A DNA stretch of 54,407 nt, taken from positions 1 to 54,407 of the forward strand of contig JAAELY010000157.1 in NCBI GenBank assembly GCA_024226335.1, given 5' to 3'. Below, piece by piece: positions 1 through 54,407 of this stretch. The translations under genes and the position numbers were made by a program. Source of the DNA: a bacterium. GTDB taxonomy: Bacteria; Myxococcota_A; UBA9160; SZUA-336. How positions within the stretch are numbered: the first letter of the stretch is position 1; every line of letters begins with the position of its first letter. The notes under the pieces are model-generated. The model ran no database searches, was not told the origin of the DNA, and was given only the letters and a program-made list of their open reading frames with translations.

Positions 1-159
1 AGATACCGTTCCGGAGGCTCCACCGAAGTTCGTAACTTCGATCGTGAAGTCTGTTCCGAAAGGCAGGGTGCTTGCCCCGGCGCGATCAGCAACCGCGCCG
101 ATCATCATCACCAAGGCCATCAGTGCGAAGCAATTCAACAATCTCACTGCAACCGCCAT
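1..159 (-). CDS. secreted protein, 5' fragment (runs off window)
   Basis: Only the first 53 codons lie in the window. The start is the ATG at 157-159, read on the minus strand. It is preceded by a strong GGAGGAAGGG ribosome binding site at about 162-171. The N-terminus is a classical signal peptide: a short basic start (MAVAVRLLN), a hydrophobic core rich in Leu, Met and Ala, and an Ala-x-Ala-like cleavage zone around residues 22-30. The mature part begins TLPFGTDFTIEVTNFGG. The product is therefore exported to the periplasm, outer membrane or medium. No family can be named from 53 residues. The sequence upstream of the start carries a tandem repeat that duplicates the ribosome binding site. 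Confidence 0.7.
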   Translation of the reverse strand, partial: MAVAVRLLNCFALMALVMMIGAVADRAGASTLPFGTDFTIEVTNFGGASGTVS

Positions 160-166
160 GACCCTT

Positions 167-197
167 CCTCCAGTCCAATGAACCTCCAGTCCAATGA
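167..197. repeat. tandem direct repeat duplicating a ribosome binding site
   Basis: A 15-base unit (CCTCCAGTCCAATGA on the plus strand) occurs at 167-181 and again at 183-197, a period of 16 bases. Read on the minus strand each unit ends in GGAGG, so the Shine-Dalgarno element of the partial secreted gene is present twice. Only the copy nearer the ATG is correctly spaced. Confidence 0.8.
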
Positions 198-309
198 CCC
201 GGGACATCCTTAGTCAACCCTATCAGGTGTACACCCCACACCAAAGGAATTCCTCTCCACCACGCCACCCACCTCCCCAAACACCCGTACCAGCCGAGCG
301 CGGCGGGAA

Positions 310-410
310 GGTCGAACGCCACCCCCGCCGGGCATTTCGGAGCCACCAAAGAGCGCCACAAGGTCCAAACGAAGCGCGCGGAGCATGACCGGCGGGGGTG
401 GCGTTCGACC
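310..410. repeat. 22-bp perfect inverted repeat, 57-base loop
   Basis: Positions 310-331 and 389-410 are exact reverse complements (22 of 22 bases; one arm begins GGTCGAACGCC, the other ends GGCGTTCGACC). One mismatch further in, CAT (333-335) pairs with ATG (385-387). The structure lies 29 bases beyond the stop codon of the minus-strand flavoprotein gene that ends at 439. It could act as a transcription terminator for that operon or be the remnant of a small mobile element. There is no U-tract. The stretch 160-438 holds no convincing gene. Confidence 0.75.
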
Positions 411-438
411 GACTCACCTGCCTCAACCCCCGAACCAA

Positions 439-1572
439 CTAAAACCGACGCAAAGCATCCCGAAGCAAACGCCGCCCCAAAGTCGAATACGGCTGCGCAA
501 CCATCAACATCTCAGAAATCACCCGGTTCACCCTGCGACTGCGACTGCCCAACGCGAGTGCGAGATCCACACCTCGCGGCGAATAGAGCCAGCGGGCGAT
601 CTGCGCTGCGCGTGCCAGGTCCTTGCCCGTGCTCGCCATCCAGCGCTCGCGGTACAGATCGTGTGCGCGCATCGGACCGGCTTCGCAGAGTGCGGAAGCG
701 AGCGTGGCCGCCGAGTCGATGGCGTGCTGGATGCCTTCGCCGGTGATCGCGTCGGGTAGAGCGGCGGCATCACCGATCAATGCGAAGTGCGGCCCGCCGA
801 GAACCGGACGACGCGCGCTTTTCGTTCCCGCGACCGGGATGCTGGCGGCGTAGGGTCGGCGCGGGTGGTCGAGGCTTCCCGGATAGCGTTGTTCGAGCAT
901 GCTCAGTACGCGGCGTTGCAACGCCTGACCGTTCTCCGCGTGTAGCGGCGCTGCGACTCCGACCGAGACGTGATCCAGACGCGGGAACACCCAGAGATAA
1001 CCCGGGTAATCCGCGATGAACTCGATGTACAGCTCGTCTTCTTCGATGCCGTCGACGAAGAAGCCGGCCGTGGCGTAACTGCACGGGTCGCCGGGTTTGT
1101 GACCGAGCAGCGCGCGGCGCACCATCGATGACGGTCCGTCCGCTCCGACTACGAAATCGTGTCGGTTCCGCTGGCCGCCGGCTTCGAGTTCGATCTGCTC
1201 TTTCTTCAAGCTCAGATTCGTCACTCGCGCGCTTTCGAAGCGCGCGCCCGCTTTGCGCGCGCGATCGACGAGGGCCGAGTCGAAGACCCGACGCGAGAAC
1301 ACGTCGATCGGTTGCGCGATCGGTACGTTCAGTACACGTCCCGCCGGGCCCCGCAATCGCACGGAGTGGCTCGGACGTCCCAGTGCACGCAGCTCGCGCA
1401 GTTCCGGGTGGTGTTCGAACACGCCGGGAGTTACACCGCCACCGCACGCCTTCTCGCGGGGATGGGACGGATCGTAGAGACAGACCTGATGGCCGGCCTT
1501 GGCCAGGCGTTCAGCGCAGAATGCCCCGGCCGGGCCGGCTCCAACGATTCCGACGTCCAGCGAACGGCTCAC
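439..1572 (-). CDS. geranylgeranyl reductase family FAD-dependent oxidoreductase
   Basis: A 377-residue flavoprotein of the geranylgeranyl/digeranylgeranyl reductase family (ChlP-like), which reduces isoprenoid double bonds or acts as a general FAD oxidoreductase. Visible features are the N-terminal dinucleotide-binding motif GAGPAG (residues 11-16), the family's CGGGVTP motif near residue 43, a VGADGPSS motif near 143, and the second FAD motif GDAAALPDAITGEG near 270. Its ATG overlaps the stop codon of the upstream ETF-ubiquinone oxidoreductase gene (ATGA type), so the two are translationally coupled and probably share a redox context. The true substrate (menaquinone tail, membrane lipid or other polyprenyl) cannot be told from the sequence. 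Family assignment is firm; function is open. Confidence 0.85.
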   Translation of the reverse strand: MSRSLDVGIVGAGPAGAFCAERLAKAGHQVCLYDPSHPREKACGGGVTPGVFEHHPELRELRALGRPSHSVRLRGPAGRVLNVPIAQPIDVFSRRVFDSALVDRARKAGARFESARVTNLSLKKEQIELEAGGQRNRHDFVVGADGPSSMVRRALLGHKPGDPCSYATAGFFVDGIEEDELYIEFIADYPGYLWVFPRLDHVSVGVAAPLHAENGQALQRRVLSMLEQRYPGSLDHPRRPYAASIPVAGTKSARRPVLGGPHFALIGDAAALPDAITGEGIQHAIDSAATLASALCEAGPMRAHDLYRERWMASTGKDLARAAQIARWLYSPRGVDLALALGSRSRRVNRVISEMLMVAQPYSTLGRRLLRDALRRF

Positions 1573-3269
1573 ATCTGCGAGTAGTCGGGCCCATCGCCAC
1601 CTTCGGGCGTGGTCCAGGTGATCTGTGCGTACGGATCCGCGATGTCACAGGTCTTGCAGTGCAGACAGTTCTCGTGATGGATCACGAGCTTGTTCTTTCC
1701 GGCGTTCGCGTCGTCCGGGATCATCTCGTACACCTCTGCCGGGCAGAAGTTCTCGCACGGATTCCCGTACTCCTCGGCGCAGGTCGTCGCACAGACATTG
1801 AGATCTGCCACCTTCAGGTGCGACGGCTGGTCGACCTCGTGGCGCGAACCCGCGAGCGCGACGCCCGTTACCTTGTCGAGCGTCAGCTTGTTGTCGTACT
1901 CGATCTTCTCGGCCTTCTTCTGCTCCTTGGCCGAGAGGTCTGCGAGCTTCTGCATATGTGTGTGATCCGGGTGCGACCGGACGTGTTTGAACAGACCCCG
2001 GCCGCCCGTGATCATGGCGAGCGCCTGGCCGTTCACGATCCAGGGAAGCTGTCGCAACCAGCCCATCCACTTGGGCCACTTGTGCACGAAGCTGAACGAA
2101 GCGTGGAAGTTGCGCGCCTTCCAGTGCTCCTTGTACGCCCAGCTCGCGTCGTAGAGTTCCTTGTACTTGCTGAGTGTCTTTTCGGAATAGTCGTCTTCCT
2201 GGATCGCTTCGATCAGCGCTTCGGCGGCGAGCATTCCGCTCTTGATCGCCAGGTGAATGCCCTTGAGCCGTTCGCCGTTACAGGTACCCGCAGAGTCGCC
2301 GACGATCATCGCGCCGTTGGCGAACAGCTTGGGTTGCGAGAAGTGGCCACCGGCGGGCATTGTCTTGGCGCCGTAGCGGATGCACTCACCGCCTTCGAGC
2401 AGCGCCTGCATTTTGGGATGCGTCTTCCAGCGCTGCATACTGTCGTGCGGATCGGTGTGCGGGTTGTCGTAGTCCAGGCCGCTCACGAAGCCGATCGAGA
2501 CCATATTGTCCTTCAGGTCGTAGACCCAACCGCCGCCGAACGTCGTCGGGTCTTGCGGCCAGCCCATGGTGTGAATCACGCGGCCGGGCACGTGGTTCTC
2601 GGGCTTGATCTTCCAGATCTCCTTGATGCCCGTCTCGTAGGCCTGTGGGTTCTCGCCGTGCATGTCGAATCGGTCCAGCAACTGCTTCGTGCAGGAACCG
2701 CGCGGACCTTCGCCAAACAGAACACAACTGGCGTAGATCTCCGGGCCGGCTTCGAACACACCTTTTTGCGAGCCGTCCTTGTCGAGCCCGCGATCCTGGA
2801 TCTGCACGCCGACGACTCGATCACCTTCAAATATCGGTCGCGCGGCCGGGAAGCCCGGGTAGATCTCGATGCCGAGGCCCTCGGCCTTTTCGGCCAGCCA
2901 CTTCACGACATCGGAAAGCGAGACGGCGTAGTTGCCGTGGTTGACGAACGGCGGTGGAGTTACGGGCGAAGTGAATCCGCTCTTTTCAGTCAGTATCCAC
3001 GTGTAATCCGAGGAGCACTGATGGTGAAAGGGGAAACCCTGCTCCAGGAAATCCGGCAGGAGTTCCTGGAGAGCAATCGGATCCATCATCGCGCCCGAGA
3101 GCTGGTGAGCGCCGATCTCGGCGCCCTTCTCGATGACGAGCACGGCGGGCATCTCGACGCCCTTTTCTTCGCAAAGCTGGTGCAGGCGAATCACCGCTGC
3201 CAGGTTCGCGAGGCCTGCGCCTACCAGAAGGATGTCTACGTCCAGTCGCTCTCTCTCAACTTCGCTCAT
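1569..3269 (-). CDS. electron transfer flavoprotein-ubiquinone oxidoreductase
   Basis: A 566-residue ETF-QO, the usual length for the family. This membrane-associated enzyme takes electrons from reduced ETF, fed by acyl-CoA and other dehydrogenases, and passes them to the quinone pool. Seen: an N-terminal FAD motif, a long quinone/FAD domain with GGGWVYDLKD and GDSAGTCNGERLKGIHLA, and a C-terminal ferredoxin-like domain whose 4Fe-4S ligands lie in ENFCPAEVYE and NCLHCKTCDIADP. The dinucleotide motif reads GAGLAN (17-22), with Asn where GxGxxG has the third Gly. The ATG is at 3267-3269. The gene implies that fatty-acid or amino-acid oxidation is coupled to respiration. The etfAB genes are not in this window. 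Confidence 0.93.
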   Translation of the reverse strand: MSEVERERLDVDILLVGAGLANLAAVIRLHQLCEEKGVEMPAVLVIEKGAEIGAHQLSGAMMDPIALQELLPDFLEQGFPFHHQCSSDYTWILTEKSGFTSPVTPPPFVNHGNYAVSLSDVVKWLAEKAEGLGIEIYPGFPAARPIFEGDRVVGVQIQDRGLDKDGSQKGVFEAGPEIYASCVLFGEGPRGSCTKQLLDRFDMHGENPQAYETGIKEIWKIKPENHVPGRVIHTMGWPQDPTTFGGGWVYDLKDNMVSIGFVSGLDYDNPHTDPHDSMQRWKTHPKMQALLEGGECIRYGAKTMPAGGHFSQPKLFANGAMIVGDSAGTCNGERLKGIHLAIKSGMLAAEALIEAIQEDDYSEKTLSKYKELYDASWAYKEHWKARNFHASFSFVHKWPKWMGWLRQLPWIVNGQALAMITGGRGLFKHVRSHPDHTHMQKLADLSAKEQKKAEKIEYDNKLTLDKVTGVALAGSRHEVDQPSHLKVADLNVCATTCAEEYGNPCENFCPAEVYEMIPDDANAGKNKLVIHHENCLHCKTCDIADPYAQITWTTPEGGDGPDYSQM

Positions 3270-3481
3270 GTGAAACCTCGGTTGTGGGGCTGGGCCGCTT
3301 TGGAGTCCCGGGGCGTCGAAGCCTCCAGGCTCTGCCTCCGGTCGGCGCTGATCCGCGGCAGTTCCCGGCCCAATCCAGCTGGTGGCTCGATCCGTTTGGG
3401 GGTGATCGGGCCTGTCCGGGCAGGATACAACACCGTCCGCCGTGCGTCCTTCGCACGATCCGGGCCAGGACCGACTCCGAG

Positions 3482-4684
3482 TCAGTTCCGGGCTAGCAAG
3501 AGGCGGCTACCGGCCACGAAGATGGCCATGGCGCCCAGCGTGCTCAAGCCACTGATAAGGAACGGCGCTCCCGCGCCCGCGGTGTAGAACACCCAGCCCC
3601 AGCAAAACGACCCGATGGTACGCCCGGTGTTCACCATGGCCTGGCTCTGGCTCATGTATTCGCCGGCTTCGTGATCGGCCGCGACTCTCGAGAACAAGCT
3701 GGTGAAGGCGGGAAAGGCGAGGCCGGAACCGAGCGCGAGCATCCCGCCGGAGAGCATCAAAACGCCGAAGTTGAACGACACTGCAATTCCCAGGATCGCG
3801 CAGCCCATGAGCCCCAGCCCGCCGATGGTCAGTCGGACGTCTCCCCAGATCCGGGTCAGGGGCGCGATCGCCAGGCCCTGGATCAAACCCATGATGCACG
3901 CGACCGCGGCCATATAGAGGCCGATCTGCAGCTCGTTCCACATGAAGCGTTCCCGAGCGAAAAGCGGAAACATCGCTTCGATCGCGGAAAAGGCGAAGAA
4001 GATATGCAGAAACAGATAGAGGTAGAGCCGAGTGCGATTGTCGTGAACGCTGGCGGCGACCAGCAAAGGAGCGGGAATCATGGCCCGCGCAAACCCGCCC
4101 CAGCCAATATTGTCTGAACCCGGCGCGCGGCTCTCCGGCAGTGTCCAGGCCGCCAGAAGAAAGTTGAGCCCGGCCACGGCGGCCGTCGCGTAAAACGGCA
4201 GGGCCAGATCGACCCAGGCCAACACGCCACCGAGTGCCGTGCCCAGAACGAGTCCGATCCCGGACGCCGCTCCGATCAGCCCCATGCCCTCGGTGCGCGT
4301 TTCTGAGTCGGTCAGATCGGTCATATAGGCCTGAGCCGCACCGATACTCGCGCCGAAGAAGCCGCCGAGCAGGCGGGCGACGTAGATGGTCAGCAGGGAG
4401 TCCGCAGTCGCCAGAAGGAAGAAACTGGCGGCCGTGCCCAGAAGTGAGGTGAGCAGGATCGGACGGCGGCCCACACGATCGGATGCCCAGCCCCAGAGGG
4501 GCAGGAAGAGCACGAGTCCCAGCGCGTACAGCGCGGTGATCAGTGGGACGTGAAAGGCGGCGACGCCGAGCACGTCCAGAAAGCGCGGCAACACCGGAAT
4601 CAGGATGCTGAAGCCGATGAAGTCGATCAGGATCGTCGCGAAGATGACCCAGGTCGCGAGCCGCCGCTTGCTGAAAGCACTCAT
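3482..4684 (-). CDS. MFS transporter, TetA/DHA1-like
   Basis: A 400-residue major facilitator with about twelve hydrophobic segments. The cytoplasmic loop-2 motif A appears as GWASDRVGRRPIL (about residues 64-76). The N-terminal half reads ILIDFIGFSILIPVLPRF, typical of tetracycline/multidrug proton antiporters of the DHA1 group. Substrate is unknown; a resistance role cannot be inferred from this sequence. It stands alone on the minus strand, divergent from the gene at 4870, with a shared upstream region of about 185 bases. The intergenic stretch to the ETF-QO gene (3270-3481) shows no gene. Confidence 0.85.
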   Translation of the reverse strand: MSAFSKRRLATWVIFATILIDFIGFSILIPVLPRFLDVLGVAAFHVPLITALYALGLVLFLPLWGWASDRVGRRPILLTSLLGTAASFFLLATADSLLTIYVARLLGGFFGASIGAAQAYMTDLTDSETRTEGMGLIGAASGIGLVLGTALGGVLAWVDLALPFYATAAVAGLNFLLAAWTLPESRAPGSDNIGWGGFARAMIPAPLLVAASVHDNRTRLYLYLFLHIFFAFSAIEAMFPLFARERFMWNELQIGLYMAAVACIMGLIQGLAIAPLTRIWGDVRLTIGGLGLMGCAILGIAVSFNFGVLMLSGGMLALGSGLAFPAFTSLFSRVAADHEAGEYMSQSQAMVNTGRTIGSFCWGWVFYTAGAGAPFLISGLSTLGAMAIFVAGSRLLLARN

Positions 4685-4869
4685 TGCGGTCTCGCCGCGA
4701 CAAGGCGATCTGATAAGTTCACGGTTCGAGAAGCGGGTAGGCGGCGGATCACGGGCTGCATTCTACGGCCCAGACGGGTGCGCCGCAGCCCGGGCGATTT
4801 CGACCGGCGTTCGGTCGAGCGCCGGGGGTCCGATTTTCTCGAGAGTATCAACAGGGGAGTTCCGTCGCG

Positions 4870-5799
4870 GTGGAAGTGCGAGAGCGAAAGCTGGCCCAGA
4901 TCGTACGTGATTTCATGGAGGCCTTCGTGCTGGCGGCCAAGATTGGTGAAGGGCTGCGCAGTCAGAGTCTGTCTTTCAAACTCGTGCAGGGGTTGGTCGG
5001 AGATGCGGAAGACAATGTGCTCCACCGGCTGAAGGAAGAGTGTCACGCGTTGTTTCGCGTCAACGACGCCCGCCCACTCACCGAAGTACAGGCCGAGGAG
5101 CTCTTCGATCTGGCCGTGGGTGCGCTGTTTCACGAGACCATGAAGTTTCGCGAAGGCTACTACCTGACGACCAGTTACGGACCGCGTCTACAGCGCATGA
5201 TGGAGGAGGGCTCGGCTTCGGGTCCGCTGGCCGAGGGCTTCGAGCGCGCATTCGAGGGCGGGCATCGGCGCATGATGGAGTCCTGGGCCGAGGCTTCGCG
5301 CCTGTTCGAGGAGACGCGCGATCAGCTGTTGATCGTATTGCATCAGATTCCGCCCAGTGGTGCGGTTGCGCGCAGCCTGATCGAAGATCCAAAACGCACC
5401 AGCGCTGTGTTCCAGATTCCGCTCGGGGATCTGCTCAAGGACGTGTTTGGTTCGAAGACGGCGGGCTTCCGGCTGGCAGTAGATAATCTGATCGAAAACG
5501 GTCATTTCGAACACGCGCGGCGTCTGCTGGAACGCGAAGACGCCCCGAGCGACCCCGCATTTCCGAGTGCCGTGCGTTATGCGCACGGAATGGAGGCCTA
5601 CTACTCCGGCCACAACGACACCGCGGTCGAACACCTGGCAAGCTGGGTTTCGGACAGCGCCGAGAATCCCGAGAGCTGGAGCCTGCGCGCACAGCAGGTC
5701 TTGAAGAGCCTCGCCGAGACGGCCGAACAACTCGATCCGAAGCTCTCGCGTGAAGCCCGGGGGTTGGCGGAGTCGCTCAGGCAGGCGCGCTCGAACTGA
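4870..5799 (+). CDS. uncharacterised helical protein, TPR-like C-terminus
   Basis: A 309-residue soluble protein with no signal peptide or membrane segment. The start is a GTG preceded at a proper distance by AGGGGAG. The sequence is almost entirely helical in character and charged. Residues about 205-300 (ARRLLEREDAPSDPAF, AHGMEAYYSGHNDTAVEHL) look like degenerate TPR helices. I do not recognise the family. It is a lone plus-strand gene between two minus-strand genes, and its last 23 bases overlap the 3' end of lgt tail to tail. Coding is supported by the good start signal and uninterrupted frame; function is unknown. Confidence 0.7.
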   Translation: MEVRERKLAQIVRDFMEAFVLAAKIGEGLRSQSLSFKLVQGLVGDAEDNVLHRLKEECHALFRVNDARPLTEVQAEELFDLAVGALFHETMKFREGYYLTTSYGPRLQRMMEEGSASGPLAEGFERAFEGGHRRMMESWAEASRLFEETRDQLLIVLHQIPPSGAVARSLIEDPKRTSAVFQIPLGDLLKDVFGSKTAGFRLAVDNLIENGHFEHARRLLEREDAPSDPAFPSAVRYAHGMEAYYSGHNDTAVEHLASWVSDSAENPESWSLRAQQVLKSLAETAEQLDPKLSREARGLAESLRQARSN

Positions 5800-6541
5800 G
5801 TTCAGCTGTGCGTTTGCGGTAGAAGATCATCCAGCTCGCAAAGCCTACGATCAGGCAGCCCAGAGCTACGAGTTGTGCGTTTGTCAGTGGTCCGATCAAC
5901 GTGGGGTTGATGCGCAGTCCCTCGATCCAGAGACGTCCCGCGCCCGCGAACATCAGATACTCGCCGAACAAAAACGGGGAACGCGACCTGCGTGCCCACA
6001 GGATGGCGCCGGCTGGAACCAGCCAGGCGACTTCGTAGAGCATCGTCGGGTGCACCGGAATCTCCGTGGGTGGCAGGCCCTGGGGAAACGCGATACCGAA
6101 GGGTCCATCCGTGGGACGACCGTAGTCGTCGCCGACCAGGAAGCAGCCAACGCGGCCGAGCGCCTGGCCAATTGCGAGAGTGGCTGCGGATCCGTTCATC
6201 GCTGCGACCAGGGGAATTTCGAGCCTCCAAGCCTGGAAAAGCCCCCCGATCGCTCCACCGAGCAAGCCGCCGTACCAGGTGAGACCCCCGCGACTGAACA
6301 GCAGTTCGGAGAACACGGCATCGGAGTGGCGCGCCAGATTCTCGCCGACGTACCAGAGTTTTGAACCGAGCAAACCGCCGATCACGCACCAGGTGAGCAC
6401 GTTCCAGGCGTTCTCGCCGCCCAGTCCCATTTCCTCAAATGCTCGCGCCGCGATCCAGCCGCCCACCAAGAAGCCGAGCGCGACCATCACGCCGAAAGAG
6501 GAAACTTGAAACCAGCCGATCTCGATAATCGTGGGATACAC
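5777..6541 (-). CDS. lgt: prolipoprotein diacylglyceryl transferase
   Basis: Lgt, 254 residues, moves a diacylglyceryl group from phosphatidylglycerol to the lipobox cysteine of prolipoproteins in the inner membrane. Seven hydrophobic segments are visible. The Lgt signature appears as GRVGCFLVGDDYG (129-141). The SRGGLTWYGGLLGG segment (83-96) matches the second conserved region, with Tyr where E. coli has the active-site His, a substitution I recall from other bacterial Lgt proteins. The start is GTG (6539-6541), directly abutting the TAG of the upstream nucleotidyltransferase gene, so expression is coupled. The 3' end overlaps the convergent gene 4870-5799 by 23 bases. Lipoproteins such as BamD in this window would be clients. 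Confidence 0.93.
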   Translation of the reverse strand: MYPTIIEIGWFQVSSFGVMVALGFLVGGWIAARAFEEMGLGGENAWNVLTWCVIGGLLGSKLWYVGENLARHSDAVFSELLFSRGGLTWYGGLLGGAIGGLFQAWRLEIPLVAAMNGSAATLAIGQALGRVGCFLVGDDYGRPTDGPFGIAFPQGLPPTEIPVHPTMLYEVAWLVPAGAILWARRSRSPFLFGEYLMFAGAGRLWIEGLRINPTLIGPLTNAQLVALGCLIVGFASWMIFYRKRTAELSSSAPA

Positions 6542-7864
6542 CTATCTCTCCTCGCCGAAGGCCGCGCGCAACCAATCCAGAATGCGCGCGCGCGTGTTGT
6601 CTTCGGGATTTGTCCACACGCGTCGTCGCGCTCGCATCAACCAGCGCTGTACTTCGGGTCCCTCGGGGATCGAAAACTCTTGCATGATTTCCTTGCCACC
6701 GATTGCGAGATGCTCGGCGTCGTTTCGGTTCAGCGCGCGAATGCGTAATTCCAGTTCGGTCCGGATCTTCAAAGCGTGTTCGATCTCATCCCCACCTGAC
6801 TCCTGACAGCGGAGCTCCAGTTCGGCGCGTCCGAGCGCGAGCACGTCTTCGAGGATATCGCGGCCGACTCGCCAGAGCATCCGGCGAATCGCAGCGTCGT
6901 CCATCCACCGCTCCGACGCCAGGCCGAAGTGGCGTATTCGCCGTTCCACACCCGTCGCAAGATGCCGCGACCAGCGCAATCTGCGACTCGCCGCCCGCAC
7001 AAAGAAGGCGGTTCGCAGATGGGGCCGCAGGAATACCCAGTGCTCTCGGCCCGCAAGATAACGCTTGCAGTCGACGACAGCGCACGTGTGCAATAGCGCG
7101 GCAAGGCGTTGCACCGGATCTGGGCGAACGCGGGCGCACAGTTCGAGCGAATACCTGAACAGATCGTCGCTCAGGTGTTCAGCGGCGATTCCCGAACTGC
7201 GCAGCGCCTCGGGCAGGATGACCCCGAGCGCACCGCACTCGTGCAGGCCTGCCAGGGCCGCGCGCGGATCCGGCGTCCGCAACACACGGAAGAGTTCGTC
7301 CCGCAGACGCTCGCCCGGGCATTCGAGCAGCCGCCAGGCATTGCGCACCATCTCCCGTGCGGTGTTCGGGTCGGTGTGCAGGCCGAGTTCGGTGGCCAAT
7401 CGGATCCCGCGCGCAATCCGCACAGGGTCGTCGGCGAACGCTCTGCGTGGATCGCTCGCACGGAGGCGACCGGCGGCCAGATCATCGCGCCCCCCGAGTG
7501 GGTCGAGCCAGGTGCTCCGAGCCGGATCGAAGGCGATCGCGTTCACGGTGAAGTCGCGCATGGCCAGGTCTTGCTCGAGGCTGCTGGCGCCCGCGCGGGC
7601 GGCCGAGATCTCGATACGCGGCCGCCCCTCCCGGGCGGGCAGCGCAACGACCGGGTTGGCCGAACCGATGAGCTTTGCACCCGGGAGTTCGCGCGCGACG
7701 ACCTCGAGGCTGCCCTCCACGAACAGGTCGTAATCGCGCACTGGCCGCTCGAGGATCTCGTCGCGCAGGGCGCCGCCGACTATATAGGTAGGGACGCCGA
7801 CGCCCAGAAGACGCTGAACGACGCCCTCAACACTCGCCGGAAGGCTGGGTGCGTCCATGGCCAT
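6542..7864 (-). CDS. CCA-adding/poly(A) polymerase-type tRNA nucleotidyltransferase
   Basis: About 440 residues from the ATG at 7862-7864 (a second ATG follows at 7856-7858). The open frame extends further upstream into the patatin gene, but no start there is credible. Class II nucleotidyltransferase motifs are clear: GGALRD (30-35), the catalytic DxD in RDYDLF (Asp44, Asp46), RDFTVNAIAFD, and DPLGGRDDLAAGRLR followed by DDPVRIARGIR. The family adds CCA, or part of it, to tRNA 3' ends, or polyadenylates RNA. In the C-terminal half the position of the usual LLHD metal motif reads AALLHTCAV, so an HD phosphohydrolase function looks lost. It lies 17 bases after the patatin gene and abuts lgt. 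Confidence 0.87.
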   Translation of the reverse strand: MAMDAPSLPASVEGVVQRLLGVGVPTYIVGGALRDEILERPVRDYDLFVEGSLEVVARELPGAKLIGSANPVVALPAREGRPRIEISAARAGASSLEQDLAMRDFTVNAIAFDPARSTWLDPLGGRDDLAAGRLRASDPRRAFADDPVRIARGIRLATELGLHTDPNTAREMVRNAWRLLECPGERLRDELFRVLRTPDPRAALAGLHECGALGVILPEALRSSGIAAEHLSDDLFRYSLELCARVRPDPVQRLAALLHTCAVVDCKRYLAGREHWVFLRPHLRTAFFVRAASRRLRWSRHLATGVERRIRHFGLASERWMDDAAIRRMLWRVGRDILEDVLALGRAELELRCQESGGDEIEHALKIRTELELRIRALNRNDAEHLAIGGKEIMQEFSIPEGPEVQRWLMRARRRVWTNPEDNTRARILDWLRAAFGEER

Positions 7865-7881
7865 GGCAGGAGAGTAGCGGG

Positions 7882-9321
7882 TCAGGCTGCGGAAGAGGTC
7901 CTTCGGCTCTGGCGTAGCTGGCTTTCCAGGGCCATCAGCTGCTCGGGGAAGGTTTCTTTCGCCTTGCTGACGTATTCGGGGATCAATCCCGTTTCGAAGA
8001 AATCGGGACTCGAGTCGCCGAGTTCTAGCGGCAGCAGGGTCACATCCGTCCGCTGGTCGAGCAGTTCCAGGTCGCGCCGGTGCATGGTCTCGATCCCGGC
8101 GGCCGCGACCGTCTGAAGCAGGCGGAGTTTTCCGATGCGTCGCGGGTGCGTTTCGTAGGCGTGCAGGCTGCCGGTGAGCTTGACGTACAGGATGACCAGT
8201 CGCTTGCGCTCCTCGGTCCCCGCTTCGCGATCGCGATCCCACTTCAGTGCGATCGAGTGCAGCGGCACATCTTCAGTCGTCGATCCGTCGATGTAGTGCA
8301 GCTCGCGGTCTCCGCGCCGGATCACGCGCGGTACGAAGAGCAGGGGGACCGTCGATGAAGCGAGCGCGGCCTCTCGCGGGTCGGTCTGGATCATGAAGTC
8401 GGCGAGGTGCTGGGGCACTTCGATCGGTGTGAGCACCTCGGGACGACAATCACCGACGTTGAACGCCGGACAGAAGAACGGAAGCCGCGGTTTCACCGCT
8501 GCACAGTATTGCTCCAGTACGCGCTCCAGGCCTTTTGCGCAGTCGACGAAGCCCGCTGGCGTACCCCCGGTGACCGGTAGCAGTGCGTCGGTGACGAGTC
8601 GTCGGACCAGCTGGAACTTGGAAGGTCGCAACCCCAGATCGACCCGGCCGGCGTACAGGTCGTAGCCGAGCTGCTCGATGGCATGCGGCGACAGACCCTG
8701 GGCATACATGAGACCCGCCATGGCCCCGGCGCTCGATCCCCAGATCTCCTGGACGTGTTCCGCGCAGCCAATCGCCTCGATCAGGCGCAACGCGGTCGCG
8801 TGAGCGAAGAGTTTGAGTCCGCCCGAACCCAGCGAAAGCACGACCCGCGAGTCCTCGGCGGCGCAGAGTTCTCGCAGAGCCCGAAATCGTTCGTCCAGGC
8901 TTGAAGGCGCCTCGCCGGCATCGACCACCTGCCACACATAGCGGCGCTGGCCGTCTGAGCGATCGAGTGCGAAGCCATCCGCCGGAACCGCGCGATTGCG
9001 CCCCAGAAAGCGGATGTTCACGCTGCCGTCCGCGCGGCACTCCGACAGCAGGCGCGCGAGCACCGAAAGCCGTGCGTCCTCGGGCGGCGGATCGCAGACT
9101 GCACCCTGGTGGGGAAGCTCGAAGTGCACGGGCAGTTCGCGTTCCTGGATCTCGCGCAGGACTTCCATCTCGATTCCCCGCGCCCGGGCCTGGGCCATCG
9201 CGTCGGGGGCCAGGAAATACGTGCCACCTGGGCCGCAGAACCGCAGCGGCCAGCCTGGCCGGCCGGCGAGTTCACGCAGTTCCTCGGGCAAGTGAGCCCG
9301 GACCTCACAGATGATGTTCAA
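7882..9321 (-). CDS. patatin-like phospholipase family protein
   Basis: 479 residues. The patatin fold starts near residue 160: VVLSLGSGGLKLFAH supplies the oxyanion glycine loop, GSSAG (195-199) holds the nucleophilic Ser197, and the catalytic aspartate lies in HYIDGSTTED near 360 (DGS rather than the more usual DGG/DGA). The roughly 155-residue N-terminal extension is not recognised. No signal peptide is seen, so it probably acts in the cytoplasm or at the inner face of the membrane as a lipid acyl hydrolase. The start is a TTG at 9319-9321 with AGGGAG upstream. It is the first gene of a patatin-nucleotidyltransferase-lgt operon. Confidence 0.83.
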   Translation of the reverse strand: MNIICEVRAHLPEELRELAGRPGWPLRFCGPGGTYFLAPDAMAQARARGIEMEVLREIQERELPVHFELPHQGAVCDPPPEDARLSVLARLLSECRADGSVNIRFLGRNRAVPADGFALDRSDGQRRYVWQVVDAGEAPSSLDERFRALRELCAAEDSRVVLSLGSGGLKLFAHATALRLIEAIGCAEHVQEIWGSSAGAMAGLMYAQGLSPHAIEQLGYDLYAGRVDLGLRPSKFQLVRRLVTDALLPVTGGTPAGFVDCAKGLERVLEQYCAAVKPRLPFFCPAFNVGDCRPEVLTPIEVPQHLADFMIQTDPREAALASSTVPLLFVPRVIRRGDRELHYIDGSTTEDVPLHSIALKWDRDREAGTEERKRLVILYVKLTGSLHAYETHPRRIGKLRLLQTVAAAGIETMHRRDLELLDQRTDVTLLPLELGDSSPDFFETGLIPEYVSKAKETFPEQLMALESQLRQSRRTSSAA

Positions 9322-9558
9322 CGCAGAGACTCCCTGAATACTGCATCGGTTGCCGCCAATCGTGGCATTAGAGGAAGGGTTCGCCAGAATTTCAGGATCG
9401 GCCCGAAATCGCCTCGGGACACTCCTGTATTCATGTTTAAATTCAACTAGTTATGAGACTGGTCGCAAATCGATCAGAGGCGCTCCAGCCATCTCCACAA
9501 CTCACCCGAGCGGGACCGGCCCTTTTCTAGGCGGCCGCTCGCTGGTACGCTCTGGCCC

Positions 9559-10131
9559 GTGAATGAAATGTCCCACTGCCGCTGGTTCGTGATTCTGTCC
9601 GCTGCCGCCCTCCTGTCCGCCGGGCCGGTGATCGATGGTGCGATCGAAGTCGCGGCCCAGAACGAACCCGTTCCAGTCGAGCCCGGGGTGCGCGACTGGG
9701 TGGTCGGCAAGCTTCACGACTTCAACCGGCGCCTGGCGCCAAGCGTCACGAGCCGGATCGCGGATTCGATTCTGAAGTGCGGCGATAACCACGCACTCGC
9801 GCCTGATCTAGTGCTCGCCGTGTTGATCGCTGAGAGCAGCGCGCGGCCGCACGCGTACAGCCCGAAGGGCGCGATTGGTCTCATGCAGGTCATGCCGCAT
9901 ATGTTCAAGCTCACCGGACTGCCCGGGAACGCCGGACATCTCGAGGCCAACATCGAGGCGGGTTGTCTGCTGCTGGCCGACAATATTCGCCGCCTCGGAG
10001 AAGAGGACGGAGTGTCGGCGTACTTCTGGGGCAGCCGGATTCGCGGCGATGGCTACTTGCAGCGCATCGTAAAGATCCGCCGCGGGTTGGACCTGCAGCC
10101 TCGGCTCGGCCAGGGCCCACAGCACGGCTAG
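9559..10131 (+). CDS. lytic transglycosylase, SLT domain, secreted
   Basis: 190 residues with an N-terminal signal peptide (hydrophobic FVILSAAALLSAG, then a short leader). The single SLT domain carries the catalytic glutamate in AESSARPHAYSPKGAIGLMQ and the second conserved block NIEAGCLLLADNIRRLG. The third family motif, usually AYNAG, reads AYFWG. Such enzymes cleave peptidoglycan glycan strands to anhydromuropeptides in the periplasm. The start is GTG 9559; an in-frame ATG at 9568 is possible. The upstream region 9322-9558 has no gene but contains an AT-rich segment around 9430-9460, the likely promoter zone for this gene, the patatin gene, or both. Confidence 0.85.
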   Translation: MNEMSHCRWFVILSAAALLSAGPVIDGAIEVAAQNEPVPVEPGVRDWVVGKLHDFNRRLAPSVTSRIADSILKCGDNHALAPDLVLAVLIAESSARPHAYSPKGAIGLMQVMPHMFKLTGLPGNAGHLEANIEAGCLLLADNIRRLGEEDGVSAYFWGSRIRGDGYLQRIVKIRRGLDLQPRLGQGPQHG

Positions 10132-10138
10132 CCGGCAC

Positions 10139-10663
10139 ATGGCCAAGAAATCTGGTTCCGCACTTCGCTCCACGCACTTCGACGTACAGGGCCGAGCGCG
10201 CATGGTCGACGTCGGCGACAAGAGCGAGACTCGCAGGGAAGCGATCGCCAGCGGCCGCGTCCATCTGTCCGCCGAAGCGCTCCGGGCGGTGACCGAAGGT
10301 TCCGCCAAAAAGGGGGACGTCCTGGGAGTTGCGCGGATCGCCGGCATCCAGGCCGCCAAGCGAACTTCGGATTGGATTCCCCTGTGCCATCCGCTCGCGA
10401 TCGAGTCCGTCGAGCTGGTCTTCGCATGCGACGAGACGGCCGGCCACATCGACATCCGCTCCACCGTGCGCCTGACCGGACGAACGGGCGTCGAGATGGA
10501 AGCACTGGTCGCGGTGTCTGCAGCTGCGCTGACGATCTACGACATGTGCAAGTCAATGGATCGCGGCATGGTGATTGACGCAGTTCAACTCGTTCGGAAG
10601 TCCGGCGGAAAAAGTGGCGTCTACGACCGCGCCGAGCAGACTGAGAATCAGGACACGGCTTGA
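10139..10663 (+). CDS. moaC: cyclic pyranopterin monophosphate synthase
   Basis: MoaC, 174 residues, converts the MoaA product to cyclic pyranopterin monophosphate in molybdenum cofactor synthesis. Family motifs include MVDVGDKSETRREA near the N-terminus, the active-site region WIPLCHPLAI (about 80-88), and VEMEALVAVSAAALTIYDM followed by CKSMDRGM. Length is normal (about 160 for E. coli plus a short charged tail). The gene starts 7 bases after the transglycosylase stop. No other moa/mob/moe gene is present in the window, so the pathway is split across the genome. Confidence 0.95.
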   Translation: MAKKSGSALRSTHFDVQGRARMVDVGDKSETRREAIASGRVHLSAEALRAVTEGSAKKGDVLGVARIAGIQAAKRTSDWIPLCHPLAIESVELVFACDETAGHIDIRSTVRLTGRTGVEMEALVAVSAAALTIYDMCKSMDRGMVIDAVQLVRKSGGKSGVYDRAEQTENQDTA

Positions 10664-10712
10664 TCTTCGAGGGCAGGCGGGGATAAGCTAGCTGCGCCGC
10701 GTTGGGTGCGGC

Positions 10713-11927
10713 ATGCGAGACCCGACGATGCGCCCGCGACTCCTCCTGCTCTGTTGGATATCTCTCTGCTGCCTCCACCCGGCGACAGCGGTGCGCGCGG
10801 AACCTGAATCGATCGATCTGCAGCCTCCGGAGCGCGCTGCCTGGTCGCCGCGCAACATCGTGGTCGGAATCTCTTCGTTTCTCGGTCGTTGGAACTACTG
10901 GTATGCCGAGCGCGAGGTCCTGATCGAGACGGTACCCGCCGAGGCGGCGGTAGGCCTCTACTACATCCGCTCGAACTTTCAGAAGCGCTATGAGCAGGCC
11001 AGGACTCCCGTCCTGATCACCTTGCCACCACGGGTCGACACCACGACCAAGGACAATGTGAAGATCCACGTGATGGCCGACGGCTATCTGTCCAAGAATG
11101 TCGGCTTCAATTCGCGCAAAATTCCCAGTGCGATCGTCATCCAACTGGAGCCGCTGCCGAACAACCTCGTGTTCTTCGGCCATACGGATCTCGCCGGGCG
11201 CACCACGCTCACGCTGCGCACGACTGAAGAGCCGGATGTTCGCGTCAGCAAGAGCCGCGGATTCGCCGGTTTCACGCTCGCGCTGGCCGAGACGGCCGAC
11301 AAGCTAGAAGACGGCGGCGCTGTTTCCGGCGGACACGTGACGTCGGTCGAAGTTGCTCAGGTTGCCGAGGATGTGCTGGTCCGCGTCAAGACTTTGAACG
11401 CCGACGTCGAGGTGCGTTCGAAAAATGGCTTCGACCCGATCCGCAAAGAGCACATCCTCACCCTGGACCTGATGGAGAAAGGCACGCGGACCCCTTCGGG
11501 CGCGCAGATTCGCAGCGCGTTGCAGGTCCCGGGCTTCTCGCTCGGGGATCCGTGTCTGCGCATCGGCGCCGATGTGTTGCGTCGAGATATCGATCCGCAA
11601 CTCCTTGCCCGAGCCTTCCGTCCGACCGGATCACTGGCCGATCTTTTCCGACGCGAGGCGCTCAAACGACTCGGGCGTCTGAACAAAGGCACGATCCGCA
11701 CCGATTCAGGCGATATGCTGCGCACAGGCAGTCCGATCGAACTCGAACTGGGCCTGCAGACGGCTTCGCGCGTCATCGACTACTTCGAACTCCTGATTGC
11801 GTTTGCGCGTACCCGGCCCGACCCGCAGACCAGCCTGCGCTCGCTGGTTGCGCCCGAGATGGGCTCTGCGGCCTTCGCACCCCTGTGGAGCGAGATCGAA
11901 GCTTCACGTGACGGCTGTGGGCGCTGA
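10713..11927 (+). CDS. uncharacterised secreted protein
   Basis: 404 residues with a signal peptide (MRPRLLLLCWISLCCL, cleaved near ATAVRA). The start may be the ATG at 10713 or, more naturally for a signal peptide, the ATG at 10728. The mature part starts with a conserved-looking WSPRNIVVGISSFLGRWNYWYAER segment (quoted in part: SSFLGRWNYWYAER), then beta-rich sequence with VDTTTKDNVKIHVMADGYL, resembling carboxypeptidase-regulatory or PEGA-type beta sandwiches. The C-terminal half is helical and polar. I cannot name the family. Location is likely periplasmic or outer-membrane associated. It sits 49 bases downstream of moaC with no obvious functional link. Confidence 0.7.
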   Translation: MRDPTMRPRLLLLCWISLCCLHPATAVRAEPESIDLQPPERAAWSPRNIVVGISSFLGRWNYWYAEREVLIETVPAEAAVGLYYIRSNFQKRYEQARTPVLITLPPRVDTTTKDNVKIHVMADGYLSKNVGFNSRKIPSAIVIQLEPLPNNLVFFGHTDLAGRTTLTLRTTEEPDVRVSKSRGFAGFTLALAETADKLEDGGAVSGGHVTSVEVAQVAEDVLVRVKTLNADVEVRSKNGFDPIRKEHILTLDLMEKGTRTPSGAQIRSALQVPGFSLGDPCLRIGADVLRRDIDPQLLARAFRPTGSLADLFRREALKRLGRLNKGTIRTDSGDMLRTGSPIELELGLQTASRVIDYFELLIAFARTRPDPQTSLRSLVAPEMGSAAFAPLWSEIEASRDGCGR

Positions 11928-11970
11928 ACTCCGCGGAATTATGCGCTAAATCCAGAAGACCCGGTCCCGG

Positions 11971-12696
11971 GTGGCTTCCCTTCTCGCCCCGAGATGGAAA
12001 CACGTGCCGGGATCCAATGACGCCTTCGAAAATCCGTACCACCGGCCTCGAGAGAGGCTGCTTCGAGAGGGCGCGGCGCCACTCTCCCTGATCGAGTTGC
12101 TCGCCTTGTCCCTGCGTACGGGACGCGCCGGTGCATCTGCGACACGTCTGGCCGACGACCTCGTTCAGGAGTTCGGCTCACTCGACGCGCTCGCGCGCGC
12201 GGGAAATGCCGAACTGGCGCGCGTGCCGGGTATGGGTCCGGTCAAGATTGCGTCATTGCGCGCGGCTTTTGAACTCGGCTCGCGGCTCGCTCAACAGCCA
12301 CTCGTGCCCGGCGAAAAGCTCCAGTCCCCCGAACAGATCTTCTCTTGTTTCGGAACCCGGCTGCGTCATTGTCGCCAGGAAGTCTTCATGACCGTGTTGC
12401 TCGACTCGCGCCACCGCGTCATAGGTGAGGTCGAAGTGAGTCGCGGAAGCTTGAACCAGAGTCTCGTCCATCCGCGAGAGGTGTTCGCGCCCGCGTTGCG
12501 GGAGACAGCAGCGGCCATCCTGGTGTTGCATAATCACCCCAGCGGAGATCCCGCCCCGAGCAGGGAAGACCACGAAGTGACGCGGCGCCTGGCCAGGGCA
12601 GGGGAGATTCTGGGTATCCGCCTGGTGGACCATGTCGTGGTCGCTGCCGAATCCTATGTGAGTTTCGCACGCAGCGGATGGCTCGATCCGGCCTGA
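11971..12696 (+). CDS. radC: RadC/JAB domain protein
   Basis: 241 residues. It has an N-terminal helix-hairpin-helix-like UPF0758 region (ERLLREGAAPLSLIELLAL, ARVPGMGPVKIASL) and a C-terminal JAB1/MPN+ metalloprotease-like domain with the JAMM zinc motif HNHPSGDPAPSREDHEV. Proteins of this family are annotated as DNA repair protein RadC, although a repair role is not established. The GTG start at 11971 is the longest choice; a GTG at 12004 also fits the usual N-terminus. No Shine-Dalgarno stands out. It is co-oriented with, but 43 bases from, the secreted-protein gene. Confidence 0.9.
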   Translation: MASLLAPRWKHVPGSNDAFENPYHRPRERLLREGAAPLSLIELLALSLRTGRAGASATRLADDLVQEFGSLDALARAGNAELARVPGMGPVKIASLRAAFELGSRLAQQPLVPGEKLQSPEQIFSCFGTRLRHCRQEVFMTVLLDSRHRVIGEVEVSRGSLNQSLVHPREVFAPALRETAAAILVLHNHPSGDPAPSREDHEVTRRLARAGEILGIRLVDHVVVAAESYVSFARSGWLDPA

Positions 12697-12748
12697 GACT
12701 CAAGTTTGCCGACACCCCAGACGATCCATGAAAAGTCGGAGGTGTCCC

Positions 12749-13099
12749 ATGTCATCCAGTACTGGCTCGAAAGCCGATCGTCGTCATTCGGAACGCGCCG
12801 CAATCAAGATTCCGGTCGACTACTCCGGGGTGGACGCGTTTTTCAGCGAGTTCGCCTCGAACATCAATGAAGGCGGCCTCTTCATCGAAACCGAAAGTCC
12901 CGTCGATCTCGGCGAGGTGGTCAGTCTGCTGATTACCCTGCCGACACTCGCCGAGCCCGTTCAGCTCGAGGGTCGCTGTGCCTGGATCAGCGACGGCAAG
13001 GCGGACTCAGCACCCGGGATGGGTGTGGAGTTCCTCGATATGTCAGGCGAAATCAAAGACCTGCTGGACAAGGTAGTCCGCCAACTCCGCCGAGACTGA
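12749..13099 (+). CDS. PilZ domain protein (TIGR02266-like)
   Basis: About 116 residues from the ATG at 12749, chosen because GGAGG lies 7 bases upstream; an ATG at 12728 is in frame but has no such signal. The whole protein is one PilZ domain: a leading basic stretch DRRHSERAAIKIPVDYS, then SNINEGGLFIETE. The second c-di-GMP motif, normally D/NxSxxG, reads NINEGG, the variant common in the myxobacterial TIGR02266 group. Such stand-alone domains act as c-di-GMP-responsive adaptors, often in motility or surface behaviour. Whether this one still binds the nucleotide is uncertain. Confidence 0.83.
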   Translation: MSSSTGSKADRRHSERAAIKIPVDYSGVDAFFSEFASNINEGGLFIETESPVDLGEVVSLLITLPTLAEPVQLEGRCAWISDGKADSAPGMGVEFLDMSGEIKDLLDKVVRQLRRD

Positions 13100-13123
13100 T
13101 CCCGCGTTCGCCCAGTCCCAGAC

Positions 13124-13159
13124 CGGATTTCGCTAGAAGGGCGGATTTCGCTAGAAGGG
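13124..13159. repeat. 18-bp perfect tandem duplication at the ssb stop
   Basis: CGGATTTCGCTAGAAGGG occurs at 13124-13141 and again at 13142-13159. The second copy contains the ssb stop codon (13151-13153) and part of its last codons; the first copy repeats the same sequence immediately beyond the gene. It looks like a recent replication-slippage duplication in the pilZ-ssb convergent gap. Confidence 0.85.
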
Positions 13160-13591
13160 GATTTCGTCGTCCGAGGCTCCGGCCGAGCCGCTCATCGGGT
13201 CTGCGCCGCTGCTACTGGCTCCACCCTGCGCTGGGCGGTAGTCGCCTCCGCCGCTGTCTCCCCGCCGGCCGAGCATTTGAAGGTCGCGCGCCACGATTTC
13301 GGTGGTCCAGCGCTTATTGCCTTCTTTGTCTTCCCACTCTCGGGTCTGAAGCTTGCCCTCGATGTAGACCTGCTTGCCCTTGGCCAGATACTCGCCGCAG
13401 ATCTCGGCGAGGCGATCCCAGGCCACGATCTTGTGCCATTCGGTCTTTTCCTGGTTCTCGCCGCTCTTGTTCTTGTATTTCTCCGTGGTGGCCACGGTGA
13501 AATTCGCGACGGCCGTGCCCTGCTGCGTGTAGCGCAGTTCGGGGTCACGTCCGAGATTGCCGACCAGGATGACTTTATTGATGGCTGCCAT
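13151..13591 (-). CDS. ssb: single-stranded DNA-binding protein
   Basis: SSB, 146 residues from the ATG at 13589-13591, chosen because GGAGGAA lies about 9 bases upstream and the family start [20 protein letters not shown] follows; the open frame upstream is spurious. The OB-fold domain covers residues 1 to about 110 ([49 protein letters not shown]). A glycine- and serine-rich linker leads to the acidic tip DDEIPF, which recruits replication and repair partners. It coats single-stranded DNA as a tetramer during replication, recombination and repair. It is divergent from uppP, with about 260 non-coding bases between them. Confidence 0.96.
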
Positions 13592-13854
13592 TAGGGGGAT
13601 TCCTCCGGGATAGCGGGGGGCGAGAACCGACAAATTAGCACAGCAGCGACGGAGCGCGGGCCGAAACGACCCCGTTTTAGCGAAGCGCAAGAGATCATCG
13701 CTGCCTTCCTGCCCCCGGCTTCTTGCGATCCGGCCCCCCGTTTCCGAACCTGACAGTCCCTCCGAAGGCGAACACTCGCCGTAGCATCCAGGAATATCCG
13801 CGAGCGAGCGCTCTGGTCGCGCCGTTCCCCCGGCAACGGGCTGCGAGGAGGACT

Positions 13855-14661
13855 TTGACGGTATTTCAAGCGCTGGCACTCGGTGTCCTCCAGGGTGCGA
13901 CCGAGTTCCTTCCAGTGTCCTCGTCCGGGCACCTGGTTCTGGCGGAGAGTCTGCTTCCGGGCGCGGAGCAACCGGCCCTGTTGTTCGACACGATCCTGCA
14001 CCTGGCAACCCTGCTGGCGATCGTGTTGATCCTGCGCCGGCGAATCCTGCATCTGCTACTCGCAGCCTGGTCTTTTGTATCCCGGCCCGCCGAACTCGAC
14101 GGAGCCGTGCGGACCGATCGTCGCTGGTTATTGCTTCTGGCCCTGGCCAGCGTGCCGACCGCGATCATCGGTCTGGCGATGCGAGGTCTGGTCGGAGCGG
14201 CTCGCGAGCATCCCAGCTGGGTCGGTGCAGCACTGCTCGTGACTGCAGTATTGCTTCTGCTTTCTGAGCGGATGGGAAGACGCGAACGAAGCGCAGAGAG
14301 TCTTGGCGTGGGCGATGCGCTTTTGATTGGAGTCGTACAGGGTCTGTCCGTCATGCCGGGCATCTCGCGCTCGGGCTCTACGATCGCGGCTGCGCTGTTT
14401 CGCGACGTCAATGCGGCGACGGCGGTCGAGTTTTCGATGCTGGTCTCGATTCCTGCGATCGCGGGTGCAAACTTGTTGGAGTTGATGAAGGGAGGGACCG
14501 GCGCGATCGAGGTCGTTCCTTTCGTAGCCGGTTTTGCGGCCGCGTTTGTGACCGGTGCATTTTCGTTGAAGGCGTTGCAATGGCTAGTTGCGGAGCGCCG
14601 GTTATTGCCTTTCGCTGTGTACTGCACTCTGATTGGTTTGGGGGCAATGGTTCTTGGGTAA
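13855..14661 (+). CDS. uppP: undecaprenyl-diphosphatase
   Basis: UppP (BacA), 268 residues, an inner-membrane phosphatase that recycles undecaprenyl diphosphate to the monophosphate for peptidoglycan and other envelope polymers. The TTG at 13855 is the likely start because GAGGAGGAC precedes it and the protein then begins [20 protein letters not shown] as in the family; the longer open frame from 13723 adds a tail with no homology. The two signature regions are present: [16 protein letters not shown] and [16 protein letters not shown]. Several membrane segments follow. The stop overlaps the probable start of ftsK. Confidence 0.94.
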
Positions 14662-16954
14662 ATCTGTTAGGAAGACGAAGTCGAGCCGCTCCACCGCGCG
14701 CAAGGAAACGCAGTCACGCGTCCCCGGGCGCATCGAAGGTGAAGCGATCGCGATCGCCCTGTTCGCCGTGGCCGGCTTTCTCGAGGTCAGCTTGCTGACC
14801 TACAGCCCGGCCGATCCCGCGTGGGCTTTTGGGCAGAGCGTGGAGAACCGCTGCGGCCCGGTCGGCGCACTGATCGCGTTCGGTCTGGCGGGAACCCTGG
14901 GTTATGCATCGCATATGCTGCCGATCGCTTCCGTCGTGGTCGCCCTGCGCTATCTGCGCGGCCTCCCCCTGCGGCCGCGTTGGATTCCGCTGCTCGCCTG
15001 GGGCGTATTTGCGATCAGTCTGGCCGCGAGCTTCGAGATTCTGCGACACGCGTTTCCCGAAATCGTGTCGGTGTCCGCCGGTGGGGCGATCGGGGTGGAA
15101 CTGGTCGCTCTGCTTTCGAAGGCGGTCTATCTGGCGGGCACGAGTCTGGTGCTCGGCATTACTTCGCTGCTCAGTCTGCTGGTCGCCACCGGGATTTCGC
15201 TGCGCGATTCGTGGTTGACGCTGCGGCGCGGTTTTCGCGCGGTCGGTCGCCAGATCGGCCAGCTCGTGCGCGTCACTCGTGCGCGCGTGGCGCGAAGACT
15301 GGAGAGTTATCGCGAAGCGCGGGAGGAAGCTCTCGCACAGAAACACATCGAAACGCCTTCGACGATGCCGAAGGTCGAGAACAGACCTCTTCCGCATTCC
15401 AAGACCCCCGTACAAACGGCCGGAGTACCGGAGGTGGTCGAACACAAGATCGTCGTGCACCGACCTGCCAAACAGGAGACCCTGCCGTTTGACGATCGCG
15501 CGCGCGGCGGGCCGTTCAAGCTACCCGACCTCGAGATTCTGGCACAGGGACCGGAGTCGAGTCCGAATCTGGATCGGGAATTCCTGATCAAGAACTCGCA
15601 GATCCTCGAAAAGAAACTCCTGGACTTCAGTGTGAAGGGCCGCGTGGTCAAAGTGCACCCGGGTCCCGTGATCACGATGTACGAGTTCGAGCCCGCTCCC
15701 GGAGTGAAGGTTTCGCGCATCGTGAATCTGGCCGACGACCTGGCTCTGGCGCTGCGCGCCATGTCGATCCGCATCGTCGCACCGATTCCAGGCAAGAACG
15801 TCGTCGGCGTAGAGGTTCCGAACGCCGAACGCGATGTCGTGGTGATTCGCGACAGCCTCGCGCATCCGAGCTACCAGGAAGCGGAATCGAAGCTGACGAT
15901 TGCGTTGGGCAAGGACATCTTCGGCAACCCGGTCTGTGCGGATCTGGCATCGATGCCGCATCTGCTGGTCGCTGGAGCGACCGGAACGGGAAAGTCGGTT
16001 TTCCTGAACGGACTGTTGAGCAGCATCTTGTTTCGCTCCACGCCCGACGACGTGAAGCTGCTTCTGATCGATCCAAAGATGCTCGAGTTCTCGCTCTTCC
16101 GCGGTATTCCACATCTCATTTCGGAAGTCGTCACGAATCCGAAGCGCGCTTCGGCCGCCTTGATGGGCGTAGTCAACAAGATGGAAGAGCGCTACGAACT
16201 CATGGCGAAGCGTGGCGTGCGCAACATCAAGCAGTACAACAAGCTGATTGCGAAGGAACTCGCGGCCTCGCGACCCGCGCCCGATGATGACATCGTGCCG
16301 CGGCCTCTTCCGTACATCGTCGTCGTGATCGACGAACTCGCCGATCTGATGATCGTCGCATCGCGCGACGTCGAAGAATCGCTCATGCGCCTGGCGCAAA
16401 TGGCGCGCGCAGCCGGTATTCACCTGGTACTCGCCACGCAGCGGCCGTCCGTCGACGTTCTGACGGGTATCATCAAGGCAAACTTCCCGGCGCGAATCTC
16501 CTTCCAGGTCAGTTCCCGTACCGACTCGCGAACGGTTCTGGATGCAAACGGTGCAGAGCGGCTGCTTGGAATGGGCGATATGTTGCACACGCCGCCGGGC
16601 AGCTCGAAGATCGAGCGCATCCACGGGCCGTATATCTCCGAGAAGGAGGTCAAGGCGCTGACGGACTTCCTGCGCACTCAAGGTTCCCCAGAATTTGACT
16701 CGAACCTGGTGCGTCTGACCGAGGAGAGCGAACGCAAAGAAGAGCGAGGCGAGGACTACGACGAGTATTTCGACGAAGCAGTCGATATCGTCGCTCGCCA
16801 CCGAATCGCTTCGATTTCCTTCATCCAGAGGAAGCTGAAGATCGGCTACAACCGGGCGGCTCGCATCGTCGAACAGATGGAGGCCGATGGGATGGTCGGT
16901 CCGCAGGAAGGGACCAAGCCCCGTGACATCTTCGTCCGGCCACCTGAGGAATAG
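14654..16954 (+). CDS. ftsK: DNA translocase FtsK/SpoIIIE
   Basis: About 766 residues. The TTG at 14654 is chosen because GGGGG lies about 9 bases upstream; a TTG at 14633 is also open. About four N-terminal membrane segments (to about residue 180) anchor the protein at the division septum. A short basic linker follows; it is compact compared with E. coli FtsK. The motor has Walker A GATGTGKSVF, Walker B VVVIDELADLMI, and ATQRPSVDVLTGIIKANFPA. The C-terminal winged-helix gamma domain (ASISFIQRKLKIGYNRAARI) reads orienting sequences in DNA. It pumps chromosomal DNA during division. It overlaps uppP upstream and lolA downstream by short stretches. Confidence 0.95.
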   Translation: MGKSVRKTKSSRSTARKETQSRVPGRIEGEAIAIALFAVAGFLEVSLLTYSPADPAWAFGQSVENRCGPVGALIAFGLAGTLGYASHMLPIASVVVALRYLRGLPLRPRWIPLLAWGVFAISLAASFEILRHAFPEIVSVSAGGAIGVELVALLSKAVYLAGTSLVLGITSLLSLLVATGISLRDSWLTLRRGFRAVGRQIGQLVRVTRARVARRLESYREAREEALAQKHIETPSTMPKVENRPLPHSKTPVQTAGVPEVVEHKIVVHRPAKQETLPFDDRARGGPFKLPDLEILAQGPESSPNLDREFLIKNSQILEKKLLDFSVKGRVVKVHPGPVITMYEFEPAPGVKVSRIVNLADDLALALRAMSIRIVAPIPGKNVVGVEVPNAERDVVVIRDSLAHPSYQEAESKLTIALGKDIFGNPVCADLASMPHLLVAGATGTGKSVFLNGLLSSILFRSTPDDVKLLLIDPKMLEFSLFRGIPHLISEVVTNPKRASAALMGVVNKMEERYELMAKRGVRNIKQYNKLIAKELAASRPAPDDDIVPRPLPYIVVVIDELADLMIVASRDVEESLMRLAQMARAAGIHLVLATQRPSVDVLTGIIKANFPARISFQVSSRTDSRTVLDANGAERLLGMGDMLHTPPGSSKIERIHGPYISEKEVKALTDFLRTQGSPEFDSNLVRLTEESERKEERGEDYDEYFDEAVDIVARHRIASISFIQRKLKIGYNRAARIVEQMEADGMVGPQEGTKPRDIFVRPPEE

Positions 16955-17618
16955 GTTTTCAATCCGCCTCGGGTTTTTCGCACTTGCGCTATTTGCTCCC
17001 GTCCTGCTGGGCAACGGACCCGCGACCGTCGAGAGCGACGCCGAGGTGATCGCAGAACTCGACGCAATACAGACTCATTACCGCGGAGTTCGCGATCTTC
17101 GCGCGGATTTCCTGCAGCGGAGTACGAGCGCAGCGCTGGGAAAGACCACCGAGTTGCGCGGCAGCGTTCTGGTCCAGCGTCCCGGCAAGATGCGCTGGCA
17201 GTACGCGCCGCCCGACGGGCGCATCATCGTTCTCGATGGCCAGTCGATCCGGATTTTCGATCCCGAAGACAAGCAACTACAGATCGCTCCGATGTCCGAG
17301 GGGACCGTTTCGCCGACGGCGTTGAGTTTCCTGATGGGCGACGGAGTATTGCGCGAGATCTTCAGTGCCGAGCGCATCCTCGCCAAACAACGCCCGGAGA
17401 TCGGATTGCGACTGACATCCAGGGACGACGCGAGTTTCGAGGTGCTCGAGCTCTGGGTCGACCCAAAGACGCACGAGATGCGCGAGTCGGGTCTCGTCGA
17501 CCTCTTCGGCAACGAGACCCGGTTGGTATTCGAAGAGATGACCGAGAACGGGGGGGCCGAGCCCGCAGAGTTCCAGATTCGGGTCCCCGACGGCACCGAG
17601 GTCATCGATCTGCGTTGA
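16923..17618 (+). CDS. lolA: outer membrane lipoprotein carrier LolA
   Basis: About 231 residues from the GTG at 16923, which has AGGAAGGGA upstream and overlaps the end of ftsK by 32 bases. A signal peptide (RLGFFALALFAPVLLG) is followed by a LolA/YhdV-type fold: HYRGVRDLRADFLQRS, a strand-rich segment RGSVLVQRPGKMRWQYAPPD, and later LELWVDPKTHEMRES. LolA ferries lipoproteins through the periplasm from LolCDE to the outer membrane, so the cell is diderm. The ftsK-lolA order is also found in gammaproteobacteria. It ends before a long non-coding stretch. Confidence 0.9.
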   Translation: MTSSSGHLRNRFSIRLGFFALALFAPVLLGNGPATVESDAEVIAELDAIQTHYRGVRDLRADFLQRSTSAALGKTTELRGSVLVQRPGKMRWQYAPPDGRIIVLDGQSIRIFDPEDKQLQIAPMSEGTVSPTALSFLMGDGVLREIFSAERILAKQRPEIGLRLTSRDDASFEVLELWVDPKTHEMRESGLVDLFGNETRLVFEEMTENGGAEPAEFQIRVPDGTEVIDLR

Positions 17619-18265
17619 ACTCCCCCGTTGTTCATTCCGTCGAACCCTTCAGAAAACGGAAGCCGAGTACCCAAATGGTTCCTCAGAACACCTCCGCGGT
17701 ACGCAGCCCTCACCCCAAGGCGCCGGACTCTCGACACAAGCCCGTCAATGAACTGCCGGAATCCAGCTGCGCATTCTGTGACGCACCAGGGCCTGATTCG
17801 AGGTGCGAGATTCTTCCGGAACTTCTTGGAATACAAGGGCTTTCTGCCCACGATGGGTGCGGCTCCAATTGAAAAGGCGAATCGTTTTGGTACAGTCTAC
17901 TTCCGATCTAACTGGGCGTTTTCATTAGTGATTCTTGAATTTCAACCGCTTGGGGATCTCGCCGGGATCCAGTCGTCGCCGCCGTTGATGTGCGCGCTCC
18001 CGTCGGCAATCGCTGAATTTCCGGTTTCCGTTTTCGTTCGACCCGCAATGGAATGCTCGATTCCATCGGTTTTTCAGGTAGATAACGATTTCGCAGAACT
18101 AAGTGTCGTCGAGCACGACAGGCATCCGAAGCGCGCATGGCGACTGAGCGCAACCTCCCGGTCGGCCGTAACTCCCCTTTGGTATGTCGATTGCAGCACT
18201 GGGGACCCCGCGGCGCATGAAATCACCGCGGGTCTGTTGGGATTGTCGAAAGGCGAGGAAGGCGA
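17619..18265. other. 647-bp gene-poor leader region before the proteasome operon
   Basis: No convincing gene. One plus-strand open frame (17628-18269) crosses the region but has no ribosome binding site, no recognisable domain and an amino-acid make-up unlike its neighbours. The stretch is visibly less GC-rich than the flanking genes between about 17860 and 18070. It contains a promoter candidate at 17869-17896, which would leave a transcribed leader of roughly 360 bases before mpa. Confidence 0.6.
17869..17896 (+). promoter_or_regulatory. sigma-70-like promoter candidate for the proteasome operon
   Basis: TTGAAA at 17869-17874 and TACAGT at 17891-17896 are separated by 16 bases. It is the best vegetative-type promoter visible in the 647-base gap upstream of mpa and is in the correct orientation. 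Confidence 0.4.
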
Positions 18266-20086
18266 ATGAGCGAGTCTGGATCTGGTTCGGGTAGACGAGG
18301 CTTCGTGCGCGACGTAATGAAGCGCATCTCCACGCGAGGGGGCGAAGGCGAAGACAATCCGGTGCAGAGCGAGGTGGACGACCTCGAAAGTCTGCGCGAC
18401 GCACTCCGCTTCCTCGGACCTGAGGCCAGCGATCTGACGCGGCGAGTCGAGCGTGTCTTGATGGAGTACGAACTCCTGCGCCAGCGCTACGATCGCGCGC
18501 GCCAGCAGGTGTACGACGCCGAACAGCAGAATGAGAAGCTGGTCGGAACTCTGCAGGACGCGAAGCAGCAGATCGATCTCCTCAAGCAGGAAGTCGACAA
18601 GCTGTGTGCTCCGCCGAATACCTACGGCTTGTTCGAGCACGCCAACAAGGATGGCACAGTAGAAATCAACGTCGACGGCAAGATGATGCGTGTGAACGCG
18701 GATCCGAACGTGCGCACCGACGAACTGATGGAAGGTCAGCTCGTCGTGCTGAATGAGGCGTTCAATATCGTCGACTCGACCGACTTCGACCACCGCGGTG
18801 AGGTGATGCAGGTTTCGGACGTGCTGCACGACGGCCGTTTGATCGTGCTCGGCCATGCGGACGAGGAGCGCGTGATCAGTCTCAGCCAGCCGATGCGTCG
18901 CGAGAAGCTGAAGGCGGGCGACAATGTGCTGGTCAATCCGCGCACGGGTTTCGCCGTCGAGAAGTTGCCGAAGTCGACCGTCGACCAGGTCATGCTCGAA
19001 GAGGTTCCCGACGTCACCTACGAAGACATCGGAGGCCTGGGCGATCAGATCGAAGTACTACGCGACGCGATCGAGTTGCCATACCTGCACGCAGACGAGT
19101 TCAAGCGCTACGACCTGTCGCCGCCCAAGGGTATCCTGCTCTACGGACCTCCGGGCTGCGGCAAGACCATGATCGGCAAAGCGGTGGCGAACAGCCTCGC
19201 GCAGCGTATCGCTGAGGTTCGCGGCGGGGAGGCGAAGAGCTATTTCCTGAACGTGAAGGGCCCGGAGCTGCTCAATAAGTACGTCGGTGAGACGGAGCAC
19301 AAGATCCGAGAGGTCTTCAAGACCGCTCGAGACAAGGCGGAAGAGGACGTTCCTGTCGTCATCTTCTTCGATGAAATGGACTCGCTGTTCCGCATGCGCG
19401 GCTCTGGCATCTCCTCGGACATGGAAGCGACTGTCGTCGCGCAGTTCCTGTCGGAGATCGACGGCGTCGAGTCGCTGCGCAACGTCATCGTGATCGGCGC
19501 GTCGAACCGCCAGGATCTGATTGACCCCGCAGTTCTGCGTCCAGGGCGCCTCGATCTGAAGGTCAAGGTGCACCGCCCGGAGCGCGACGGTGCTCGTGAG
19601 ATCCTGATCAAGTATCTGACCGAGAACCTGCCGTTCCACGAAGACGCGAAGAAGCGCTTCGGCGACGATCCGGGTGCAATCGTGCGCGGGCTCTGCACGG
19701 ATACGATTGATTCAATGTACGGCGAGACCGAGGAGAACAAGTTCCTCGAGGTCACCTATGCCAAGGGTGAGCGCGAGATCTTCTACTTCAAGGATTTCTC
19801 CAGCGGCGCCATGCTGCGCAATATCGTGGACCGCGCAAAGAAGCGGGCCGTGAAGCGCGCCATCACCAATGGCGACGGCGGAATCCATATCGACGATATG
19901 CTCGACTCGGTTCGGGACGAGTTCAAGGAGAACGAGGATCTCCCGAACACGACGAACCCCGACGACTGGGCTCGGATCTCCGGACGCAAGGGTGAGCGCA
20001 TCATCAACGTGCGCACCTTGATCAGCGGAATCAACCGAAACGAGCGCTCGATCGAGACCGTCGGAGGATCCGGTCAATATCTCTAG
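18266..20086 (+). CDS. mpa: proteasome-associated AAA ATPase Mpa/ARC
   Basis: 606 residues, the length expected for Mpa/ARC. The ATG has GAGGAAGG upstream. Residues about 35-113 form the N-terminal coiled coil that captures Pup (VERVLMEYELLRQRYDR, QQNEKLVGTLQDAKQQ). Tandem OB domains follow to about 240. The AAA module has Walker A GPPGCGKT (294-301), Walker B VVIFFDEMD (364-372) and arginine-finger region RPGRLD (425-430). The protein ends GQYL, the same terminal motif as Mycobacterium Mpa, where it docks into the 20S alpha ring and opens the gate. It should unfold pupylated proteins and feed them to PrcA/PrcB. It is the first gene of a seven-gene run, 61 bases before dop. Confidence 0.96.
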   Translation: MSESGSGSGRRGFVRDVMKRISTRGGEGEDNPVQSEVDDLESLRDALRFLGPEASDLTRRVERVLMEYELLRQRYDRARQQVYDAEQQNEKLVGTLQDAKQQIDLLKQEVDKLCAPPNTYGLFEHANKDGTVEINVDGKMMRVNADPNVRTDELMEGQLVVLNEAFNIVDSTDFDHRGEVMQVSDVLHDGRLIVLGHADEERVISLSQPMRREKLKAGDNVLVNPRTGFAVEKLPKSTVDQVMLEEVPDVTYEDIGGLGDQIEVLRDAIELPYLHADEFKRYDLSPPKGILLYGPPGCGKTMIGKAVANSLAQRIAEVRGGEAKSYFLNVKGPELLNKYVGETEHKIREVFKTARDKAEEDVPVVIFFDEMDSLFRMRGSGISSDMEATVVAQFLSEIDGVESLRNVIVIGASNRQDLIDPAVLRPGRLDLKVKVHRPERDGAREILIKYLTENLPFHEDAKKRFGDDPGAIVRGLCTDTIDSMYGETEENKFLEVTYAKGEREIFYFKDFSSGAMLRNIVDRAKKRAVKRAITNGDGGIHIDDMLDSVRDEFKENEDLPNTTNPDDWARISGRKGERIINVRTLISGINRNERSIETVGGSGQYL

Positions 20087-20147
20087 GCGAGCAAGGTCCG
20101 GTGGGCGGCCTCGGCTAAAGACCAGCTAAGGCGAAGACGGGAGAAGA

Positions 20148-21632
20148 ATGCCACTTCCCAGTGTACTGGGCACGGAAATCGAGTATGGGATCACAGTCCA
20201 GGGCGACCCGGACTTCGATCCGATCTCGAGCTGCGTCCTGCTGGTCAATGCCTATCACGACCACGACGACGCGCAGATCCTCTGGGACTACGACCAGGAG
20301 AATCCGCTGGCCGATGCGCGGGGATTCCAGGTAGAGGGTGAACGACACACACCCAACCAGCAGGAGAACATCGCTCGCAACAAGACATTGCGAAACGGTG
20401 CTCGCTTCTATGTCGACCACGCTCATCCGGAGTACTCGACTCCCGAAGTGACCAACGTCCGCGAAGCGATCGCCTACGAGCGCGCAGGTGAGCGGACCAT
20501 GGAACTGGCCCGCCGCGCGGCTACCGCACTGCTCCCGCCGGGTCAGCAACTCCTGATTCACAAGAACAATAGCGACCGCAAGGGCAACTCGTACGGCAAT
20601 CACGAGAACTACCTGATCAATCGTCGTACACCCTTCAAGGAAGTGGTCGAGCACTTCACGCCATACTTGGTCACGCGCCAGATCTTCTGCGGATCGGGTA
20701 AGGTCGGCAGCGAAAATCGCGCCATGCAATGCGACTATCAGATTTCGCAGCGCGCAGATTTCTTCGAGACCGAGGTCGCGCTCGACACGATGGTCAAACG
20801 ACCGATCATCAACACACGCGACGAGCCGCATGCCGACCGCGAGAAGTACCGGCGCCTGCACGTGATCGTCGGCGACTCGAATATGTCCGAAGTTTCCACG
20901 TACCTGCGCGTGGGCACCAGTGCGATCGTCCTGGCGTTGATCGAAGACGGTGTAATCGATCGCGAGATGGCGATCAGTGAACCCGTCAAGGTGATCAAGG
21001 AAGTCTCGCACGATACGGCGTGCAAGCGCGAGTACTCGATGGAGCGAGGCGGTCGCATGACCGCGGTGCAGGTCCAGCAGGAGTATCTGGAGCTGGCGCT
21101 GAGCTACTACAGTTCGCGCGAGATCGACCCGGTTACCAAGGACGTGTTGGCCCGCTGGGAATCCGTGCTCGAGAAGCTGGCCGACGATCCATTTCAGCTG
21201 GATCGCGAGGTCGACTGGGTGATCAAGCACAAGATCATGCAGAGCTACATGCGCCGCCACTCGGTCGACTGGTTGCATCCGCAGATCGCCATGCTCGATC
21301 TGCAATACCACGATGTTCGCCCGGACAAGGGACTCTGTTTCCTGCTCGAGCGCCGCGGGGAGATCGACCGTATCGTCGAGAATGAAGAGATCGAGCGCGC
21401 GATCATCGAACCACCGACCGACACACGGGCCTACTTCCGAGGAGAGTGCATTCGCCGCTATCCGGAAGCCGTGTTTGGTGTGAACTGGGATTCCATTTCA
21501 TTCAACGTAGGTGATGAACCCATCAAGCGGATCCTGATGAACGAACCGCTGAAGGGAACCAAGGCACACGTCCAGGAGCTCCTCGATGCGAGCACGAGTG
21601 CTGAAACCTTGGTTCGGAATCTGACGTCGTAA
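20148..21632 (+). CDS. dop: Pup deamidase/depupylase Dop
   Basis: 494 residues, homologous to PafA with a glutamine-synthetase-like fold. The ATG follows GGGAGAAGA. Seen: GTEIEYG with the metal-binding glutamate near residue 10; the Dop-specific loop (DYDQENPLADARGFQ) that distinguishes Dop from PafA; the catalytic aspartate in ARFYVDHAHPEYSTPEV; and INTRDEPHADREKYRRLHVI. Dop cleaves the isopeptide bond between Pup and target lysines, and in actinobacteria it also deamidates Pup's C-terminal Gln. Because the Pup encoded next door already ends in Glu, only the depupylase activity appears necessary here. It sits 18 bases upstream of pup. Confidence 0.96.
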   Translation: MPLPSVLGTEIEYGITVQGDPDFDPISSCVLLVNAYHDHDDAQILWDYDQENPLADARGFQVEGERHTPNQQENIARNKTLRNGARFYVDHAHPEYSTPEVTNVREAIAYERAGERTMELARRAATALLPPGQQLLIHKNNSDRKGNSYGNHENYLINRRTPFKEVVEHFTPYLVTRQIFCGSGKVGSENRAMQCDYQISQRADFFETEVALDTMVKRPIINTRDEPHADREKYRRLHVIVGDSNMSEVSTYLRVGTSAIVLALIEDGVIDREMAISEPVKVIKEVSHDTACKREYSMERGGRMTAVQVQQEYLELALSYYSSREIDPVTKDVLARWESVLEKLADDPFQLDREVDWVIKHKIMQSYMRRHSVDWLHPQIAMLDLQYHDVRPDKGLCFLLERRGEIDRIVENEEIERAIIEPPTDTRAYFRGECIRRYPEAVFGVNWDSISFNVGDEPIKRILMNEPLKGTKAHVQELLDASTSAETLVRNLTS

Positions 21633-21650
21633 TCCTTTTAGGAGGCTCAC

Positions 21651-21908
21651 ATGAAAATCATGAAGAGGGCACAGGCCATGGGTTATTCGATACCCGGCGC
21701 GGCCGGAGACCAGTCCCAGAAGCAACGTCAGGGCGACGGCGATTCCGGAGATGAGGCGTCGGCCGACTCGGGCGGAAGCAAGAAGATGGCCAAGAAGGGC
21801 GAGGATCTGAAAGAAGAGATGGACAGCTTGATCGATGAGATCGATGAGGTCCTCGAAGAAAACGCCGAAGAGTTCGTCAAGAACTACGTTCAGCGCGGAG
21901 GCGAGTAA
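21651..21908 (+). CDS. pup: prokaryotic ubiquitin-like protein Pup (GGE end)
   Basis: 85 residues; the ATG follows a perfect AGGAGG. The C-terminal half matches Pup strongly: KKGEDLKEEMDSLIDEID, VLEENAEEFVKNYVQ, and the terminus RGGE. Mycobacterial Pup is 64 residues and ends GGQ, which must be deamidated. This one ends directly in Glu and is ready for ligation by PafA. The first 45 residues are longer than in typical actinobacterial Pup: MKIMKRAQAMGYSIPG, then an acidic, Gly/Ser/Gln-rich disordered stretch. The central helices would bind the Mpa coiled coil, and the N-terminus would be engaged by the Mpa pore. Pup tags proteins for proteasomal degradation. Confidence 0.96.
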   Translation: MKIMKRAQAMGYSIPGAAGDQSQKQRQGDGDSGDEASADSGGSKKMAKKGEDLKEEMDSLIDEIDEVLEENAEEFVKNYVQRGGE

Positions 21909-21915
21909 GCCTGTG
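21898..21915 (+). promoter_or_regulatory. prcB ribosome binding site inside the Gly-Gly-Glu codons of pup
   Basis: The last codons of pup are GGA GGC GAG TAA (21897-21908). GGAGG within them is the only Shine-Dalgarno for the prcB GTG at 21913, about 11 bases downstream. This decides the prcB start: the open frame extends upstream inside pup, but no other start has such a signal. Confidence 0.7.
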
Positions 21916-22692
21916 TTCAAAGGTCAGACTTACACAGGGGCGAGCTTCTACGAATTCTTGAAAGCCGATGCCCCCGGGTTGATTCCGGACTTCGGCAATA
22001 TGGACTGGACCACCGTCGAGCTTCCTCACGGTACCACCGTACTCTCACTGACCTACGACGGCGGTGTGTTGATGGCGGGTGACCGTCTGGCCACTGCGGG
22101 TCACGAGGTCGCGACGCGCGACATGGACAAGGTCTTTCGCATCGATCACACCTGCATGATGGCGATCGCCGGTGCGGCGGGTCCAGCGATCGAGATGGTG
22201 AAGATGTTCCAGCTCGAACTCGAGCACTTCGAGAAGCTCGACGGACAGGAACTCACCTTCGAGGGCAAGGCCAATCGTCTCAGCTTCCTGTTGCGCCAGA
22301 ATCTGCCGGCAGCCATGCAGGGGCTGGCCGTCATGCCTCTGTACGCAGGCTACGACCACGATTCCGACAAGGGCCGGATCTACAAGTTCGACATCACCGG
22401 TGGTCGCTATCGGGAGACGGACTTCTACGCAACCGGTTCCGGTGGCAAGGACGCGCGCTCGAGCTTGAAGCGGGCCTGGCACAGCAATCTATCCAGAGAG
22501 CAGGCCACCGAGATTGCGATCGAAGCGCTCATGGAAGCCGCCGACGAAGATACCGCGACCGGTGGTTTCGATATCTCGCGCGGGATCTACCCGATCGCGA
22601 AGTTCGCAAATAAAGAAGGCGCAGTGGACGTTCCCGAGGCAGAGGTCCTCGCCGCCCGCGAGCGCATTCTCGCACGTCGAGAGGCCGCCTAG
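21913..22692 (+). CDS. prcB: proteasome beta subunit PrcB
   Basis: 259 residues from the GTG at 21913. A propeptide of 40 residues (containing SFYEFLKADAPGLIPDF, as in actinobacterial PrcB) ends at HG, and processing before Thr41 exposes the nucleophile (TTVLSLTYDGG). Counting from that threonine, the catalytic partners fall exactly at Asp17 (MAGD) and Lys33 (RDMDK). The later GSGGKDARSSLKR and ADEDTATGGFD motifs match the family. PrcB forms the two inner heptameric rings that hold the proteolytic sites. It starts 4 bases after pup and its stop abuts the prcA ATG, so stoichiometric expression is likely. Confidence 0.97.
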   Translation: MFKGQTYTGASFYEFLKADAPGLIPDFGNMDWTTVELPHGTTVLSLTYDGGVLMAGDRLATAGHEVATRDMDKVFRIDHTCMMAIAGAAGPAIEMVKMFQLELEHFEKLDGQELTFEGKANRLSFLLRQNLPAAMQGLAVMPLYAGYDHDSDKGRIYKFDITGGRYRETDFYATGSGGKDARSSLKRAWHSNLSREQATEIAIEALMEAADEDTATGGFDISRGIYPIAKFANKEGAVDVPEAEVLAARERILARREAA

Positions 22693-23376
22693 ATGAGTAC
22701 ACCGTTCTACGTTCCACCCGAACAGCTCTACCAGGAGCGCGCAGAGTACGCGCGCAAAGGGATCTCGCGCGGTCGTCCGCTCGTTGCGCTGGAGTACGAA
22801 CTCGGCGTGGTGATGATGGCCGAGAACCGCAGTGCAAGTCTGCGGAAGCTCTCCGAGATCTACGATCGCATCGCGTTTGGCGGTGTGGGCAAGCTGGACG
22901 AGTATGAAAACCTGCGGAAGGCCGGGGTTCGCTATGCGGATCAGCGCGGATTCGCGTTCTCGCGTGAGGACGTTTCCGCCAAGGGTCTGGCGAATGAATA
23001 CTCCACGGTGCTGGGTTCGGTCTTCACGCGGGAGATGAAGCCCTTCGAGGTCGAAGTTCTGGTGGTCGAGGTGCACGATGACAGCAGCACCTTCTTCCAG
23101 ATTCGGTACGATGGAAGCATGATCGACCACACTCACTACGCCGCGATCGGCGGAGATGGCGACAAGCTGCTCGATATGCTGGCGACCCGCTGGAAGGCGA
23201 GCATGCCGCTCGACGAGACGGTTCTTCTGGGTCGGGAAGCGCTTTCCGGTAACGGCTCGGGTGTGGACGATCTGGACGAGAAGAGTCTCGAGGTTGCGGT
23301 CCTGGATCGCACGCAGACCGGTCGCAGATTCAAGCGCCTCAAGCCAGAGGAAATCAAGAGCCTCCTGAGCGGATAG
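22693..23376 (+). CDS. prcA: proteasome alpha subunit PrcA
   Basis: 227 residues. The N-terminus MSTPFYVPPEQLYQERAEYA followed by RKGISRGRPLVAL matches the gating end and alpha-type helix H0 of bacterial proteasome alpha subunits. SEIYDRIAFGGVGKLDEYENL and ADQRGFAFSREDVSAKGLAN follow. No catalytic threonine is present, as expected. PrcA makes the outer heptameric rings that control entry and receive the C-terminal QYL of Mpa. The ATG directly follows the prcB stop codon, and pafA starts 2 bases downstream. Confidence 0.96.
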   Translation: MSTPFYVPPEQLYQERAEYARKGISRGRPLVALEYELGVVMMAENRSASLRKLSEIYDRIAFGGVGKLDEYENLRKAGVRYADQRGFAFSREDVSAKGLANEYSTVLGSVFTREMKPFEVEVLVVEVHDDSSTFFQIRYDGSMIDHTHYAAIGGDGDKLLDMLATRWKASMPLDETVLLGREALSGNGSGVDDLDEKSLEVAVLDRTQTGRRFKRLKPEEIKSLLSG

Positions 23377-23378
23377 TT

Positions 23379-24785
23379 ATGCAGAAGCGGATCTACGGGC
23401 TAGAAACGGAGTATGGGATCATCTTCACACCGGAGGGTCGCAAGACTCTGCCGGTCGAGAAGGCGATCCGCTTCCTTTTCGAAAAGCTCATCACCACCGA
23501 ACACTTCCTGAACGTGTTTCTGGAAAACGGTGCCCGCTTCTATCAGGACACGGGGTGTCACCCGGAGTACGCGACGCCCGAGTGCGCCAGCCCGCGCGAT
23601 CTGGTCATTTTCGATCGCGCCGGTGAGAGAGTTCTCGAAGATCTGCAGTTGTATGCGGAAGAGAAGATTCGGGAGGAACGCGTCCCGGGCAAGCTCTCTA
23701 TCTTCAAGAACAACACAGACTTCGTCGGCAATAGCTATGGCTGCCACGAAAACTATCTGGTCGATCGTGACGTCGACTTCTACTACCTGGCCGAGCAGTT
23801 AATTCCGTTCCTGGTTACCCGCCAGGTTTTCTCCGGCGCAGGCAAGGTGTTTCAGACCCAGGACGGCGTTCACTACTGCGTCAGCCAGCGTGCCCAGCAC
23901 ATCTACCAGAAGATCTCCGGTACCACGACCAACGATCGCTCGATCATCAATACGCGCGATGAACCGCACGCCGATCGCGAAAAGTACCGACGGCTGCACG
24001 TAATCGTGGGCGATTCGAACATGTCGGAGTACACGAACTTCGTGAAGATCGCGACCTGCGCGGTCGTTCTCCAGATGATCGAGGACGGCTTCATCAATAA
24101 GGAATTGACGCTCCGCCACCCGGTGAAGGCGATCAAGGACATCTCGTACGACACGACCTGCAAACGCAAGGTGCGTCTGGAGAACGGACGCGAGTACTCG
24201 CCGATCGAGATCCAGCGCGAGTATTGTGAGATGGCCCAGCGCTACATCGAGCAGGCTCCGGTCAGCGATCAGATCCGAGAAGGTGTGGAGCAGTGGGCGT
24301 ACATCCTCGACTGCCTCGACGACGATCCCGAAAAGCTCGACCGGAAGATCGACTGGGTGATCAAGCGCAAACTCCTGCGCCAGTACATCAAACGACACAA
24401 CATCTCGTGGCATGATCCACGCGTGTTCATGATCGATCTGCAATTCCACGACATCAGGCGCGATCGCGGCTTTTTCTACCTGCTCGAGCGCCAGGACCAC
24501 GTGGATCGGCTCTATTCCGATGCCGAGATCGAGAAGGCCAAGACCGAACCGCCGCAAGACACCCGCGCGCGCATGCGTGGCGACTTCATCAAGCTCGCTC
24601 GGCAGAACAATATCCAGTACGACCTGGACTGGTCCAATATTCGACTGGGCAATCTCTTGAACGTGCGCGTGATCTGCAACAACCCGTTCGAGACCGATAC
24701 GGAAAAGGTCACCGAACTGGTTCGCACGATCCAGAAGACCAATCTGCGCCGGACTTCGCTCTCAAAACTGGTCATCCAGAGCTGA
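23379..24785 (+). CDS. pafA: Pup-protein ligase PafA
   Basis: 468 residues, the usual PafA length. It activates the C-terminal Glu of Pup with ATP and joins it to lysine side chains. Seen: RIYGLETEYGIIF with the Mg-binding glutamate, the catalytic aspartate in ARFYQDTGCHPEYATPEC, NNTDFVGNSYGCHENY, INTRDEPHADREKYRRLHV, and PPQDTRARMRGDFIKLA. It lacks the Dop loop, which separates it from dop in the same operon. Order and spacing (2 bases after prcA, 6 before the next gene) show a single transcription unit. The two paralogues share long identical patches such as NTRDEPHADREKYRRLHVI. Confidence 0.97.
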   Translation: MQKRIYGLETEYGIIFTPEGRKTLPVEKAIRFLFEKLITTEHFLNVFLENGARFYQDTGCHPEYATPECASPRDLVIFDRAGERVLEDLQLYAEEKIREERVPGKLSIFKNNTDFVGNSYGCHENYLVDRDVDFYYLAEQLIPFLVTRQVFSGAGKVFQTQDGVHYCVSQRAQHIYQKISGTTTNDRSIINTRDEPHADREKYRRLHVIVGDSNMSEYTNFVKIATCAVVLQMIEDGFINKELTLRHPVKAIKDISYDTTCKRKVRLENGREYSPIEIQREYCEMAQRYIEQAPVSDQIREGVEQWAYILDCLDDDPEKLDRKIDWVIKRKLLRQYIKRHNISWHDPRVFMIDLQFHDIRRDRGFFYLLERQDHVDRLYSDAEIEKAKTEPPQDTRARMRGDFIKLARQNNIQYDLDWSNIRLGNLLNVRVICNNPFETDTEKVTELVRTIQKTNLRRTSLSKLVIQS

Positions 24786-24791
24786 CTTCGT

Positions 24792-25142
24792 ATGTCTGCT
24801 GATCCGAAGCTTCGCGCCGTTCCCGAAACCCCCGAAGAGCGTCTCGTCTTCGAACCAGACGAGCCTGGAAACACGGAGACGCCCAGTCGGATTCCCGTGT
24901 TGCTTGGCCTGCTGTTGGCGGTCTGTATTGCATTGCTGATCTGGAGCCGCATGGAACTCGCCGATGGCGCCGCCCAGATCTCCTCGCTCGAAAACCGCGT
25001 GGGCGTTCTGGAAAACACGGTGAGCGAACGCGACGCCGAGATCGCCGCACAAAAAGATCGACTGTCTGACGTAAGAACGCGTGTACAGGGACTCCTGTCC
25101 CTGCTCGACGCGCCCGTCGGCTCCCGACCCTCGAAGCCCTAG
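24792..25142 (+). CDS. small membrane-anchored coiled-coil protein at the end of the proteasome operon
   Basis: 116 residues, starting 6 bases after pafA. Layout: an acidic, Pro/Glu-rich N-terminal tail (residues 1-32), one membrane segment (about 33-54, containing PVLLGLLLAVCIALLIW), then a heptad-rich coiled coil (about 58-105: ISSLENRVGVLENTVSERDA) and a short basic tail. I do not recognise a family. Its position makes co-expression with the Pup-proteasome genes likely. A coiled coil could interact with the Mpa coiled coil or with Pup, but that is inference. An unrelated passenger with an FtsB/FtsL-like layout is the alternative. Confidence 0.7.
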   Translation: MSADPKLRAVPETPEERLVFEPDEPGNTETPSRIPVLLGLLLAVCIALLIWSRMELADGAAQISSLENRVGVLENTVSERDAEIAAQKDRLSDVRTRVQGLLSLLDAPVGSRPSKP

Positions 25143-25157
25143 CCCTAGCCCTAGCCC
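25135..25157. repeat. short AGCCCT tandem repeat
   Basis: Nearly four copies of the hexamer AGCCCT run from 25135 to 25157, starting inside the last codons of the preceding gene and including its stop codon. It is a slippage-type microsatellite. Confidence 0.85.
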
Positions 25158-25209
25158 GCACTCGCACCGCCTCGCTTCGCGCCGTGGCGATCAATGCGCC
25201 GAGCCCGTC

Positions 25210-25226
25210 CCGAAGCCCTGCTTCGG
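25210..25226 (+). terminator. hairpin after the proteasome operon
   Basis: CCGAAGC (25210-25216), a 3-base loop, and GCTTCGG (25220-25226) form a perfect 7-bp stem between the proteasome operon and mreB. No U-tract follows, so it may be only a weak or Rho-assisted terminator. The rest of 25143-25363 shows no gene. Confidence 0.4.
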
Positions 25227-25363
25227 CGAGCGGCACTTCCCGGCGGAAGGCCGCAGCATTGCTTCAGGATCCGCTCCTGTCTGCCGATGTATTGCATGCG
25301 TGCACACACAGGACCGGTGGGTTCGCGTATGAGCGCGTGGCTAGCTGATATCTCGGAGAGACA

Positions 25364-26398
25364 ATGATCTTCAAATGGTTCGCAGGCTTGTTCTCCAACG
25401 ATCTCGCGATTGATCTCGGCACCGCCAATACGCTGGTGTACGGGCGTGATCGCGGGATCATCTGCAGTGAACCTTCGGTGGTCGCAGTCGCCGACGGGCC
25501 CAATGGAACACGTCGTGTGCTGGCCGTCGGTAGCGAAGCCAAGGAGATGGTCGGTCGCACGCCCGGGAGCATCAAAGCGATCCGTCCGATCAAAGACGGA
25601 GTGATCGCCGACTTCGAAGTCACCGAAGCGATGCTGCGCTACTTCATCCAGAAGGCGCACAATCGCCGTCGCCTGGTTCGCCCGCGCATCGTCATCTGTG
25701 TGCCGCCTTGTATCACGTCGGTGGAAAAGCGCGCGGTTCGCGAGTCGGCTAGCTCGGCGGGTGCGCGCGAAGTCTTCCTGGTCGAAGAACCCATGGCCGC
25801 CGCGATCGGTGCAGGTCTGGCCGTGACCGAACCCACCGGAAATATGGTGATCGACATCGGTGGCGGAACGACCGATGTCGCCGTCATCTCACTGGCCGAT
25901 ATCGTGACCTCCAGTTCAGTACGCGTCGGCGGCGACAAGCTCGACGAGGCGATCATCCAGTTCGTCAAGCGCAAGCACAATCTGATGATTGGCGAGCGCA
26001 CCGCAGAGATCATCAAGATTACGATTGGCACCGCGCTCGGTCAGGGTCCCGCGAAGACCATGGAGGTCAAGGGCCGCGACCTGGTCGCCGGTGTTCCGAA
26101 GATGGTGGTCATGTCGAGTGAAGAAGTGCGCGAGGCGCTCACGGAGCCGATTCACCAGATCGTCGAAACCGTGAAGCATACGCTCGAGCGCACGCCTCCG
26201 GAGTTGTCTGCGGACATCGTCGATCGGGGCATCGTGCTGGTTGGCGGCGGTGCGTTGCTACGAGACTTCGACCAGCTTCTGCGAGCCGAGACCAAACTGC
26301 CGATCGTGCGCGGCGACGATCCGTTTACGGCTGTGGCCATCGGCGCGGGCAAGGCTCTGGATTCTCTGGAGTTGTTGCGCGACGTGGCGATGGACTAG
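25364..26398 (+). CDS. mreB: rod shape-determining protein MreB
   Basis: 344 residues, normal length. The ATG follows CGGAGAG. Actin-fold nucleotide motifs are clear: DLGTANTLVY near the N-terminus (phosphate 1), DIGGGTTDVAVISL near 165 (phosphate 2), and VDRGIVLVGGGALL near 285 (adenosine). An N-terminal amphipathic segment MIFKWFAGLFS would bind the membrane. MreB filaments direct lateral-wall peptidoglycan synthesis, implying a rod-shaped cell. mreC and mreD do not follow, which is unusual; the gene stands alone here and is followed by a hairpin and a convergent gene. Confidence 0.96.
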   Translation: MIFKWFAGLFSNDLAIDLGTANTLVYGRDRGIICSEPSVVAVADGPNGTRRVLAVGSEAKEMVGRTPGSIKAIRPIKDGVIADFEVTEAMLRYFIQKAHNRRRLVRPRIVICVPPCITSVEKRAVRESASSAGAREVFLVEEPMAAAIGAGLAVTEPTGNMVIDIGGGTTDVAVISLADIVTSSSVRVGGDKLDEAIIQFVKRKHNLMIGERTAEIIKITIGTALGQGPAKTMEVKGRDLVAGVPKMVVMSSEEVREALTEPIHQIVETVKHTLERTPPELSADIVDRGIVLVGGGALLRDFDQLLRAETKLPIVRGDDPFTAVAIGAGKALDSLELLRDVAMD

Positions 26399-26408
26399 CT
26401 TCGAGGTT

Positions 26409-26428
26409 CGGTCCCGCTCAAGGGACCG
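26409..26428. terminator. hairpin between mreB and the convergent SCP2-like gene
   Basis: CGGTCCC (26409-26415), loop GCTCAA, GGGACCG (26422-26428) form a perfect 7-bp stem, 10 bases after the mreB stop and facing the convergent gene that ends at 26473. It is a plausible bidirectional terminator, although neither side has a clear U-tract. Confidence 0.5.
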
Positions 26429-26472
26429 TTGCGCGATCCCGGCGTTCGAAGCTCAAAGAGTACGAACGCCAA

Positions 26473-27072
26473 TCACTCCGGAGCCATGATGGCCATGGCC
26501 ATCTTCATGGGGACTTCGACGTCGCCTTCCATTTCCAGCTTTCCCGTCATGAAAGCTCCCTGCAGGTCGAGTTCGCCTGAGATCAGCTGCTGAAACTCTT
26601 CTTCGGGAATCGAGATTGTCGTGAGCGGATCGGGCACGGGCGGAGCGCCGAAGTGGATCGTGACGCCCCAGGCATCGTCGCCGGTGACCTGGACGCGCAT
26701 CGTGCCTTCGATCTCCTTGAAAACCTCGAGCCGGGACGGTGTCAGGACGAAGTCCGGTGTTCCACCGACGCCACCAAGCAAGGCCATGGGGGACGATCCG
26801 ACGCTCGCTTCGAGTTTTCCGCAGTCGCTGGTGCCCATCTGCATCGACAGCAAAACGTCGGGCTCCGCGATGCTGGCCGTGGTCATCTCGCCGTTTCGCA
26901 CCAGAAGCTGATAGCTGCCCGCGTCGGGCACGAGGATGGCCAACGAGAAGTTAGCAGTGCGCATTTTTTCGAGTAGCTCGGCACCTTCGGGACCGCAGTC
27001 GAGCTGCTCCTGCAGGCGCCGGTTCCAGGCTTCGGGGACCATCTTCTTGAAATACTCGCTCGGCTCCGACAT
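26473..27072 (-). CDS. SCP2 sterol-binding-domain-like protein
   Basis: 199 residues, no signal peptide. The ATG is preceded by GGAGGAG. The C-terminal half (about 110-195) has the SCP2 pattern: beta strands, then EEFQQLISGELDLQGAFMTG and KLEMEGDVEVPMKMAMA, close to the usual Gel-x-x-qxAFmtGklKieGD block. SCP2 domains bind hydrophobic ligands such as fatty acyl-CoAs or sterols. The N-terminal part (NFSLAILVPDAGSYQLLVRN) is less typical. It may bind a lipid or acyl-CoA, in line with the fatty-acid oxidation implied by ETF-QO, but the ligand is unknown. It is 33 bases downstream of mltG on the same strand. Confidence 0.78.
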   Translation of the reverse strand: MSEPSEYFKKMVPEAWNRRLQEQLDCGPEGAELLEKMRTANFSLAILVPDAGSYQLLVRNGEMTTASIAEPDVLLSMQMGTSDCGKLEASVGSSPMALLGGVGGTPDFVLTPSRLEVFKEIEGTMRVQVTGDDAWGVTIHFGAPPVPDPLTTISIPEEEFQQLISGELDLQGAFMTGKLEMEGDVEVPMKMAMAIMAPE

Positions 27073-27105
27073 GCGCTTCTCCTCCTGGGGATTCCTGAGA
27101 GACTC

Positions 27106-28155
27106 TCAAGAACCCGAGCGACGTCTCCGTTGGTAGCGGTTCACCGCCTGGTTGTGCTCGTTCAGGGTTCTCGAGAAGACGTGAGTCCCGTCGTTGCGGG
27201 ACACGAAGTACAGATAGGGTACATCGGCAGGGGCCAGGACCGCACGGATCGATTCGATCGTGGCGCTCGAGATCGGGCCCGGTGGCAGTCCCGAGCGTGT
27301 GTAGGTGTTGTAGGCGGTGTCTTCCCTGAGGTCGCGATTGCGGATGTCGCCGTCCCACTCGCCCCGGGTGTTCAGGATGCCGTAGATCACCGTCGGGTCG
27401 GACTGCAGGCGCATGCGCTTGCGCAGGCGATTGTCGTAGACGGCGGCAACCAGCGGGCGCTCAGCGTCGACGGCGGTTTCTTTTTCGACGATCGAGGCAA
27501 GCGTGAGGATCTGGTGAAGATCGAGTCTCGACGCGGCGATGGCCGCGCGATCTTCATCGCTGAAGCGGCTTCTGAACTCTTCGAACATCCAGCTAACCAC
27601 TTCCTGGGCCGGGGTCCCGCGGCGGAAGCGATAGGTCTCGGGGTACAGATAGCCCTCGAAAGTCGCGGCGTTCACGCCGAGTTGCTGGGCGAACTGAGCA
27701 TCCTGGGCCTTTTCCAGAAAAGCGTCTGCGCTGGTGATCTCGGCGGCCTGCAGCCGCTCGGCCACTTCGTCCAGACGCAGGCCCTCGGGGATGGTGACCG
27801 GGTGGGTCTTGACGGCTCCGGTGACCAGTTTTTCCAGGATCAAACGCGGCGTCATGTTCGCCGCCAGGTCGTATTCGCCGATCTTCACGTCGCGATCCAG
27901 TCCGGCGTAGCGCGCATAGGCGACCAGCACACCCGGACCGAACAACGTGCGATCGGGCAGTAGATCCCGGGTCTGCAGGCGATCGGCGATCGAATGCAGC
28001 GACTCGCCCGCCCGTACGACGAACACGTGCTGGGTCGCATTTTGACCGGCTGCCACGTCGAGACCGTTCAGGCTGAAGCGCACGACCCCGAGCAGCACCA
28101 ATACGGCGACCGCGGCGACTCCGCTCGCAATCCAGACTGCGGTCTTGCCGTTCAC
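27106..28155 (-). CDS. mltG: endolytic murein transglycosylase MltG
   Basis: 349 residues with one N-terminal membrane segment (VWIASGVAAVAVLVLLGVV). A LysM-like subdomain (VVRAGESLHSIADRL) and the YceG catalytic domain follow. The catalytic glutamate lies in LASIVEKETAVDAERPLVA, followed by VYDNRLRKRMRLQSDPTVIY and YNTYTRSGLPPGPISS. MltG cuts nascent glycan strands at the inner membrane and is thought to end their polymerisation. The GTG start (28153-28155) overlaps the ruvX stop (GTGA), so the two are coupled; this neighbourhood is common in bacteria. Confidence 0.95.
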   Translation of the reverse strand: MNGKTAVWIASGVAAVAVLVLLGVVRFSLNGLDVAAGQNATQHVFVVRAGESLHSIADRLQTRDLLPDRTLFGPGVLVAYARYAGLDRDVKIGEYDLAANMTPRLILEKLVTGAVKTHPVTIPEGLRLDEVAERLQAAEITSADAFLEKAQDAQFAQQLGVNAATFEGYLYPETYRFRRGTPAQEVVSWMFEEFRSRFSDEDRAAIAASRLDLHQILTLASIVEKETAVDAERPLVAAVYDNRLRKRMRLQSDPTVIYGILNTRGEWDGDIRNRDLREDTAYNTYTRSGLPPGPISSATIESIRAVLAPADVPYLYFVSRNDGTHVFSRTLNEHNQAVNRYQRRRRSGS

Positions 28156-28571
28156 CTGGGGTTCCGCTCGATGAACGATCGCAAGAGCAGGGAGGCCGCG
28201 ATCGGATCGACACGACCGCGACGCTTGCGGGACGACATACCGGAGTCGGCCATCGCGCGCTCGGCCTCGGCCGAGGTCCAGCGCTCATCCTGATACTCGA
28301 CGGCCACACCGGTCGCACTCGCCACCCGTTTGCCGAAGCGCTCGGTCAGTTCGACCTGTGGCCCGCGGCTTCCGTCCAGATTCAACGGCAGTCCGATCAC
28401 GATCCGATCCACGCCGTACTCCGTGACCAGTTCGCGGATGCGGGCTATGCCCATGGCGCGGTCACCGCGCGGGCGTTCGATCGTCTCGAGCGGTTGCGCG
28501 AGGGTTCCGGTCGGGTCGGTGATGGCCACGCCGATCCTGCGCTCTCCGTAATCCAGGGCCAGGGTTCGCAC
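28152..28571 (-). CDS. ruvX: RuvX/YqgF family RNase H-fold nuclease
   Basis: 139 residues, the standard YqgF length. Motifs: ALDYGERRIGVAITDPTGT with the first acidic residue, IVIGLPLNLDGSRGPQ, YQDERWTSAEAE with the second acidic pair, and RGRVDPIAASLLL with the last aspartate. The family is annotated as a putative Holliday junction resolvase and is implicated in 16S rRNA 5'-end maturation. The start is GTG at 28569-28571. It overlaps mltG downstream. Confidence 0.92.
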   Translation of the reverse strand: MRTLALDYGERRIGVAITDPTGTLAQPLETIERPRGDRAMGIARIRELVTEYGVDRIVIGLPLNLDGSRGPQVELTERFGKRVASATGVAVEYQDERWTSAEAERAMADSGMSSRKRRGRVDPIAASLLLRSFIERNPR

Positions 28572-28618
28572 CCGGCCACGGTAGCAGAACGCGCTTCAGC
28601 TTCCGCCCGCCGCCAGTG

Positions 28619-28635
28619 CCGGAAGCCTGTTCCGG
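28619..28635. other. 6-bp stem hairpin between ruvX and the HEAT-repeat gene
   Basis: CCGGAA (28619-28624), loop GCCTG, TTCCGG (28630-28635). It lies in the 87-base gap between two minus-strand genes and may attenuate transcription into ruvX-mltG. No U-tract is visible. Confidence 0.35.
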
Positions 28636-28658
28636 TGGTCTTCACGGCCCTATCCTCT

Positions 28659-30206
28659 TCACGGCGTTGCCGGGACAACCATCTGCTCGAGCGCAGCCTC
28701 GCACAGCCGCCGCACGTCGCCGCCGCCGTCGCGCAAGTACGCGGTCAGCACCCGCCGGGCCTGGTCGCCACCGATCCGGGCAATCGCCTGGGCCGCAAGC
28801 GCCTGGCGCTCCCGCAGGCGTCTGCGCTGAAGCAAGGCATTCTGCCCGAGCACCTTCTCCAGCACCGAAATCGCACCTGACCCTCCAATTCTGCCGAGGC
28901 TTTGGATGGCCTCTCGGCGGACTTCCTCGGAAGCACCGCTGTGATCGTCGAGTGCCGCCGCCAGTGCCGGGATCGCGCGACTTCCGCGGGCCCTTCCCAG
29001 GGCGGCGGCGGCGGCCACGGCCAGGCCCGGTTCGGGACTGGCCAGAGCCTCGATCAAGCCATGCAGGGCCTTTTCGCTGCCGATCCGGGCAAGTGCGCGC
29101 GCACCCTCGCGGCGAATTCGATTGTCTCGACTGCGCAGGCTGTTGAGTAGGAACTCGACCCCTTCGGGATTCTGCATCTCGCCCAGCAGACGCGCGGCGC
29201 GGCGTGCACGTTCCGGTTCCGTTGTGGAGAGTTCTTCGACGACGGCGGGCAAGGCCTGTCCGCCCATCGCGATCAGCACTGCGGTTGTCTGCCCCTGCGT
29301 GTTCGAACCCACCTGGTTCAGCCGTCGCAACAGGTGCGGCACCGCGCTCGGGCCGATGCACATCAAGGCCTGGGTTGCCTGCACGCTGGTAAGGCCTGAG
29401 GTCGCGCAGGCCTGCCCGAGCAGGAACTCCATCAGGGACGGATCGCGTGCCAGTGCGCGCAGGCGCTCCGCGGCTTCGCGGCGGATCTCGTTTTTGTGCA
29501 GGCGGCCATCGGCGTGCCGAGCGAAAACCAGCATTGAGCGGTACGCATCGATGCGATCGCCGTGGCGCAGCATCGCGGCGACGGTGCTGCCGATTTCCGC
29601 GGCCCGTTTCGCGTACTCCAGTGGGTCCTCACAGATCTCGATCTCCGCCAGCTGGCGTACCAGCATCACGGTGTCGTCGCTGGAAACGGGTGTTTCGACC
29701 GGCGCTGCCTTTTCTGCCGGTTCGCTTTCCGTCGTCGGCTCCGCACGAACCGGACTCGCGAGGGCGATCCCCTCGTCGGGTTTGGGTTCCAGCGTCGTCA
29801 CGTTGAAGACCCCTGCATCCTCCAGGCCCTGCTGAAAGCCACCAATTGCGAGCAGGCTCTCCGGATCCATGACCAAGACTTCCACCAGCGCCGCGAGTTC
29901 GCCGGCCTCGAGTTCTGGCAGGACTCGCAGGCGCCTCACCCGGCGAACCAGGAGCGCTCCCGCGAGATCGTCGATGCCCGGCCCGCGCATTTCCCCGCCC
30001 TTGGACAACACGAAACTCGCCTGACGGAAACTCAGGTCGATCCCATTCATGTGGACCAGAGCTGCCAGCCAGAGCCCAGTCATGTGTTCGAGCGCATCGC
30101 GCATGGCCGGATGCGTTCTCGGGTAGAACTCGCGCGCGCGTACCGAGCGAGCGAGTTCCAGAAGCAGCGGTGAAACGCTCTCCCGGCTGGGGCTGGCCTG
30201 ACTCAT
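28659..30206 (-). CDS. HEAT-repeat protein
   Basis: About 515 residues from the ATG at 30204-30206, which has CCGGAGA just upstream; the open frame continues 28 codons further without a start signal. The N-terminal part (1 to about 140) has an unrecognised helical domain with RTHPAMRDALEHMTGLW. A Pro/Glu-rich linker lies near 165-190. The C-terminal 300 residues are HEAT/PBS-lyase-like repeats of about 30 residues, for example REGARALARIGSEKALHGL, LAVAAAAALGRARGSRAIP and RREAIQSLGRIGGSGAI. Such solenoids bind proteins; no enzyme motif is seen. Probably cytoplasmic. Confidence 0.78.
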   Translation of the reverse strand: MSQASPSRESVSPLLLELARSVRAREFYPRTHPAMRDALEHMTGLWLAALVHMNGIDLSFRQASFVLSKGGEMRGPGIDDLAGALLVRRVRRLRVLPELEAGELAALVEVLVMDPESLLAIGGFQQGLEDAGVFNVTTLEPKPDEGIALASPVRAEPTTESEPAEKAAPVETPVSSDDTVMLVRQLAEIEICEDPLEYAKRAAEIGSTVAAMLRHGDRIDAYRSMLVFARHADGRLHKNEIRREAAERLRALARDPSLMEFLLGQACATSGLTSVQATQALMCIGPSAVPHLLRRLNQVGSNTQGQTTAVLIAMGGQALPAVVEELSTTEPERARRAARLLGEMQNPEGVEFLLNSLRSRDNRIRREGARALARIGSEKALHGLIEALASPEPGLAVAAAAALGRARGSRAIPALAAALDDHSGASEEVRREAIQSLGRIGGSGAISVLEKVLGQNALLQRRRLRERQALAAQAIARIGGDQARRVLTAYLRDGGGDVRRLCEAALEQMVVPATP

Positions 30207-30370
30207 GCGTCTCCGGTGACAAGATTGGACGAAACGGGCAAATGAGCGCCATGCGAAGGCCGCAGATGGCGCAAGGGTCTCGTGACGCAAATCGGCCTTT
30301 TCGGGCCCGGACCTTAGGGCGCGCTGTTGCGCGTGACCGATGGATATTCTTTCGCTATATTTTCGCCTGG

Positions 30371-30399
30371 TTGACGCCCCGGAAAGCGCTGACTACCTT
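30371..30399 (+). promoter_or_regulatory. promoter candidate for pgpA-cinA-thpR-recA
   Basis: TTGACG (30371-30376), 17 bases, TACCTT (30394-30399). It lies in the divergent region between the HEAT-repeat gene and pgpA, about 30 bases before the pgpA ATG. The -10 element is weak. Confidence 0.35.
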
Positions 30400-30430
30400 G
30401 CGCGAGAGTGGCAGAAGTACTTGAATTACA

Positions 30431-30895
30431 ATGAGAATTTTCATTCTCTTTCTCGCGTCGGCGGCTGGGACCGGATTCCTGCCGGTCGCCCCGGGGACCT
30501 GGGGCTCGCTGTTCGCGGTGTTTCTGTTCGTCCCCCTTTCCAGTCTCGCGCCACCGAGTTATCTGCTGGCCCTGGTCGGCACAGCGGTCGTTGGGGTCTG
30601 GTCGGCCCAGAGGGCGGAGAGTTTCTTTGGCCGGCACGACGATGGCCGGATCACGATCGACGAAGTCGCCGGTCAGCTACTGGCCCTCGCCTTCTTGCCT
30701 CTCAGGCTCGACGTAGTCTTGTTGGGCTTCGGTTTGTTTCGCTTGTTTGACATCTGGAAGCCGCCGCCGGTGCGTCAAGCCGAACGCCTGCCCGGGGGTT
30801 TCGGCGTCATGGCCGATGACCTCGTCGCGGGTGCCTACGCGAATCTGATCGGCCAGATCGTCTGGCGCCTCGGATTTCCCGAAGGCCTGCTATGA
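30431..30895 (+). CDS. pgpA: phosphatidylglycerophosphatase A
   Basis: 154 residues, normal for PgpA, which dephosphorylates phosphatidylglycerol phosphate in the inner membrane. Motifs: GTGFLPVAPGTWGSLFAV at the start, ITIDEVAGQLLAL, LFRLFDIWKPPPVRQAE and the terminal PGGFGVMADDLVAGAYANL. Three to four hydrophobic segments are visible. The ATG at 30431 has no obvious Shine-Dalgarno, and a GAGAAT/ATTCTC inverted repeat (30433-30448) begins at the last base of the start codon. Its stop overlaps the cinA ATG (ATGA). Confidence 0.92.
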   Translation: MRIFILFLASAAGTGFLPVAPGTWGSLFAVFLFVPLSSLAPPSYLLALVGTAVVGVWSAQRAESFFGRHDDGRITIDEVAGQLLALAFLPLRLDVVLLGFGLFRLFDIWKPPPVRQAERLPGGFGVMADDLVAGAYANLIGQIVWRLGFPEGLL

Positions 30896-32223
30896 CGCAG
30901 TCTCGCGAGGCCGCGTGGATCGTGACGATTGGCGACGAACTGCTGCGCGGTGAGATCGTAGATTCCAACAAGTCCGTGCTCTCAGAGCGTCTCTTGAGGC
31001 TGGAAATCGAGAGTGCACGACACGTCACGGTTGCTGATGACGCGGCCGCAATCCGCGAGGTGCTGCGCGAGGCCGCCTCCCGCGCGCGCATCGTTCTGGT
31101 TTCCGGCGGTCTCGGGCCGACTCGCGACGATATTACCTCGGAGGTCGCCGCGGCCAGCTTCGGCCGCAAACTCGTGCGCGATCCCGAGTCACTCGAGCAC
31201 ATCAAGGGATTCTTCCGCCGCTTTCAGCGCGAAATGGCCGAGAACAACGCGAAGCAGGCCGATTTCCCGGAGGGCGCAGAGCCACTGCCCAACCCCGCGG
31301 GGACCGCACCGGGCTTCATGCTCGACGTGGATCCCGTGACGGGCGCCGCCGGTTCTGCGGATCCGACGCTGCTTTTCTTCATGCCGGGCGTCCCGCGGGA
31401 ACTCTACCGCATGGTCGATGAGCAGGTGCTGCCGCGCATCGCCAGTCGGATCGATCGGCGCGGCGTCGTTCGCGCGACCCTCGTGCGTACCTTCGGCCAG
31501 GGTGAATCGAATCTCGATCGCATCCTCGACGATCTGGCTCGCGACGATCCCGACACCGATATCGGTTTTCGCACCCAGTTTCCCGACAATCTGGTGCGGG
31601 TCCGCGTGCGGGCCGAAAGTGCTGCCGATGCTGAGGAAAAGTTGCGGAGCGTGCTCGACGAAATCGCCGGACGCCTGGGCGACGTCATTCTGGGAGAGAG
31701 CGATCGCTTCATGCACGAAATCGTCGGCGAGCTTCTGCTCGAGCGAGACAAGACGCTGGCCGTGGCCGAATCCTGTACGGGAGGACTGATCGCGAGCCGT
31801 CTGACCGACGTGCCCGGAAGCTCTGCCTATTTTCTGCAGGGCGTGGTGGCCTACGCAAACGAGGCCAAGGTGCGCGAACTCGAGGTCGATGCGGCCACGC
31901 TCGAACAGCACGGTGCCGTCTCCGAGCCCGTGGCCCGGCAGATGGCCGAGGGCGTGCGGCGGCGTTCGGGGTCCGACATCGGGCTGGCGACCACCGGGAT
32001 CGCCGGTCCAGGTGGCGGCACGCCCGAAAAACCCGTGGGAACCGTGTTTCTGGCGCTGGCGGATGCCGAGGGTACCGTCGCGATGCGCTACGACCTGATG
32101 AGCGAGCGCGCGCGCAACAAGGAACTCTCGGCGCAGATCGCGCTCGACTGGCTGCGGCGCAGACTGCTGGGTCTCGAAATCACGCGCGAGACCTTTCCCC
32201 GTCTGCGAGGGGCGCGCCCGTGA
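30892..32223 (+). CDS. cinA: CinA family nicotinamide-nucleotide amidase
   Basis: 443 residues with both CinA domains. The N-terminal molybdopterin-binding-like COG1058 domain (WIVTIGDELLRGEIVDSNKS, LVSGGLGPTRDDIT, FFMPGVPRELYRM) hydrolyses ADP-ribose-type pyrophosphates in studied homologues. The C-terminal PncC domain (LAVAESCTGGLIASRLTDVP, ATTGIAGPGGGTPEKPVGTV) deamidates nicotinamide mononucleotide. The product takes part in pyridine-nucleotide salvage; in some bacteria cinA is linked to competence and recA. It overlaps pgpA at the start and the thpR GTG at the end, so the cluster pgpA-cinA-thpR-recA is one operon. Confidence 0.95.
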   Translation: MTQSREAAWIVTIGDELLRGEIVDSNKSVLSERLLRLEIESARHVTVADDAAAIREVLREAASRARIVLVSGGLGPTRDDITSEVAAASFGRKLVRDPESLEHIKGFFRRFQREMAENNAKQADFPEGAEPLPNPAGTAPGFMLDVDPVTGAAGSADPTLLFFMPGVPRELYRMVDEQVLPRIASRIDRRGVVRATLVRTFGQGESNLDRILDDLARDDPDTDIGFRTQFPDNLVRVRVRAESAADAEEKLRSVLDEIAGRLGDVILGESDRFMHEIVGELLLERDKTLAVAESCTGGLIASRLTDVPGSSAYFLQGVVAYANEAKVRELEVDAATLEQHGAVSEPVARQMAEGVRRRSGSDIGLATTGIAGPGGGTPEKPVGTVFLALADAEGTVAMRYDLMSERARNKELSAQIALDWLRRRLLGLEITRETFPRLRGARP

Positions 32224-32819
32224 GCGAACCCCTGCGCACCTTTATCGCAGTTCCGCTGCCCGAGAGCGTGCGGGATTCCGCTGCTGAGGCGCTGGCCGAT
32301 GCACGTGTCGCTCTTGGAGAGCGCGCGCGCTGGACGCCCGCCGAAAATCTGCACTTGACGCTCAAATTCCTGGGCGACGTGGATCGGGACCAGCTACCGA
32401 AACTGATCCAACGCCTGCAGGCAAAGCTCGCAGGTGTCGCGGTTTTCGAGGCGGCTCTCGGGGGACTCGGCGCATTCCCGAATGCGCGCGAGGCCAGTGT
32501 GTTGTGGCTCGGCGTAACCACGGGGTTGAGCGATCTGGCCAAGCTCGCGCGCAAGGTCGACGCCGCGTCGAAGGTCGTCGGTGTAGCTCGCGAGAAGCGG
32601 CCCTTCCGCGCCCACCTCACATTGGCACGTCTGCGCACACCCGAGCGGGTCGACGTTGAACGCATGAAAGCACCCGAAGAGGTCCCTTTCCGCGTTGAAC
32701 AAGTCATACTCTACGAGAGCCGTCTCTCCCCCGACGGCGCTCGGCATGTCCCCCTCGCTCATCTGCCCCTCGGTGTAGATGACGAAGACCGAGCAATCGA
32801 TTTCGCCCCAGAGATGTAG
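32220..32819 (+). CDS. thpR: RNA 2',3'-cyclic phosphodiesterase
   Basis: 199 residues of the 2H phosphoesterase (LigT) family. Two HxTx motifs are present: [13 protein letters not shown] near residue 45 and [10 protein letters not shown] near residue 130. These histidines open 2',3'-cyclic phosphates at RNA ends; the cellular role is not settled. The GTG start at 32220 overlaps the cinA stop (GTGA). The gene ends 11 bases before recA. Length is close to the family's 175-190. Confidence 0.93.
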
Positions 32820-32830
32820 GAGAGAAACGC

Positions 32831-33919
32831 ATGGCGCGAGCACAAGACCTCAAAGACGAAAAGCGAAAGTCCGTCGACCTGATGATGGCCTCGATCGAAA
32901 AACAATTCGGCAAAGGCGCGATCATGAAGATGGGCGCGGACCAGCTGGGCCAGGAAGTTCCGGTCATCTCGACGGGCTCTCCAGGTCTCGACATCGCCCT
33001 CGGTATCGGGGGACTGCCGCGCGGCCGCGTCATCGAAGTGTACGGTCCGGAATCCTCGGGCAAGACCACACTCGCTCTGCACGCGGTGGCCGAGTGCCAG
33101 CGCGCCGGTGGCGTCGCCGCGTTCATCGACGCTGAGCACGCACTTGACGTGAGCTACGCCGCGAAGCTGGGTGTCAACGTCGAAGAACTGCTCGTTTCGC
33201 AACCCGACACCGGGGAGCAGGCGCTCGAGATCGCCGACATGCTCGTGCGCTCCGGGGCCATCGAGATGATCGTGATCGACTCCGTCGCGGCGCTCGTGCC
33301 GCGCGCCGAGATCGAAGGTGAAATGGGGGATACCCACGTAGGTTTGCAGGCCCGACTCATGAGTCAGGCGTTGCGCAAGCTGACCGGAAACCTGGCGCGT
33401 TCCAGCACGGCGATGGTCTTCATCAACCAGATCCGCATGAAGATCGGCGTGATGTTCGGCAATCCCGAGACGACCTCGGGTGGAAACGCTCTGAAGTTTT
33501 ACTCATCGGTGCGACTGGACGTACGACGTATTGGCCAGATCAAGGACGGTACCGAAGCGATCGGCAATCGCACGCGCGTCAAGGTGGTCAAGAACAAGTG
33601 CGCGCCACCGTTCCGGCAGGCGGAGTTCGACCTGATGTTCAATCAGGGCATTTCACGCGAAGGCGATATTCTCGACCTGGCGACCGACTTCGGACTGCTC
33701 GAGAAGAGCGGCACCTGGTACAGCTTCGAGGGCACTCGGATCGGGCAGGGCCGGGAGAATTCCAAGAAGTTCCTGCGCGAGAACCCGGAGGTCTACGGTC
33801 GAGTTGCCGAACTGGTGTACGGCCACGCGGGTATCAAGCGCAAGGCCCCGGTCGCCTTCGAGAGTCCGGCCGGAACGGCGGAAGGTGCACCCGAGAAAGA
33901 GGCGGCAGCAAAGGCGTAA
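32831..33919 (+). CDS. recA: recombinase RecA
   Basis: 362 residues. The ATG follows AGGAGAG. Walker A is GPESSGKTT (about 72-80), Walker [14 protein letters not shown]-binding loops around [19 protein letters not shown], and the conserved [19 protein letters not shown] start. The C-terminal tail is Ala/Glu/Lys-rich. RecA drives homologous recombination and SOS induction. No LexA-type operator is evident in the 11-base gap before it, so it is presumably expressed from the upstream cinA-thpR operon, an arrangement seen in several phyla. The 150 bases after it hold no gene. Confidence 0.98.
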
Positions 33920-34069
33920 AGAGTACGCATCCGGCGCGAAGCCTCGCCCGCTACGCCTCAAGATCGTTCTGGCTCACGTCGATCAACCTCCGGTAACCAC
34001 CGGTGCTGTCCGTTCAGCGATTCCCGATGAACGCAGGTACCGACCGAGGGGCGGTTCGGCTTGGCTGGA

Positions 34070-35245
34070 ATGGACCTGAACGAAATCCTGACGATCGCCA
34101 TCAAGGGAAATGCATCTGACATCCATCTGAAGGCAGGTCTTCCTCCTCTGTTCCGTGTGGATGGAGCGCTCGTTCCGCTAAAGAACAGCGAGCGATTGGG
34201 CCCCGAAAAGCTCAAGGAGATCTGCGACAAGATCATGACGCCGGGCCAGAAGGCTCAGTTCGAGAAGAACCACGAGATCGACCTGGCGTACTCGATCGCG
34301 GGTCTCGGCCGATTTCGCGTAAACGCGTTCATGCAAAGAGGGACGGCGGGTGTCGTCTTTCGTGTGATTCCGTTCGGCGTCAAGACCATCGACCAACTCG
34401 TGCTGCCCAAAGTGGTCGAGAAGATTGCCATGGAGCCGCGCGGCTTGATCCTGGTCACCGGAACCACCGGTTCCGGAAAGTCGACCACCCTGGCGGCGAT
34501 GATCGATGCGATCAATACGAATCGCACCTGTCATATCATGACCATCGAGGATCCGATCGAGTTCCTGATCCGAGACAAGCGCTCGGTCGTCAACCAGCGC
34601 GAGATCGGTGTCGACACGCTCAGCTTCTCCAACGCACTACGGGCAGCTCTCCGTCAGGATCCAGACGTGATCCTGCTGGGTGAGATGCGCGACTTCGAGA
34701 CGATCGAAACGGCGCTCACGGCGGCCGAGACCGGTCATCTGGTCATGTCGACCCTGCACACGATCGATGCCGCCGAGACCATCACCCGAATTGTGTCGGC
34801 CTTCCCTCCGCATCAGCAGCCTCAGATTCGTCTCCAGCTGGCATCGATCATCAAGGGAATCATCAGCCAGCGTCTCGTTCCCCGCGCCGACGGCAAGGGT
34901 CGCGTGCCCGCGGTTGAGGTCATGATCTCGACCTCGCGCATACGCGAGTGCATCGCCGACAAGGAATTGAGCAAAGAGATCCCGGATGCGATCGCCAAGG
35001 GCTATGTGAGCTACGGCATGCAGTCCTTTGACCAGTCTCTGATGGCCCATGTGAAGAACGGAGTCGTCGCCTACGACGAGGCGTTGACTCATGTGTCCAA
35101 CCCCGACGACTTCGCCCTGCGTTTCAAGGGCATTTCGGGCACTTCGGATAGCACCTGGGACGATTTCGAGGAAGACGCCAGCGAGGCCGACATCGACCTG
35201 CTCGATGCCGAGCCGGAAGACGGGCTGAAGATCGAGCGTTTCTAG
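34070..35245 (+). CDS. pilT: PilT-type twitching motility ATPase
   Basis: About 391 residues. The ATG at 34070 is preferred because the family start then appears (MDLNEILTIAIKGNASDIHL); a TTG at 34061 is in frame. The N-terminal PAS-like domain is followed by Walker A GTTGSGKSTT, the Asp box TIEDPIEFLI, Walker B LRQDPDVILLGEMRD and the His box LVMSTLHTIDAAETI. These identify a retraction-type secretion ATPase (PilT/PilU) powering type IV pilus disassembly. An acidic C-terminal tail (DDFEEDASEADIDLLDAE) of about 30 residues is longer than usual. No other pil gene is adjacent. Confidence 0.9.
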   Translation: MDLNEILTIAIKGNASDIHLKAGLPPLFRVDGALVPLKNSERLGPEKLKEICDKIMTPGQKAQFEKNHEIDLAYSIAGLGRFRVNAFMQRGTAGVVFRVIPFGVKTIDQLVLPKVVEKIAMEPRGLILVTGTTGSGKSTTLAAMIDAINTNRTCHIMTIEDPIEFLIRDKRSVVNQREIGVDTLSFSNALRAALRQDPDVILLGEMRDFETIETALTAAETGHLVMSTLHTIDAAETITRIVSAFPPHQQPQIRLQLASIIKGIISQRLVPRADGKGRVPAVEVMISTSRIRECIADKELSKEIPDAIAKGYVSYGMQSFDQSLMAHVKNGVVAYDEALTHVSNPDDFALRFKGISGTSDSTWDDFEEDASEADIDLLDAEPEDGLKIERF

Positions 35246-35411
35246 CAGGCTGACCCATGACTGCTGCGGGAAGCATGGGTGCTTCGGCGGCCAGGTGTCG
35301 CGAGTCGTCTCGGGTCTGGGCCCAGCTTCCCGTTCGGAGTCGGCTCCGATCCCTTCGTGGAGTTCCGGTGGCTTCTGCCGCGAAAACTTCCAGGCGCTAT
35401 GCTCTCGTCGC

Positions 35412-38036
35412 ATGACGGGCAACGAAATCAGACAGGCGTTTCTGGACTACTTCGCGGAGCGGGGCCACCAGGTGGTCCCGTCAGCTCCCACAGTTCCACA
35501 GGGGGACGCCACGCTCATGTTCACGAACGCGGGCATGGTGCCGTTCAAGCGCGTGTTCACCGGCGAAGAGAGCCGCGACTACAATCGCGCGGTCTCCTCC
35601 CAGCGCTGCATGCGGGTTTCGGGCAAACACAACGACCTCGAAGAGGTCGGCCGATCCCCTTCGCATCAGACGCTCTTCGAGATGCTCGGCAATTTCTCGT
35701 TCGGCGATTACTTCAAGCGCGAAGCGATCGAGTACGGCTGGGACTTCCTGACGAATATTGTGGGTCTGGCTCCCGAACGACTCGTGGTCTCGGTGCACAA
35801 GGACGATCAGGAGGCCTACGAACTCTGGCGTGACGAGATCGGCCTGGCCGAAGAGCGCATTTTCCGCCTCGACGATGCGGAGAACTTCTGGCAGATGGGG
35901 GATACCGGTCCCTGTGGTCCCTGTTCGGAGATCCACCTGATCACTGATCCCGAGATCATGGAGAAAGGGGGTGACCCTTCGGGTCCGGGTTTCCTCGAAC
36001 TCTGGAATCTGGTGTTCATGCAGTTCGAGCAGGCGCCGGACGGGACACGTAAAGAATTGCCGAGTCCCAGTGTCGATACCGGCCTGGGGCTCGAGCGCAT
36101 CGCGACGGTGATGCAGGGTGTCACCAGCAACTACGATACTGACCTGTTTCGACCGATCATGGCGCGCGTACAGCAGATCGCGGGCTACGAGTACGGTAGC
36201 GATCCCGACAAAGACGTTTCGATTCGCGTGGTGACCGACCACGTGCGCGCTTGCACCTTCCTGATCGGCGACGGCGTCTTGCCCAGCAATGCGGGTCGCG
36301 GATACGTCTTGCGTCGCGTTCTGCGCCGGGCTGCGCGCCACGGCGTCTTGCTCGGAATTGATGAGCCCTTCCTCTTCGAGGTGGCGGATACGGTGATCCA
36401 GGAGATGGGTGCCGCCTTTCCCGAAATCCGCGAGCGCCGGGATTTCATTCGCGACACGATCCGCAAGGAAGAAGAACGCTTCCTCAAGACGCTCGGGCGT
36501 GGGCTCGCACTCTTGGACGAGCAGATTGTCGCGGTGCGCCGCGACAAGCACACGAGACTCTCCGGCGACGTGGTGTTCCAGCTCTACGACACTTTCGGGT
36601 TTCCAACCGACCTGACGCAGGACATTCTGCGGGGACACGGCCTGGATTACGATCAGGATCGTTTCGACGAGTGCATGCGCGAACAGGCTGAACGAGCACG
36701 CGCAGCCTGGAAGGGTTCGGGCGAGGCCGCACCGGCCGAAGTCTACAACGCACTGGCGAACGAGCTTTCTTCGGAGTTCGTCGGTTACGAACAGCTTGCA
36801 GGGCGTTCGAAGATCTCAGCGATCCTGGTCGCGGGCGAGCGCGTCCAACAGGCGAGCGAAGGCGAGCGCGTCGAGGTGATCGTACCGACGACGCCGTTTT
36901 ACGCGGAGAGCGGCGGCCAGGTGGGGGATGTCGGCAAGATCAGCACCGAATCCGGAGCCGTCGAGGTCGAAGACGTACAGAGACCCGTCGAGGGACTGAT
37001 CGTACACACCGGCTGTGTCGGCATCGGAACGATCCGCTCCGGTGAAGACGTGCAGCTCGAAGTCGATCGCGAGCAACGCGCGGCGACGTTTCGCAACCAC
37101 TCTGGGACGCACCTCTTCCAGTGGGCTCTGCGCCAGGTACTGGGTTCCCAGGTCACGCAGGCTGGATCGCTCGTCGGTCCAGAGCGTCTTCGCTTCGATT
37201 TCACGCACGACAATCCGCTGACCGGCGACGAGATTCGCGAGGTCGAGGATCTGGTCAACGGATTGATCTTCGAGAACATCGGCTCCAGTGTGGAGACCCG
37301 GTCGTACCCGGATGCGATCGCGGCAGGTGCAATCGCGATGTTCAGTGAGAAGTACGGCGATGAGGTGCGAGTCGTCACTTTTGGTCCTTCCGTCGAGCTA
37401 TGCGGAGGTACCCACGCCAGCGCGACGGGCGACATCGGTTGCTTCCGCATCATCGGGCAATCCGCAATTGGCGCGGGCGTGCGGCGCGTCGAGGCACAGA
37501 CCGGTTTCGGGGTCATCCAGCAGAGCCGCCGAGACGAAAGCCTGTTGCGCGAGGCTTCCGGACTGTTGCGCGCAAGTCCCGCCGATCTGCCCGAACGCAT
37601 CTCGAAAATGCTCGAACGGCAGCGTGAACTCGAACGCGAACTCGAGAAGACGCGTGCGCAGATGCGGCGCGGTGGCTCGGGCGATCCCTTGCAGAGCGCA
37701 CGCGAAGTTGCCGGTGTGAAGCTGATCGCAGCCGAAGTCGAGGATGCCAATCCCAAGGAACTGCGTCAGATGATCGACGAGCTGAAGCAGCGCCTCGGCT
37801 CGGGCCTGGTTCTGCTGGCGGTGCGTCAGAACGACAAGGTTTCGCTGGCCCTGGGCGTTACCTCGGACCTGACCAACCGGTTCAAGGCCGGCGCGCTGGT
37901 CAAGGAGATCTCGACTCTAGTCGGCGGGTCGGGAGGTGGCCGACCGGACTTTGCGCAGGCAGGCGGCAACCAGCCCGACGGCGTTCCGCAGGCGCTCGAG
38001 CGCTTCGTGGAGCTGATCGAGTCGGCTGCGGGCTGA
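35412..38036 (+). CDS. alaS: alanyl-tRNA synthetase
   Basis: 874 residues from the ATG at 35412 (the upstream open frame is spurious; the family start MTGNEIRQAFLDYFAERGH follows the ATG). It has the class II aminoacylation core (MFTNAGMVPFKRVF, GRSPSHQTLFEMLGNFSFGD, DTGLGLERIATVMQG), the tRNA-recognition region, the editing domain with metal ligands in NHSGTHLFQW and CGGTHASATGDIG, and a C-terminal oligomerisation domain ending in a GGSGGGRPDFAQAGG glycine-rich motif. It charges tRNA-Ala and clears mischarged Ser and Gly. It follows the pilT gene on the same strand. Confidence 0.98.
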   Translation: MTGNEIRQAFLDYFAERGHQVVPSAPTVPQGDATLMFTNAGMVPFKRVFTGEESRDYNRAVSSQRCMRVSGKHNDLEEVGRSPSHQTLFEMLGNFSFGDYFKREAIEYGWDFLTNIVGLAPERLVVSVHKDDQEAYELWRDEIGLAEERIFRLDDAENFWQMGDTGPCGPCSEIHLITDPEIMEKGGDPSGPGFLELWNLVFMQFEQAPDGTRKELPSPSVDTGLGLERIATVMQGVTSNYDTDLFRPIMARVQQIAGYEYGSDPDKDVSIRVVTDHVRACTFLIGDGVLPSNAGRGYVLRRVLRRAARHGVLLGIDEPFLFEVADTVIQEMGAAFPEIRERRDFIRDTIRKEEERFLKTLGRGLALLDEQIVAVRRDKHTRLSGDVVFQLYDTFGFPTDLTQDILRGHGLDYDQDRFDECMREQAERARAAWKGSGEAAPAEVYNALANELSSEFVGYEQLAGRSKISAILVAGERVQQASEGERVEVIVPTTPFYAESGGQVGDVGKISTESGAVEVEDVQRPVEGLIVHTGCVGIGTIRSGEDVQLEVDREQRAATFRNHSGTHLFQWALRQVLGSQVTQAGSLVGPERLRFDFTHDNPLTGDEIREVEDLVNGLIFENIGSSVETRSYPDAIAAGAIAMFSEKYGDEVRVVTFGPSVELCGGTHASATGDIGCFRIIGQSAIGAGVRRVEAQTGFGVIQQSRRDESLLREASGLLRASPADLPERISKMLERQRELERELEKTRAQMRRGGSGDPLQSAREVAGVKLIAAEVEDANPKELRQMIDELKQRLGSGLVLLAVRQNDKVSLALGVTSDLTNRFKAGALVKEISTLVGGSGGGRPDFAQAGGNQPDGVPQALERFVELIESAAG

Positions 38037-38216
38037 TTTATTTTCGGTCTGCGAGAGCCCCTGAAAACGCTCCTTCTGGCAGTTTTCGGAGTCCCGTGAA
38101 GCAGCCTCGCGACGGGGCCTTTTCGGCCCGCTCTGCGGGTGGGTGATACAGGCAGGGATGTCGCAAAATCCACGCAAAATTAGCATGTTACGCGGATTAT
38201 CGTGGCGTCGGAATGA

Positions 38217-38245
38217 TTGACTTTCGCCCCCCTGCCAAGTTAAAT
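38217..38245 (+). promoter_or_regulatory. strong sigma-70-like promoter for the tps locus
   Basis: TTGACT (38217-38222), exactly 17 bases, TTAAAT (38240-38245). Transcription would start near 38252, giving a 5' leader of about 48 bases before tpsB. The surrounding 38160-38250 stretch is AT-rich compared with the neighbouring genes. Confidence 0.55.
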
Positions 38246-38252
38246 AGGAGCG

Positions 38253-38294
38253 GGCACCGGTCTTGAAAACCGACCTCCGCCCCATGGAGACCGG
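38253..38294 (+). promoter_or_regulatory. leader hairpin over the tpsB ribosome binding site, with a tRNA-Ser-like segment
   Basis: CCGGTCT (38257-38263) pairs perfectly with AGACCGG (38288-38294), and CTCC (38275-38278) can alternatively pair with GGAG (38286-38289). GGAG is the Shine-Dalgarno of the tpsB TTG at 38300, so either fold would cover it. Independently, 38253-38272 (GGCACCGGTCTTGAAAACCG) equals, from memory, the D-stem/anticodon-arm segment of enterobacterial tRNA-Ser(UGA). The T-arm and acceptor stem are missing, so it is not a working tRNA gene. Confidence 0.45.
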
Positions 38295-38299
38295 CAGCT

Positions 38300-40204
38300 T
38301 TGAAATACCCCCCCACCCAGCGATGGCTGGCCTCGTTCGCGCTGTTTTTGCTCTTGCTTGCTCCCGACACGGGGTGGGCGGCCGCAAGCCGCAGCGTTCG
38401 AGGTGAGCACTCCGCCACCCAGGGTCCGCTCTATCTCGTCAGTGCGATCCGGGTCGAGTACGCACAGGCTCACCCGTTGCATCCACCACTCGCCGAGATT
38501 CGCGAGACGCAACTCGGCTTCGGGAATGCGGGGGATGGCTACGTCGGCGCCCGCCGCGGCGGTCGGAACATCTTCGTGGAGATCTCCGAGATTGAGCGTC
38601 ACGCGCCAATGCAGATCTACGCGACCGGATTGCGCGAACTCAACGAACAGATCGTGCGCGAGTTCGAGCGCCGGGGTCTGATCGGCGTCTTCGTTTCACC
38701 TCATCCGGAGGACATCGACCCGGACACTGGAGAAGATCGGCGCGAGCGGGGACAGACCGAGTTGCGGATCGTCGTGCATACGGGACGGGTCGCGGGCCTG
38801 CGCGCTTTCGCGAGGGGGCCGAAGAGCGGTGCCGTGGAGCCTGTCGACGCACCGGCCCACCGCCGAATCAAGGAATCATCTCCACTACAACCCGTGGGCG
38901 CGGGCCAGCGCGATCAGGGCGATCTCCTGTCGCGAACACAACTCGACGACTACCTGGCCAGCGCCAGTCGTTATCCGGGACGTCGTGTCGATGTCTCGAT
39001 GACTCCCGCTCGCCAACACGGTGGGGTATTCGTGGACTATCTGGTCGCCGAGGAGCGCCCCTGGACGCTGTACAGCCAGTGGTCGAATACCGGAACCGAG
39101 CAGACGACGGAGTCTCGCCAGCGTTTCGGTTTTTCTCACTCGCAGTTCACAGGGCACGACGACGTGCTGCGCTTCGACTACGTGACCGGCGACTTCGACG
39201 ACGTGCACGCCGCGTTCGGGTCCTACGAGATCGGTGTTCCGCTGAGCATGCGTCTGCGTCTGAAGGCCGGTTGGAGCGACTACAGTGCATCCCAGTACGC
39301 GTTTGCGGGCGAGAAATTCGAAGGTACGCAGTGGAACGCGGGCGCAGAACTCGTGCGCAACGTATACCAGCGGCGGAAACTCTTCGTCGATCTGGTTGGC
39401 GGTCTGCGCTGGATGGACATCGAGGTTTCGAACATCGCGAGTCCCAAGGGGGAGGAAACGTTTCTCGTGCCTTCGCTGGCTCTCGAAGTCGAACGCTACG
39501 CCGATACTTCGGCGTTGAGCGCATCGCTGGGCTTCGAAGCAAACCTGTCTTCGCTCGCCGGTACCTCTTCGCGAGAAGACGAGCTCTTTCTGTTGGGGCG
39601 GTCGCAGGTCGACGACGACTGGCGCCTGCTGCGCTGGAGCGGCAACTACACGTTCTACCTCGAACCCTGGTTCAATGGCGAGGCCTGGCGCTACGACCGT
39701 ACCTCCAGCAGTTCGACCCTGGCGCACGAGATCGCACTGCGCACGCGCGGTCAGTACGCTTTCGACACGCGCCTGATTCCGCAGTCCGAATTCGTGCTCG
39801 GTGGTTTCCACAGTGTACGCGGCTACCCGCAGTCGACGATCTCCGCGGACAGCGGAATGTTGATGTCAGCTGAATATCGCTACCACTGGCCGCGAAGCTT
39901 GCGTCCCGAACCTCCGCGCGACTATCCGGTCATTGGCGCGTTCCGTGTCGCGCCGCAGCGCGTGTACGGGCGCCCGGACTGGGATCTGGTTCTGCGCGGC
40001 TTCTTCGACTGGGGATACGTCACGTTCAGTGACTCATTGGTCGGCGAAGATGACGAGACGCTGGCGTCACTTGGCATCGGCATTGAACTGATCCTGCGTC
40101 GCAACCTGAGCCTGCGCCTGGACTACGGGATCGCCCAATCCGCAGTGCGTCGCGTCGACAGCGGCAATTCTGAAACTCACGTCCAGGCGACCCTCCGGTA
40201 CTGA
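38300..40204 (+). CDS. two-partner secretion outer-membrane transporter TpsB (ShlB/FhaC/HecB)
   Basis: 634 residues from a TTG start with GGAG 10 bases upstream. A signal peptide (WLASFALFLLLLAPDTGWA) is followed by an unusual roughly 130-residue periplasmic region (POTRA-like, LNEQIVREFERRGLIGVF) and a long beta-strand-rich C-terminal barrel: WTLYSQWSNTGTEQTT, LGGFHSVRGYPQST (the conserved VRGY loop-6 motif), and a terminal LSLRLDYG... strand ending in Tyr. FhaC-type proteins export one partner protein across the outer membrane. The tpsA gene starts 2 bases downstream, confirming the pairing. The spacer between the signal peptide and barrel is rich in charged residues. Confidence 0.88.
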   Translation: MKYPPTQRWLASFALFLLLLAPDTGWAAASRSVRGEHSATQGPLYLVSAIRVEYAQAHPLHPPLAEIRETQLGFGNAGDGYVGARRGGRNIFVEISEIERHAPMQIYATGLRELNEQIVREFERRGLIGVFVSPHPEDIDPDTGEDRRERGQTELRIVVHTGRVAGLRAFARGPKSGAVEPVDAPAHRRIKESSPLQPVGAGQRDQGDLLSRTQLDDYLASASRYPGRRVDVSMTPARQHGGVFVDYLVAEERPWTLYSQWSNTGTEQTTESRQRFGFSHSQFTGHDDVLRFDYVTGDFDDVHAAFGSYEIGVPLSMRLRLKAGWSDYSASQYAFAGEKFEGTQWNAGAELVRNVYQRRKLFVDLVGGLRWMDIEVSNIASPKGEETFLVPSLALEVERYADTSALSASLGFEANLSSLAGTSSREDELFLLGRSQVDDDWRLLRWSGNYTFYLEPWFNGEAWRYDRTSSSSTLAHEIALRTRGQYAFDTRLIPQSEFVLGGFHSVRGYPQSTISADSGMLMSAEYRYHWPRSLRPEPPRDYPVIGAFRVAPQRVYGRPDWDLVLRGFFDWGYVTFSDSLVGEDDETLASLGIGIELILRRNLSLRLDYGIAQSAVRRVDSGNSETHVQATLRY

Positions 40205-40206
40205 TC

Positions 40207-43200
40207 ATGCAGAGTCTTTTCAAAACAATCGAACAAGCTCTCGTCATCCTTCTGTGCGCCCTGATTGCGGCGCCTCCTGCGCTAGCCGCGCCCGATCTCG
40301 AGACTGAGGTGAAGGGAGACACCAGCGTCAACACGACGGGTCTCGATACCGTGATCACCGCGACCGATCAAAGCGTGGCGGACTACCGCAGTTTCGACAT
40401 CCTGGCGAACGAGACCGTCGAGGTGAGGATCACCAATGACGTCGGTGCAGACCTCGACGGCGGGAGCCACCTGGGGCGGATCAATAGCGCCGATCCGACC
40501 AGCATCGACGGTAAGTTGTTCTCGAACGGTCACGTGTACCTGATCAATCCGGCAGGCATCCTGTTCGGCGAGAATGCTGAAATCGACGTGACCGGTCTTC
40601 ACGCCTCAGCGGGTTCTTATGACGAGACCGACGTGAACAATGTTCTCGCCAGCCCCGACCTCGACGAGCGCGTGCGTTATCAACAACTGGTCGGCAAGGT
40701 GGAGAACCTCGGTCAGATCACCGCTGAGGTCGTCGACCTGATCGGGCGCCACGTCGTGAACGCCGGAACGATTGGTCCTCAGGGTGAGAACGGCTTCTTC
40801 GTACTCATCAGCGGTTCGGACGTGACAATCGCGCGGGTGAATAACGGTCTGGGCGACTACGACGTGTCCGTGACGATCAATGGTCTGGCGGAGACGCTGG
40901 AGGACGCACTCGGAGACCCGGTCCTCACCGGTGTGGAGTTCGAGAGCGACTCTGTCATCGACGCCGGTGGCGGTGAACTCAGGGTCGGTCTGGCCGCCAA
41001 GGTCGGTCTGGCCGCCGGCGATCTCGTCGGAACTGCGATGCAGCTGGCCAGCGGCGGACTCACCTACCGGGGAACGATGAGCGCCAAGAATATCTCCCTG
41101 ATTTCGTCGGGTGCCGATGTTGCGGTCGAGGCTGCGATCGCGGCGACGGAAAAACTCGAGATCTGCGCCGGTTCGAAATGTTCCGGAACGGGTTCGGAAC
41201 TGGTCGTTCTGGAGGACCCGGTCGACTTCTCGACCGCCACAGCCGATGTGTCGGATCCCGATACACTCACGATCTCGGACCCTACCGTGCTTTCGGGTCC
41301 CTCGGTCCGAATGCAGAGCGAAGGCGATCTTAGCGTGGAAGGCGGCGACCTGAATCCCGACGCTAGTCTCGAACTGCTCTCCGCCGGAGCCCTCGATGTT
41401 CAGACGGATCTGAGCGCTGCGGAATTGACGCTTTCTTCGGGCACCGACGGCAACGGCGCTCTCATCCTTGGGGCGGTGACGCTTCGCGGCGACCAGATCA
41501 ATCTGAGCGCTGGTGATGAATCGGATTATGAGTCCATTGAATTCGACGAAGACACGAAACTGCAGAATCTGGATCTGGTCGAAGAAGCGGCTCCTGGAGG
41601 GCTTTCGATCTCCCAGGGTCTCTGGATCGACGAGAGTTTTCTGACGCAGAACTCGATTGCCGGGCTTGTGGTCGAGGACCAGATTGACCTGCACCTGCGT
41701 TCGGACCGGGGCGGGATCCTGATCGATCTCAGAAATCTCAACGCCGATGAAGCCAGTGTGGCGGAAGCCTTGCTTGCGAAATCCAATCTGCAACTGGAGA
41801 GCCGAGCGATAGAAGGCACCGAGGTACTGGGAGGATTCATCCTGCGGAGAGCGGGTGTAGAGGTGGATGGAGACCTCGTGGTGCGTTCGCTCGAAGTGAC
41901 CTCGGGTACGGCCCGTTCCACCTTTAGTGGCAACCTGAGAGCCACCGAGGGCGATATCGTTCTTGATTCTACGGTGATTCTGGATGGCGAGCCCGACGAT
42001 GACGTAGCTGGGTACGACCAGTCCATCGTTGCCGAGAAGGGCCGTATTCTGTTGGGGAGCCCGGAAGAAGAGCAGACGAGCTCGGAAGAAGAGCAGACGA
42101 GCCCGGAAGAAGAACAGCTCTTCACCCTCTGGAAGGCAACCACCGGAGACCTGCTTCTCGATGCGGATACAGACTCAGCCGTGGACGGGGTCTCGATCGA
42201 TCTCGACGGCGATATTGAGGTGTCCGACGGCAATCTGACGATCGCGGACAAGTTCTCGATGTCAGGTGCGGAGATTCTCGTCAAAGGAGACGAGGCGGGA
42301 CAGTTCGTACTCGACCAGGGTGCGGTATTCGATCGGGATCCGACGCTGTCTCAGACCGTGAACGCGCGAGAGCTGATCGTCGAGAGTTCGCTGACCAAAG
42401 AGTCCACCGACACCGAATTTGCGAACCTCGCTCTGAAGGGCAGCGAAACACTCAGTCTAAATCTGGGTGCGAATATCCGTTCCAAGAGCCTCAGACTCGG
42501 CCAGGGTTCAGTGGATAGCCAGGTGTTGATCGCCGACGGACTCTCCGACGCTGATTTCGATGTCGAGGAGGAGTTCTCGTACTTCCAGGGTGTGGCGATC
42601 GCAGGCGCAGAGATTGCCCGGGTGCTCGGGCTGATCGGGGCCAAGACCGTAACGATCGACACCCCCGACGAGATGACGCTCGATGGGGACGTCGCCCTGG
42701 AAACGAGCGCCAATCTGATTCTGCGCGCGGACAGCGACATCACGGTGAGTCAGAACGTGACCGCCGGAGCCTCACTTCTGATGCATGCGGGAGAGGGGGC
42801 GATCACTGATACACAGCGGAAGCTGAGTCTCGTCGGAAGCGCCGACACGCCGGTCGTGATCTCCGCAGACGAGATCGAGTTGAGAGCCGGGTCCGGTGCC
42901 GAAAACGTACCCGCCGTAGTCGAGCTCGCGAACGTGGAGTTCAAGAAATCTGACGGCACTGCGCGGCCCGAGGAGCTGAAGATTCACCAGGATGCCGCTA
43001 TCGACCTGGACGACTTCGCCGGTGTGAATGCCGATCGACTCGTATTCCAATCCGATCTGGGTGACGTCGTACTCGACTCTGTGTTTGACGAGCCCGAAGC
43101 CGGGAGCGAACTGCAGCTGCTTTCCAACGACGAAGTTCGGGTGTCTGCCAATGTGAATACCGACCGCCTGGTAACGCACGCGGGTCGCGACGGATCGGGA

Positions 43201-46200
43201 AACACCTTGATCGAAGCCGGCGTTCAGCTCGCGGTGCGAGAACTGGAACTCGAAGCCGGTAACGGAATAAGCGGCGAAGCTGCGGAGGCTGAAGTACTCG
43301 TCGATTCGGCGGTCGAGTTCTCGGGACTCGAGAGCTTTTCACTCGCGCAGGACAAGACGATCGATGACACGACGCACATTCCGAACCTGGGCGTCGATTA
43401 CGACGGTGCGCTCGAACTCCGTTCCAAGGGTGGATCGGTCGTCGTGAACACGATTGATCTGATCGAGGGAACGGCTCTGACTCTCGGCGGCCGGGAGGGC
43501 GTCGAAGTGGATTCGAGCGCAGATACAGATCTCGTCGTTCGCGAGCTGACGATCCTCGATCTGGAACCAGAACTTCAATTGGATGCGAGCGCGGTCTTCC
43601 ACCAGAACGTGACCGCCAGCGAGGGGGACATCACCCTCGAGTCGAATACCGATTTCCGGAGCCCCGCCGAGGCGGAGCGCAAACTCGAAGCCACGTCAGG
43701 CAGCATCACGGCGCTCAAGGATCTGAGCTTTGACGAAGGCGCGGATTCGAGCAGCGGAACGGCATTCCGGCTGATCGCCGGTGAAGACGTGCAATCGGAT
43801 GGCAAGATCTCCTTTCAGTCGGCCTATTCATCCTCCTCGGATCCGGTTCTGAGTGTTCAGGCGAAGAACATCACCGTGACCGACGTGACGACGGCCGGTC
43901 TCGGTCAATCCGTCGCTCCACGGATTGAGCTGACGGCGGAACAGACCCTGACTCTCGCCGGCGCAATCAGCACCACCGGCAGCGACGCTTCAAAACGCGG
44001 CGACGTGACTCTTACGAGCGAGGGAGAGAACGGAATCAGGATTGGTCGATCAGAACCTCTTCCCGACGGAGAAGAAGCCAGTGTCGTCGGTGCAAACGTG
44101 CTCTTCGACGGTGCGGTGAGTCGCACGCCAGTACTGGTCCTCGAAGAAGACACGGACACGGGCACGGACACGGAAGTCGATAAGACCGATGAGACGGCCC
44201 GCAGACTGACGGTAAATGCGACCGGAGATCTGGAGTTTACCAGCACGGTCGATGCGACGACCCTGAACGCGACGGCATCCGACGATATCCGAGTGAACGG
44301 AGATCTCACGATGCACACCCTCACGGGTGAAACGGCGACGGGTCGCACATCCGTCGTTTTGAAAGCTGGTGCCGATGGCACCGGAAACCTGCTCCTGGAG
44401 GCCGGTGTGACGAAGATCGTCGCCGACGAGATCGATCTGGCTGCGGGTTCGAGCGACGCCGAAAGCGACGACATCGCCGAGATCAGTCTTGCAGCGGGTA
44501 TCGAGTTGCAGGCGTCGGACTCAGAGGCCGATCAGCGTCGCGCCTTTGCTCGCAACTCCGGGTTTTCGCAGGACGACGTCGCGGATTTCCTGGCGCTCGA
44601 TACGCTCGGCGATGACGGTGTCGAAGGTATGGAGATCCAGTTCCAGTCGTACAAGAACGAAGTTCAAGTCAATGGGGCCGATGTCACCGGAAGTGAGTTG
44701 ACGTTAGGTGGCGGTACCGATAGCTCGGAATCCGTAAAGGTGACCGGTGGGCTAGACGTGCAAAAACTGGATCTTCTCTCGAACGCGTCGCTGGACGGTG
44801 ATCTGAAAGTTTCCGACGGTGGACTCGACACAGCAGGCGATGTGACGGTCACCAACGGCAACGTACAGGTCGAAGGAACCATCGGCTTTTCCGGAAAAGA
44901 GGGTCAGGCCGTCTGGGTGCATAACGGTAGCCTGGAGGCCGCCGGCGGCCTGAAGTCTGAATCTGAAGACTCTTCCGACGTCACGGTCGATGCCCTGGGG
45001 GATCTGACCCTGGGTGATGTCGAAACAACTTCCGAAGCTGCGTTTGTCAATGGCGGGCTCGACCTGATCAGTGGCGAAGGCAATATTGTGCTCGCCGGAG
45101 ATGTGATCGCGCGGCGCGATCTGATTCTCGCGACGGACGTTGCCGCCGACAAGAAGGTCTTGCTGACTGCAAACAATGAACAGCGCCTGCTGTCGAGTGA
45201 AGGCTGGGTCGAGTACCTGGGCTCGCTGGGTAAAGAGGATGGAAGCTTGTCGGTGGGTGGTGAGAAGGGTTTTCATATCGGTGGAAACATATGGGCGTCA
45301 CAGGATCTGGTTTTGATCGGACCTGGTATGTTAGGTGCTATGGCGGAACGCGTAGAGGCCGAAGAGGGTACGCTGGTTCTCGCGACCAATTCTGAGACTC
45401 GCGACGATCTCGGCCTCTTGCCCCCTGAAGATTCAGACGCGCAATCGGGCACTCCCACCGGGGGCATCCACCTTGACGAAGATTCCGATGGGCTGGAATT
45501 GCGGGCGGGTGATGGCATCGAGATCCGTGGTACAGGGGAGACCGCGGATGAGATCCTGGTGTTCGGCAATCGGATCGATTTTGCATCGCGGGTCTCTGGA
45601 ACTGGAAGTCTGGAGGTCTTTGCGGGAGGTATTGCCACCCGAGATGTTGCCCTGGACGGCTCCACGCTAAGCTTGAATGCTGGCTCGATCGAGTTTGTCG
45701 CGGCCTATCCCGGAGAGGTGCGACGTATCGCCGCCGGAACGATCGCGTTGAACCCGCAGGGACGGGACGCGTCGGAAACCCCGACCATGGGCTCCGCGGG
45801 AGATCTCGAGTTGATCGCATCGACGGGGGATCTGACGATGGGTTCCGGCGAGATTCTGACGGCTGTCGGGAAGCTGGACGTTTCGGCCGCTGGAAACGCA
45901 AGGCTCGGGTCCCTCAACGCGATGGAGATCGCCGTCAATGCGGGCTCGATCTCGGCGAGCGGACCCGGTACGGACTGGAATGCCAATTTCGTGAGCGCAA
46001 ATCAGGCGCCGGTCGGAGTTACGGTTGCGACACCCAGCGGTATTGAAGTCAGCGACGCGTTGGTCAACGATTCGACCAGACGTCGCATGCTGAATCTGGA
46101 CGGAAGCGAACTGAGCGAAGATGATCTGATGGACGCCGACAGCTTGCTCGATGTGACGGCAACTGGACCGGTCCTGTTCGAGGCGGGTCGACAGTTGGAG

Positions 46201-46755
46201 GCCGCGCCGATCCAGGTCGCAGCTCTGCCCAAGCAAGTGCTGGGATTGCTGGCGGGGGACATAGCTCTGGAGCGACCGCTGCTCGCGGACGAGCTGTTTG
46301 CGTTGCTGGAGCGGGCGCTCGCGGGTGACTCGTTCGCGCAGCTCGTCGAAGACGAGCCGCGGATCGAAGACGATCCGTTTCGCCAGCTCTTGCAGAGCTA
46401 CACCGCCATGTTCGTGCTGGGTCCGTCCGCGCAATTCGATCCGAGTACGGGACTACCCGGGGTCGGTCGCGGTCCGGCGGCGCGGGGTGTGTTTGCCGAA
46501 GCGATCGCGTTCTATCGCGGAAGTGGAGCGAGTTTTTCGGGTGCGGACTTCGCTCGCCACCTGCGCAGTGAACGCAAGGGTGATCCGGCGGACTACTATC
46601 TGTCGACGCTGCGGGAACTTCTGGAGCGCGCCGAAGCGGCCGGGTTGTCCGGGGACCAACTCGACCAGTTCCGGGCAATCCTGATTCGCGACGTGACGCC
46701 AGACGATGTGCCCGTGAGTTTCTTGAACGAGGCGCTGCTCTCGCTCGACCAGTAG
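40207..46755 (+). CDS. filamentous-haemagglutinin-like TpsA exoprotein
   Basis: 2182 residues. A signal peptide (LVILLCALIAAPPALA) is followed by the TPS secretion domain (about 28-270), with RITNDVGADLDGG, LGRINSADPTSIDGKLF and VYLINPAGILFGENAEIDV, the counterpart of the NPNGI motif. The rest is a very long right-handed beta-helix stalk rich in Asp, Gly, Ser and Val, with repeated short strands such as DLTLGDVETTSEAAF. An acidic repeat lies at residues about 618-638. The last 170 residues (LLADELFALLERAL onward) are helical and unlike the stalk. No CDI-type toxin module, RGD or pretoxin motif is seen. Likely a surface adhesin or secreted filament exported by TpsB. Confidence 0.87.
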   Translation: MQSLFKTIEQALVILLCALIAAPPALAAPDLETEVKGDTSVNTTGLDTVITATDQSVADYRSFDILANETVEVRITNDVGADLDGGSHLGRINSADPTSIDGKLFSNGHVYLINPAGILFGENAEIDVTGLHASAGSYDETDVNNVLASPDLDERVRYQQLVGKVENLGQITAEVVDLIGRHVVNAGTIGPQGENGFFVLISGSDVTIARVNNGLGDYDVSVTINGLAETLEDALGDPVLTGVEFESDSVIDAGGGELRVGLAAKVGLAAGDLVGTAMQLASGGLTYRGTMSAKNISLISSGADVAVEAAIAATEKLEICAGSKCSGTGSELVVLEDPVDFSTATADVSDPDTLTISDPTVLSGPSVRMQSEGDLSVEGGDLNPDASLELLSAGALDVQTDLSAAELTLSSGTDGNGALILGAVTLRGDQINLSAGDESDYESIEFDEDTKLQNLDLVEEAAPGGLSISQGLWIDESFLTQNSIAGLVVEDQIDLHLRSDRGGILIDLRNLNADEASVAEALLAKSNLQLESRAIEGTEVLGGFILRRAGVEVDGDLVVRSLEVTSGTARSTFSGNLRATEGDIVLDSTVILDGEPDDDVAGYDQSIVAEKGRILLGSPEEEQTSSEEEQTSPEEEQLFTLWKATTGDLLLDADTDSAVDGVSIDLDGDIEVSDGNLTIADKFSMSGAEILVKGDEAGQFVLDQGAVFDRDPTLSQTVNARELIVESSLTKESTDTEFANLALKGSETLSLNLGANIRSKSLRLGQGSVDSQVLIADGLSDADFDVEEEFSYFQGVAIAGAEIARVLGLIGAKTVTIDTPDEMTLDGDVALETSANLILRADSDITVSQNVTAGASLLMHAGEGAITDTQRKLSLVGSADTPVVISADEIELRAGSGAENVPAVVELANVEFKKSDGTARPEELKIHQDAAIDLDDFAGVNADRLVFQSDLGDVVLDSVFDEPEAGSELQLLSNDEVRVSANVNTDRLVTHAGRDGSGNTLIEAGVQLAVRELELEAGNGISGEAAEAEVLVDSAVEFSGLESFSLAQDKTIDDTTHIPNLGVDYDGALELRSKGGSVVVNTIDLIEGTALTLGGREGVEVDSSADTDLVVRELTILDLEPELQLDASAVFHQNVTASEGDITLESNTDFRSPAEAERKLEATSGSITALKDLSFDEGADSSSGTAFRLIAGEDVQSDGKISFQSAYSSSSDPVLSVQAKNITVTDVTTAGLGQSVAPRIELTAEQTLTLAGAISTTGSDASKRGDVTLTSEGENGIRIGRSEPLPDGEEASVVGANVLFDGAVSRTPVLVLEEDTDTGTDTEVDKTDETARRLTVNATGDLEFTSTVDATTLNATASDDIRVNGDLTMHTLTGETATGRTSVVLKAGADGTGNLLLEAGVTKIVADEIDLAAGSSDAESDDIAEISLAAGIELQASDSEADQRRAFARNSGFSQDDVADFLALDTLGDDGVEGMEIQFQSYKNEVQVNGADVTGSELTLGGGTDSSESVKVTGGLDVQKLDLLSNASLDGDLKVSDGGLDTAGDVTVTNGNVQVEGTIGFSGKEGQAVWVHNGSLEAAGGLKSESEDSSDVTVDALGDLTLGDVETTSEAAFVNGGLDLISGEGNIVLAGDVIARRDLILATDVAADKKVLLTANNEQRLLSSEGWVEYLGSLGKEDGSLSVGGEKGFHIGGNIWASQDLVLIGPGMLGAMAERVEAEEGTLVLATNSETRDDLGLLPPEDSDAQSGTPTGGIHLDEDSDGLELRAGDGIEIRGTGETADEILVFGNRIDFASRVSGTGSLEVFAGGIATRDVALDGSTLSLNAGSIEFVAAYPGEVRRIAAGTIALNPQGRDASETPTMGSAGDLELIASTGDLTMGSGEILTAVGKLDVSAAGNARLGSLNAMEIAVNAGSISASGPGTDWNANFVSANQAPVGVTVATPSGIEVSDALVNDSTRRRMLNLDGSELSEDDLMDADSLLDVTATGPVLFEAGRQLEAAPIQVAALPKQVLGLLAGDIALERPLLADELFALLERALAGDSFAQLVEDEPRIEDDPFRQLLQSYTAMFVLGPSAQFDPSTGLPGVGRGPAARGVFAEAIAFYRGSGASFSGADFARHLRSERKGDPADYYLSTLRELLERAEAAGLSGDQLDQFRAILIRDVTPDDVPVSFLNEALLSLDQ
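42058..42120 (+). repeat. three 21-bp tandem repeats in tpsA
   Basis: Units at 42058-42078, 42079-42099 and 42100-42120 each encode S(P/S)EEEQT or a near variant (SPEEEQT, SSEEEQT, SPEEEQL). The first two differ by one base. The repeat inserts an acidic linker into the beta-helix stalk and could vary in copy number without shifting the frame. Confidence 0.85.
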
Positions 46756-46786
46756 TCCGCCCGAGAAGTCGCTGCTTCGAGTCGTC

Positions 46787-47743
46787 TCAGTTGCAGGCGG
46801 GATTGGGGTCGGTCGTGCACGACTCCGGCAACAAGTAGTTGCCCTCGCTCTCGATCGCGGCCAGATCCTGGAGTTCCGCTCGGATTTCGTCGACCAATTC
46901 GTCTTCGAGATCCTCAAAGCCGAGCACGCTACGAAAGAGCTGCTCCGCCTCGCGATAGCGACGAATGCGCTTGAGCGAGGTACCCAGTCGGGCGATCGTG
47001 TAGGGCCGTCTGGCATGCGTAGGGTAGGTGCTCAGCGCTCCTCGGTAACGCGGGATCGCGGCGTGATACTCGCCGCGTTCGAAGTAGAAATCGCCGACGA
47101 TGATTTCCCGTTCGGCGAGTCGATCCTCGGCGGTCTTGCGTTTGGTACGCGCTTCTTCGGCCGCGTCGGTTCCCGGGTAGCGTTCGATCAATGCGCTGAA
47201 CTGTTCGATTGCAGCACCCGTAGCTTCTTGATCCCGGTCAGCCTCGCGCATCTGCGCGAATGAGCACAGCCCATTGCGGTAGATCGCGTACGGGACCTTC
47301 TCGTGGGTCGGATGTAGCTCGACAAAATCCTGGTAAAAGCTCCGCGCTTCTTCAAAGTCCTCGGCGTTGAAATGGATGTCACCGATCTGGAGTGCGGCGA
47401 GGGTCGCAAACTCGCTGTAGGGGTAGTTGTCGATGACCTCCTGGAAGTACTCGATGGCCTTCGGGTAATCGATATCGTGGAAAAAGAGGAAGATGCGACG
47501 GCCTTCCAGGGTCTCGAGTCCCCGCTTGTAGTAGCGCTCGGCAGACGGCAGATCTTCATCCGGTGGCGTGGTGGCGCAACCGAAAGACAGGCCAACAAAG
47601 GTGACCCACGAGGCGAGGGCGATGCTCAGAACGGGCCGATGCCCCCCCCGCCGACCGACCGTTTCGCAAAGCCTCGATGCGCGGCTCCGGGCCCCGCGCG
47701 CCTGGTTTTCGGGTATACCGGTTGTAAGTGGCTGAAATTTCAC
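46787..47743 (-). CDS. bamD: outer membrane assembly lipoprotein BamD
   Basis: 318 residues from a GTG at 47741-47743. The lipobox GLSFGC places the lipidated cysteine at about residue 56, and TPR repeats follow (ERYYKRGLETLEG, YPKAIEYFQEVIDNYPYSEF, EARSFYQDFVELHP). BamD is the essential partner of BamA in outer-membrane barrel assembly, on which TpsB would depend. The 36 residues before the hydrophobic signal segment are longer than normal and include an 8-base G run (47642-47649 as C on the plus strand), so the true start is uncertain. It faces tpsA tail to tail with a 31-base gap. Confidence 0.85.
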   Translation of the reverse strand: MKFQPLTTGIPENQARGARSRASRLCETVGRRGGHRPVLSIALASWVTFVGLSFGCATTPPDEDLPSAERYYKRGLETLEGRRIFLFFHDIDYPKAIEYFQEVIDNYPYSEFATLAALQIGDIHFNAEDFEEARSFYQDFVELHPTHEKVPYAIYRNGLCSFAQMREADRDQEATGAAIEQFSALIERYPGTDAAEEARTKRKTAEDRLAEREIIVGDFYFERGEYHAAIPRYRGALSTYPTHARRPYTIARLGTSLKRIRRYREAEQLFRSVLGFEDLEDELVDEIRAELQDLAAIESEGNYLLPESCTTDPNPACN

Positions 47744-47853
47744 GGTTTTCCCAAACTAGGAAGCTCGGGCCGCGGTGTCAACAGGGGCCCGGCGCAGTCG
47801 CCTCTTCGTTGTTAGAATGCCGATCCCAATTCGCCGACTCAGGAGAAGAGCGT

Positions 47854-48129
47854 ATGAAGCAGCTGGACCCCCACGACACGCGACTCATCGAGCGCACCAA
47901 TCGAACGAATCCCGAAGACCTTCCGGCGATCGAAGAGCACATCGAAGCTCAGCCCGATCTGGCGGATCGCGTCACGTCGCTCTCGGACGAGCAGGTGGAC
48001 GATTTCAAGCAGAATATGCTCAACGAGCAGGCGGCTCGCCGCGACCGCATCGAGCGCTTCATCGAAGAGGCCAAGGCACCACCGGCGCCGCGTCCGCCCG
48101 TCATTCCGGTGAACGAGGCCGATCTCTAG
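47854..48129 (+). CDS. small uncharacterised acidic protein
   Basis: 91 residues. The ATG at 47854 is chosen because AGGAGAAGAG lies directly upstream; the longer open frame from 47728 has no start signal. The sequence is charged and helical (DPHDTRLIERTNRTNPEDL, DDFKQNMLNEQAARRDRIER) and ends with a Pro-rich tail. No membrane segment, signal peptide or metal motif is present. I do not recognise the family. It leads the cluster phosphatidyltransferase-DUF1844-ispE on the same strand, 30 bases upstream. Confidence 0.7.
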   Translation: MKQLDPHDTRLIERTNRTNPEDLPAIEEHIEAQPDLADRVTSLSDEQVDDFKQNMLNEQAARRDRIERFIEEAKAPPAPRPPVIPVNEADL

Positions 48130-48159
48130 CAGATCGGCTTCTCGAGGAGCCCCCCCTCC

Positions 48160-48828
48160 GTGATCAAGTCCCGCATGGGTGCCGACCTCGACCAGACGGT
48201 CCGGCGGATCTTTCCGTTCGTCGCGCGGCTGCGAATCCATCCCGATGTGCTGACTCTCGTCGGGGCGTTCGTGTCGGGGATCGCCGCTGTGGCGCTGGCC
48301 GCCAATCACCTTTTCGCCGGGGGCCTCTTGCTGATGGTCGCCGGCTTCTTCGATCTGGTCGACGGCGTGGTCGCTCGCCAGCAGGGCCTCAGTTCGACCG
48401 CCGGCGCCTTCTTCGATTCCTCGATCGACCGCCTCAGCGACCTCCTGGTCTTTGGAGGACTGATCGCCGGTGCCGCCGGGCGGGGCGACGTTGCCGGAGC
48501 AGTACTCGGCCTATGGGCGCTCTCCGGCTCGATCATGACCAGCTACACGCGCGCCAGCGCCGAGAAGCGGCTGAACAAACTCGCGGTTGGTTTCGTGGAG
48601 CGCGGCGAGCGCTTCGGCATCCTGATCCTGGGAGCTCTCACGGGCTGGATCCAGCTGGCCCTGTTCCTGGTGGCCATCGGCTCGACCATCACGGCCATTC
48701 AGCGGATACTCGAAGGGCGCAGGTTGCTGCGCATCCTGGAAGAAACCGGTGTGGATCCCACGGCGGACGACTCCGACACGACCGAGGAGTCGAAGACCCG
48801 GGAATCCACAGAGGAGATTTCGAAATGA
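48160..48828 (+). CDS. CDP-alcohol phosphatidyltransferase family protein
   Basis: 222 residues, five to six membrane segments. The family signature DGx2ARx8Gx3Dx3D is complete in DGVVARQQGLSSTAGAFFDS followed by SIDRLSD. Such enzymes move a phosphatidyl group from CDP-diacylglycerol to an alcohol (inositol phosphate, glycerol phosphate or another head group) in the inner membrane. The exact acceptor cannot be read from the sequence; the layout resembles the archaetidyl/phosphatidyl-inositol-phosphate synthase branch. The start is GTG with GAGGAG upstream. A hydrophilic tail of about 30 residues ends the protein, whose stop overlaps the next ATG. Confidence 0.87.
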   Translation: MIKSRMGADLDQTVRRIFPFVARLRIHPDVLTLVGAFVSGIAAVALAANHLFAGGLLLMVAGFFDLVDGVVARQQGLSSTAGAFFDSSIDRLSDLLVFGGLIAGAAGRGDVAGAVLGLWALSGSIMTSYTRASAEKRLNKLAVGFVERGERFGILILGALTGWIQLALFLVAIGSTITAIQRILEGRRLLRILEETGVDPTADDSDTTEESKTRESTEEISK

Positions 48829-49142
48829 AAGCCGAACAGACCGGAAAGAGCGGTTTCAAGATGGAAGACTCCGAAGAGGTCGCCGGCATCGGCCTGCCGA
48901 AGATGACCTTCGCCACTCTGGTGCTTTCGCTGTCGACCTCGGTGCTCGTTCACCTCGGAGTGGCCACGGAGGAAGGCGGCAGCGCGCCCGAACAGAATCT
49001 GCCCATGGCGCGCCAGACGATCGACATCCTCGAGGTGTTGAAAGAAAAGACGGCCGGCAATCTGACCGAGGAAGAAGGACGCCTGCTCGAAGGTGTGCTG
49101 CACGACCTGCGGATGCGCTTCGTCGAGGCGAACAAGGGCTGA
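48825..49142 (+). CDS. DUF1844 domain protein
   Basis: 105 residues. The ATG overlaps the phosphatidyltransferase stop (ATGA). The core MTFATLVLSLSTSVLVHLG and PMARQTIDILEVLKEKT, then LTEEEGRLLEGVLHDLRMRF, is the DUF1844 pattern, a small domain widespread in deltaproteobacteria, acidobacteria and planctomycetes. Function unknown. The hydrophobic N-terminal helix could touch the membrane. It sits just upstream of ispE. Confidence 0.85.
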   Translation: MKAEQTGKSGFKMEDSEEVAGIGLPKMTFATLVLSLSTSVLVHLGVATEEGGSAPEQNLPMARQTIDILEVLKEKTAGNLTEEEGRLLEGVLHDLRMRFVEANKG

Positions 49143-49153
49143 TCGGCCCGGAC

Positions 49154-50047
49154 GTGATTGAACTCCGCGCGCCGGCCAAGCTGAATCTGGGATTGGAGCT
49201 GATGGCTCGGCGGCCAGACGGCTATCACGATATCGACACGGTCTTCCTGCCCCTGCGCCTCTTCGATCGACTCGAAATGGAGTTGGCGCCCGTGTCCGGG
49301 ATCGAGCTGACGATCCGCGGAGCGGAGCTCGCGGCCGGGTCCGACAATCTGGCCACCCGGGGCGCCCAGGCCGCCGCCCGGGCCCTCGATTTCTCCCACG
49401 GGATCCGGATTCGGCTGGAAAAACACATTCCGATTGCGGCTGGATTGGGGGGTGGTTCGGCCGATGCGGCCATGGCCATCCTGGGGGTCGAACTCCTCTC
49501 TGGCGGGAGGTTATCGGACACACGTCGCAGCGAGATCGCGCGCGAAATTGGCGCCGATGTCCCTTTCTTTCTCGATCCCAGGCCCGCTCGGGGCCGCGGA
49601 GTGGGAGAACTGCTGGAGCCGATCGGGTCGATGCCTGAGATGTGGTGGCTGCTCGGGGTCTTTTCGTTTCCGATCTCGACTCCCTGGGCCTACTCCGAAG
49701 CGTCCCGTCAATTGACGCTCCCGCGGGATGGGTCTAGTATCGCGGCGCTTCTGGGGCCCAAGGGGATTTCTTCCGATCCCCCAAACGATCTCGAGTTCGC
49801 TGCTGCGCGACGTCATCCGGAAATCCGGGAGGTGCGTCAAGCACTTGCTGACGTCGGCGCGACGATCACCGGGATGAGTGGAAGTGGCCCCACGGTATAT
49901 GGAAGATTTGGGGATCGGGACGCGGCACGACGCGCTGCGATGGAAGTCAAACTGCCAGAAGGCGTGAGGACAATCGCAGTGAGTTCACCGGGAAGCTCCC
50001 AGAGTGATTCATCGAACGATTGGGGATGGGGCGTCGCCAAGCGGTAA
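49154..50047 (+). CDS. ispE: 4-diphosphocytidyl-2-C-methyl-D-erythritol kinase
   Basis: 297 residues from the GTG at 49154. IspE phosphorylates CDP-methylerythritol in the non-mevalonate isoprenoid pathway. GHMP kinase motifs: RAPAKLNLGLELMARRPDGY at the start, the ATP loop PIAAGLGGGSADAAMAI, and motif 3 GMSGSGPTVYGRF. The final seven codons, including the stop, lie inside the tRNA-Gln gene (50027-50047), so the protein's WGVAKR end is encoded by the tRNA acceptor and D-arm. The ispE-tRNA-Gln-prs-rplY-pth order is shared with several proteobacteria such as Pseudomonas. Confidence 0.94.
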   Translation: MIELRAPAKLNLGLELMARRPDGYHDIDTVFLPLRLFDRLEMELAPVSGIELTIRGAELAAGSDNLATRGAQAAARALDFSHGIRIRLEKHIPIAAGLGGGSADAAMAILGVELLSGGRLSDTRRSEIAREIGADVPFFLDPRPARGRGVGELLEPIGSMPEMWWLLGVFSFPISTPWAYSEASRQLTLPRDGSSIAALLGPKGISSDPPNDLEFAAARRHPEIREVRQALADVGATITGMSGSGPTVYGRFGDRDAARRAAMEVKLPEGVRTIAVSSPGSSQSDSSNDWGWGVAKR

Positions 50048-50101
50048 GGCAACGGGCTTTGGACCCGTCATTCGCAGGTTCGAATCCTGCCGCCCCAGCC
50101 A
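50027..50101 (+). tRNA. tRNA-Gln (UUG)
   Basis: 75 bases with encoded CCA. The acceptor stem TGGGGCG (50027-50033) pairs with CGCCCCA (50091-50097), discriminator G, CCA at 50099-50101. The anticodon stem ACGGG/CCCGT closes loop CTTTGGA, with anticodon TTG at 50059-50061. The T-arm GCAGGTTCGAATCCTGC is perfect. The ispE stop codon is inside the D-arm. The 3' end is copied again at 50150-50165. Confidence 0.95.
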
Positions 50102-50205
50102 ATTGGTTAGGCCGGCGGTTGGCTGAGAGCATGACGAACAAGAAACAACCCTGCCGCCCCAGCCAATTAGTGAGGCCGGCGGTTGGCTGAGAGCATGACG
50201 AACAA
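50086..50205 (+). repeat. 56-bp tandem duplication of the tRNA-Gln 3' end and prs start
   Basis: 50086-50141 and 50150-50205 match at 54 of 56 positions, offset 64 bases. Each copy runs from the tRNA T-arm (CCTGCCGCCCCAGCCA) to ATGACGAACAA. The differences are in AATTGGTTAGG versus AATTAGTGAGG. The second copy supplies the prs start; the first supplies a false one, opening a 19-codon frame (50131-50190). The tRNA-end location recalls an integrase attachment site, but no integrase gene is near. Confidence 0.9.
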
Positions 50206-51145
50206 TATTCTCAAGATCTTTGCTGGAAACGCCAGTGCAGCGCTCGCAACCGAGATCTGCGAATACCTCGATGTGGAATTGGGGCGTGCAGACGTGAAGG
50301 CGTTCAGCGACGGTGAGACTTCGGTCGAACTGGGCGAGAACGTGCGCGGTATGGATGTCTTCGTCATCCAGTCGACCTGTGCGCCGGCCAATACGAATCT
50401 GATGGAGCTGTTGATCCTGCTCGATACGATTCGCCGGGCTTCGGCCAAACGCGTCACGGCCGTCATCCCATACTATGGTTACAGTCGGCAGGACCGAAAG
50501 GTTCGCCCGCGCTCCCCGATCACCGCCAAGCTGGTCGCGGACCTGATCACGAGTTCCGGAGCTCAGCGCATGTTGTGCATCGATCTGCACGCCGGGCAGA
50601 TCCAGGGCTTCTTCAATATTCCCGTGGACAACCTCTTCGCGATGCCCGTGCTTCTGGACAAGGTGCGGGAGTCCATTCCGCGCAATGAAGACGTGGTGGT
50701 CGTGTCACCGGATGCCGGTGGTGTGGAGCGCGCGCGCGCGTTTGCGAAGCGGATCGACGCGGGTCTGGCCATCGCCGACAAGCGGCGCGAGCGAGCCAAC
50801 ATCTCGGAGATCATGAAGATCGTCGGTGACGTGAAGGGCAAGACCGCCGTCATCGTCGACGATATCTGCGATACCGCAGGCTCCCTCACCCAATGTGCGG
50901 AAGCCGTGATGGGCGAGGGTGCGAATCGCGTACTCGCGGCGATCGCGCATCCGGTCTTCTCCGGACCGGCGATGAAGCGAATCCAGGAATCACCGATCGA
51001 ACGAGTGATCGTCACCGACACGATCCCGTTGCGACCGGAAACCGAAGCGGCCGATCGGATCGAACAGACTACGGTCTCCCACCTTCTGGGTGAGGCGATC
51101 CGACGCATCCACAACGAAGAATCCGTCAGCTCACTGTTCGTATGA
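50195..51145 (+). CDS. prs: ribose-phosphate pyrophosphokinase
   Basis: 316 residues from the ATG at 50195 (the frame extends to a TTG at 50183). PRPP synthase makes 5-phosphoribosyl diphosphate for nucleotide, His, Trp and NAD synthesis. Motifs: FSDGETSVELGENVRG, YYGYSRQDRKVRPRSPITAK, the metal-binding CIDLHAGQIQGFF, VVVSPDAGGVERARAFAKRI, and the PRPP loop VIVDDICDTAGSLTQ. Length is standard. It lies directly behind the tRNA-Gln duplication and is followed by rplY. Confidence 0.96.
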   Translation: MTNNILKIFAGNASAALATEICEYLDVELGRADVKAFSDGETSVELGENVRGMDVFVIQSTCAPANTNLMELLILLDTIRRASAKRVTAVIPYYGYSRQDRKVRPRSPITAKLVADLITSSGAQRMLCIDLHAGQIQGFFNIPVDNLFAMPVLLDKVRESIPRNEDVVVVSPDAGGVERARAFAKRIDAGLAIADKRRERANISEIMKIVGDVKGKTAVIVDDICDTAGSLTQCAEAVMGEGANRVLAAIAHPVFSGPAMKRIQESPIERVIVTDTIPLRPETEAADRIEQTTVSHLLGEAIRRIHNEESVSSLFV

Positions 51146-51168
51146 ACGGAGCCGAGGGGGGGGGCGAA

Positions 51169-51837
51169 ATGAACAGACTCGAACTCGACGTATCGGTCCG
51201 CGAAGGCACAGGTAAAGGCCCCGCGCGGCGCTTGCGCTCCAGCGGTCAGGTTCCTGCGGTGCTCTACGGCAGTGACACCGCTCCAGTCTCACTCAAGATC
51301 GCCCTACGCGATCTCGAGCGCGTGTTGCAAGGTGGTGCGAACTCACTGATCGACCTCAAGGGCGCCGATCAGGCGAAGGGCAAACTCGCTCTGGTGAAGG
51401 AGCTGCAGCGCGATCCCGTCAGGCGCACACCGATCCACTGCGATCTGCTCGCGGTCGATACGAAGAAGCGGCTGCACGTCTCCGTTCCGATCCATCTGAT
51501 TGGAAGGGCGATCGGTGTGGAGATGGGCGGGGTGCTCGAGCCATTGATGCGCGATGTGGAGATCATCTGCCTGCCGCTGGAGATCCCCGATTTCTTCGAG
51601 CTGGATGTGAGTGAACTCGACGTCGGAGACTCGCTCCACGTCAGCGACCTGGCGTCTTCGGACGTTTACGAGGTGGTGCCCGACTCTTCCAATACAGTCG
51701 TCCACGTCATTGCGCCTCGTATCGAAGAAGAAGAAACGCCCGAGGGCGAAGAGGAAGAGGACGCTGCGGCCGATGGCGAGGGCGCCGCTCCGGCGACGCC
51801 AGCCGAAGGTGGCGGAGACGCCGGCGGGGACAGCTAG
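51169..51837 (+). CDS. rplY: 50S ribosomal protein L25 (Ctc form)
   Basis: About 222 residues from the ATG at 51169; an ATG at 51142 is in frame and would overlap the prs stop. The N-terminal L25 domain (LDVSVREGTGKGPARRLRSS, VPAVLYGSDTAPV) binds 5S rRNA. The TL5/Ctc C-terminal domain follows (VSVPIHLIGRAIGVEMGGVL, HVSDLASSDVYEVV), and the protein ends in an acidic Glu/Asp/Gly tail. The ribosome binding site is a run of nine G bases (51156-51164) five bases before the ATG. Confidence 0.94.
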   Translation: MNRLELDVSVREGTGKGPARRLRSSGQVPAVLYGSDTAPVSLKIALRDLERVLQGGANSLIDLKGADQAKGKLALVKELQRDPVRRTPIHCDLLAVDTKKRLHVSVPIHLIGRAIGVEMGGVLEPLMRDVEIICLPLEIPDFFELDVSELDVGDSLHVSDLASSDVYEVVPDSSNTVVHVIAPRIEEEETPEGEEEEDAAADGEGAAPATPAEGGGDAGGDS

Positions 51838-51852
51838 CGCCGCATCACCAAG

Positions 51853-52442
51853 ATGTTTTTGATCGTCGGACTCGGAAATCCGGGCAAGCGCTATCGCGAC
51901 ACACCGCATAACGCCGGTTTTCAGGTCTGCGATCGGCTCGCCGACCGCTACGGGCTCGGCGATGAGGTGCAAAAGCACCAGGGGTTGTTCTGGAGGGGCA
52001 GGCTCTTGAACCAGGACGTTGGAATCTTGAAGCCGCAGACCTTTATGAACCTTTCGGGCGAATCGGTCGGAGAAGCCATGCGCTACCTCCCCGTCCAACC
52101 CGAGGACATGATTCTGGTGTACGACGATATGGACATTCCTTCGGGTACACTGCGTCTCCGAAAGAAAGGTGGGCATGGCGGTCACAACGGAATCCGTTCG
52201 GTGATCGAGCATCTGGGCAGCAAGGATTTCGCTCGACTGCGCGTTGGAGTCGGTCGTCCCGGCCGCGAAGGGGCGACGGGACATCTTCTTTCCAAGGTGC
52301 GTTCAGAAGAACGAGAAGTTTTCGCGAAGACCGTCGATCTGGCGGCCGACGCGGTTGAAGCCTTTATCAAAGACGGAATTGAAGCGGCGATGAACCGATA
52401 CAACGGTCTTGTCGCCAATGACGAGGAACAGGAGGGGACCAA

Positions 52443-52446
<4 letters not shown>
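51853..52446 (+). CDS. pth: peptidyl-tRNA hydrolase
   Basis: 197 residues, standard Pth1. Active-site residues are visible: Asn in [10 protein letters not shown], the catalytic His in DTPHNAGFQ, Asn in [10 protein letters not shown], Asp in [10 protein letters not shown], and Asn in [11 protein letters not shown]. It releases peptides from tRNAs dropped by the ribosome. No clear Shine-Dalgarno precedes the ATG, which lies 15 bases after rplY. Its stop overlaps the next gene's GTG (GTGA). Confidence 0.95.

Positions 52447-54407
<1,961 letters not shown>

Follow-up and report, generated by a model that had tools for sequence, protein, structure and literature searches.

The pup locus

The window, by which we mean the whole 54,407-nucleotide stretch of DNA analysed, comes from an uncultured bacterium of Myxococcota type ("Deltaproteobacteria") and contains a Pup-proteasome operon of the ordinary kind. 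Six genes, mpa-dop-pup-prcB-prcA-pafA, are linked and co-oriented on the + strand between positions 18266 and 24785, the arrangement by which such an operon is recognized. The features that matter for the following sections are:

18266..20086, + strand: mpa/arc, proteasome-associated AAA ATPase, 606 aa (TIGR03689 equivalog, 728 bits, cut-off 505)
20148..21632, + strand: dop, predicted depupylase/deamidase of Pup, 494 aa, with Dop loop and catalytic Asp90 (TIGR03688, 582 bits; alignment to AceDop 4b0r)
21640..21645, + strand: Shine-Dalgarno-like AGGAGG ahead of the pup ATG (read from the sequence)
21651..21908, + strand: pup, 85 aa, C-terminal ...RGGE (PF05639, TIGR03687 and the sequence itself)
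21903..21905, + strand: final pup codon GAG (Glu), which is CAG (Gln) in many relatives, one C<->G transversion apart
21913..22692, + strand: prcB, 20S proteasome beta subunit (TIGR03690, 287 bits)
22693..23376, + strand: prcA, 20S proteasome alpha subunit (TIGR03691, 260 bits)
23379..24785, + strand: pafA, Pup ligase, 468 aa (TIGR03686, PF03136 and operon position)

The Pup translation (MKIMKRAQAMGYSIPGAAGDQ...EENAEEFVKNYVQRGGE) ends in ...NYVQRGGE, with the codons GGA GGC GAG and the TAA stop at 21897-21908. It scores 72.4 bits against Pfam PF05639 (cut-off 27) and 60.6 bits against NCBIfam TIGR03687 (cut-off 41.45), and its RGGE terminus has the C-terminal GG[EQ] form required of a Pup. The original prediction, that this Pup is encoded with a GGE end and that Dop is nevertheless retained, is thus confirmed by the sequence and the adjoining dop gene. 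A second pup ending in GGQ elsewhere in the genome had been named as the finding that would count against it; this candidate was rejected, since only one Pup emerged when the whole assembly (5.75 Mb, 97% complete) was searched. The start of prcB is probably the GTG at 21913, judging from the reading frame and the position of the pup stop. PafA falls just below the TIGR03686 equivalog cut-off (546 bits against 551), and its PF03136 score of 505 bits and its operon position agree with its identity as PafA.

Dop passes the TIGR03688 equivalog cut-off (582 bits against 492), and its nearest relative of solved structure is AceDop of Acidothermus (4b0r/5lrt; E about 1e-161). Alignment to AceDop bears out the claim that it carries both the Dop loop and the catalytic aspartate. 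The loop, which is absent from PafA, is ILWDYDQENPLADARGF at about residues 44-60, and the aspartate of the motif NGARFYVDHAHPEY is D90, which aligns to AceDop D94. W46 and D90 are invariant in the alignment of Dop proteins of the class, and the combination of loop, Trp and Asp that identifies a Dop is therefore complete. The protein is predicted to have both depupylase and Gln-deamidase activity.

The mycobacterial Pup-proteasome system has the same component set in the same order around dop-pup-prcB-prcA, but its Pup ends in Gln and needs deamidation by Dop ahead of ligation, whereas the Pup of the window ends in Glu. The pupylation locus of Corynebacterium glutamicum resembles ours in encoding Pup with a terminal Glu together with Dop and PafA, with Dop acting as depupylase (PMC3511204, PMC8599861); it lacks prcBA (PMC8223512), whereas the window operon encodes the 20S core. 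Pups of Deltaproteobacteria, Nitrospirae and other non-actinobacterial phyla, for which Iyer et al. gave the end as G[EQ] in 2008, share this terminus and have linked PafA homologues (PMC2588565).

Glu and Gln ends among relatives

We surveyed 91 genomes of the class, most of them fragmented MAGs, with the pattern YVQRGG[EQ]-stop, which fixes Pup positions -7 to -1. The pattern recovered Pup in 78 of the 91 genomes. A search with the Pfam HMM found Pup in the same 78, yielded no extra Pups and gave none in the remaining 13, so that no other kind of Pup end was overlooked. Run on 379 genomes of the phylum, the Pfam search gave only one weak match outside the class, below the cut-off. We fetched 80 operons and kept 79 after dropping one near-duplicate contig. 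In these 79 distinct operons, 47 Pups end in GGE and 32 in GGQ. A Dop ORF adjoins pup in every operon, although some Dop ORFs are cut by the contig end.

Both ends occur among close relatives. Genus code g17 is mixed (Gln in G018 and G075, Glu in G027 and G031), and so is g9 in the window's own family (Glu in G008, Gln in G010). A similar pattern applied to a sample of Actinomycetota gave 51 Glu and 66 Gln ends, which are pattern matches and not individually confirmed, and Nitrospira-type genomes are also mixed. Among the class genomes that lack a Pup match, G009, G011, G063, G070 and G091 have a PafA/Dop match that appears to lie at a contig end or close to one, and G047, G060 and G084 have no Dop/PafA match at all. 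A scan of viral contigs with a pattern for the pup-prcB junction gave no match. One bin (G038) holds two Pup operons, one GGE and one GGQ (L189 and L190), which could reflect duplication, transfer or contamination (4%).

Pace of exchange at the last Pup residue

We built a tree from the other five operon proteins (2066 columns) and mapped the Pup ends onto it. The last residue underwent at least 20 E/Q changes; the 14 residues at positions -15 to -2 underwent none, of which -7 to -2 are held fixed by the search pattern and -15 to -8 are not. In a two-state rate model on the same tree, 122 synonymous C/G third positions serve as reference, and the E/Q rate falls at their 43rd percentile; of 43 two-state amino-acid sites, 42 change more slowly. 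The fitted rates of E->Q and Q->E do not differ significantly. E->Q is favored on four terminal branches, and the residue has probably changed in both directions. Since it changes at about the pace of synonymous C/G sites, the Glu/Gln exchange looks nearly neutral in these genomes while Dop is present, with neutrality as the suggested cause. This near-neutral toggle is the only point of the locus that is new, and only modestly so.

We consider it highly probable that the locus is an ordinary operon with a PafA-ready Pup whose end drifts near-neutrally and with a Dop that would serve in removal and reuse. Pup would be translated directly in the PafA-ready PupE form, PafA would join it to lysines of the targets through the side chain of the terminal Glu, and the targets would be degraded by Mpa/ARC with the PrcAB 20S core, with Dop taking Pup off for reuse. 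If Dop is always present and uses one active site to hydrolyze both the amide of a terminal Gln and the isopeptide bond, Gln- and Glu-ended Pup should work about equally well, and the final codon would then drift between GAR and CAR close to the synonymous rate.

Fluctuating or lineage-specific selection on the terminal residue, for instance through an activation delay imposed by Gln, is an unlikely alternative, although the best of those that we weighed. The two ends show slight clustering on the tree (20 changes, where shuffled labels give a mean of 25 and 13 of 1000 shuffles come as low), the residues before the end are invariant, which indicates that the site matters, and Pup-GGQ is reported not to be a proteasome substrate (PMC3769308). 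The match to the synonymous C/G rate and the lack of a significant difference between the two directions both argue against selection. The slight clustering is as for any inherited site, and it may reflect a weak lineage preference.

Constraint on Dop in Glu- and Gln-ended lineages

Purifying selection on Dop is equally strong in GGE and GGQ lineages. In sister pairs, Dop dN/dS ranges from 0.035 to 0.109 for E-E and from 0.017 to 0.093 for Q-Q, and the end branches of Dop are 1.89 times (E) and 2.13 times (Q) as long as those of PafA (p=0.14). Both measures reject faster Dop evolution in GGE lineages. The catalytic residues of Dop are invariant in the class. In 2874 column tests no notable E/Q-associated column appeared in Dop; the best associations, with p about 4e-4, are in PafA. 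Deviations at conserved sites in E tips show no excess that is specific to Dop, with E/Q ratios of 1.5 for Dop, 2.4 for PafA and about 2.1 for PrcA and PrcB. We therefore reject a Dop signature of GGE lineages on the grounds of column associations and conserved-site deviations. The Dop loop would not report on a loss of deamidase activity, since Dop of M. smegmatis retains deamidation after deletion of the loop (PMC9556782).

These data bear on the possibility that Dop of GGE lineages has specialized as a depupylase and lost its Gln deamidase, which we regard as very improbable. Deamidation is indeed unneeded where Pup ends in Glu, and one GGE relative (L160, from G008) has Arg86->Pro and Ala85->Ser in Dop just ahead of the catalytic Asp motif, at positions where the usual residues stand in G010, its Gln-ended sister. 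Arg86 lies beside the active site and is the equivalent of AceDop R90, which stacks with the Dop-loop Trp W47 (PMC8599861). Against such a loss stand the invariant catalytic residues and the absence of a Dop-specific column or excess of deviations described above. Moreover, deamidation and depupylation are chemically equivalent and share one active site (PMC8223512), in which Dop handles both PupQ and PupE (PMC8599861), and the E->Q changes favored on several branches would block pupylation had the deamidase been lost. A return from Glu to Gln needs deamidation, so that Dop in Glu-ended lineages most likely still deamidates. The claim that this locus separates depupylase from deamidase function is consequently not supported, given the shared chemistry and active site, the absence of a GGE-linked site or rate change in Dop and the favored E->Q changes.

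What keeps dop in the operon

The equal upkeep of Dop in GGE and GGQ lineages fits depupylation and recycling as the conserved role. The original prediction had proposed that recycling of Pup, not its activation, keeps dop in the operon, and this part is supported by the presence of dop beside all 47 GGE pup genes and by the equal purifying selection; the idea is not a new one (PMC3511204, PMC12288473). The combination of a Glu-ended Pup with a retained Dop is already known from Corynebacterium, where it is explained by tag removal. A 2012 review accounted for the upkeep of dop in actinobacteria with Glu-ended Pup, such as C. glutamicum, by the depupylase activity of Dop (PMC3511204). A 2025 review states that "many species" encode PupGlu, takes this to suggest that Dop serves primarily for depupylation in them, and credits Dop with promoting the recycling of Pup (PMC12288473). 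That Dop is kept beside a Glu-ended Pup means that dop is conserved for something other than its deamidase function, as has been argued since C. glutamicum; the main inference is correct in direction and already published, and our quantitative addition to it is small.

As long as Dop is there, evolution appears to treat Glu and Gln as interchangeable, and the Glu end means less than was originally held: the choice between the two marks out no special Dop and no altered pathway. The synonymous-rate exchange in the class, together with the mixed ends in Actinomycetota and Nitrospira-type genomes, leads us to favor, with some reserve, the broader view that the last Pup residue is near-neutral wherever Dop is present. 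The Gln end would then be no regulatory checkpoint in these lineages, and the deamidase step, from which Dop takes its name, would be dispensable and, in evolution, incidental to depupylation. With the end switched naturally at least 20 times within a single tree and Dop conserved equally on both sides, the class provides replicate comparisons for the regulatory value of a Gln-ended Pup.

Solitary pup genes and a third PafA/Dop-family protein

Several loci depart from the standard arrangement. In the Nitrospira-type loci L091 and L107 (also L081, L082, L086, L109 and L110) pup stands alone, and in the first two it precedes a recJ-like ORF, apart from dop and pafA. The Nitrospira-type genomes tested (G040-G043) still encode both Dop and PafA at other sites, together with additional members of the family. 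A lone Glu-ended Pup (L071:2560-2793) occurs in a record named Patescibacteria UBA3531, whose 0.7 Mb genome has no Dop/PafA match; it could be a genuine orphan or sit on a misbinned contig. In a single-contig class genome (L254, G046:C1) an mreB-like region lies downstream of a pafA-like gene, with no Pup match and no other Pup-proteasome gene in the 12 kb covered; a frameshifted assembly is possible (68% completeness).

The genome of the window also encodes a third PafA/Dop-family protein (G000:C54:33685-35469, - strand; L252:6683-8470) of 595 aa, with a PF03136 score of 285 bits and a hydrophobic insert that is probably membrane-spanning. That the deamidase of Dop serves a second pathway or a hidden Pup with a Gln end, which this paralogue could hint at, is the least probable explanation of all, given the single Pup in the genome and the occurrence of the membrane paralogue in class genomes of either kind, GGE and GGQ, which likewise rejects it as a cause of either end. 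The protein is present in 14 of the 91 class genomes and matches the membrane-inserted PafA type of Plesiocystis and Rhodopirellula (Iyer et al. 2008, PMC2588565). In the Plesiocystis example of that study pup is linked to the membrane-inserted PafA and not to the proteasome; the operon of the window, unlike it, is canonical, and the membrane-inserted PafA-type paralogue sits elsewhere in the genome.

Follow-up and report, generated by a model that had tools for sequence, protein, structure and literature searches.

What does a small membrane protein do when its gene directly follows that of the Pup ligase, and does it belong to the Pup-proteasome pathway at all? The question is raised by the window studied here, that is, the whole 54,407-nucleotide stretch of DNA that was analysed, in which mpa, dop, pup, prcB, prcA and pafA lie in this order on one strand and are followed by an open reading frame at positions 24792-25142. 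An earlier note on this DNA had singled out the frame as a membrane and coiled-coil protein appended to the operon, one that could tether the proteasome or present membrane substrates. No published report of the gene was found in the literature searched.

A conserved gene of the Pup operon encodes one membrane helix and a coiled coil

The reading frame is a genuine gene: it starts with ATG, its product of 116 amino acids combines a single membrane helix with a coiled coil (Table 1), and dN/dS values of 0.12 to 0.57 in ten of ten pairs of related orthologues argue that it is not a chance frame and is held by purifying selection. As the earlier note had it, the gene starts 6 bp after the stop codon of pafA, and because of this spacing we assign it to the Pup operon. 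The next gene on its 3' side, which the earlier note had left unmentioned, is mreB2. A scan of positions 24400-25500 returned two terminator-like sites, neither of them between the gene and mreB2, and no promoter-like site. A short run of CCCTAG repeats (window positions 25137-25157) contains the stop codon of the gene. The Pup operon itself lies among envelope and DNA genes (14633-34000; ftsK, lolA, mltG, recA), the order of which is common to many genomes of the class. Within the operon, the true start of prcB probably lies further inside the listed reading frame, and the label Dop is one that we presume from the gene order and from the general features of the family.

Table 1. Coordinates of the gene that follows pafA, of its parts and of its neighbours (positions in the window).
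Feature	Position	Strand	Basis or remark
mpa, proteasomal ATPase, C-terminal GQYL	18266..20086	+	PF16450, PF17758, PF00004
dop, second Pup-ligase family gene	20148..21632	+	PF03136
pup, C-terminal GGE	21651..21908	+	PF05639
prcB, proteasome beta subunit	21835..22692	+	PF00227; overlaps pup as listed
prcA, proteasome alpha subunit	22693..23376	+	PF00227
pafA, Pup ligase	23379..24785	+	PF03136, E = 2.8e-151
Small bitopic coiled-coil protein gene, 116 aa	24792..25142	+	Open reading frame, orthologues, AlphaFold2, hydropathy, heptads
Codons 1-33, predicted cytosolic disordered acidic tail	24792..24890	+	AlphaFold2 low confidence, positive-inside count, net charge -4
Codons 5-10, PKLRAV, N-terminal motif P-x-[LIV]-x-x-[VIL]	24804..24821	+	Kept across the family
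Codons 34-52, single transmembrane helix	24891..24947	+	Mean Kyte-Doolittle hydropathy 2.68, helix in the model
Codons 53-105, coiled coil, predicted periplasmic	24948..25106	+	AlphaFold2, positive-inside, heptads, conserved L66, R95 and L101
mreB2, second MreB of the genome, class-specific	25364..26398	+	PF06723, E = 4e-146

The hydrophobic segment at residues 34-52 is the only one in the protein, and each of the 62 family members likewise has one main segment and no second one, in agreement with the single membrane helix noticed at first reading. AlphaFold2, run on the single sequence, gave an unbroken helix over residues 34-105, with block-mean pLDDT values of 91-97 for residues 41-50 and 61-100, and an N-terminal tail of low confidence devoid of secondary structure; such a model consists of helix and disorder only, dimers and partners being beyond its reach. 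A heptad pattern above that of shuffled sequences (P < 0.05) was detected in 61/61 family members and, together with the continuous helix, upholds the long coiled coil proposed before (one protein with a cut start, L132, was dropped from the flank, heptad, tail-charge and motif counts, which brings the 62 proteins to 61). The tail, which had been described as acidic, is so in the window protein, while as a rule for the family this does not hold, tails being net negative in 37 of the 61 members.

The orientation of the protein was read from the lysines and arginines that flank the helix. Counted over ten residues per flank, the N-terminal side is the richer in 44 of 61 proteins and the C-terminal side in 4; over five residues the figures are 31 and 9. 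By the positive-inside rule, the N-terminal tail is thus predicted with fair support to be cytosolic, and the coiled coil to be periplasmic. The coiled coil, which the earlier note had set next to a coiled-coil unfoldase, would therefore make no contact with the coiled coil of Mpa, and a coil-to-coil contact was ruled out on this predicted topology; with the coil predicted outside, the proteasome machinery would be reachable by the short tail only. This tail carries a motif, P-x-[LIV]-x-x-[VIL], which 33 of the 61 members have within their first 25 residues, as against 9 of 171 control reading frames and 5.9% of shuffled tails, and a looser form, [LIV]xx[VILM], occurs in the tails of 50 of 62 members compared with 16% of shuffles. 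In the alignment of profile A1, built from family members as described below, P5 is near-invariant, as are L66, R95, L101 and P108, the last just past the coiled coil.

No fitting family emerged from Pfam and NCBIfam, in which the matches were weak and mostly to coiled coils, and similarity to solved proteins was likewise confined to generic coiled coils. One membrane helix, an N-in orientation and a coiled coil outside (the topology being predicted) give the protein the architecture of the FtsL/FtsB type. As to identity, FtsL (PF04999) was absent both from the matches of the window protein and from the 25 Pfam families listed for 39 members, and FtsB/DivIC (PF04977) stayed below the cut-off, with a best E value of 0.0084 and 5 of 39 members at E ≤ 0.1; both identities were rejected. 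So was that of MreC, absent from the matches of the window protein and from the families listed for the 39 members, and that of a PafB/PafC regulator, the protein having no Pfam match above cut-off and consisting of 116 residues with a membrane helix.

Occurrence and position of the gene in the class and in the phylum

When the window protein alone served as query, a match at E ≤ 0.01 was obtained in 12 of 59 related genomes, its own included, and pafA adjoins 8 of the 9 others that fell under E = 1e-3. A profile was then drawn from 43 reading frames after pafA, chosen by eye as encoding a coiled coil together with a single membrane helix; 39 of them form the rows of profile A1 (4 chosen loci were left out), and start codons were set by hand in 10 loci. 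Over the 90 genomes of the class, this profile gave 64 matches in 63 genomes at E ≤ 1.6e-13, and 61 of the 64 lie 3' of pafA on the same strand and within 1.2 kb. Because the profile was made from pafA-adjacent genes, the fair figure is that of the matches neither included in it nor chosen beforehand, 18 of 21 of which adjoin pafA; in the remaining three (G053, G064 and G075), no more than 1.2 kb separates the match from the start of its contig, and mreB2 is the next gene. The earlier note had proposed looking for the same gene after pafA in other non-actinobacterial proteasome operons and had held that orthologues lying mainly away from proteasome genes would speak against a link to the proteasome. 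Orthologues were found where it proposed to look. In this class, the Pup-proteasome locus includes the gene as a conserved component, with the constant position beside the core Pup genes in many species that marks an accessory gene of the locus.

Two apparent true paralogues, G025:C68 and G068:C152, lie away from both pafA and mreB2; these (L139:1873-2502 and L140:2199-2936, both on the minus strand) retain a hydrophobic-plus-acid N-terminal motif. Weak profile matches off pafA in seven genomes (G063, G083, G048, G017, G006, G019 and G010) were judged to be other membrane or secreted coiled-coil proteins, the one in G006 having what we take to be a peptidase M23 domain. A scan of named genomes yielded a single match, in a Lachnospiraceae genome, covering residues 62-105 of the query only.

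The gene is not present wherever the core Pup genes are. In 14 genomes with the 3' end of pafA (G008, G016, G018, G024, G045, G046, G047, G048, G049, G072, G082, G087, G088 and G089), no match at E ≤ 6.1e-10 was seen, and in a fifteenth, G063, the sole weak match is on another contig; a frame-by-frame profile search past pafA in the genomes without the gene gave nothing under E = 0.3. As at least 14 genomes retain pafA without the gene beside it, the Pup pathway can do without it, and we regard it as an accessory part.

Among 377 genomes of the phylum, 90 of which make up the class, 85 gave a match to pafA (E ≤ 1e-100) and 64 to profile A1 (E ≤ 1e-8), all of them within the class, while the 287 genomes outside it had, at the cut-offs used, neither the gene nor pafA nor an mreB2-type copy. 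The phylum search scored only 11 candidates per genome where the class search scored up to 46, and a remote relative outside the class may therefore have been missed. The limits of pafA, the gene and mreB2 in the phylum sample are identical, which shared descent alone could explain.

Candidate roles of the protein

The reading that we tentatively prefer, with a probability of about 0.4, is that the gene product is a membrane docking adaptor co-expressed with the Pup locus, its partner being putative. The class-specific accessory gene of the operon would encode a short protein that spans the inner membrane in type II orientation (N-in, C-out). Its long helix may pair as a periplasmic coiled coil and fix the protein in the envelope. 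The cytosolic tail of some 35 residues, with its P-x-L-x-x-V sequence, would act as a docking peptide that recruits a co-expressed partner from the cytosol to the inner membrane. The likeliest candidates are PafA and the other components of the Pup pathway, and such recruitment could favour pupylation of membrane or near-membrane proteins. As to the putative partner, the operon points to PafA or another Pup-pathway protein, and neighbourhood and architecture point to MreB2.

A close rival to the docking adaptor is a protein that serves as the membrane partner of MreB2, its tail binding the MreB2 filaments and its periplasmic coil reaching wall-building proteins; the Pup genes would then be bystanders, and the protein would be comparable to the membrane-anchored parts of the elongasome. 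We hold this to be a serious possibility, if a doubtful one. Most genomes of the class have two MreBs, of which the copy on the pafA side is 73-89% identical to that of the window and the canonical copy 65-73% (in the genome of the window, the canonical gene is on contig C118 with a penicillin-binding protein and RodA). All matches of the window MreB2 at E ≤ 3e-159 fall within the class, the best outsider reaching 2.8e-158. Outside it, each genome matching at E ≤ 1e-140 has a single MreB match. Being class-specific, as is the family gene, and lying within 1.5 kb of 57 of the 67 matches, mreB2 is a plausible partner gene; one-helix coiled-coil proteins are common as envelope scaffolds, and in G032, where a 6-phosphogluconate dehydrogenase gene separates pafA from the family gene, mreB2 still adjoins. 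The spacing, on the other hand, fits co-translation with pafA rather than with mreB2, since, of 43 aligned loci, 22 have the gene starting within 20 bp of the pafA stop codon, 5 of them in contact or overlap with pafA, whereas mreB2 starts no closer than 81 bp, with a median of 190 bp, in the 40 loci that could be measured. Other genes separate the family gene from mreB2 in G013 and G015, where pafA still adjoins, G020 has lost mreB2 and retained the family gene beside pafA, and 10 genomes have mreB2 without the family gene. Furthermore, the N-terminus of MreB2 appears able to bind the membrane unaided, judging from an apparent membrane-binding motif in its sequence.

Shared loss might have spoken for MreB2, as the family gene is absent from 5 of the 7 PafA-tree rows without mreB2 (one of these, G042, was scored as such although its contig ends short of that place) and from 10 of the 69 rows with it. 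This association, strong in raw counts, fails on independent pairs: on the tree of 76 rows, which was built by a quick method and has many open forks, 9 changes of state were counted for the family gene and 6 for mreB2, and the two change in the same way in 1.7 of 3 independent pairs on average (median P = 0.5), a number of pairs that cannot reach significance.

It is unlikely, in our estimate, that the protein is a free envelope component that works with neither neighbour and owes its place after pafA to a conserved gene order of the class, a view to which the ftsK-to-recA stretch kept around the gene in many genomes, the paralogues elsewhere in G025 and G068 and the frequent losses on the PafA tree would lend themselves; in 10 of the class's 12 family codes, however, the gene keeps a steady short distance from pafA, which exceeds what loose synteny would need. 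A divisome protein of the FtsL or FtsB (DivIC) type has by far the least to recommend it. The architecture is alike, and weak matches of family members to PF04977 (DivIC) and, in NCBIfam, to FtsL were obtained, but these stay weak, and the genome has its own FtsL on contig C488, between mraZ and a penicillin-binding protein, and its own DivIC on contig C137, both over the cut-off. Finally, pafA, the gene and mreB2 lie together and are all confined to the class in the phylum sample, and a single module of proteasome, cytoskeleton and envelope may be envisaged, in which the protein would tie the Pup pathway both to the inner membrane and to MreB2 filaments and thereby place pupylation and degradation along the envelope; we rate this as improbable.

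Where bacterial proteasomes are placed in the cell, and whether membrane proteins are among their targets, has received little attention outside actinobacteria. If the gene encodes a conserved membrane adaptor within the operon, it would be a handle on both, and the regular presence of a second MreB next to the gene opens a connection between protein degradation and cell shape to testing.

Comparison with known systems

In size, in its one membrane helix, in its periplasmic coiled coil as predicted and in its short cytosolic tail, the protein is like FtsL and FtsB/DivIC, from which the family differs in giving no significant profile match. MreC consists of a membrane helix followed by a coiled coil, plus beta domains; the protein resembles it in adjoining an mreB and in the succession of helix and coil, and differs in that 116 residues are presumably too short for the beta domains.

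The actinobacterial Pup locus, as set out in the part of PMC8223512 that deals with it, reads mpa-dop-pup-prcBA-pafA-pafBC, pafB and pafC being DNA-binding regulators with a winged-helix domain located 3' of pafA. The core genes of the present locus are alike and similarly ordered, whereas the place of pafBC is taken by a one-helix coiled-coil membrane protein and then by mreB2. Iyer et al. (2008; PMC2588565), in the passage on these loci, described Pup ligases of Plesiocystis and Rhodopirellula that bear a membrane insert and are linked to a gene for a membrane protein, and proposed pupylation at the membrane. The genome of the window also encodes, on another contig (C54; L162:5686-7470, minus strand), a second Pup-ligase homologue of 595 residues (PF03136, E = 1.3e-84) in which an insert at about residues 156-204 is strongly hydrophobic and which resembles the membrane-insert ligases as described there; akin open frames of 606-630 residues occur in G002, G004, G010 and G043. 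No 19-residue stretch of the window PafA exceeds a mean hydropathy of 1.47. The present locus is therefore like those of Plesiocystis and Rhodopirellula in linking a Pup-ligase gene to a membrane-protein gene, and differs from them, as they are depicted in that passage (PMC2588565), in that there the ligase itself bears the membrane segment and proteasome genes are lacking, whereas here the proteasome genes are present in the same operon.
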